Virus record (IMG/VR): IMGVR_UViG_3300021957_000419
Location: 1 to 20,138 of that record
Strand: one strand, 5' to 3'
Origin: a virus
DNA length: 20,138 nt
Shown here: positions 1 to 20,138 of the stretch, piece by piece
Layout of the letters: every line of letters begins with the position of its first letter
How positions within the stretch are numbered: position 1 is the first letter of the stretch
The notes under the pieces: model-generated
What the model was told of the DNA's origin: nothing
The model's database searches: none
Seen by the model: the letters and a program-made list of their open reading frames with translations, nothing else
Made by a program: the position numbers and the translations under genes

Positions 1-18
1 ACGTTGTGTGCAATTGTG

Positions 19-183
19 CTAACCAAAGTTTATATCATAATGGTACGAGCAGTAAACATTTCCCTCTAATTTTTGCCTATTACAGTTACTTTTACCGCAC
101 AACTGTACTTCTTCAAGTTCTGTATCTGTTTGCATTGTTTCATTCACTCCTTCAATTGGGTGTTTGTCTAAATCTTGGGTCAC
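19..183 (-). CDS. Small cysteine-containing protein of unknown function
   Basis: Not recognised. The minus-strand frame stays open from a TAG in the upstream gene's end to TAG at 19-21. A GTG at 183 gives 54 residues and an ATG at 135 gives 38. The whole reading has natural composition: an acidic stretch TDTELEEV, then cysteines in the pattern Cx4C and a third C ten residues later next to SYHYD, which could bind a metal. The GTG coincides with the repeat box CACACAAC at 181-188. The gene fills the first cassette-like unit. Start choice and coding status are uncertain. Confidence 0.4.
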   Translation of the reverse strand: MTQDLDKHPIEGVNETMQTDTELEEVQLCGKSNCNRQKLEGNVYCSYHYDINFG

Positions 184-568
184 ACAACAATGTATAACAT
201 TAATAAAGGGTTCTGTACTCTAAATTAACATTATGTTCTTTTGCGTATTTCTCTGCATACTTCATTCCGTTACTCATTCCAAAGTCAATATAAAATACTT
301 GAAGGTCTGCAACTTCTTTCCACGCAAGCCCTGCATTAATTCCCCACATTCGTTCTTCTTCTATTAAGTCATCTAACACACCCTCTTGAGTGTATAATAA
401 ATGGCTTGCTATTGGTGCTTCCCCACGTTTCAGACTATCTTTTAAACATTCTCTAGCGTATTTTATATTTCGTTCCACTTCCCCAGCGTATGGGCTTTCT
501 AGTATTACTCTTTTCATTTAACTTTTGTTTTAATTAATCCTTTACTAATGTTATACTATACCGTTAGC
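181..568. repeat. attC-like hairpin split by the gene at 200-517
   Basis: R''-like box CACACAAC at 181-188 pairs with GTTGTGTG at 3-10. The inner arm GTATAACATTAATAAAGG (192-209) pairs with 539-556 at 17 of 18 positions, followed by CCG|TTAGC at 561-568. The whole 200-517 gene lies in the loop between the two arms, and the left arm overlaps its stop codon. Confidence 0.55.
200..517 (-). CDS. DUF7768-like protein (nucleoside deoxyribosyltransferase-like fold)
   Basis: 105 residues. The N-terminus MKRVILESPYAG, the segment RGEAPIASHLLYTQ near residue 32 and the later segments ER.WGINAGL and VFYIDFGMSNGM match my recollection of DUF7768. This small phage and plasmid family is related to nucleoside 2-deoxyribosyltransferase and YtoQ-type Rossmann folds. 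The reaction is not established, but a role in nucleotide metabolism is a reasonable guess. The length is typical for the family, so the gene looks intact. It sits between the two arms of a long inverted repeat (192-209 and 539-556), and the left arm overlaps its stop codon. No TAnnTTTG promoter is visible just upstream. Confidence 0.75.
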   Translation of the reverse strand: MKRVILESPYAGEVERNIKYARECLKDSLKRGEAPIASHLLYTQEGVLDDLIEEERMWGINAGLAWKEVADLQVFYIDFGMSNGMKYAEKYAKEHNVNLEYRTLY

Positions 569-620
569 TGCAATATGGGCTAACATTCTACATCTAATCA
601 AAGTTAGTGTGTAATTGCCG
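563..620. repeat. Degenerate, empty attC-like unit
   Basis: GTTAGC (563-568) and GCTAAC (579-584) are complementary, separated by only ten bases with no gene. They are followed by a weakly paired segment ending TTGCCG at 615-620. Parsed by analogy with the better units in the window, and weaker than those. Confidence 0.35.
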
Positions 621-623
621 TAT

Positions 624-845
624 TTATTTTTTTCCTCCCCTCTTTCGGTTTTTCAAACCGATTTGTATTAAGTCTCGTACTTCACGGTTAAAGTTTCCTT
701 CGTTGTGCTTGTCTGCACTTTTTTGTACCTCAGCTTTTAAGCTTGGCTTAATACGTATCATTTGCGGCTCTTGTAGCTCTTTTACTGGCTCACTATGCGC
801 TTTTATTATATCTCCCATTAGTGGGTTTATGTTATCTGTTTTCAT
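624..845 (-). CDS. Ribbon-helix-helix-like small protein
   Basis: 73 residues. The middle part (about 28-62: IRIKPSLKAEVQKSADKH then FNREVRDLIQIGLKNR) has the beta-strand plus two-helix pattern of CopG/Arc ribbon-helix-helix DNA-binding proteins, with a basic tail RKRGGKK. Such proteins are dimeric repressors or antitoxins. No partner toxin is recognised. The gene follows 850-1059 by four bases, so the two are probably co-transcribed from the promoter near 1176. Function is inferred from fold pattern only. Confidence 0.6.
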   Translation of the reverse strand: MKTDNINPLMGDIIKAHSEPVKELQEPQMIRIKPSLKAEVQKSADKHNEGNFNREVRDLIQIGLKNRKRGGKK

Positions 846-849
846 AGTT

Positions 850-1029
850 TTATCTTATTACTTTGTATCCATCATTTTTTAAAATCACCTCAGCATTCTT
901 AAAGTAAAATCCTATATGGTGGTCTTGGTTAATACTGCCGTCAGAATTGTAATACTTTATCAATCCAGTTGGCAGTATTTTTGCAATAGGTCTAGTCTCC
1001 AAATCTTTCAAGCCATGCTTCATTTTCAT
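850..1029 (-). CDS. Hypothetical small protein
   Basis: Not recognised. The frame runs back to an ATG at 1059 (69 residues), but the first ten residues overlap the better-supported gene 992-1153. The ATG at 1029 (MKMKHGLKDLET, 59 residues) is therefore preferred, and an ATG at 1023 is also possible. The C-terminal part (GFYFKNAEVILKNDGYKVI) reads like a compact alpha/beta domain. It overlaps the upstream gene by 38 bases, which suggests translational coupling. Confidence 0.5.
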   Translation of the reverse strand: MKMKHGLKDLETRPIAKILPTGLIKYYNSDGSINQDHHIGFYFKNAEVILKNDGYKVIR

Positions 1030-1153
1030 CGTCTTTATTTTTGAACGTAAACAACTCATTAACTACAGTCCATCCACAACTTCTATAAAGTTGAACTTTA
1101 TCTTCTGCCACTTTAATTGTCTCTGTGTCTCTTTTTAATTCTACGTTTTTCAT
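992..1153 (-). CDS. Hypothetical 53-residue protein, first gene of its operon
   Basis: Not recognised. The ORF opens with MKNVELKRDTETIKVAEDK, followed by a VQLYRSCGWTVVNELF core and an acidic segment KDDENE, and ends at TAG 992-994. The case for a gene is position and composition. Its ATG lies 22 bases downstream of a full Bacteroidota promoter (-7 TATATTTG at 1176-1183, TTG at 1203-1205), and the residue mix is natural. The next gene starts inside its 3' end. Confidence 0.55.
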   Translation of the reverse strand: MKNVELKRDTETIKVAEDKVQLYRSCGWTVVNELFTFKNKDDENEAWLERFGD

Positions 1154-1164
1154 ATCTTTATCGT

Positions 1165-1205
1165 TTTTGTATATACAAATATAACTATTTATTTCGTATA
1201 TACAA
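1165..1205 (-). promoter_or_regulatory. Promoter with two GTATATAC palindromes
   Basis: Minus-strand -7 TATATTTG (1176-1183), spacer of 19, then TTG (1203-1205). GTATATAC, a perfect palindrome, occurs at 1169-1176 and 1196-1203 and overlaps each promoter element. The stretch 1167-1180 is the 14-bp palindrome TTTGTATATACAAA. The same block recurs at 2339-2358. This is a good candidate repressor operator. Confidence 0.7.
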
Positions 1206-1291
1206 TAGCAATACTAAAATAAATGTAATTTTTTCAAAATCATTTTGCCATCACACAAAAAAATAAATACTAGTGCAGTGTTTCAAAAGTT

Positions 1292-1386
1292 GTTAGGTGG
1301 GTTCAATCGCCCATACAGTCAGCTAACAACAAATATATGTCAGCTTGCCGCAGGCGCAACACAAGCCGCCACATATTCACACCGTT
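1292..1386. repeat. attC-like hairpin, empty unit
   Basis: GTTAGGTG at 1292-1299 pairs imperfectly with CAGCTAAC ending at 1327. Then come AACAA, an arm containing ATATGT (1335-1340), a GC-rich loop, the arm ACATAT (1371-1376), and CACCG|TT (1380-1386). No gene lies between the two outer boxes. Confidence 0.45.
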
Positions 1387-1399
1387 CTAAGTAATTGTG

Positions 1400-1636
1400 C
1401 TATTTTAAGTCTTTGCCACAGAAGCCACAGTACTCTAAATTATTATTTGCACCAGTTCTAATGTTTGGGAATTTACACTCGCACAACTCCGTAGAACAAC
1501 GTATATCCTCAATAGCTTTTTTCAGCTCATCTACAAAGTCTATTATCTCTTTTTCTTGTTTTTTATTTAGGTCTGTCCTATTCATGTAATAAACCTCCAT
1601 TAAGTCTAATACCTCTAATTTATCTTCTTTTGTCAT
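1400..1636 (-). CDS. Zinc-ribbon-like small protein
   Basis: 78 residues. The first half is helical and charged (KKQEKEIIDFVDELKKAIEDI). The second half has cysteines in RCSTELCEC and a terminal YCGFCGKDL, the typical C-terminal zinc knuckle (CxxC with GKDL). It probably binds one zinc ion. The DNA, RNA or protein partner is unknown. It occupies a unit of array 1 whose right hairpin is degenerate. Confidence 0.55.
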   Translation of the reverse strand: MTKEDKLEVLDLMEVYYMNRTDLNKKQEKEIIDFVDELKKAIEDIRCSTELCECKFPNIRTGANNNLEYCGFCGKDLK

Positions 1637-1696
1637 TTTTGTTGTTTTTAAGTTAATTTCTCCGCTAAAGAGGTTATACGAATCCGTTATGGCGAA

Positions 1697-1885
1697 TTAA
1701 AGCTCAACTATCAATCGAACATATATCCAACCATCTTTATATCTTGCGTGTTTAAATCCCTCTGCTTCTTTTAAGGCTACCGTTTCGTCAAATGGAGTAT
1801 CCCATCTGCTTCTTTGCCCTTTTTCAAATCGTGCCATGTGTTGCCACTTTTTACCATCTTTGCTTGCTTCTATTATGTAGTACAT
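1697..1885 (-). CDS. Hypothetical protein in a well-formed cassette
   Basis: 62 residues, function not recognised. It is rich in aromatics (MYYIIEASKDGKKWQ, then YKDGWIYVRLIVEL), suggesting a small beta-rich domain. Its stop codon lies inside the left repeat arm (1686-1700) and its start is ten bases from the right arm (1895-1909), so the unit is little more than gene plus hairpin. Confidence 0.55.
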   Translation of the reverse strand: MYYIIEASKDGKKWQHMARFEKGQRSRWDTPFDETVALKEAEGFKHARYKDGWIYVRLIVEL

Positions 1886-1894
1886 ATCAATGAA

Positions 1895-1995
1895 TTAACT
1901 CGCCATAACAAAGTGTAAAATTAAAAGTGCAATATGACGTTTTACGCATTTAATCAAGTTTAGTGGTTTGCGATTCAAATCTTACACAAACCGTT
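1895..1995. repeat. attC-like hairpin
   Basis: TTAACTCGCCATAAC (1895-1909) pairs with the unit's left end at 1686-1700, 14 of 15. Then come AAA, arm GTGTAA (1913-1918), a 63-base loop, arm TTACAC (1982-1987), and AAACCG|TT, with the junction at 1993|1994. Confidence 0.6.
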
Positions 1996-1997
1996 AT

Positions 1998-2147
1998 CTA
2001 CAATTTACCCTTACAATAGGCTATCAATGCAGTTTCAAGCAAGTTATTAAAGCTTCTGTTTTCTTTTTTAGCGACTGCCTTAGAATCTTTTAAAATATTT
2101 TTTTCGATTCTTGCGGATATAGGTTGTTTTTGTGTTTTATTTACCAT
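1998..2147 (-). CDS. Ribbon-helix-helix-like protein
   Basis: 49 residues. MVNKTQKQPISARIEKNIL is followed by two predicted helices (DSKAVAKKENRSFNNLLETALIAYCKGKL), the pattern of MetJ/Arc-type DNA-binding proteins. Such proteins often repress their own promoter. The palindromic promoter at 2339-2358 in front of its partner gene is an obvious candidate target (inference). Its ATG overlaps the stop of 2141-2320 (ATGGTAA), so translation is probably coupled. The pair could be a toxin-antitoxin module, but the partner is not a toxin I recognise. Confidence 0.65.
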   Translation of the reverse strand: MVNKTQKQPISARIEKNILKDSKAVAKKENRSFNNLLETALIAYCKGKL

Positions 2148-2320
2148 ATTAATAAATGACTTTTGTTATCAATTACATTCATTTTTTCGTCTTGGTTTTC
2201 TTTATTGTACAAATAATCTCTACTTTCTTTATTTGTCATTTCTTCAGAACCAATAACAGTATATTTATCATTAGTAAATAATTCTTGTCTAATTTCTCTA
2301 ATTGTTAATGTAGTTTTCAT
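2141..2320 (-). CDS. Hypothetical partner of the RHH-like gene
   Basis: 59 residues, not recognised: MKTTLTIREIRQELFTND, then an acidic and charged stretch (SEEMTNKESRDYLYNKENQDEK), ending HLLIW. It is the first gene after a TAnnTTTG promoter (2350-2357) and overlaps the following RHH-like gene by seven bases. The architecture (small acidic protein plus coupled RHH protein in one cassette) resembles toxin-antitoxin or regulatory pairs. That reading is inference. Confidence 0.6.
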   Translation of the reverse strand: MKTTLTIREIRQELFTNDKYTVIGSEEMTNKESRDYLYNKENQDEKMNVIDNKSHLLIW

Positions 2321-2338
2321 AATTTATATATTTACTTG

Positions 2339-2358
2339 TTTTGTATATACAAATATAA
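2339..2358 (-). promoter_or_regulatory. Promoter with TTTGTATATACAAA palindrome
   Basis: -7 TATATTTG on the minus strand (2350-2357), with the 14-bp palindrome TTTGTATATACAAA at 2341-2354 running into it. The 20-base stretch matches 1165-1184. No convincing -33 element is seen. Confidence 0.6.
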
Positions 2359-2416
2359 TACAATTTATTTAATTATAGCCTATTTACACAAAAAATATTT
2401 TAAAAGATTCTGAAAC

Positions 2417-2502
2417 GGGTAAAAAGTAGATAACAGCACATATAATTTATTTGCAATCATCAGAACGTGCTAGGCAAACAAATCATATCTGCATCACGTT
2501 AC
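2417..2502. repeat. attC-like hairpin, right end of array 1
   Basis: The box at 2417-2434 pairs with the unit's left end at 1993-2010 at 16 of 18 positions, including a perfect GTAGATAAC/GTTATCTAC. The inner arms 2437-2455 and 2474-2492 pair at about 16 of 19. The site ends CACG|TT at 2498|2499. It is the best-paired site in the window. Confidence 0.65.
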
Positions 2503-2571
2503 AAAAACACACTCTTAATGACACTTTCTATCCCTTTAAAACTCTCTAAAACAAAACTTTGCCTACTAGAT

Positions 2572-3297
2572 TTAAAGTTTCATTTTAACGTTAAAAGCAG
2601 TATGTCCACCTATGACAACTCCTACTCCGATAGCTTCTTTTTTTCCGCCCTGCATATATCCCATAGCGTAACTTTTACTATCAATACCACAACCTACAGC
2701 CATTCCAAATATTGCTCTTGTTTTTCCGAATAACCATTCTACATAAAAATCTGTATGGTAATGACCCGACACAGTAGACACCATATCTCTTTTAGCTGCC
2801 ATTCTAGGTTTACCGCTTTTATCTCCATGAACATAACGCACACCATCGTAATAAACATCTGTAACAAATCTCCAATTAGGAGTGTTTAAAACTTCACTAA
2901 AACTCTTTATCCATTGTGAAGGTATATTGCTTGTTTGTGCTTTTCTTATGATTATTCTATCATGGTTTCCAAGTGTTACATCAGCATCAGGAAATGCTTT
3001 ATACCACTTTTTTAATTTATCTATTGCTTTTTTCAGTTCGTATTTCCCACCCATTCCATCGCTATCAGTTTCGTGATAAGAACTGTAATGATTATCTATG
3101 ATATCACCTATAAACACTACTTTGTTGCAATTATGTTCAGCGTATATTTTTTTACAAAAATCTAAATATCCATCTAAGCAGAAAGGTTCGTGCAAGTCTC
3201 CTATTACTAGTATTCTACTTTCTTTTTTGGTTATTTTTTTATACGCTTTTAGTACATTGTCTTTTAATCGAGGTCTAAAGTCTTTTTTCTTACTCAT
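2572..3297 (-). CDS. Calcineurin-like metallophosphoesterase
   Basis: 241 residues with the motifs of the binuclear-metal phosphoesterase family in order: GDLH (33-36), GDIIDNH (64-70), GNHDR (110-114), VHGDK (about 155) and GHYH (about 177). These supply the metal-binding Asp, Asn and His residues. Family members cleave phosphomono- or diesters. Phage copies sit in replication and nucleic-acid-processing modules, and the substrate here is unknown. The gene is full length. Its start overlaps the stop of the upstream Cys-rich gene 3290-3439 by eight bases, so they form one operon driven from about 3457. Confidence 0.9.
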   Translation of the reverse strand: MSKKKDFRPRLKDNVLKAYKKITKKESRILVIGDLHEPFCLDGYLDFCKKIYAEHNCNKVVFIGDIIDNHYSSYHETDSDGMGGKYELKKAIDKLKKWYKAFPDADVTLGNHDRIIIRKAQTSNIPSQWIKSFSEVLNTPNWRFVTDVYYDGVRYVHGDKSGKPRMAAKRDMVSTVSGHYHTDFYVEWLFGKTRAIFGMAVGCGIDSKSYAMGYMQGGKKEAIGVGVVIGGHTAFNVKMKL

Positions 3298-3439
3298 AGT
3301 TTTTAATATAAAATGATTGTTTTTTTGTTCTGCAATTAAATTCTTGGTAAAATTGATTTTCGCTAGGCTTAGTTAAAAACCGAAAGCAAGTGTTTTTGAA
3401 GTTGCAATTTGTATTATCGCAAAGCGTGAAGTCTGACAT
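3290..3439 (-). CDS. Small cysteine-rich phage protein
   Basis: 49 residues, with cysteines at 7, 12, 18 and 36. The pattern is Cx4Cx5CFRF, then PSENQFYQEFNC. I recall similar Cx4CPx4CYR...PSxxQ small proteins in other phages, of unknown function, probably metal-binding. The ATG lies 18 bases downstream of a -7-like element (ATAAATTG, 3457-3464). Its stop overlaps the phosphoesterase start (ATGAGTAA). This accounts for what would otherwise be an unexplained ~150-base leader. Confidence 0.7.
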   Translation of the reverse strand: MSDFTLCDNTNCNFKNTCFRFLTKPSENQFYQEFNCRTKKQSFYIKNYE

Positions 3440-3456
3440 AGTTTATTAATTTACTG

Positions 3457-3492
3457 CAATTTATACAAAAATAAGTTTATAATGATTCTAAA
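3457..3492 (-). promoter_or_regulatory. Promoter with 17-bp operator-like palindrome
   Basis: -7-like ATAAATTG (minus strand, 3457-3464) with the palindrome TTTATAATGATTCTAAA (3476-3492; one arm mismatch) centred about 20 bases upstream, where the -33 element should be. Same arrangement as at 5451-5486, 6966-7002 and 10293-10329. Confidence 0.65.
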
Positions 3493-3519
3493 TTGGGCTA
3501 TATTTTTATAGGTTATCGC

Positions 3520-3705
3520 TCAAAACAGATTTTCGAACACTAATTGATTAACATAATCGCTATCTTCATTTAATGTATCTAGTTGTTGTTCTGTCATTTC
3601 TTTGCCTTTATATTCAGCGTATGATATAAAAGCATCGCAAAAATCAGGATAGTCTTTAGTGTCTATTCCGTCAACTTCTACGTTTGTAATGTGTTTGTAT
3701 TCCAT
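3520..3705 (-). CDS. Conserved-looking small acidic phage protein
   Basis: 61 residues. Sequences of the type VEVDGIDTKDYPDFCDAF...G...T..QL..LNED.D.V.Q are familiar from Bacteroidota phages, but no function is known to me. It is acidic and probably soluble. It ends the operon that begins upstream with the HTH, ERF and RusA genes, one base after the RusA gene. Confidence 0.65.
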   Translation of the reverse strand: MEYKHITNVEVDGIDTKDYPDFCDAFISYAEYKGKEMTEQQLDTLNEDSDYVNQLVFENLF

Positions 3706-3706
3706 G

Positions 3707-4027
3707 TTATAGGTTTTTTATTTCAAACTCAATAAATTCTTCTCCTTTTTTAACATCCACTTTCTCAACTATTCCACGATATATCCATTTATCGTCAAAG
3801 TTGTATTTCTTTTGTAGTATATCTTGAAATGGCTTTATAGGGTTATCCCAATCAGAGGCTTTGCTACTGAATCCAAAAGTAAGTTTTAACTCTAGCCTAC
3901 CTTGTGGAACTTTTAAAGGCTCTAAGATACTTAAAAGTAGTTTCTCGTAGTCTTTATATTCTTTTGTTTTGAACCTACGACCACGCCAAACTTTATTTAC
4001 TGAAAGAGGTTTTATTTTTACTTTCAT
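3707..4027 (-). CDS. rusA: RusA-like Holliday junction resolvase
   Basis: 106 residues, close to the usual ~120. The N-terminal SVNKVWRGRRFKTKEYKDYE is followed by SDWDNPIKPFQDIL, giving D59, D61, N62 and K65, and by NFDDKWI, giving D78/D79. These match the acidic and lysine active-site residues of RusA endonucleases. RusA dimers cut four-way DNA junctions, and phage versions resolve replication or recombination intermediates before packaging. The neighbours (ERF annealing protein, DUF1367-like and SSB-like proteins) complete a recombination module. It overlaps the upstream gene by four bases (ATGA). Confidence 0.9.
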   Translation of the reverse strand: MKVKIKPLSVNKVWRGRRFKTKEYKDYEKLLLSILEPLKVPQGRLELKLTFGFSSKASDWDNPIKPFQDILQKKYNFDDKWIYRGIVEKVDVKKGEEFIEFEIKNL

Positions 4028-4251
4028 TTGTCAATTGACTTTAATAACAATTCACCAGTCTTTGGGTCTAGTTTCTTTATCCTACGATAAATGTAAATGC
4101 TTTGCTTTTTCGCTGAACTCTTTTGCTGTTTTGTGAAGTCTTTGCCTAAATCCCTTATCTCGCCATCAAGCATAAGCATTTCGTCTACTTGTTCACGAAT
4201 AGATATATCTTTTGATGTAATAGCTTTTAGTTTGCTTTCTAGTAGTTGCAT
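4024..4251 (-). CDS. Hypothetical helical protein
   Basis: 75 residues, not recognised. Strongly helical and charged (KLKAITSKDISIREQVDEMLMLDGEIRDL, then KQQKSSAKKQSIYIYRRIKKL). It lies between the DUF1367-like and RusA-like genes with a two-base gap and a four-base overlap, so it belongs to the recombination operon. Confidence 0.6.
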   Translation of the reverse strand: MQLLESKLKAITSKDISIREQVDEMLMLDGEIRDLGKDFTKQQKSSAKKQSIYIYRRIKKLDPKTGELLLKSIDK

Positions 4252-4253
4252 AA

Positions 4254-4664
4254 TTAAAATTGTTTTTCGATTTCTTCTCTTACTTGTTCTTTGTCAAAAT
4301 GAAAATACTTCTCAATAGCGTTTAAGGTTGCGTTGTATAACTCACTAAATTCTAACTCAGTCATTTTTGTAAACGATATACTTTTAGCTTCTGTTCTTGT
4401 TTGTCCGTTAAATGTAGTGTGTTGCGTATAGTAACCACTTGCTATTGCTAAATCCTTTCTTAAATGGTCTGAATTAGTGTATTGTTCTTGGTTTCTAAAT
4501 ACTAAATTAATCAAAGCGAAATACTTTCTATGAAACTTTAAATTTCTCGGCTGTGTTACTTTACATTTTACAACTTTCAAAGGTTTGATTTTCTTTATTT
4601 TGTCGTAATCTTCTGCAACCACCTTAAAAGTATTGTCGAATTGTTTAACTAAATAAAGTTCCAT
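4254..4664 (-). CDS. DUF1367-like phage protein
   Basis: 136 residues. The start MELYLVKQFDNTF and the segment VTQPRNLKFHRKYFALINLVF (about 56-76) are characteristic of DUF1367 as I know it, a family found next to replication and recombination genes in lambdoid and other phages. Biochemical function is unknown. The gene is full length and overlaps the upstream gene by 20 bases. Confidence 0.75.
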   Translation of the reverse strand: MELYLVKQFDNTFKVVAEDYDKIKKIKPLKVVKCKVTQPRNLKFHRKYFALINLVFRNQEQYTNSDHLRKDLAIASGYYTQHTTFNGQTRTEAKSISFTKMTELEFSELYNATLNAIEKYFHFDKEQVREEIEKQF

Positions 4665-4902
4665 TTTGTTTGCGTTTTAAATCTTGATGGTCTTTTAGCT
4701 TTTGTTTAGCTTTGTAGTACTCTTTTAAGTACTTCTTATTTGTTTCGTCATTCTCAAATAGTTCTTTGTCGTTTGGTTCGCAACTCCAATCTTTTATAAG
4801 ATGTTTATTGTCTTTATAAATAAGTTCGTGATAGTGTTCTTGCGTCATTGGTTCGGTAACAACAAAAAACACCATTTCTCTACTATCTCTACCTATCCCC
4901 AT
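4645..4902 (-). CDS. Hypothetical charged protein
   Basis: 85 residues, not recognised. A short beta-like N-terminus (REMVFFVVTEPMTQEHY) is followed by a long lysine-rich helix (KKYLKEYYKAKQKLKDHQDLKRKQ). It shares one base with the ERF gene and overlaps DUF1367 by 20 bases, so it is co-translated in the recombination operon. Confidence 0.6.
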   Translation of the reverse strand: MGIGRDSREMVFFVVTEPMTQEHYHELIYKDNKHLIKDWSCEPNDKELFENDETNKKYLKEYYKAKQKLKDHQDLKRKQNGTLFS

Positions 4903-5402
4903 TATACTAATCTTTCAAGTTCTTTGCGCTCATCGTCTGACATTCTAAAAGTGTTTAAAACAACCTTTATTTGCTCTTTAGTACCTTTCTTAGTTGCTTC
5001 AAACTGAACTTTAGTAAGCGATTTTTTTCGGTCTTGTGTTGGTTTTTGTGATGCTGTATTTCCATCGTCATCATCAGCTTTTAAACCCAGTAAACTTTCT
5101 AATGTATATCGTCTAAAATAAGTAATTGCGCTACCTAGTTTTTGAGGGTCGGTAATTAATGGTAAAGTAATGCTGCTTTCAACTAAAGTACCAGTATCAA
5201 TATCTATGATTTGAGATGATACTTTGTTATCTTCAATCGGTTGCAATAAAAGTAAATCATTGTCGTTTAGAACGTCTGTAATAGCTTCTATAAGACCATT
5301 TAAAGATAAGTAGTTGCTTTTAAAGAATGGGTTTTTACTATCCTTAGAAAGTTTACCTATTTCTTTTTTTGCTTTGAATAGTTTTTTGTGTACTTCTTTC
5401 AT
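4902..5402 (-). CDS. erf: ERF-family single-strand annealing protein
   Basis: 166 residues. The ERF core is clear: KNPFFKSNYLSLNGLIEAI (23-41), LLLLQPI (50-56), DTGTLVESSITLPL (69-82) and DPQKLGSAITYFRRYTLESL (85-104), followed by GLKADDDDGN. ERF proteins form rings on single-stranded DNA and anneal complementary strands, acting in phage recombination and genome circularisation. The C-terminal part (115-166) is a charged, variable tail. It is the first gene of a recombination operon (ERF, 85-residue protein, DUF1367, 75-residue protein, RusA, 61-residue protein). A promoter with a palindromic operator lies at 5451-5486 and a hairpin in the leader at 5420-5441. Confidence 0.9.
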   Translation of the reverse strand: MKEVHKKLFKAKKEIGKLSKDSKNPFFKSNYLSLNGLIEAITDVLNDNDLLLLQPIEDNKVSSQIIDIDTGTLVESSITLPLITDPQKLGSAITYFRRYTLESLLGLKADDDDGNTASQKPTQDRKKSLTKVQFEATKKGTKEQIKVVLNTFRMSDDERKELERLV

Positions 5403-5419
5403 TTGTTTTTTAGTTTTAT

Positions 5420-5441
5420 AACCCCTAAATTAATAGGGGTT
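5420..5441. repeat. Perfect hairpin in the ERF operon leader
   Basis: AACCCCTA (5420-5427), loop AATTAA, TAGGGGTT (5434-5441): an 8-bp perfect stem. It begins only about ten bases after the -7-like element at 5451-5458 and ends 18 bases before the ERF start. No T-tract follows on the minus strand, so a 5' mRNA-stabilising or translation-control hairpin fits better than a terminator. Confidence 0.6.
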
Positions 5442-5450
5442 TGTTTATTG

Positions 5451-5486
5451 CAATTTAATACTAAATTCGTTTAGAATCATTCTAAA
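5451..5486 (-). promoter_or_regulatory. ERF operon promoter with perfect 17-bp palindrome
   Basis: -7-like TTAAATTG (5451-5458) and the perfect palindrome TTTAGAATCATTCTAAA (5470-5486) centred 20 bases upstream, overlapping the -33 position. A second 17-bp palindrome, AACTATCTAAGATAGTT (5492-5508), lies next to it and covers the stop codon of the upstream HTH gene. Confidence 0.7.
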
Positions 5487-5497
5487 TAACTAACTAT

Positions 5498-5662
5498 CTA
5501 AGATAGTTGTTCCATTACCTCGTGCTTCTTATATAAGACCCTTCTTCCTATTTTATAGCTTTTTAAATTGCCTTCTTTTGTTCTTCTCCATAAAGTAGGA
5601 AGTGATATGTGTAATATATTGCAAATATCGTTTCTTGTTAAGAATATTATTTCTGAATCCAT
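5498..5662 (-). CDS. Excisionase-like / MerR-type small HTH protein
   Basis: 54 residues. LTRNDICNILHISLPTLWRRTKEGNLKSYKIGRRVLYKKHEVMEQL matches the helix-turn-helix_17 / excisionase pattern: helix-turn-helix, then a wing with the IGRR.LY motif and a final helix. Such proteins bind DNA as excisionases or small regulators. Here it lies between the SSB-like and ERF genes, so a replication or regulatory role is as likely as excision. The 17-bp palindromes at 5470-5486 and 5492-5508 lie at and just past its 3' end and could be its own or another regulator's targets. Confidence 0.75.
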   Translation of the reverse strand: MDSEIIFLTRNDICNILHISLPTLWRRTKEGNLKSYKIGRRVLYKKHEVMEQLS

Positions 5663-5701
5663 GCTTGTTTTGTTTTTTTGTTTATTTCATTTTTTATTAT
5701 T

Positions 5702-6052
5702 TTAAAAAGGTAGTCCCGAGTCATTATCACTAGTAATTGGTGCGCTCGTTGTTTCGAAACTATTTGCTGTTGCTTCTGCTTTCTCAATGCGCCACCCTAC
5801 CAAGCTGTTAAAGTACTTATCTTCTCCTTTGTCATTTGTCCACATTTTACCTCGTAGATTAATAGATACGGTTACTTTGTCTCCTACGTTGTGAGTGTCT
5901 AATAAATCAACTTTGTCTTGATGTAGTTCTAGCATTATATCTTGCGGATATTTGTCATCTTCTGTGGTTACAACTAATTCACGTTTTCTAAATCCGTTAC
6001 TCCCAAAAGTTTGAGTTTCTCCTTTTACTTTGATGTTTCCTGTTACTTGCAT
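5702..6052 (-). CDS. DUF3127-type SSB-like OB-fold protein
   Basis: 116 residues. MQVTGNIKVKGETQTFGSNGFRKRELVVTT followed by YPQDIMLELHQDKVDLLD and GDKVTVSINLRGK fits the DUF3127 family, an OB-fold group common in Bacteroidota. The C-terminus is a low-complexity linker ending DSGLPF. This imitates the DDDIPF-type tip with which bacterial SSB recruits partner proteins. The likely role is single-stranded DNA binding in phage replication beside ERF. The DNA-binding role is inferred from fold and tail. Confidence 0.85.
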   Translation of the reverse strand: MQVTGNIKVKGETQTFGSNGFRKRELVVTTEDDKYPQDIMLELHQDKVDLLDTHNVGDKVTVSINLRGKMWTNDKGEDKYFNSLVGWRIEKAEATANSFETTSAPITSDNDSGLPF

Positions 6053-6056
6053 TTGT

Positions 6057-6290
6057 TTACTTGTTTAAATTAATTCTTAAAAATGATTCTAAATTTTTAC
6101 ATTGTCTAGCTAACTCAAATAAATTCTGTTTAGTTGCTATGTATTCTTCTATTCCTCTACTTACTATATGTTCTGAGTACCCTGTTATCTTAGCTATATT
6201 CTTTAAACTGTTCTCGTTTTCCGTCAAAAGATAATAAGCACTTGTGTACATTCTTTTTTCAAAATCTTCCTTTGTTGGTTTCATAATCAT
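6057..6290 (-). CDS. Hypothetical HTH-like protein
   Basis: 77 residues. The segment LKNIAKITGYSEHIVSRGIEEYI (about 29-51) has a helix-turn-helix shape (AKITGYSEHIVSRGIEEY), so DNA binding is plausible. The family is not recognised. It overlaps the upstream gene by four bases (ATGA) and lies four bases before the SSB-like gene. Confidence 0.6.
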   Translation of the reverse strand: MIMKPTKEDFEKRMYTSAYYLLTENENSLKNIAKITGYSEHIVSRGIEEYIATKQNLFELARQCKNLESFLRINLNK

Positions 6291-6634
6291 TCGTTTAAAA
6301 CTTTATTTATTATACCCTCTACTCTTTTAGGGTTCTTCCTGTACGCAACTATCATGTTTTGAAGTATTGCCATTTCTGAAAAAGGTCTATCTATTATGTG
6401 TTTAATAAATTCTATTTGATTACTAACTATTTGGTCTAAAAATTCACTCTCAACACTATCAACTAAATCAAATTCTTTTTGCTCTGCTTTTATTAGCTCT
6501 TTGTTAAGATTGTTTAATTGGTATTTTAATTTTCCTTTATAGTAGTTAGTGTGTTTTATTTCCTCGTTAAAGTGATTCGCTACAAAGTTAGAAATAATAG
6601 AAGCGAGTATCTTACTTGTATTGCTGTTAACCAT
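6287..6634 (-). CDS. Hypothetical helical protein
   Basis: 115 residues, not recognised. Almost wholly helical by composition, with a charged coiled-coil-like middle (YKGKLKYQLNNLNKELIKAEQKEFDLVDSVESEF). No membrane segment. Overlaps the neighbouring genes at both ends by 4-8 bases, so it belongs to the early operon led by 6627-6944. Confidence 0.6.
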   Translation of the reverse strand: MVNSNTSKILASIISNFVANHFNEEIKHTNYYKGKLKYQLNNLNKELIKAEQKEFDLVDSVESEFLDQIVSNQIEFIKHIIDRPFSEMAILQNMIVAYRKNPKRVEGIINKVLNE

Positions 6635-6944
6635 TATAAATCAATTTAAACCGTCCTAAGTAATCAACCACATCAAAGTAACACTTATCTTCAATCTTTA
6701 AATTAAAGCAGTTTACCATACGTCTATATAAATCTCTTGAACTAATATAGCGTGTTGTTGGACTTGCGCAAACTTTAAAGCTGCTTTCATCGGGGTCGTT
6801 GTCTTTGCGTATGATTACTCTTTTTTCTTTGTAGTTAAAAGTAAGCATTAAGAAGTCGTTTTTGTTAATTCCTATTTTTTCAGCTGCTTGTTTGTTGATG
6901 TAAAACATGCACCCTCCACTCATTGTGATTCTCGGTTTTGTCAT
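6627..6944 (-). CDS. Hypothetical protein, first gene of an early operon
   Basis: 105 residues from ATG 6944. The frame is open to an ATG at 6968, but that codon lies inside the -7 element (6966-6973). A transcript from this promoter cannot include it, so MTKPRITMSGGCMF is the better start. The N-terminal half (MFYINKQAAEKIGINKNDFLMLTFNYKEKRVIIRKD) reads like a small swapped-hairpin (AbrB-like) domain, which is only a guess. The rest has no recognised motif. Confidence 0.6.
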   Translation of the reverse strand: MTKPRITMSGGCMFYINKQAAEKIGINKNDFLMLTFNYKEKRVIIRKDNDPDESSFKVCASPTTRYISSRDLYRRMVNCFNLKIEDKCYFDVVDYLGRFKLIYNG

Positions 6945-6965
6945 AATTTTGTTTTTTAGTTTATA

Positions 6966-7002
6966 CAAATATAGTTTTTATATCGTTTAGAATCATTCTA
7001 AA
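6966..7002 (-). promoter_or_regulatory. Early promoter with perfect 17-bp palindrome
   Basis: -7 TATATTTG (6966-6973), the exact consensus. The perfect palindrome TTTAGAATCATTCTAAA (6986-7002) is centred 21 bases upstream on the -33 position, where no TTG is present. It is identical to the copy at 5470-5486. Confidence 0.75.
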
Positions 7003-7116
7003 TTACTTAATTGATTTAGTAGATTATATAGTACCGTGTAAATTGGTAAATAAGGGCATCTTCTATCATGTTTATTTGTTTTTTGCCGTGGTAAAGGTTT
7101 GCTTATAACTAGTTAG

Positions 7117-7311
7117 CTACAATAAGTTAACTTCTCGTTTCACCATATTCAAGTACATTATTGGTTCTCTAAAACCTTGCTTACTCGCAAAATCTATCAT
7201 TTCATTAATACAAATTAATGCACATTGTTTAGCTTCTTGTTTATAATAGTCTGGACTTAACTCTAACGTAAATTTTTGAATTAATTCCCTTGCTTTTTCT
7301 TTTGGTGTCAT
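7117..7311 (-). CDS. Small protein, paralogue of 9632-9838
   Basis: 64 residues. It aligns with the 68-residue product of 9632-9838 along its length: MTPKEKARELIQKF versus MTPKEKAKELMQKA, a central CALICINEMIDFA versus IALLCVKEILDLG, and C-termini MVKREVNLL versus KVKIELNKL. Likely all helical. I recall similar MTPKEKA small proteins as scattered Bacteroidota phage accessory genes of unknown function. The stop codon lies inside the left cassette box (7112-7120). Confidence 0.65.
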   Translation of the reverse strand: MTPKEKARELIQKFTLELSPDYYKQEAKQCALICINEMIDFASKQGFREPIMYLNMVKREVNLL

Positions 7312-7341
7312 ATTTTAAATTTTAGTTTATTAATACGCTTA

Positions 7342-7405
7342 CAGTAGCTTACAGTAGCTAACAACGTATAAAAAACATTAAAACGATTTTTTATATGCAT
7401 CCGTT
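7342..7405. repeat. attC-like hairpin with duplicated box
   Basis: GTAGCTAAC (7354-7362) pairs perfectly with GTTAGCTAC at 7112-7120. Then come AACAAC, arm GTATAAAAAA (7366-7375), a short loop, arm TTTTTTATAT (7387-7396), and CATCCG|TT (7399-7405). Just upstream, ACAGTAGCT occurs twice in tandem (7341-7349 and 7351-7359), a partial duplication of the box. Confidence 0.65.
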
Positions 7406-7427
7406 ACCAGCAAATAAAAAGGGCGAC

Positions 7428-7625
7428 TTACTCGGGCGGCGCACTGTTGCGCTCAATACTTGCTTTTACTATTCTATACTCGCTTGTTTCGTGTTCCTTT
7501 AGTTTTTTTCTGCTAAAAGTTGTATAAAGGTTATCAATCGGTATTTTAAGAGCGTTAGACAAGCTTTTAACGCTTCCGAATACTCTAACATTATTTGTGT
7601 TTTTATTTATGTGTACGTATGCCAT
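7428..7625 (-). CDS. Hypothetical DNA-binding-like small protein
   Basis: 65 residues. MAYVHINKNTNNVRVFGSV is followed by KSLSNALKIPIDNLYTTFSRKKLKEHETSEYRI. The pattern V.VFGSVKSLSNAL.I..DNLY..FSRKK looks like the small helix-turn-helix/NUMOD-like modules found in Bacteroidota phage accessory genes. DNA binding is an inference. It is the last of three genes in one cassette and abuts the left repeat arm. Confidence 0.5.
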   Translation of the reverse strand: MAYVHINKNTNNVRVFGSVKSLSNALKIPIDNLYTTFSRKKLKEHETSEYRIVKASIERNSAPPE

Positions 7626-7880
7626 TTAACTAAAATTAGGATTTCTTATACTTCCTTTTTGATTTCCAATCACATCACCTTTATCATTATAAATCAAACG
7701 CCATTGTATTGTTCCATCTTTTCTATATTTTGTAGCGTGGTTTATCCTTATAAAAGTGTTTCCATTTGTTCCAATTCTTCTGTCAAACAAATGTTCCTCT
7801 TTTTTATCTAAAAATCGTTTAGTGCATTCATACATTAAACTTCCGTCTTTTCTATATTCTTTTACTTCTTGTACGTTCAT
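7626..7880 (-). CDS. Hypothetical protein with two YRKDG repeats
   Basis: 84 residues. Two related segments (EYRKDGSLMYE near 8-18 and KYRKDGTIQWRLIYNDKGDVIGN near 51-73) resemble MORN-type beta-hairpin repeats. No catalytic motif and no signal peptide are seen. It ends immediately before the start of 7428-7625, so the two are coupled. Confidence 0.5.
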   Translation of the reverse strand: MNVQEVKEYRKDGSLMYECTKRFLDKKEEHLFDRRIGTNGNTFIRINHATKYRKDGTIQWRLIYNDKGDVIGNQKGSIRNPNFS

Positions 7881-7892
7881 CTTATTGGGTTT

Positions 7893-7919
7893 AAAAGACC
7901 TTAACTAATAAGGTCTTTT
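7893..7919. terminator. 11-bp stem hairpin with T-tracts, possibly bidirectional
   Basis: AAAAGACCTTA (7893-7903), loop ACTAA, TAAGGTCTTTT (7909-7919), with seven T on the plus strand and four on the minus strand. It covers the stop codon of 7901-8113 and precedes the ATG of 7880 by 12 bases. On the minus strand it could attenuate read-through into the next two genes. Confidence 0.65.
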
Positions 7920-8113
7920 TTTATTGATTTACATATTCTGCAAGTGTATTCTTTTTCAGCTTTTACTTTTATCTTGTCTTGTGCTTCTTTAATTTTTTCA
8001 GGAGTGTTCTCGTAAACAAATTCTTTTAAGTTTCTTTTTGAGCTACATCCACAAGTTTCGCAATAAACTGTTACTTTGCTTTTTAATTGTCCTATTGGTC
8101 TTTGAGTTGTCAT
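7901..8113 (-). CDS. Zinc-ribbon-like small protein
   Basis: 70 residues from ATG 8113 (MTTQRPIGQLKSKVTVYCETCG). Two CxxC knuckles, CETC (about 18-21) and CRIC (about 61-64), enclose a helical middle, a typical one-zinc ribbon. The frame is open further upstream, but a complete promoter (-7 at 8142-8149) lies inside that extension, so the start at 8113 is chosen. Probably nucleic-acid or protein binding. Partner unknown. Confidence 0.65.
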   Translation of the reverse strand: MTTQRPIGQLKSKVTVYCETCGCSSKRNLKEFVYENTPEKIKEAQDKIKVKAEKEYTCRICKSIKKDLIS

Positions 8114-8141
8114 ATTTTCTAGTTGTTTAATTATTACACTA

Positions 8142-8173
8142 CAAATATAAGTAACATATATGTAACTACCAAA
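8142..8173 (-). promoter_or_regulatory. Consensus Bacteroidota promoter inside a cassette
   Basis: TATATTTG (8142-8149), spacer of 20, TTTG (8170-8173), all on the minus strand. The spacer contains the 10-bp palindrome ACATATATGT (8155-8164), a possible operator. This unit brings its own promoter rather than relying on the array's. Confidence 0.75.
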
Positions 8174-8229
8174 TAAAAATACAAAATAATTTAAAATAAT
8201 TGTAAATATTTGCCTTTCTACGGCAGGCA

Positions 8230-8336
8230 CGCCCTTTTTATCAGCAGGTAACAACGTATATAAAAAAGCGGGGTTGTTGTGCCTTGTCAATAGCAAGTTA
8301 ATCAATCGAGTTGTACACCTCAAATCAAAAACCGTT
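8230..8336. repeat. attC-like site
   Basis: The arm at 8230-8252 matches the reverse complement of 7403-7425 at 20 of 23 positions. It continues AACAACGTATAT and ends AACCG|TT at 8334|8335. Inner-arm pairing is weak here, unlike in its neighbours. Confidence 0.55.
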
Positions 8337-8382
8337 AGCCAATTTCCCCACCATTTCATATACAAGACCTTTATGCTTAATA

Positions 8383-9534
8383 CTAAAATAGCGTTAAACT
8401 TTTAGCTTCTCTCATTTCTTTAATAGGCTTTAATAGTTCTTCATAACCACTTATTCCCTCACCTATGTATTCGTGGCAGTAAGATGCTCTTTCTAGTCTA
8501 TTTCTTGCTTTCTTATCTGTATCTTCTTTTAATTTCCTAACCTTACCATTTTGAGCTGTTGGTCTAAATTTATCACTTTTATTTCTATATTCGCCTAATG
8601 CTGGGTTTACTGTTTTAGTATATACTTTACCACCTATTCCTACAAACATAGAAGCGCAAAACTCACTTATTTTAGTACCTAAACCCATTCCTTGAAAATC
8701 TGGTAAAACAACAGTTCTACTTAAAGCAAAACCATTAGGGCAACCTTTTCTAGGTTGGTTTATTACTGCACATATTCCAATAGGTTTATTGTTCCATTCA
8801 AATAAAAAGAATTTACAGCTTTTATTAACTGCCTCTGTTAAATAATGATGCTTTTTAAAGATGTTCCAAGTATCAGATTCGACTCTACTAACTTGTAATT
8901 CGATTTGTGGCTTTCCTTGCCGAAGCCATTCGCCTCTCTCAAGTGCGCCCCCATTTTTTTGTGGTGAACAAGTCCAATCTGGCATTAGCCATTCCATTAT
9001 ATCAAAATGACAACTTGCTAAAATTATACGTTTATTCGTTCTTCTAATGTATTTTTGTAAAGCAAAACTCATTGCTTTTGCCACATCTCTATCTACTACA
9101 CTTGTGTATTCGTCAACTAAAACAACTTCATTATCTTTTGCTTTACCAACTTTATATGCTAAAGACGCTCTGTATTGTTCGCCATTACTTAATAAATGAA
9201 AAGGTCTTAACCAAGTAGGTACACTGCTCAAACCCATACTTGTTAGTAATAACGTTGCGTCTTTAGGTTCTAACCAATCAAAATTACTTATTAAAGGCTT
9301 TTCGTAATCAAAATTACTTTCAGATAATTTACCCATTCTTTTTAATATAGTTGTTTTTCCGCTTCCGCTACTGCCATAGATAACACCTATATTCCAATCA
9401 AAGTTTTTTGCATCACTTAAATTAAATGACACCTCTACTTCTGTTTCTTCTTTGTTTTGTATATCAAATGCTTCATACACGTAATTAGTGTATTCATCAT
9501 TTTTAATACTACTTTTTAATTTTATTGTTCCCAT
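8383..9534 (-). CDS. ABC-type ATPase fused to Mom-like GNAT domain
   Basis: 383 residues in two domains. Residues ~1-200 form an ABC-class ATPase: Walker A GSSGSGKTT (54-62), signature LLSNGEQYR (114-122), Walker B VVLVDE (137-142), D-loop SVVD and switch His in ASCHFD (176). There are no membrane segments, so it is not a transporter. Residues ~210-340 form a GNAT acyltransferase domain: KKHHYLTEAVNKSCKFFLFEWNNKPIG, then SRTVVLPDFQGMGLGTKIS, the acyl-CoA-binding loop. The HHYL...F...NNKPIG segment recalls the NHYS... segment of phage Mu Mom, a GNAT-fold enzyme that modifies DNA adenine and blocks restriction. DNA modification is therefore a plausible role (inference). The gene fills one cassette-like unit (8334-9617). 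Confidence 0.8.
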   Translation of the reverse strand: MGTIKLKSSIKNDEYTNYVYEAFDIQNKEETEVEVSFNLSDAKNFDWNIGVIYGSSGSGKTTILKRMGKLSESNFDYEKPLISNFDWLEPKDATLLLTSMGLSSVPTWLRPFHLLSNGEQYRASLAYKVGKAKDNEVVLVDEYTSVVDRDVAKAMSFALQKYIRRTNKRIILASCHFDIMEWLMPDWTCSPQKNGGALERGEWLRQGKPQIELQVSRVESDTWNIFKKHHYLTEAVNKSCKFFLFEWNNKPIGICAVINQPRKGCPNGFALSRTVVLPDFQGMGLGTKISEFCASMFVGIGGKVYTKTVNPALGEYRNKSDKFRPTAQNGKVRKLKEDTDKKARNRLERASYCHEYIGEGISGYEELLKPIKEMREAKSLTLF

Positions 9535-9569
9535 TCTTTTTTGTTTTTAGTTTATTAACTCGTACTAAT

Positions 9570-9622
9570 GCTAACAATGTATATAAGCCATAGAAAAAAC
9601 GGCTCATATACTAACCGTTAGC
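9570..9622. repeat. attC-like hairpin, compact
   Basis: GCTAAC (9570-9575), AAT, GTATATAAGCC (9579-9589), an 11-base loop, GGCTCATATAC (9601-9611; 10 of 11 paired), TAACC, GTTAGC (9617-9622). The outer boxes pair with each other as well as with the neighbouring unit ends. Unequal spacers (3 versus 5) leave unpaired bases on one strand, as in attC sites. Confidence 0.65.
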
Positions 9623-9631
9623 AACAATAAG

Positions 9632-9838
9632 CTAAAGTTTGTTTAACTCTATTTTTACTTTACTAAAGTAGTCGTATATTCTAAAACTTGATGGCTCATT
9701 TGCAACATATCCTAAATCTAATATCTCTTTTACACAAAGCAAAGCAATAACCTTACATTGGCTTTGTGGTGTTTTATTAAATTTATCTAAATCATAAGCT
9801 TTTTGCATTAACTCTTTTGCTTTTTCTTTTGGTGTCAT
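9632..9838 (-). CDS. Small protein, paralogue of 7117-7311
   Basis: 68 residues, related along its length to the 7117-7311 product (shared MTPKEKA.EL.QK start, central cysteine-containing helix and lysine-rich end). Function unknown. The flanking DNA is also related: a 20-base stretch ending in GCTAACAACGTATAAAA upstream of both starts is nearly the same. The two cassettes therefore share an ancestor or arose by duplication. Confidence 0.65.
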   Translation of the reverse strand: MTPKEKAKELMQKAYDLDKFNKTPQSQCKVIALLCVKEILDLGYVANEPSSFRIYDYFSKVKIELNKL

Positions 9839-9873
9839 ATTTGAAATTTTATACCTTTTAATCGCTTACAGTA

Positions 9874-10000
9874 GCTAACAACGTATAAAATTCATTGCTA
9901 CATTGTGCTTAATTCAAAGGTTATTAATATTTATTTAATTCTGTTTTTAATCGTTAATTCTATGCTTTCTATACGCAACGAAATCTTATACAATTCCGTT
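9874..10000. repeat. attC-like site with long loop
   Basis: GCTAAC (9874-9879) pairs with GTTAGC at 9617-9622. Then come AACAAC, arm GTATAA (9883-9888), a ~97-base loop, arm TTATAC (9986-9991), and AATTCCG|TT at 9998|9999. Confidence 0.55.
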
Positions 10001-10017
10001 GTATGTAATTAAAAAAG

Positions 10018-10291
10018 ACATACGACACAGAATATAAAAAATAAAATTATTCAAGTTCTTCGTAGTTTAAAGTGTATTCTATTTTTTCAACGTCTGCAAG
10101 TGTTTTCCCAGCCAACCTCACTTCTTTTTGAATATGAAATGAAACCCATTCAAATTCATTTTTTATTGTGTTTTTTTTAATACTTGAAGAACTACCACTA
10201 CTATCAAAAGAACTCCCATCCTTAAAAAACACCTTATATAAATTATTCGTTTTGTAATCCATAATTTTACATTTTCATATCACCATCCGTT
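10018..10291. repeat. attC-like site split by the gene at 10047-10262
   Basis: ACATACGAC (10018-10026) pairs with GTTGTATGT (9998-10006) at 8 of 9. TAAAATTAT (10042-10050) pairs perfectly with ATAATTTTA (10261-10269). These arms touch the stop and start codons of the enclosed gene. The site ends CCATCCG|TT at 10289|10290. Same layout as 181-568. Confidence 0.45.
10047..10262 (-). CDS. Hypothetical small protein inside a hairpin loop
   Basis: 71 residues. A conspicuous DGSSFDSSGSSSSIKKNTIKN segment is followed by EWVSFHIQKEVRLAGKTLADVEKIEYTLNYEEL, which looks like a small alpha/beta domain. Not recognised. Its stop and start codons lie within the two arms of a 9-bp inverted repeat. It is the first gene after the promoter-operator at 10293-10329. 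Confidence 0.55.
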   Translation of the reverse strand: MDYKTNNLYKVFFKDGSSFDSSGSSSSIKKNTIKNEFEWVSFHIQKEVRLAGKTLADVEKIEYTLNYEELE

Positions 10292-10292
10292 G

Positions 10293-10329
10293 TAAAGTTA
10301 CACTAATAAACCTTTAGAACCATTCTAAA
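10293..10329 (-). promoter_or_regulatory. Promoter with 17-bp operator-like palindrome
   Basis: -7-like TAACTTTA (10293-10300) with TTTAGAACCATTCTAAA (10313-10329; one mismatch) centred 21 bases upstream. It immediately follows the stop codon of 10330-10524 and would transcribe array 2. Confidence 0.6.
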
Positions 10330-10524
10330 TTACAGTTTACTAGCTAGATACAGATATGTTTTAGCAACAGCTTCATTAACTTCTTCTTTTTGTAGCTGTT
10401 TTTTATACGTTTTAGGCTCTTTATTTTTCTGTTTGGTAGCAATATACCACTTACCTAACTTAAACACAGGAAACACCGTTACGCCGTGCTTAAAACACAC
10501 GCTCATTGCTTTGTTTATATTCAT
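10330..10524 (-). CDS. Hypothetical small basic protein
   Basis: 64 residues, basic. MNINKAMSVCFKHGVTVFPVFKLGKWYIATKQ looks like a short beta-rich domain, followed by a lysine-rich helix (TYKKQLQKEEVNEAVAKTYLYLASKL). It is a type of small gene common beside replication genes in Bacteroidota phages. No function is known to me. It begins two bases after the ATPase gene ends. Confidence 0.6.
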   Translation of the reverse strand: MNINKAMSVCFKHGVTVFPVFKLGKWYIATKQKNKEPKTYKKQLQKEEVNEAVAKTYLYLASKL

Positions 10525-10526
10525 AG

Positions 10527-11363
10527 TTAGTATTCTTTTTCTATAATCATAGGTAATCCGTTTTCGTTTACTGTAAAGCTAAAGTCATCTATGCTAAACG
10601 ACCTAGTATAAGGAAATGTAACGTTTGTTATATTCTTGTCGGACTCGTCAACCATTAAATTACACACGGTCTCTGACTTCTTTAATATAGCAGACCCTAG
10701 ATGCCCAGTAGGTTTTGCACTCCCGTAGTTAGCGTGTAGTATTCCTGTCAAGTGGCAATTACTTATATCTGTCCACTTCAACAAAGACTGAACTAATTTA
10801 TTACAACCATCTAGGTCGTTTACATCTTTTACTAAATCAGCAAACCCATCGATATTAACCATACCTATATTGTCTCTATAGTCGCTCTCTAATATGCACC
10901 ACTCTATAAATTGCAATCTTTCTTTATAATCGTATTTTCTAAGATAAAACGGCTGATACATTTCGTAATTACCTCCTGATATCTCTATAACTCTCCTAAA
11001 AGCTCTTTGACTATGCCACCTACCTTGTTCTGTGTCAAAATCTAACACAAACATATCTTTATTCCTGTGGGTTACGAAATCAGGAGCTAAGTTTACTGAG
11101 TTTCCACCAATAAAAGAACCCAATATCAAAGACTTTATAAATGTTTTCTTTGATTTTGAAGCACCTACAACACAGCTAAAATTACCAAAAGTACCAAAGG
11201 GGATAGGGTATGTGTTTTTGCCTAGTGTTTGCTCCCCTATAGCCAATGCTGTTGGTGGGTATTCTAACTCTTCTCCTACATCAATAAAAGAATCTTTTTT
11301 TATTTTATTAAAATCTATAGGTATTGTTGTTTCTTCTAGTGCTTTGGTGTTTATTTTTTCCAT
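10527..11363 (-). CDS. RecA-fold replication ATPase (RepA/DnaB-like)
   Basis: 278 residues. Walker A is an atypical GASKSKKT (67-74) preceded by FSCVVG, and Walker B is MFVLDFDTEQ (104-113). These are followed by IGMVNIDGFADLV and a CHLTGILHANYG segment with the usual polar sensor position. This is the layout of RecA-fold ATPases of the RepA/AAA_25 type that act as hexameric replicative helicases or loaders in plasmids and phages. It lies next to the replication-initiation-like gene 11803-12471, which supports a helicase role. Strict helicase activity is not proven by the motifs. It overlaps the upstream gene by 13 bases. Confidence 0.8.
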   Translation of the reverse strand: MEKINTKALEETTIPIDFNKIKKDSFIDVGEELEYPPTALAIGEQTLGKNTYPIPFGTFGNFSCVVGASKSKKTFIKSLILGSFIGGNSVNLAPDFVTHRNKDMFVLDFDTEQGRWHSQRAFRRVIEISGGNYEMYQPFYLRKYDYKERLQFIEWCILESDYRDNIGMVNIDGFADLVKDVNDLDGCNKLVQSLLKWTDISNCHLTGILHANYGSAKPTGHLGSAILKKSETVCNLMVDESDKNITNVTFPYTRSFSIDDFSFTVNENGLPMIIEKEY

Positions 11364-11806
11364 GCTAAGTGTTGCTTAAACTCGTTTAATAATTTAGTTA
11401 ATAAAGTGTCGTAGTCTTTATATTCTCCGTTCCAATCATAGATTGTGTTATCGTCTATCATTTTTAAGTTTTCATTAGTCTTTAACATAGAAATTATTTC
11501 TTCTTTCTTATGTTGGCTATCATTGCTTAAATCTTTATCCATACAATCAACCATATAGTGTAGTGGTATCTTTTTACCTTCTCCAACTCCATGTGATAAA
11601 AACCATTCATAAATCAAACTGTATATTAAAACATTAACAGCATCTGTTTTATATCTGTTAGACATCATTTTCTCAAAATCATTAACCGTATCTATCAGAG
11701 TGTTTATTCTATTCGCTGATTTAACTTTGTTTTTAGAAAACTTTAGTTCGTAGGTTAATTCTTCTATTACTTTTTTTTGGCTATCTATAGTTTTGAACGG
11801 CTTCAT
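11351..11806 (-). CDS. Hypothetical protein between replication genes
   Basis: 151 residues, not recognised. An N-terminal coiled-coil-like segment (QKKVIEELTYELKFSKNKVKSANRI) precedes a mixed domain with VNVLIYSLIYEWFLSHGVGEGKKIPLHY and an acidic C-terminus. It overlaps the initiator-like gene by four bases and the ATPase by 13. A helicase-loader role by position is only a guess. Confidence 0.6.
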   Translation of the reverse strand: MKPFKTIDSQKKVIEELTYELKFSKNKVKSANRINTLIDTVNDFEKMMSNRYKTDAVNVLIYSLIYEWFLSHGVGEGKKIPLHYMVDCMDKDLSNDSQHKKEEIISMLKTNENLKMIDDNTIYDWNGEYKDYDTLLTKLLNEFKQHLAWKK

Positions 11807-12471
11807 AATCTAGTTTCTTGTTTTTTATAAGACTTAGGTATAAATTGTAGATTATTTAATAATTTACTTTTCCAATTCTTTATAGGTTTGTTAAAACCAT
11901 CTTTCCATCCGTTCTCGACCCAACTCTCGTATTTTAGTTTTATGTTTTCTTTTTTAAGCTCGTAGTCTTTGTCTTTTGATTTTGCATAAGACATAAAATC
12001 TTTAAACAATGGAATCACATCTTTTGTGTTCTCTTTTCTTTTCTTTTCTTCTCTTCTCTTCTCTTCTCTTAATGGTTGACTTTTGGTTGAACCACTTTTT
12101 AACGGGCGTTTAATTTCCGTTGAATTAATGTTATTTAATTTATTCAATCTTCTTTTTTCTGCTGATTTTTTACCTGCTTCACTATTCTTTTTAGATGTAT
12201 CTTCTCTTTCTTGCTTTTGCTCATCTAAGAAACTTATCGAAACATATTCGTCAACTACTTTTATCAATCCCTCGCTTATTAAATAATCTATATCACTATT
12301 AGAGTGTCTAAATCTTTTTTTAAGTTTTAAAATACTTAAACTACATTCATTGCTCCAATAATAAGAGCATATATTTATAAACAATCCTTGTGATTTAAAA
12401 TCTTCTAAGGCTATGTCTCCATCATTCCATTCAGAACAAAAGAACTTGAAATACGGTAAGTCTTTTGCCAT
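11803..12471 (-). CDS. Replication initiation-like protein
   Basis: 222 residues. The N-terminal ~100 residues (DLPYFKFFCSEWNDGDIALEDFKSQGLFINICSYYW...LKKRF then LISEGLIKVVDEYVSISFLDEQ) have the winged-helix layout of the phage O/DUF1376/DnaD-like initiator N-terminus. A long, highly charged linker (EAGKKSAEKRRLNK, then REEKRREEKKRKE) leads to a C-terminal domain with W.ENGWKDGFNKPIKNWKSKLLNNL, the NWK segment seen at the end of phage replisome-organiser proteins. The gene probably recognises the origin and recruits the ATPase encoded just downstream. The linker DNA at 12029-12070 is a pure pyrimidine tract on the plus strand. Confidence 0.75.
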   Translation of the reverse strand: MAKDLPYFKFFCSEWNDGDIALEDFKSQGLFINICSYYWSNECSLSILKLKKRFRHSNSDIDYLISEGLIKVVDEYVSISFLDEQKQEREDTSKKNSEAGKKSAEKRRLNKLNNINSTEIKRPLKSGSTKSQPLREEKRREEKKRKENTKDVIPLFKDFMSYAKSKDKDYELKKENIKLKYESWVENGWKDGFNKPIKNWKSKLLNNLQFIPKSYKKQETRL

Positions 12472-12473
12472 AG

Positions 12474-12665
12474 TTATTGAAGTTTATTAATCTTGGTTTG
12501 CAACGAATGTAAAGCACCTATTAAATCGTATAACTGATGTTTGTTTAAACATATTTGCTCCGTGAAGTGTCCTTGAATTTTTAAGATAGCATTTTTGCCT
12601 GTGTAATCGCTTTGACTTAATTCTAAATTAACATCATCGTTTTCCTGATAAAACTTGTAAATCAT
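12474..12665 (-). CDS. Hypothetical small protein
   Basis: 63 residues, not recognised. A beta-rich start (MIYKFYQENDDVNLELSQSDYTGKNAILKIQGHF) is followed by a helix (NKHQLYDLIGALHSLQTKINKL). It is two bases before the initiator-like gene and is the first gene after the leader-RNA region 12690-12792. Confidence 0.6.
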   Translation of the reverse strand: MIYKFYQENDDVNLELSQSDYTGKNAILKIQGHFTEQICLNKHQLYDLIGALHSLQTKINKLQ

Positions 12666-12689
12666 ATATATAAAATTTTTAAAAATAAA

Positions 12690-12803
12690 AAACCTCCCAT
12701 AATCGGAGTAACAAAGTGGAACTTTACTCGTCTTATGAAAGGTTATAAAATGTGTTCGCTACGTTATAAGTTCCACCGAATAACTAACTGAAATACAAAT
12801 ATA
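12690..12803 (-). ncRNA. Candidate leader or small RNA with own promoter and terminator
   Basis: The minus-strand promoter TATATTTG (12796-12803) predicts a start near 12790. The transcript would contain GGTGGAACTT (about 12769-12778) pairing with AAGTTCCAC (12715-12723), two internal TTATAA elements, and a 3' hairpin CTCC-loop-GGAG followed by TTTTTT (about 12686-12710). There is no ORF of useful length. It lies between 12815-13147 and 12474-12665. It could be a regulatory leader with an attenuator, or a small RNA. The T-tract hairpin is short (4 bp), so termination is uncertain. Confidence 0.45.
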
Positions 12804-12814
12804 CAAAAAATATA

Positions 12815-13147
12815 TTAATTATAACTATTCTTTACATATTTCTCAACCATCTTATAAAAGTCGTTTCCTTTCTCTACGAACTCTCCATCATTGTAAAAAG
12901 TGATATTGTCAACGTCTAAAACAACGCTTTTAATATCTTCTTCTTCGGGGTTTAGATAATCAGCTTCTATGACATTTACCAGCTTCTTAATTGTAACGTC
13001 AAAGTCTAACCAGTAATCGCCTTGTATTTGTAACTGAAACTCTTTCTTAGCTGTTAATTCTATTAATCCATCTACATAGTCCTTTTCAAAATCTAAGTCG
13101 CTTAAATCTATTATAGGGATGTTTTCGATAATCTCTTTGTTTTTCAT
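12815..13147 (-). CDS. Hypothetical acidic protein
   Basis: 110 residues, strongly acidic, not recognised. Segments IIDLSDLDFEKDYVDGLIELT, FQLQIQGDYWLDFDVTI and SVVLDVDNITFYNDGEF suggest a small beta-sheet domain. A single soluble domain with no signal peptide. An acidic phage early protein could be a DNA mimic, but nothing specific supports that. Confidence 0.6.
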   Translation of the reverse strand: MKNKEIIENIPIIDLSDLDFEKDYVDGLIELTAKKEFQLQIQGDYWLDFDVTIKKLVNVIEADYLNPEEEDIKSVVLDVDNITFYNDGEFVEKGNDFYKMVEKYVKNSYN

Positions 13148-13155
13148 AATATTAT

Positions 13156-13434
13156 TTATATTTTTTCAAACGTTTTTCCTTCATTCGTCATTATGTATGC
13201 TAAACACTCCTCGTGCACAAGCATACATTCGCTGCTTATAACCATGGCTCTAACTTTTTTAGCGTTTTGTAAAGAAATATTCGGATAATGTGTCTTAATT
13301 TCCTTGTGCCACACCTCTGTTTCTTTTCCGGTATTGGTTGACAATGAATAAGAGTCTCCTATCATTCTGTTTAATGGAGCATGTGTAACTCCTTTTTTTT
13401 CATTTTTAATGATTGTTCTTAAAATAAAACTCAT
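13156..13434 (-). CDS. Hypothetical protein
   Basis: 92 residues, not recognised. MSFILRTIIKNEKKGVTHAPLNRMIGDSYSL precedes a C-terminal half with three cysteine- or histidine-containing segments (SSECMLVHEECLAYIMTNEGKTFEKI). No membrane segment. A pair of overlapping hairpins lies in its leader at 13457-13489. Confidence 0.6.
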   Translation of the reverse strand: MSFILRTIIKNEKKGVTHAPLNRMIGDSYSLSTNTGKETEVWHKEIKTHYPNISLQNAKKVRAMVISSECMLVHEECLAYIMTNEGKTFEKI

Positions 13435-13456
13435 AATATGTATGTATTTATATATA

Positions 13457-13489
13457 GTCTCCGTTTTTGTAGGGGAGACAGAGCCTACA
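13457..13489. promoter_or_regulatory. Two mutually exclusive hairpins in a leader
   Basis: GTCTCC (13457-13462) pairs with GGAGAC (13474-13479), and TGTAGG (13468-13473) pairs with CCTACA (13484-13489). The stems interleave, so only one can form at a time. Located just upstream of the 13434 start on the minus strand. This is the layout of an attenuator or switch, though no T-tract follows. Confidence 0.4.
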
Positions 13490-13490
13490 A

Positions 13491-13616
13491 TTAATTTAAG
13501 TGTTTATATAGTTCCCAACTCATAAAAGTAAAGGATGCTAGTACTATGAATACCCAAAAGGTTTTTGTTTCAATCATGTGTTTTTCTCTTGGCTTGTTTT
13601 GTTTAAACTCTCTCAT
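13491..13616 (-). CDS. Tiny single-pass membrane protein
   Basis: 41 residues: a basic N-terminus (MREFKQNKPREKHMIETK) and one hydrophobic segment FWVFIVLASFTFMSW (about 20-34). Its ATG overlaps the stop of the upstream ORF (TAATG), which is strong support for translation. Function unknown. Confidence 0.55.
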   Translation of the reverse strand: MREFKQNKPREKHMIETKTFWVFIVLASFTFMSWELYKHLN

Positions 13617-13768
13617 TAATATACTGTTTGATTATTTAATTTTAATTGTCTATTTACATCTCTTAACACTCTCTTTAACTTTTTAAGAGCGTATAAGTTG
13701 TGTTTGTTAGTTAGCTCAGTTAAATTAATAACTTGCTTTAAATCCTTTTTAGTTTGCTTTGTTATCAT
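13616..13768 (-). CDS. Small basic helical protein
   Basis: 50 residues: MITKQTKKDLKQVINLTELTNKHNLYALKKLKRVLRDVNRQLKLNNQTVY. Basic and helical with leucine spacing compatible with a coiled coil. It is coupled at both ends, overlapping the 27-residue membrane ORF (ATGA) and the 41-residue ORF (TAATG). Not recognised. Confidence 0.6.
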   Translation of the reverse strand: MITKQTKKDLKQVINLTELTNKHNLYALKKLKRVLRDVNRQLKLNNQTVY

Positions 13769-13848
13769 AATAATAATAGTATTGCGGTGGCTGCTAGTGT
13801 AACCAATCCAATTAAATATTCGTTAAACTCTTGTTCAGGTGTGTTCAT
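13765..13848 (-). CDS. 27-residue membrane peptide
   Basis: MNTPEQEFNEYLIGLVTLAATAILLLL: an acidic head and one membrane segment that runs to the C-terminus. Its stop overlaps the next ATG (ATGA). Very short, but its position in a coupled chain and its clean hydrophobic segment support it. Confidence 0.5.
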   Translation of the reverse strand: MNTPEQEFNEYLIGLVTLAATAILLLL

Positions 13849-13851
13849 AAC

Positions 13852-13968
13852 TTATCCGTTTAGTATTGTTAGATTAATTAATAAGATAACTAAAGCAGAT
13901 ATAAATAAACCCACTACTACTTCAACTATATTATCTCCTAGTTTTCTGTGCTTCTCTTTTGGTGTCAT
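13852..13968 (-). CDS. Tiny membrane protein
   Basis: 38 residues. MTPKEKHRKLGDNIVEVVVGLFISALVILLINLTILNG: a basic head and one hydrophobic helix (about 15-35). It begins inside the 3' end of 13931-14125. The first six codons (MTPKEK) match those of the two accessory genes at 7311 and 9838 at both DNA and protein level. Confidence 0.55.
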   Translation of the reverse strand: MTPKEKHRKLGDNIVEVVVGLFISALVILLINLTILNG

Positions 13969-14125
13969 TCTTGTATTTTTTTAAATCCGTTAGTAATAAC
14001 TTTTCAATGTACTTTGTTCTTTGTTTCTTCTTCCCAGTCTTTTGCTCCACCATTAAATCAAAGTCTTTTAACTTGTCTGTTGGAAGGTCGGTGAGAAAAC
14101 GTGTATGTGTTTCTTGTCTTAGCAT
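13931..14125 (-). CDS. Small basic protein, possibly RHH-like
   Basis: 64 residues. THTRFLTDLPTDKLKDFDLMVEQKTGKKKQRTKYIEKLLLTDLKKYKND has the strand-helix-helix look of ribbon-helix-helix proteins (helix 2 from RTKYIEKLLLTDLKK). Basic tail. DNA binding is plausible and no family is named. Two bases separate it from the upstream gene. Confidence 0.5.
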   Translation of the reverse strand: MLRQETHTRFLTDLPTDKLKDFDLMVEQKTGKKKQRTKYIEKLLLTDLKKYKNDTKREAQKTRR

Positions 14126-14127
14126 AT

Positions 14128-14343
14128 TTAGTATTTAAGTTTTTCTAATTCCCTGTTAAATCTACGCTTCCAATAAGATAGAGCCTTGACTCTAATTTCT
14201 TTGTCGTGAGCAAAACTTTCTTTTCGAGTTCCGAATAATCTATAATAATAAGTATCTTCTTCTTTGATATTCACCATTCGCTCAGCTCTTTCAATGTTAC
14301 TTTGCACTTGTTCTAGTACCTCGATTCTTTCTGATCTTTTCAT
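14128..14343 (-). CDS. Hypothetical charged helical protein, first gene of the minus operon
   Basis: 71 residues: MKRSERIEVLEQVQSNIERAERMVNIKEEDTYYYRLFGTRKES, then ALSYWKRRFNRELEKLKY. Helical and strongly charged, probably a small coiled coil. Not recognised. It is the first minus-strand gene left of the divergent region. Confidence 0.6.
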   Translation of the reverse strand: MKRSERIEVLEQVQSNIERAERMVNIKEEDTYYYRLFGTRKESFAHDKEIRVKALSYWKRRFNRELEKLKY

Positions 14344-14481
14344 GATAATAGTTTTTAATTAATAGCGCCTAATAAGAGAATCGAACTCTAAACACCTATT
14401 ATTTCAGTGTCTACCATAAAAGGCTTTTAAGTTTCTGCTTTCAGTAATTCTCAGCAAGGATGCCTAAACCCATATACTTAA

Positions 14482-14541
14482 CAAACAACGTAAAAAACAT
14501 AAAACAGATTTCCAAAACGTTAGTAATTAATCCGTTGTTTG
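14482..14541. repeat. Solo attC-like site
   Basis: CAAACAACG (14482-14490) and CGTTGTTTG (14533-14541) are perfectly complementary and enclose 42 bases. AACAACGTA at the left and AATCCG|TT at the right follow the format of the cassette sites. No adjacent cassette is recognisable. Confidence 0.45.
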
Positions 14542-14563
14542 ATGTTGCTAAACTACAACCTAT

Positions 14564-14592
14564 TTTTTGATATACAAAATATATATCAAAAA
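14564..14592. repeat. Perfect 11-bp inverted repeat
   Basis: TTTTTGATATA (14564-14574), spacer CAAAATA, TATATCAAAAA (14582-14592). Its size and position next to promoter elements for both directions make it a candidate repressor operator. Confidence 0.6.
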
Positions 14593-14621
14593 TAATGTTT
14601 ATTTATAATAATTCTAAATAA

Positions 14622-14705
14622 TTGATTTAATTTATTTTTCGTATATTGCACTATGATAATTTGTTTTTTCCTCGTCTGAAAACTCCAAGTAAGGCGAGGT
14701 TTTTA
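14622..14705 (+). promoter_or_regulatory. Late promoter, leader and terminator-like hairpin
   Basis: TTG (14622-14624), spacer of 17, TATATTG (14642-14648) predicts a start near 14655. The leader then contains CCTCG (14670-14674) pairing with CGAGG (14695-14699), followed by TTTTT. A transcript would stop about 50 bases in unless the hairpin is overcome, so this could be an attenuator in front of the structural genes or a short RNA. The 3' module (ACTCC...GAGGTTTTT) resembles that of the 12690-12803 candidate. Confidence 0.5.
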
Positions 14706-14737
14706 AAACAAATGAGTATTAACTAAAAACAAGTATT

Positions 14738-14968
14738 ATGAGAAACTTATTATTAATTATTGGAATGGCTTTATTTTTGACGTCTTGTACAAACGATGAA
14801 GATTGTGGATGTAGAGCAACAACGACAATTCACTCAGTAACAGAACAAGGACTTAAACACTATCAACCCGTGTCTAGTGTACCTGTAGATTGTCAAGGAG
14901 AAGAAGAAGGAGTATTAGAAGAGTATGCAGACGGCTCTGTATTGAAGTATAAAATAGTTTGTGACTAA
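14738..14968 (+). CDS. Small lipoprotein
   Basis: 76 residues. Signal peptide MRNLLLIIGMALFLTSC with a lipobox LTSC (cleavage before C17), then an acidic start TNDEDCGC that suits surface-exposed or membrane-retained Bacteroidota lipoproteins. The mature part contains three further cysteines and no recognised domain. It is the first plus-strand gene, ahead of the terminase genes. Phage lipoproteins in such moron-like positions often alter the host surface or exclude other phages, but that is inference here. Confidence 0.7.
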   Translation: MRNLLLIIGMALFLTSCTNDEDCGCRATTTIHSVTEQGLKHYQPVSSVPVDCQGEEEGVLEEYADGSVLKYKIVCD

Positions 14969-14990
14969 TTGAATAAGCAAGTTTTATCAA

Positions 14991-15290
14991 ATGGAAGAGA
15001 AGAAGAAGAAAAACAATCACGGTGGCAGAAGAGAGGGGTCTGGAAGAAAACCCAAGATAGATGAACTTGCTTTTTTAGATAAACTAGATAATATTATTGA
15101 TAGCGATAAGGCTATTGAGAAACTAAAGCAGCTTATTGAAGATGATAATTTCCCTGCATTGAAATTATACATGGAGTATCGTTTCGGTAAGCCTAAAGAA
15201 ACTATTGAGAACATAAACAAGAACTTCAATACTACTTTAACAGAAGAAGAAGCTAAAGTTATAAAGAAAGTGCTTAATTCAGAATATTAA
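14991..15290 (+). CDS. Terminase small subunit-like protein
   Basis: 99 residues. MEEKKKKNNHGGRREGSGRKPK carries the GGRREGSGRK AT-hook-like motif found at the N-terminus of many small terminase-related and DUF5681-type proteins. A helical region (FLDKLDNIIDSDKAIEKLKQLI) and a C-terminal segment ending VIKKVLNSEY follow. It overlaps the large-subunit gene by one base (TAATG), the usual order. Small subunits bind the pac or cos site and stimulate the large subunit. Confidence 0.7.
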   Translation: MEEKKKKNNHGGRREGSGRKPKIDELAFLDKLDNIIDSDKAIEKLKQLIEDDNFPALKLYMEYRFGKPKETIENINKNFNTTLTEEEAKVIKKVLNSEY

Positions 15291-16675
15291 TGACTAACGA
15301 GCAAAAGGTTCTTAAAGCAATGTGCGAGAACAGTCTTTTGTTTTATGCACGTTACATTTACAAAGAGAATCATAACAGAAAGTTTATTCAATCGAATCAC
15401 TTCGAGAAGATAGCCGAGACCTTAGAGGCTGTTTATCGTGGTGAAATAACTCGTTTAATAATTAACATACCGCCAAGATATGGCAAAACAGAATTAGTAA
15501 TAAAGATATTTATTAGTTGGTGTCTAGCTAAGGTAAACTACTCAAAGTTTATTCATTTGTCTTATTCCGACACTCTTGCTTTAGATAACTCATCACAAAC
15601 AAAAGAGTACATTCAATCAGAAGCGTTTCAAGACCTTTGGCAAATGGAACTAAAGAAAGACGCACAATCTAAAAAGAAATGGTTTAACGAGTTCGGTGGC
15701 GGTATGTATGCGACTGCAAGCGGTGGAGCTATTACAGGGTTCGGTGCTGGTGTAACTGGTAAAGACGGATTTAGTGGTGCTATTATTATAGATGACCCAT
15801 TAAAACCAGATGATGCTTTTAGTGAGGTCGAAAGGAATAAAGTAAATAATAGATACAATAATACTATATCATCAAGAACAAACAACGATAAAGTACCTAT
15901 TATAGTTGTAATGCAAAGACTACATGAAGATGATATGAGTGGTTTTTTGTTAAACGGAGGTAGTGGTGAAGAATGGGAACATTTATGTATGCCTGTCTTA
16001 GATGAAAAAAACAACCCTTTATGGGAAGATAAGCATGATTTCGAGCAAATAGAAAGACTTAGACAAGCAGATAGATACACTTTTTCAGGACAGTATATGC
16101 AAACACCATCACCTGAAGAGGGTGGAGAGTGGCACAAGGATTGGTTTACTATTATTAAAAAAGAAGATGTGCCAAGTACTGTTAATTGGGAAATGTATAT
16201 CGATGGTGCTTATACTAAAGATACAAAGAACGACCCTACTGGGTTAATGGTAGCAGGTAAACACAACGGAAATTTATACATCTATTCTTCAATAGACAAG
16301 TATTTAGAAATGCCACAACTAAAAGCGTTTATAAAGCCTTATATTGATTCTTTAGGCATTCGTGTTAATATGATACTAGCAGAACCCAAAGCAAGTGGTA
16401 AATCGCTTATACAGTTGCTTAAACAAGAAGAACGACTAAACGCAAAAGAGATACAAACAGACTTTGTTAAGTATTCTAAAATAGAACGTGCTAGAGCGTC
16501 AAGTCCATATATTGAAGGGGGTAGGGTTTATCTTGTTGAAGGAAATTGGAACGAACACTATCTATATCAAACATCTATGTTTCCAAATGCTAAACATGAT
16601 GAACACGTAGATTTGACTTGTTACGCTGTGGAGCGTACTTTGATAACTAAAAAGAGAATACCAATAGCTAGATGA
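15290..16675 (+). CDS. terL: Terminase large subunit
   Basis: 461 residues, normal length. The ATPase domain has the PPRYGKTE Walker A-like motif (61-68), Walker B IIIDDP (165-170) and the VVMQRLHEDDMSG coupling segment (about 206-218). The nuclease domain opens with MYIDGAYTKDTKNDPTGLMVA (about 302-322), giving the first catalytic Asp, and continues through ILAEPKASGKSLIQLL and the late HDEHVDLTCYA acidic segment. It powers DNA translocation into the prohead and cuts the concatemer. The stop overlaps the next start (ATGA). Confidence 0.95.
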   Translation: MTNEQKVLKAMCENSLLFYARYIYKENHNRKFIQSNHFEKIAETLEAVYRGEITRLIINIPPRYGKTELVIKIFISWCLAKVNYSKFIHLSYSDTLALDNSSQTKEYIQSEAFQDLWQMELKKDAQSKKKWFNEFGGGMYATASGGAITGFGAGVTGKDGFSGAIIIDDPLKPDDAFSEVERNKVNNRYNNTISSRTNNDKVPIIVVMQRLHEDDMSGFLLNGGSGEEWEHLCMPVLDEKNNPLWEDKHDFEQIERLRQADRYTFSGQYMQTPSPEEGGEWHKDWFTIIKKEDVPSTVNWEMYIDGAYTKDTKNDPTGLMVAGKHNGNLYIYSSIDKYLEMPQLKAFIKPYIDSLGIRVNMILAEPKASGKSLIQLLKQEERLNAKEIQTDFVKYSKIERARASSPYIEGGRVYLVEGNWNEHYLYQTSMFPNAKHDEHVDLTCYAVERTLITKKRIPIAR

Positions 16676-17229
16676 TGGATATAAAAGATATAACCGTAAG
16701 AGAGTATTTTGGAATGTTAGATACATCACAGTACGATGTGTTTATAGATATATTAAAGCCTACTAACTTTTATTGCGGTAAAAAGTGCATGACTAAATTA
16801 CTATCGTTTGACGAGGTCAAGGTAATGGCTAAGATATTCAACAACCCAACACTAGAGAATATTAAAGATATGTTTATTACTTGCTTTAATATTAAGGGTA
16901 GTATAAATGTATCAGAAGATGAATTGTTTTTTAATGAATCTGTGTTTGCTTTATTCCGTGCTAAGAGATTCTTACAAGAGTTTATAAAAAATACATTAGA
17001 GCGTGAGAATAAAGTACTATCACAAGACCCTGACCCTAAACTAATAGCTATCAATGCAGCTAATAGGTTAGCACCGTTTAGTCATGAACTTGTGAAGATA
17101 GACTTAGCGCAAAAATTCGGCGTCACTCCTGATGACATTGGAGGGTGGAAATATTCAAAAGTTTTTCGTATATTAGCGGCAACAAGTATTAGGGATTCAG
17201 TACGTAAAGATTATTCAGAATTAAAGTAG
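16672..17229 (+). CDS. Hypothetical phage structural-region protein
   Basis: 185 residues, not recognised. Two methionines in a row allow starts at 16672 or 16675. The C-terminal half (LAPFSHELVKIDLAQKFGVTPDDIGGWKYSKVFRILAATSIRDSVRKDY) looks like a small helical bundle. It is packed between TerL and the next gene without gaps, so it belongs to the virion or assembly operon. Confidence 0.6.
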   Translation: MMDIKDITVREYFGMLDTSQYDVFIDILKPTNFYCGKKCMTKLLSFDEVKVMAKIFNNPTLENIKDMFITCFNIKGSINVSEDELFFNESVFALFRAKRFLQEFIKNTLERENKVLSQDPDPKLIAINAANRLAPFSHELVKIDLAQKFGVTPDDIGGWKYSKVFRILAATSIRDSVRKDYSELK

Positions 17230-17739
17230 ATGGCAGACATAGTAGATGTATTTGAACAACACGCAAACACTCTTAATTGGAGGTTTAGCTATGGCGATAA
17301 GAAGAATAGAAACCTCTTAAAGTCAAACCTAATAACAGATGAAATATATATGATACTAGACCCAGTAACTCGTTTACGTGGGTTTTCTGAGTTTGGGGGC
17401 ACGGGTACGGTTGGATTTACAGGACAGTTTTTATTGGTTGTCAAATCTACAATAGACCAAGTGTATCACAATCAAACAAGCGAACAAGAGTTCAGAAGAA
17501 GAATAGAGTTGCAAGGCGGTACGATATACAACAACTCATGTAAAGATGTAAACGAGTATAGAGAGGGTAAGTACACGCAAAACATACAACCTTTGTTAAA
17601 TGAATCGCTAGTGGAGTTAGAGAACTTAATAAACTGCTCTGATTATCAAATCACTAATTGGAGTATTATAGATGTTATTGATGTATTAGATGTTAATTGT
17701 GATGGTGTATTAGTTACGTTTAATGTATCTGTGTTGTAA
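17230..17739 (+). CDS. Phage tail/connector-type protein, unassigned
   Basis: 169 residues. The combination of an N-terminal helix (DVFEQHANTLNWRFSYGDKKNRN), a FSEFGGTGTVGFTGQFLLVVKST strand region and a C-terminal WSIIDVIDVLDVNCDGVLVTFNVSVL beta segment is typical of tail-completion or minor tail proteins. The assignment rests on layout and position only. Starts directly after the previous stop and overlaps the next ORF (TAATG). Confidence 0.5.
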   Translation: MADIVDVFEQHANTLNWRFSYGDKKNRNLLKSNLITDEIYMILDPVTRLRGFSEFGGTGTVGFTGQFLLVVKSTIDQVYHNQTSEQEFRRRIELQGGTIYNNSCKDVNEYREGKYTQNIQPLLNESLVELENLINCSDYQITNWSIIDVIDVLDVNCDGVLVTFNVSVL

Positions 17740-17867
17740 TGGATTGGGTCAACAACATAACTGTTATAGAAGATATGGGATGTTGGAAGTATAAGGTGTT
17801 TGTAAAAGATGGTTACATAGTGTCTAATGGGTTTGTGTTTGAGTTTAAAGAAGAATTGTTGAATTAA
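17739..17867 (+). CDS. 42-residue hypothetical protein
   Basis: MDWVNNITVIEDMGCWKYKV, then a compact beta-like segment FVKDGYIVSNGFVFEFKEELLN. Both ends are coupled by TAATG overlaps to its neighbours, strong evidence that it is translated. Not recognised. Confidence 0.65.
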   Translation: MDWVNNITVIEDMGCWKYKVFVKDGYIVSNGFVFEFKEELLN

Positions 17868-18337
17868 TGCCTACAACAGAAGAAATATTAAAACGTGAGT
17901 TTGATTTAATCATAGTTGACTTAAAAAGGAAGCATGTTGAGTTAGGAATGAAGGCTAGTGGTAAATGGGTTGAGGGCTTAGAGAATACGTCTAAAGGAAA
18001 TGTAGGTAGGGTAATAGGTGAACCATACACAGAGCAATTAGTAAACGGTAGGCGTGGAGGTAGATTCCCACCAATAGAAGCTATTAAGCAATGGATAATT
18101 GACAAAGGGATAGTAAATAATATAAAGGGTAGTATATCGGTAAGTAGTTTGGCTTTCTTAATTGCTCGTAAGATAGCAAGAGAGGGGACTAAATACTATC
18201 AGCAAGGCGGTACAGATTTAGTGAGTGCTGTTATAACAGATGAAAGAATACAAAATATAATAAATATGGTAGGCGCACAAGAAGCGCTAAACCTTAGTAA
18301 CAAGATACAAAATCAATTTAAACAATTAACAGTATAA
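17867..18337 (+). CDS. Phage neck/virion morphogenesis-like protein
   Basis: 156 residues. The segment GRRGGRFPPIEAIKQWIIDKGI (about 62-83) followed by SSLAFLIARKIAREGTKYYQQGGTDLV (about 93-119) is the signature pattern of the gp10/virion-morphogenesis group of tail-terminator-like proteins in Bacteroidota phages. These sit at the head-tail junction. The C-terminus is helical. Coupled to the upstream small ORF. Confidence 0.7.
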   Translation: MPTTEEILKREFDLIIVDLKRKHVELGMKASGKWVEGLENTSKGNVGRVIGEPYTEQLVNGRRGGRFPPIEAIKQWIIDKGIVNNIKGSISVSSLAFLIARKIAREGTKYYQQGGTDLVSAVITDERIQNIINMVGAQEALNLSNKIQNQFKQLTV

Positions 18338-18341
18338 AAAT

Positions 18342-19598
18342 ATGGCATTAGTATATGAAATGTATCCTCAAGGGGTAGGAATAGGAGTAATAGGTGCACA
18401 GAAGCCAAACACAGCAGCAGGAGATTTAGCTAGTGTTAGGGGTTCTATAGCACACAGAACAGACAAAGATGGGGTGTTAGTAGAAGAACCTATTAACAAA
18501 GCAAGAGCAGACTATTCTAAGGGTAGTTGCCCTAGTTTATTAACAGAGCCACAGGAACAAACGACAATAGGACATAGTGAAAATATAACAGCTGCTTCTT
18601 GGAGTGTTAGTGGATGCACAAGGTCAGTAAACACGTCTATATCGCCAAAAGGAGATTTAACAATGGATACTCTTTTTGAAAACACATCAACAGGACAACA
18701 CTCCCTGCAACAAGGAGAGAAAACAATAGTAGCAGATACACAGCAAATATTAAGCGTTTATTTTAGAAAAGTAGATGGTTCAGCACAAAGATATTTAAGG
18801 GTTCAGTTATTAGATTCAACGTTTACAGATGGCGGTCGTGCTTTGTTTGATATTGAGACAGGTGAGGTTGCTGCTGCTGCTGTTGCACCTGGTACGGGTA
18901 CAAATGTATCAAGTGGTGTAAATTACGAAGGTAACGGGATTTATAGAGCTTGGTTGTCTGTTAATTTAAACAATGGACATACTACTGCAAGACCTTATTT
19001 TTATCTACAAGAAAACGGAACAACTTACGTAGCGGGTTATACAGGAGATGGGGTTAGTGGTGTTCAGTTGTGGGGTGCTAATCTTGGTGGATTAGGTGTG
19101 CTAAGTTCGTATATCGAGAACAATGGAGGAGGTACAGTTGTTCGTGCTGCTGATACTGGTATTAAAACAGGAGATATATCAAGTTATATTAACTCTGAGG
19201 AGGGTGTTATTGAGATTAATTGTGCTGCTTTATTTAAAGAAGGTAGAGTATCGAGAATATCACTATGTGATGATAGTTTTGACAATAGAATATCTTTATC
19301 GTTTGATACTACTTTAAATAAAGTAACTGTGTTTTTTCAAAAAGGAGGTTCTACTATGGTTGGTGCATTTGTATCAACTATTTCAGACGTAACAGACTTT
19401 AATACATTTAAAATAGGATGGAAAAACGGACAACAAGGGCTAAAGGTTAATGGAGTTGAAGTTGATTCTGATACGGTAGCAGATACTTTCGCAGCAAGTA
19501 CATTAACGCATTTTAAGCTATCGTCAGGTGGAGATACAGCAGACTTTGCAGGATATACAAACTACATTAAAATTTACAACTCATTTACAAATTACTAA
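18342..19598 (+). CDS. Tail fibre-like protein with carbohydrate-binding-type domain
   Basis: 418 residues. The N-terminus carries the pattern seen in Bacteroidota phage tail proteins (GDLASVRGSIAHRTDKDGVLVEEPINKARADY, then SCPSLLTEPQ; about residues 27-71). A beta-rich domain with a jelly-roll look follows (ITAASWSVSGCTRSVN through VQLWGANLGGLGVLSSYI). Then comes a concanavalin/LamG-like C-terminal domain (GVIEINCAALFKEGRVSRISL...FKIGWKNGQQGLKVNGVEVDSDT). Probably a host-binding virion component. No catalytic motif is seen. The start is preferred because it is four bases after the previous stop. Confidence 0.75.
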   Translation: MALVYEMYPQGVGIGVIGAQKPNTAAGDLASVRGSIAHRTDKDGVLVEEPINKARADYSKGSCPSLLTEPQEQTTIGHSENITAASWSVSGCTRSVNTSISPKGDLTMDTLFENTSTGQHSLQQGEKTIVADTQQILSVYFRKVDGSAQRYLRVQLLDSTFTDGGRALFDIETGEVAAAAVAPGTGTNVSSGVNYEGNGIYRAWLSVNLNNGHTTARPYFYLQENGTTYVAGYTGDGVSGVQLWGANLGGLGVLSSYIENNGGGTVVRAADTGIKTGDISSYINSEEGVIEINCAALFKEGRVSRISLCDDSFDNRISLSFDTTLNKVTVFFQKGGSTMVGAFVSTISDVTDFNTFKIGWKNGQQGLKVNGVEVDSDTVADTFAASTLTHFKLSSGGDTADFAGYTNYIKIYNSFTNY

Positions 19599-19601
19599 GA
19601 T

Positions 19602-19898
19602 ATGATACACGGAAAATATAAATTCGACACATTAGAAGAAGCGATAGATGTTTATAACTCTGCTAAAGAGGAATATCCAAACGCTACAATAACATATCCT
19701 ACAAGGGTTGTTTTAAAAGAATCTGTATCAGAAGAAGAGGAACTAATTTCAGAGGCTGTATTGTCTGATTTTGTTATCATGGATGCTATATGGGATTTAG
19801 ACGAACACCCTTTTGAGTTAGCGGACAAAGAACAGAACTTAGACAATGAGGGTATAATTAAAATAGCTGGTTGGAACTACCAAGAAAATAAACTTTAA
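19602..19898 (+). CDS. Small acidic protein after the tail fibre gene
   Basis: 98 residues, acidic. MIHGKYKFDTLEEAIDVYNSAKEEYPNATITYPTRV, then EEEELISEAVLSDFVIMDAIWDL and DLDEHPFELADKEQNLDNEGIIKIAGW. It lies three bases after the fibre gene. By position it may be a fibre-associated or chaperone-like protein. Not recognised by sequence. Confidence 0.55.
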   Translation: MIHGKYKFDTLEEAIDVYNSAKEEYPNATITYPTRVVLKESVSEEEELISEAVLSDFVIMDAIWDLDEHPFELADKEQNLDNEGIIKIAGWNYQENKL

Positions 19899-19901
19899 AT
19901 A

Positions 19902-20138
19902 ATGCACATAGGATTTCATACAGCAGTAGGAATACATATTTCTACTGCTTCACATAAATCAACCAATAATCTACCCTTAGCTATTTGCTTAGGGTTTATT
20001 GGTGGTTTAATCTCACACTTATTATTTGATAAAATTCAAGAAAGTAATTATGGAGGGTTTAAAAAGATGAGAAATTGGCAAGAAGTATTTATGTTGATTT
20101 ACTTATTGTGTGGAGGTTACCTAGTTATGCAATCAGAA
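19902..20138 (+). CDS. Membrane protein, 3' partial (79 residues seen)
   Basis: The ORF is open to the window edge. MHIGFHTAVGIHISTAS, a hydrophobic segment LPLAICLGFIGGLISHLLF (about 27-45), a charged loop (DKIQESNYGGFKKMRNWQE) and a second hydrophobic segment VFMLIYLLCGGYLVM. The H..VG.H...A pattern with a downstream SHLLFDKI could belong to a small integral membrane protein such as a holin. The product is cut off, so the assignment stays open. Confidence 0.55.
   Translation, partial: MHIGFHTAVGIHISTASHKSTNNLPLAICLGFIGGLISHLLFDKIQESNYGGFKKMRNWQEVFMLIYLLCGGYLVMQSE

Follow-up and report, generated by a model that had tools for sequence, protein, structure and literature searches.

A 20,138-base stretch of DNA from an uncultured phage, referred to here as the window and comprising the whole of a linear IMG/VR fragment, carries ten cassette-like units in two arrays, as read directly from the sequence. 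We consider it quite probable that both arrays consist of mobile cassettes that recombine by an integron-type reaction, carry sites of a class belonging to Bacteroidota, are served in trans by a recombinase of the host and form a separate phage pool. An earlier note on this DNA had counted at least eight units of common logic, each with a left end complementary to its own right box and a hairpin beyond that box ending in CCG|TT, placed at two positions around core phage genes. This anatomy was borne out, and all of the box pairs quoted in the note, including the 23-nt pair at 7403/8230, are present (Table 1).

The pairing of the unit ends was evaluated by permutation. Left ends and their own right boxes were identical at 51 of the 60 variable positions (six per unit), versus a mean of 23.3 and a maximum of 47 in 100,000 shuffles, none of which reached 48. 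The weakest pairing is that of the unit at 8334-9616. A scan of the window for hairpins of the pattern AACA, arm, arm', [CT]CG|TT with an arm score of 7 or more detected six sites on the + strand, all inside the two arrays, and none on the - strand at the same threshold; in Markov-shuffled versions of the + strand the mean was about 0.5 sites. A covariance model derived from related sites, to which the window contributes very little, recovered six window sites on that strand at 27-68 bits, and two others weakly. At the sites of units 1, 3 and 10 the loops are very long (approximately 340, 170 and 250 nt) and hold a gene or part of one. No site was found upstream of unit 6, where the preceding sequence is TTGCTTATAACTA. 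An Rfam scan of the window gave no match. With at least two attC-like sites and no match to an integrase gene, the window record meets the criterion for a CALIN, an attC cluster without an integrase.

Table 1. Features of the window. Strands of the units refer to site orientation; the last coordinate of each right box is its end; bits are covariance-model scores, and fractions give box matches.
Feature	Coordinates	Strand	Left end / right box	Further details
Array 1 junctions (first base of G|TT)	3, 563, 1384, 1686, 1993, 2498	+		
Array 2 junctions (first base of G|TT)	7112, 7403, 8334, 9617, 9998, 10289	+		
Unit 1	3..562	+	GTTGTGTG / CACACAAC 181-188	
Unit 1 hairpin	192-212 / 536-556			long arms (inverted repeat, 90%); loop holds gene 200-517 (- strand)
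Unit 1 genes	19-183; 200-517	-		19-183 between boxes; 200-517 = DUF7768
Unit 2	563..1383	+	GTTAGCTG / CAGCTAAC 1320-1327	hairpin 1328-1383; 27.9 bits
Unit 2 genes	624-845, 850-1059, 992-1153	-		
Unit 3	1384..1685	+	GTTCTA / TAGAAC 1492-1497	4/6
Unit 3 hairpin				arms CGTATATCCTC / GAGGTTATACG; loop ~170 nt
Unit 3 gene	1400-1636	-		overlaps right box
Unit 4	1686..1992	+	GTTATGGCG / CGCCATAAC 1901-1909	hairpin to 1992; 41 bits; 6/6
Unit 4 gene	1697-1885	-		
Unit 5	1993..2497	+	GTTATCTACAATTTACCC / GGGTAAAAAGTAGATAAC 2417-2434	hairpin to 2497; 12.9 bits; 6/6
Unit 5 inner arms	2082-2103 / 2390-2411			22 nt
Unit 5 gene	2141-2320	-		
Core phage genes between the arrays	2572..6968	-		metallophosphoesterase, RusA-like resolvase, Erf-like annealing protein, helix-turn-helix protein, SSB
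Unit 6 (first of array 2)	7112..7402	+	GTTAGCTAC / GTAGCTAAC 7354-7362	hairpin to 7402; 44.4 bits; 6/6
Unit 6 gene	7117-7311	-		
Unit 7	7403..8333	+	23-nt end pair 7403-7425 / 8230-8252 (87%)	hairpin to 8333; 29.1 bits; 5/6
Unit 7 genes	7428-7625, 7626-7880, 7901-8113	-		
Unit 8	8334..9616	+	GTTAGCC / TGCTAAC 9569-9575	hairpin to 9616; 67.9 bits; 3/6
Unit 8 gene	8383-9534	-		ABC-type ATPase plus GNAT
Unit 9	9617..9997	+	GTTAGCAAC / GTAGCTAAC 9871-9879	hairpin to 9997; 26.7 bits; 5/6
Unit 9 gene	9632-9838	-		
Unit 10	9998..10288	+	GTTGTATGT / ACATACGAC 10018-10026	6/6
Unit 10 hairpin				long loop with gene 10047-10262 (- strand) inside
Large terminase subunit	15290..16675	+		query for finding related phages

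The terminase, SSB, Erf and RusA genes mark the window as a phage genome, in which an early operon runs leftward and a structural operon rightward; the phage is one of Bacteroidota. A terminase search among isolated phages yielded no close relative; very closely related phages were also sought with gene 10527-11363, which gave one distant contig only.

From 156 related sites of phages and bacteria we derived the top-strand consensus (R'' box ending AAC)-AA(T/C)-GTATAxAxxxxA... loop ...-TATAC-xAACC-G|TT-AxxxxxxAAT, with site lengths in classes of about 41-45, 52-58, 81-84, 118-123 and 183-187 nt. Across 79 units from phages and bacteria, not all of them independent of one another, the two ends of a unit paired at 4.30 of six positions, compared with 2.27 after shuffling (maximum 2.78 of 2,000). 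Covariation between the arms was likewise high (0.372 versus 0.112 when shuffled and at most 0.105 when slid). The arms pair in an ungapped register, with two fixed imperfections and no bulges; at arm positions 7 and 12, A faces C on the top strand in a ratio of 57:0 and 86:2 over the reverse arrangement, so that the bottom strand carries G.T wobbles at these positions. Overall, 230 G.T pairs were observed on the bottom strand versus 60 on the top strand, and the better-folding strand was the bottom one in 117 of 139 sites and the top one in 13. Integron-cassette criteria are therefore met as regards G|TT bounds with mutually complementary end boxes and structurally conserved arms with the bottom strand favoured. 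They are not met as regards extrahelical bases in the L arm, nor by the R boxes, most of which read GTTAGCN, GTTATAN, GTTACCN or GTTGTNN and not GTTRRRY / RYYYAAC.

The site pattern was present in 60 genome contigs, 59 of which are from Bacteroidota. The covariance model matched 27 of 296 Bacteroidota genomes versus one of 299 Pseudomonadota genomes, the sole match in the latter being the seed contig; these counts are lower bounds, because the whole-genome search scores only 16 candidates per genome. Judged from these sequence searches, the site class appears to occur almost only in Bacteroidota. The unusual boxes and reversed genes that the earlier note had listed as deviations are not noise: the boxes are a property of a Bacteroidota-specific site class, and gene reversal is the rule in phages (56:0).

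The earlier note had also proposed to ask whether units come and go exactly at CCG|TT in related phages, and such differences were observed in uncultured phages, in isolated phages and for cassette 5 of the window. In a clade of terminase relatives that are 85-96% identical (L026, L027, L035, L073 and others), common flanks in these four enclose 650, 637, 283 and 920 nt of differing content, respectively; in L026 and L073 the first base of the right flank is the junction G. Identity between L054 and L078 is 100% over 2,264 nt as far as TATACTCACC|GTTATA, beyond which the two are unrelated. The Cellulophaga phages phi12:1 and phi17:1 are approximately 95% identical through a site and differ from GGATG|TT onward. 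A homologue of window cassette 5 is found at a different genome position in phage L365, with homology starting exactly at G1993, and the L365 genome has no site upstream of this point. The site of unit 8 (9561-9620) is 100% identical over 60 nt in phage contig L055, where the surrounding genes differ. Of 70 alignment ends, 9 fell no more than 12 nt from a junction, an approximately 30-fold enrichment over the 0.43% expected, although the cases are not all independent. Together with the box pairing and the core phage genes, these junction tests support the view that the units are cassettes with integron logic on a phage genome. Two candidates were discarded along the way: L025, considered as an empty site, has a slightly larger deletion, and the ABC-GNAT gene (8383-9534), considered as a constant cassette, has 80 homologous loci that are mostly without sites.

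In bacteria, arrays of this site class immediately follow a tyrosine recombinase gene that shares their strand. Among 20 such recombinases picked by protein score alone, 13 had sites downstream on the same strand and none had sites upstream; several of those without downstream sites run into the contig end. The first cassette starts 36-155 nt past the recombinase stop codon in 11 of the 20, often after a palindrome and TATAC/TATAA. The array-type recombinases had 16 filtered sites in 353 kb of surrounding sequence, versus none in the 377 kb that surround XerC/D in these genomes; one of the 20 XerC/D regions serving as controls (L202) gave a borderline covariance match (23 bits, E 0.004). Around 20 true IntI genes of Bacteroidota (359 kb) the model gave no match; several of these loci instead show classical-looking sites in divergent orientation. 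True IntI is present in 84 of 296 Bacteroidota genomes, so the idea that Bacteroidota are without it was wrong. Since it is common there, yet the 20 loci lack sites of this class, the phylum appears to harbour two integron systems side by side. When 29 genomes were chosen by the site pattern, not one had an IntI over the family cut-off. In 10 of the 27 model-positive Bacteroidota genomes no recombinase of the array-linked family was found, both searches being of limited sensitivity.

The array-linked recombinase scores 193-228 bits under the IntI model TIGR02249, below the 265-bit cut-off. Its match to this model falls into two parts (6-179 and 242-315) separated by a gap, and it lacks the 42 alignment columns of the IntI-specific domain. 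In a phylogenetic tree, to be viewed with caution given its unknown root and long branches, these recombinases form their own group (92/88) beside IntI (100/99) and the XerC/D of Bacteroidota (100/100), and their predicted structure is closest to XerA and VchIntIA (PDB 2a3v). The units follow integron logic, but filing their sites as attC of a canonical integron would be wrong, because the recombinase tied to such sites in bacteria lacks the IntI-specific domain.

An IntI or other tyrosine recombinase, which the earlier note had suggested seeking elsewhere on the phage genome, did not turn up: the 20-kb window record, a fragment, has no PF00589 match. Neither did any of 32 array-bearing viral records, also fragments, contain a full recombinase of the array-linked group, and the idea of a phage-borne recombinase was rejected on this ground; L085 has only a 35-bit fragment of one. 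A recombinase of the phage's own elsewhere is not excluded, because the record is a 20-kb linear fragment. A tyrosine recombinase beside the sites of phage phi13:2 is unrelated to the array-linked group (22 bits).

Phage and bacterial units are divided by the orientation of their genes. Among units with verified ends, we observed 56 reversed and none forward in phages versus 74 forward and 10 reversed in bacteria (Fisher 4e-29), with median unit lengths of 390 and 827 nt, respectively. The phage cassettes are therefore not a sample of host cassettes. The reversed exceptions in bacteria may be prophages, a suggestion from gene content alone, since the contig of at least one of them, L113, also encodes an endolysin and gave two weak hits against phage protein families. 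The simplest reading is that the phage cassettes make up a pool of their own, which was selected because the operons of phages run opposite to the site orientation; that the fixed reversal is due to the direction of replication is a guess.

These observations provide the basis for a model of cassette movement. We propose that cassettes would leave and enter as circles, with the exchange at G|TT. The bottom strand, when single-stranded, would fold into a hairpin in which the end boxes (R' and R'') are paired with each other, as are the arms, and a tyrosine recombinase would cleave beside the G. The strand for cleavage would probably be marked by the conserved G.T wobbles and the unequal spacers rather than by bulged bases. 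Having no such recombinase in its known part, the phage would most likely use that of its host. The genes of phage cassettes always face against the site orientation and are therefore read with the phage operon. No recombination was observed, either for the window or by the array-linked recombinase, so the reaction itself is inferred, as are its performance by this recombinase and the action of the latter in trans on phages and on the bottom strand.

The junction-exact differences could in principle have arisen by plain phage mosaicism, that is, by Erf/RecT-type annealing between short conserved hairpins without a site-specific recombinase. The phage does have an Erf-like annealing protein, SSB and RusA, and breakpoints that end a common 45-60-nt hairpin would also look junction-exact. 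We nevertheless regard this as unlikely: it leaves unexplained the pairing of each left end with its own right box, the homology that starts at the G in a genome without an upstream site (L365) and the location of sites behind one recombinase family but not XerC/D (one borderline match) or true IntI. It is also improbable, in our view, that the phage is merely a passive carrier of canonical integron cassettes moved by the host's true IntI. True IntI is available in many Bacteroidota genomes (84 of 296), and Polaribacter phage P12002L, which has sites of this class, has one attC that IntI1 recombines via the bottom strand only, according to Qi et al. 2023 (PMC9892861). Yet no such site was found near the 20 Bacteroidota IntI genes, where classical-looking divergent sites occur instead, 0 of 29 genomes with the site pattern had an IntI over the family cut-off, and the reversed phage genes mean that these are not simply host cassettes.

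That the hairpins instead act in RNA, as terminators or in processing or the control of translation, the variable genes in between being there by chance, seems very unlikely. Phage transcription does make the G.U-paired strand the mRNA, and some sites are just upstream of gene starts, but bacterial genes run in the opposite direction, so that their mRNA is the poorly folding strand, and the G.T bias is still present there; moreover, own-end pairing and junction-exact breakpoints would remain unexplained. Scarcely plausible, and to us the least so, is a Xer/dif-type module system, similar to pdif modules, using XerC/D of the host. The array-linked recombinase is Xer-like in fold and sequence, but it groups apart from XerC/D, around which no filtered sites were found in 377 kb (one borderline model match, L202), and the sites are folded hairpins rather than double-stranded dif sites.

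Our preferred reading, mobile cassettes recombined by a host enzyme in an integron-type reaction, was compared with known systems. Shared with integron cassettes and attC are the tandem units, the G|TT recombination point, the mutually pairing end boxes of one cassette, a hairpin with a functional bottom strand and site lengths of approximately 43, 56, 83 and 121 nt. Unlike these, the present sites have boxes outside GTTRRRY and arms with two conserved G.T wobbles but no extrahelical bases, through which strand choice is made in canonical attC (Escudero 2016, PMC4792948); in addition, phage genes are reversed, some loops hold whole genes and the sites were not found near IntI. Although IntI (VchIntIA, PDB 2a3v; TIGR02249) and XerA are among the closest matches to the array-linked recombinase in structure and sequence, this recombinase lacks the IntI-specific domain, falls in a separate tree group and is co-oriented with its array instead of divergent. 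It resembles the XerA / integron-like subgroup of tyrosine recombinases (NF040815; Smyshlyaev et al. 2021, PMC8138268) in being a simple tyrosine recombinase; in the portion of that paper available to us, no cassette arrays are tied to the insertion-less members.

Integrons have been proposed to derive from a Xer-like ancestor that gained an I2-like domain (Escudero 2016, PMC4792948). Integron surveys pick integrases by the IntI-specific domain, and integrons without it are consequently missed by definition. Our literature search, outside of which lay most subscription papers and preprints, found no description of a domain-less recombinase with an array, of a wobble-marked site class or of a reversed phage pool. 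Phage-borne attC clusters are already known; that the present system constitutes an integron lineage of its own is a fair possibility. We lean towards the fuller proposal that Bacteroidota have a second integron lineage without the IntI domain, with a Xer/IntI-like recombinase and wobble-marked folded sites, and a separate, reversed phage pool shuffled by the host enzyme. If the system works as inferred, folded single-strand sites can be recombined without the IntI-specific domain, which bears on the origin of integrons from Xer-type enzymes. It would also offer a concrete mechanism by which small accessory genes turn over rapidly in Bacteroidota phages, one that is testable in cultured Cellulophaga and Polaribacter phage systems.

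CALINs on virulent or lytic phages, including P12002L, have been described by Qi et al. 2023 (PMC9892861), who report divergent attC directions in this phage. As far as the accessible part of that account goes, it neither separates the present site class, nor notes a fixed reversal, nor links a recombinase of Bacteroidota. It does report that recombination of attC2 of P12002L depends on IntI1 and proceeds via the bottom strand, with none via the top strand. This gives independent support for the notion that a site of this class can react, with the reservation that attC2 has not been matched to one of the strong sites that we detected in this phage. These sites are at least four in number (33-41 bits), and the genes of P12002L run leftward like those of the window.

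The gene of cassette 5 in the first array of the window is flanked on both sides by a perfect inverted repeat of 22 nt. When this cassette was compared with its relative in phage L365, pairing of the repeat was found to be maintained in the relative despite changes in both arms; specifically, AAAATATTTT is changed to AAAATCTTTT, with a corresponding change in the opposite arm. Other genes of the window lie wholly or partly within the loops of attC-like sites. No gene-holding loops were found in the bacterial arrays examined, where the scan covered loops only to about 200 nt.

Features of the window, viral contig L085 and Cellulophaga phage phi13:2 (L459)
Feature	Location	Gene in loop
Cassette 5 repeat, arms	window 2082-2103 / 2390-2411	
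Site, whole gene in loop	window 192-556	200-517
Site, part of gene in loop	window 1494-1685	1400-1636
Site, whole gene in loop	window 10027-10288	10047-10262
ABC-GNAT gene	window 8383-9534	
Inverted repeat between operons	window 14478-14540	
Recombinase-related piece	L085 8735-9031	
Small-gene series	L459 11.5-15.7 kb	
Cassette-type end pairs	L459 12629/12439, 14152/13976, 14559/14399	

Where the window's two operons diverge, the gap separating them contains an inverted repeat with attC-like letters (CAAACAACG ... CCGTTGTTTG). This could be a site that has degenerated, or alternatively an element acting in regulation or as an origin. The window also encodes a phage protein combining ABC-type ATPase and GNAT parts (phrog_11143), whose relatives are common in phages (>200 contigs matched, mostly without cassette sites).

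Among genomes, the sole match outside Bacteroidota was a 5-kb contig (L120) from a Sphingopyxis MAG, in which it is probably misbinned. A shorter relative (~280-320 aa) of the tyrosine recombinase linked to bacterial arrays is present in Bacteroidota genomes also encoding true IntI (G055, G067, G083, G084, G094, G095, G121, G129, G156, G172, G188 and G322); it was not observed adjoining hits of the site covariance model. On the virus-classed contig L085, which has six sites, a short piece matches the array-linked recombinase at 35 bits and is possibly a decayed gene. In phi13:2, small genes in series have cassette-type end pairs, and this run adjoins a tyrosine recombinase gene, gp038, unrelated to the array-linked recombinase.

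Follow-up and report, generated by a model that had tools for sequence, protein, structure and literature searches.

A phage ABC ATPase-GNAT fusion between attC-like repeats: a probable DNA-modifying enzyme whose relatives exchange with Mom

Background

Mom, the DNA-modifying enzyme of phage Mu (Pfam PF25680, PDB 8bv8), associated with N6-(carbamoylmethyl)adenine in phage DNA, belongs by published description to the GNAT superfamily, and the activation of mom translation by Com is reported in PMC6483171. Another type of phage GNAT appears in a 2021 review (PMC7824862), whose passage on the Tenacibaculum jumbo phage pT24 describes a GNAT coupled with an ABC ATPase (hereafter ABC-GNAT), identified earlier by the same authors and predicted to acylate a DNA base in a way not yet characterised. 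The DNA-modifying role of ABC-GNAT is consequently already published as a prediction, on domain logic. The source of that prediction, reference 136 of the review, is reportedly a 2013 paper in NAR.

The window analysed here is the whole 20,138-base stretch of the virus record IMGVR_UViG_3300021957_000419. An earlier note, made from its sequence, had described a soluble ABC ATPase-GNAT fusion recalling Mom, carried as a cassette and possibly modifying DNA. The ABC-GNATs of pT24 and of Nonlabens phage P12024S (gene 24) have the same two domains as the window protein and align with it over the full length. The window copy is intact and lies between attC-like repeats, whereas that of the pT24 record (L083:6001-7176), the published exemplar, is interrupted at codon 254 by an in-frame TGA and split into two genes in the annotation, intact copies being found elsewhere.

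Results and discussion

An intact ABC-GNAT gene in a phage genome

The window also contains terminase, tail, single-strand-binding and Erf-like genes, so that ABC-GNAT sits in a phage, beside the replication module. The fusion described in the earlier note, a soluble ABC ATPase joined to a GNAT with all motifs present, was confirmed as a single open reading frame of 383 aa, and it is indeed the sole large protein between 7.1 and 10.3 kb. The span of 8334-9617 proposed for it corresponds to the cassette between two attC-like cores, but the gene itself runs from 9534 to 8383 on the minus strand. The features of the gene and of its surroundings are the following.

8383..9534, minus strand: ABC-GNAT fusion gene, 383 aa (open reading frame list; phrog_11143 match, E 2.7e-133)
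8935..9534, minus strand: ABC ATPase domain, residues 1-200 (AF2 model and Foldseek)
9352..9375, minus strand: Walker A GSSGSGKT, residues 54-61 (motif, homologue alignment)
9175..9192, minus strand: ABC signature LSNGEQ, residues 115-120 (motif, homologue alignment)
9109..9126, minus strand: Walker B VVLVDE, residues 137-142 (motif, homologue alignment)
9007..9009, minus strand: switch histidine H176 (invariant in 98 homologues)
8464..8916, minus strand: GNAT domain, residues 207-357 (AF2 model, VIA Z up to 13.0, Pfam Acetyltransf_1)
8839..8850, minus strand: HHYL motif, residues 229-232 (Y231 invariant, H230 and L232 nearly invariant)
8677..8694, minus strand: acyl-CoA loop QGMGLG, residues 281-286 (intact; homologue alignment)
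7357..7409, unstranded: attC-like inverted-core element (looser core scan)
8247..8340, unstranded: attC-like inverted-core element on the 3' side of ABC-GNAT (looser core scan)
9570..9623, unstranded: attC-like hairpin GCTAAC...GTTAGC, predicted -17.5 kcal/mol, on the 5' side of ABC-GNAT (looser core scan)
9874..9887, unstranded: attC-like element (GNTAACAAYGTATA copy)

The ABC half is of the soluble type, with Walker A, signature, Walker B and switch H176 intact, and these motifs are largely invariant across 98 aligned homologues; the best Foldseek matches of the domain are ABC nucleotide-binding domains. FKKHHYL (226-232) and NNKPIG are present in the GNAT half, where the CoA loop, QGMGLG, is likewise intact. 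Residues W223, F226, H230, Y231, L232, R273, V275, P278, G282, G284, G286 and W323 are invariant or nearly so in the GNAT part of the 98 homologues, and W323, at least 90% conserved in the family, is a Phe in the window protein. AF2 modelled the whole protein with a mean pLDDT of 92.1 and a pTM of 0.85, and residues 207-383 alone with a mean pLDDT of 91.6. The complete motifs and the confident fold count for a DNA-modifying enzyme.

The flanking repeats

The repeat GNTAACAAYGTATA occurs four times in the window (7357, 8247, 9570 and 9874) for 0.10 copies expected, a number reached in none of 100 shuffles. According to the looser scan, which is descriptive, three of the four elements pair with inverted cores, one as a clean hairpin, and the elements separate small ORFs and ABC-GNAT. 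A strict integron attC scan (RYYYAAC and GTTRRRY cores) gave no candidates in the window. No attC-like flanks were retrieved with a loose pattern at the 80 nearest viral relatives, which makes the cassette packaging a peculiarity of this phage. The idea of a cassette is therefore retained for the flanking repeats, which are real, but not as a trait of the gene family.

A related 18-mer, AGCTAACAACGTATAAAA, recurs in bacterial DNA: of the 24 stretches that contain it, 21 come from records bearing the name Flavobacteriaceae or that of a genus in this family. This predominance of flavobacterial stretches suggests that the host of the window phage is a marine flavobacterium and that the repeats are host-derived. 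Two paralogous small ORFs, 7117-7311 (64 aa) and 9632-9838 (68 aa, matching phrog_21441), are found in neighbouring cassettes and have an 81-nt stretch in common at 83% identity.

Membership in phrog_11143

Residues 3-359 of the window protein match columns 2-351 of the 357 columns of phrog_11143 (E 2.7e-133), both domains being covered, and its complete ABC motifs, GNAT HHY and QGxGxG are also those of this family. On sequence grounds, it belongs over its full length to a phage family that was already catalogued but is uncharacterised. It is matched by 61 phage records in tblastn, with the highest full-length identities in pT24 (59.6%), Nonlabens P12024S (58.6%) and Vibrio vB_VmeM-32 (49.3%). 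At least nine contigs are present twice under two locus ids, so that the raw locus counts used below are slightly inflated; counts clustered at 80% are given where important. A viral scan with the ABC protein of Enterococcus phage 9184 found no relatives. More distantly, an ABC-only relative stands beside ParB-like genes in Rhizobium phage RHEph10 (L094), and 147 Acinetobacter plasmid records match similar ABC proteins.

Comparison with Mom and with ordinary acetyltransferases

The proposed homology with Mom was not upheld by profile searches. The window protein reaches 26.9 bits with Pfam Acetyltransf_1 (cut-off 20.7) and has no match at E<=1 with Pfam Mom (PF25680), for which Mu Mom scores 2.1e-75. 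An hhalign comparison of ABC-GNAT with Mom aligned 49 columns, with HHY over HYS, at a probability of 5% and E 0.0077, the Mom alignment being small (10 rows) because Mu Mom as a query retrieved close copies only. The best solved folds for the predicted structure of the GNAT part are RimI and N-terminal acetyltransferases, with VIA Z scores of 13.0 (1y9k, IAA acetyltransferase), 12.4 (5isv, RimI) and 11.9 (Naa50) over 134-139 residues, and Mom 8bv8 is absent among the 50 best matches shown, an absence which excludes nothing. These acetyltransferases have the GNAT fold in common with the window domain, at 11-14% identity in the fold-match rows, but are devoid of an ABC domain and of ParB or Com partners.

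The fold and the acyl-CoA loop (Acetyltransf_1 26.9 bits, Z 13.0, QGMGLG) place the domain in the GNAT superfamily, as is the case for Mom. By eye, H48-Y49 and R101 of Mom correspond to H230-Y231 and R273 of ABC-GNAT; Mom nevertheless displays PRNSES in place of the QGxGxG CoA loop and, unlike ABC-GNAT, has no ABC domain. Judged by sequence and fold, the GNAT domain does not appear to be a Mom, a descent from Mom being invisible to the methods used.

Exchange with Mom in one genomic slot

A slot that contains ABC-GNAT and a formyltransferase in Porphyromonas phage phage011a (L102) contains Mom in phage013a (L376). The two genomes share 91.7% identity over 3,171 aligned bases just left of this slot and 80% over the last 91 bases to its right; this exchange was aligned as DNA for this one pair. 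Among the ten Porphyromonas phages with the adjoining last tail gene, five have ABC-GNAT, four have Mom (at least 99% identity), none has both and one has neither, this last being phage010a, whose record stops 190 bases past the tail gene. In these Porphyromonas phages, the slot is thus occupied by either ABC-GNAT or Mom. The slot is an accessory position, where genes of unrelated function could alternate too. Aeromonas phage PX29 (L087, L378) has a Mom-like gene and ABC-GNAT in one genome, indicating that the two need not be interchangeable and are not strictly redundant.

Com, ParB and formyltransferase partners

The DNA located before ABC-GNAT in Pseudomonas phage Komp_PAO1_1 is 73% identical, over 282 columns, to that located before Mom in PAN70, and this common DNA encodes a Com homologue (PF10122) in both phages (E 7.9e-21 and 1.1e-17). 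A Com-like ORF was found upstream of ABC-GNAT at 12 of the 341 loci scanned, and the six of these put to Pfam were all above the cut-off. ABC-GNAT with Com was found only in a lineage distant from the window copy, at about 30% identity. No sister phage was found in a search with the tail region of Komp_PAO1_1. The Com gene of this phage (L101:3695-3931) is unannotated, its record annotating instead an overlapping ORF in another frame.

A gene with the ParB core is present upstream of ABC-GNAT at 194 of 340 loci, or 227 of 340 when core or tail is counted, and 183 of 201 ParB hits end at most 60 nt from the ABC start. The C-terminal tail of this ParB also stands alone, as a gene of 42-49 aa just upstream (phrog_28816). 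In Microbacterium phage Antuna, a member of the ParB family associated with ABC-GNAT (E 5.2e-35) overlaps a Mom gene, and in phrog_498 this family is fused to a DNA methyltransferase (P335 ParB, E 3.3e-43). The relatives of the window protein and Mom therefore have slot, Com and ParB partners in common. Within the window, no ParB was found, and no ParB, Com or formyltransferase was seen beside ABC-GNAT, which is hence not of the ParB-ABC-GNAT operon type, the companion gene being frequent but not family-defining. Of the 80 loci nearest the window, five have ParB somewhere in the locus but none immediately upstream of ABC-GNAT, suggesting that this clade works without ParB, or borrows one.

At 50 of 340 loci, a formyltransferase-like gene (PF00551) is located 3' of ABC-GNAT, for example in Pseudomonas (L101:5113-5730), Porphyromonas (L102:5008-5481) and Gordonia (L093:1805-2452) phages. 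At the place of the N-x-H motif of PurN these genes read GFH, IFH or GYH, and one of them is annotated as a tRNA-methyltransferase. PMC6078989, on phages LE3 and LE4, lists the ParB and ABC genes, and the words "restriction" and "modification" do not occur in it. Among the papers listed by our literature searches, none appeared to deal with a frameshift, a formyltransferase or ParB in the ABC-GNAT family.

Frame changes at the ABC/GNAT junction

ABC and GNAT are encoded by one ORF at 292 of the 341 loci and by different ORFs at 45, the four others having ABC only. Relative to ABC, the GNAT frame of the 45 split loci is -1 in 39, +1 in four and unchanged in two (the pT24 TGA and L256); after clustering at 80%, it is -1 in 26 of 30, +1 in two and in frame in two. 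The +1 split of L094, the ABC-only relative from Rhizobium, is spurious. The ABC and GNAT frames of most split loci overlap, with HHY inside the overlap in the loci read, and the isolate loci with overlapping frames that were examined are all at -1 (8/8). In P335 and in a group B streptococcal phage, the GNAT frame contains no ATG, GTG or TTG ahead of HHY, so that a -1 shift would be needed to make this motif.

The junctions of split loci often carry runs of A9-A10, T7-T9 or A AAA AAG. Among fused genes, A/T runs of at least 9 number 28 in 11,031 nt of linker versus 1 in 189,888 nt elsewhere, and 25 of the 28 run-bearing genes have a stop at most one codon away in the -1 frame, whereas a stop within two codons in this frame is found in 5 of the 152 genes devoid of a run. 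Typical linkers are CAA AAA AAA AAT AGA (TAG in -1) and TTT TTT TTT AA (TAA in -1). A tree of the ABC domain only (218 rows) implies at least nine changes between "run or split" and "neither". With 300 synonymous-codon shuffles, a mean of 17.8 genes had a run of at least 9 and the largest value was 24, for 28 of 180 observed; this null is high since A or T runs are promoted by the amino acids of the linker, and much of the excess of runs is thereby accounted for. Where the runs lie, the preference for -1 and the stops next to them would accordingly be stronger signs of recoding than the run count.

The junction homopolymer of many relatives predicts two products, ABC-only and ABC-GNAT, which ribosomal and RNA polymerase slippage would account for indistinguishably from these sequences. 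Homopolymers of metagenomes may be assembly errors, of which the eight isolate genomes with overlapping frames are independent. In Escherichia coli, dnaX gives a short ATPase and a longer fusion from one gene by -1 slippage at an A-rich site. The linkers of ABC-GNAT relatives predict a similar layout of one gene and two products, although the two systems are not homologous and slippage in ABC-GNAT is predicted only. The relevant passages of two papers on recoding (PMC5009743 and PMC3711429) do not name ABC-GNAT.

The window gene presents a weak version of this junction, for which recoding is not claimed:

8954..8960, minus strand: A7 run (CAA AAA AAT) in the ABC/GNAT linker, candidate weak slip site (strong runs there in relatives)
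8939..8941, minus strand: TGA in the -1 frame, 5 codons past A7, which would give an ABC-only protein (inference)

A run of at least 7 is found at 4 of the 74 loci of the window clade with a linker found (of 80), and this low conservation does not support a slip-site function in the window.

Proposed function and alternatives

We consider it likely that the window protein is a phage DNA-modifying enzyme, an ATP-gated acyltransferase doing the job of Mom by another route. More generally, ABC-GNAT probably decorates phage DNA, hiding it from bacterial defences. This reading builds on observations which we regard as established: the domain make-up, the intact motifs and the family and, in relatives, the slot exchange with Mom and the Com and ParB partners. 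For the window copy, the function would follow from its belonging to the family, its identity to the Com lineage being about 30%. The nearest sequences and folds, those of ordinary and largely protein-acting acetyltransferases, count against it, as do the Phe in place of W323, the lack of ParB directly upstream in the window clade and the presence of both Mom and ABC-GNAT in PX29. The earlier note had regarded such a proximity as an argument against its proposal, and the claim of homology indeed falls, while the functional claim is restored by the genome context. The likeness to Mom is therefore kept as functional comparability, on the basis of the same-slot replacement, the Com homologue upstream and the common ParB partner, but not as descent from Mom or membership in its family. 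These same three features of the relatives support the DNA-modifying activity put forward in the earlier note, which is probably right, and bring independent genomic support to the prediction previously made on domain logic.

According to the proposed mechanism, the ABC half would dimerise around ATP in the manner of soluble ABC ATPases and clamp or scan the phage DNA, ATP binding or hydrolysis presenting a base to the GNAT half. The latter, whose putative active site is the region of HHY and Arg273, would then move an acyl group from acyl-CoA, held by the QGMGLG loop, to an amino group of this base. Phage DNA altered in this way would be protected against restriction nucleases. The window copy would act alone and travel between attC-like repeats.

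A more elaborate version can be put forward tentatively, doubt slightly prevailing. ABC-GNAT would be a second solution to momification, unrelated to Mom, in which an ATP-gated DNA acyltransferase replaces Mom behind Com and makes a new base; in many phages, two forms produced by homopolymer slippage, ABC alone and ABC-GNAT, would assemble into an asymmetric dimer in which a single ABC subunit bears a catalytic arm, and the formyltransferase-like partner of the Com lineage may add a second chemical step.

An unlikely alternative is that the GNAT acetylates a host protein for host takeover, the ABC half being regulatory. The nearest solved folds, RimI and N-terminal acetyltransferases with Z up to 13.0, fit this function, for which the GNAT Rac of phiKMV, acting on RNA polymerase, is a precedent mentioned in PMC7824862. 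Such a function leaves unexplained the presence of Com upstream, the alternation with Mom and a ParB common to Mom and DNA methyltransferases.

We give still less credit to a defence or superinfection-exclusion module made of an ABC sensor and a GNAT effector poisoning tRNA or translation, a layout comparable to that of RloC and PrrC, which combine ABC with an anticodon nuclease. The accessory position in phages and weak PADLOC matches over the P-loop and signature stretches (mad3, 3.6e-07) are in its favour, but the separate GNAT part of P335 has no PADLOC match, and the Com and Mom context, the overlap with ParB and the nearness to the terminase in several relatives speak against it.

A "moron" acetylating a small molecule (e.g. 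drug, polyamine) to help host or phage is very unlikely, since it agrees with the ordinary GNAT fold and CoA loop but makes the ABC ATPase and the ParB and Com partners superfluous and leaves these associations unexplained. The ATPase of an ABC permease, as annotated in many records (e.g. "putative ABC iron siderophore transporter") in line with its similarity to nucleotide-binding domains, can be practically discarded, given that no annotated ABC permease stands beside the gene in the isolate loci read, that the GNAT is fused or in an overlapping frame and that the partners are ParB, Com and formyltransferase.

If ABC-GNAT is a DNA-modifying enzyme as proposed, it would represent a new DNA base modification chemistry, extend the regulation by Com to more than Mom and reveal a recoding device between two enzyme halves. 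Cultivable phages are available for testing it: the sister phages differing at the slot, Lactococcus P335, Leptospira LE3, Enterococcus 9184 and Gordonia phages. In Enterococcus phage 9184, the GNAT half (L091:5603-6433) is annotated as "DNA polymerase" and lies in the -1 frame relative to the ABC ORF; the junction reads A AAA AAG.
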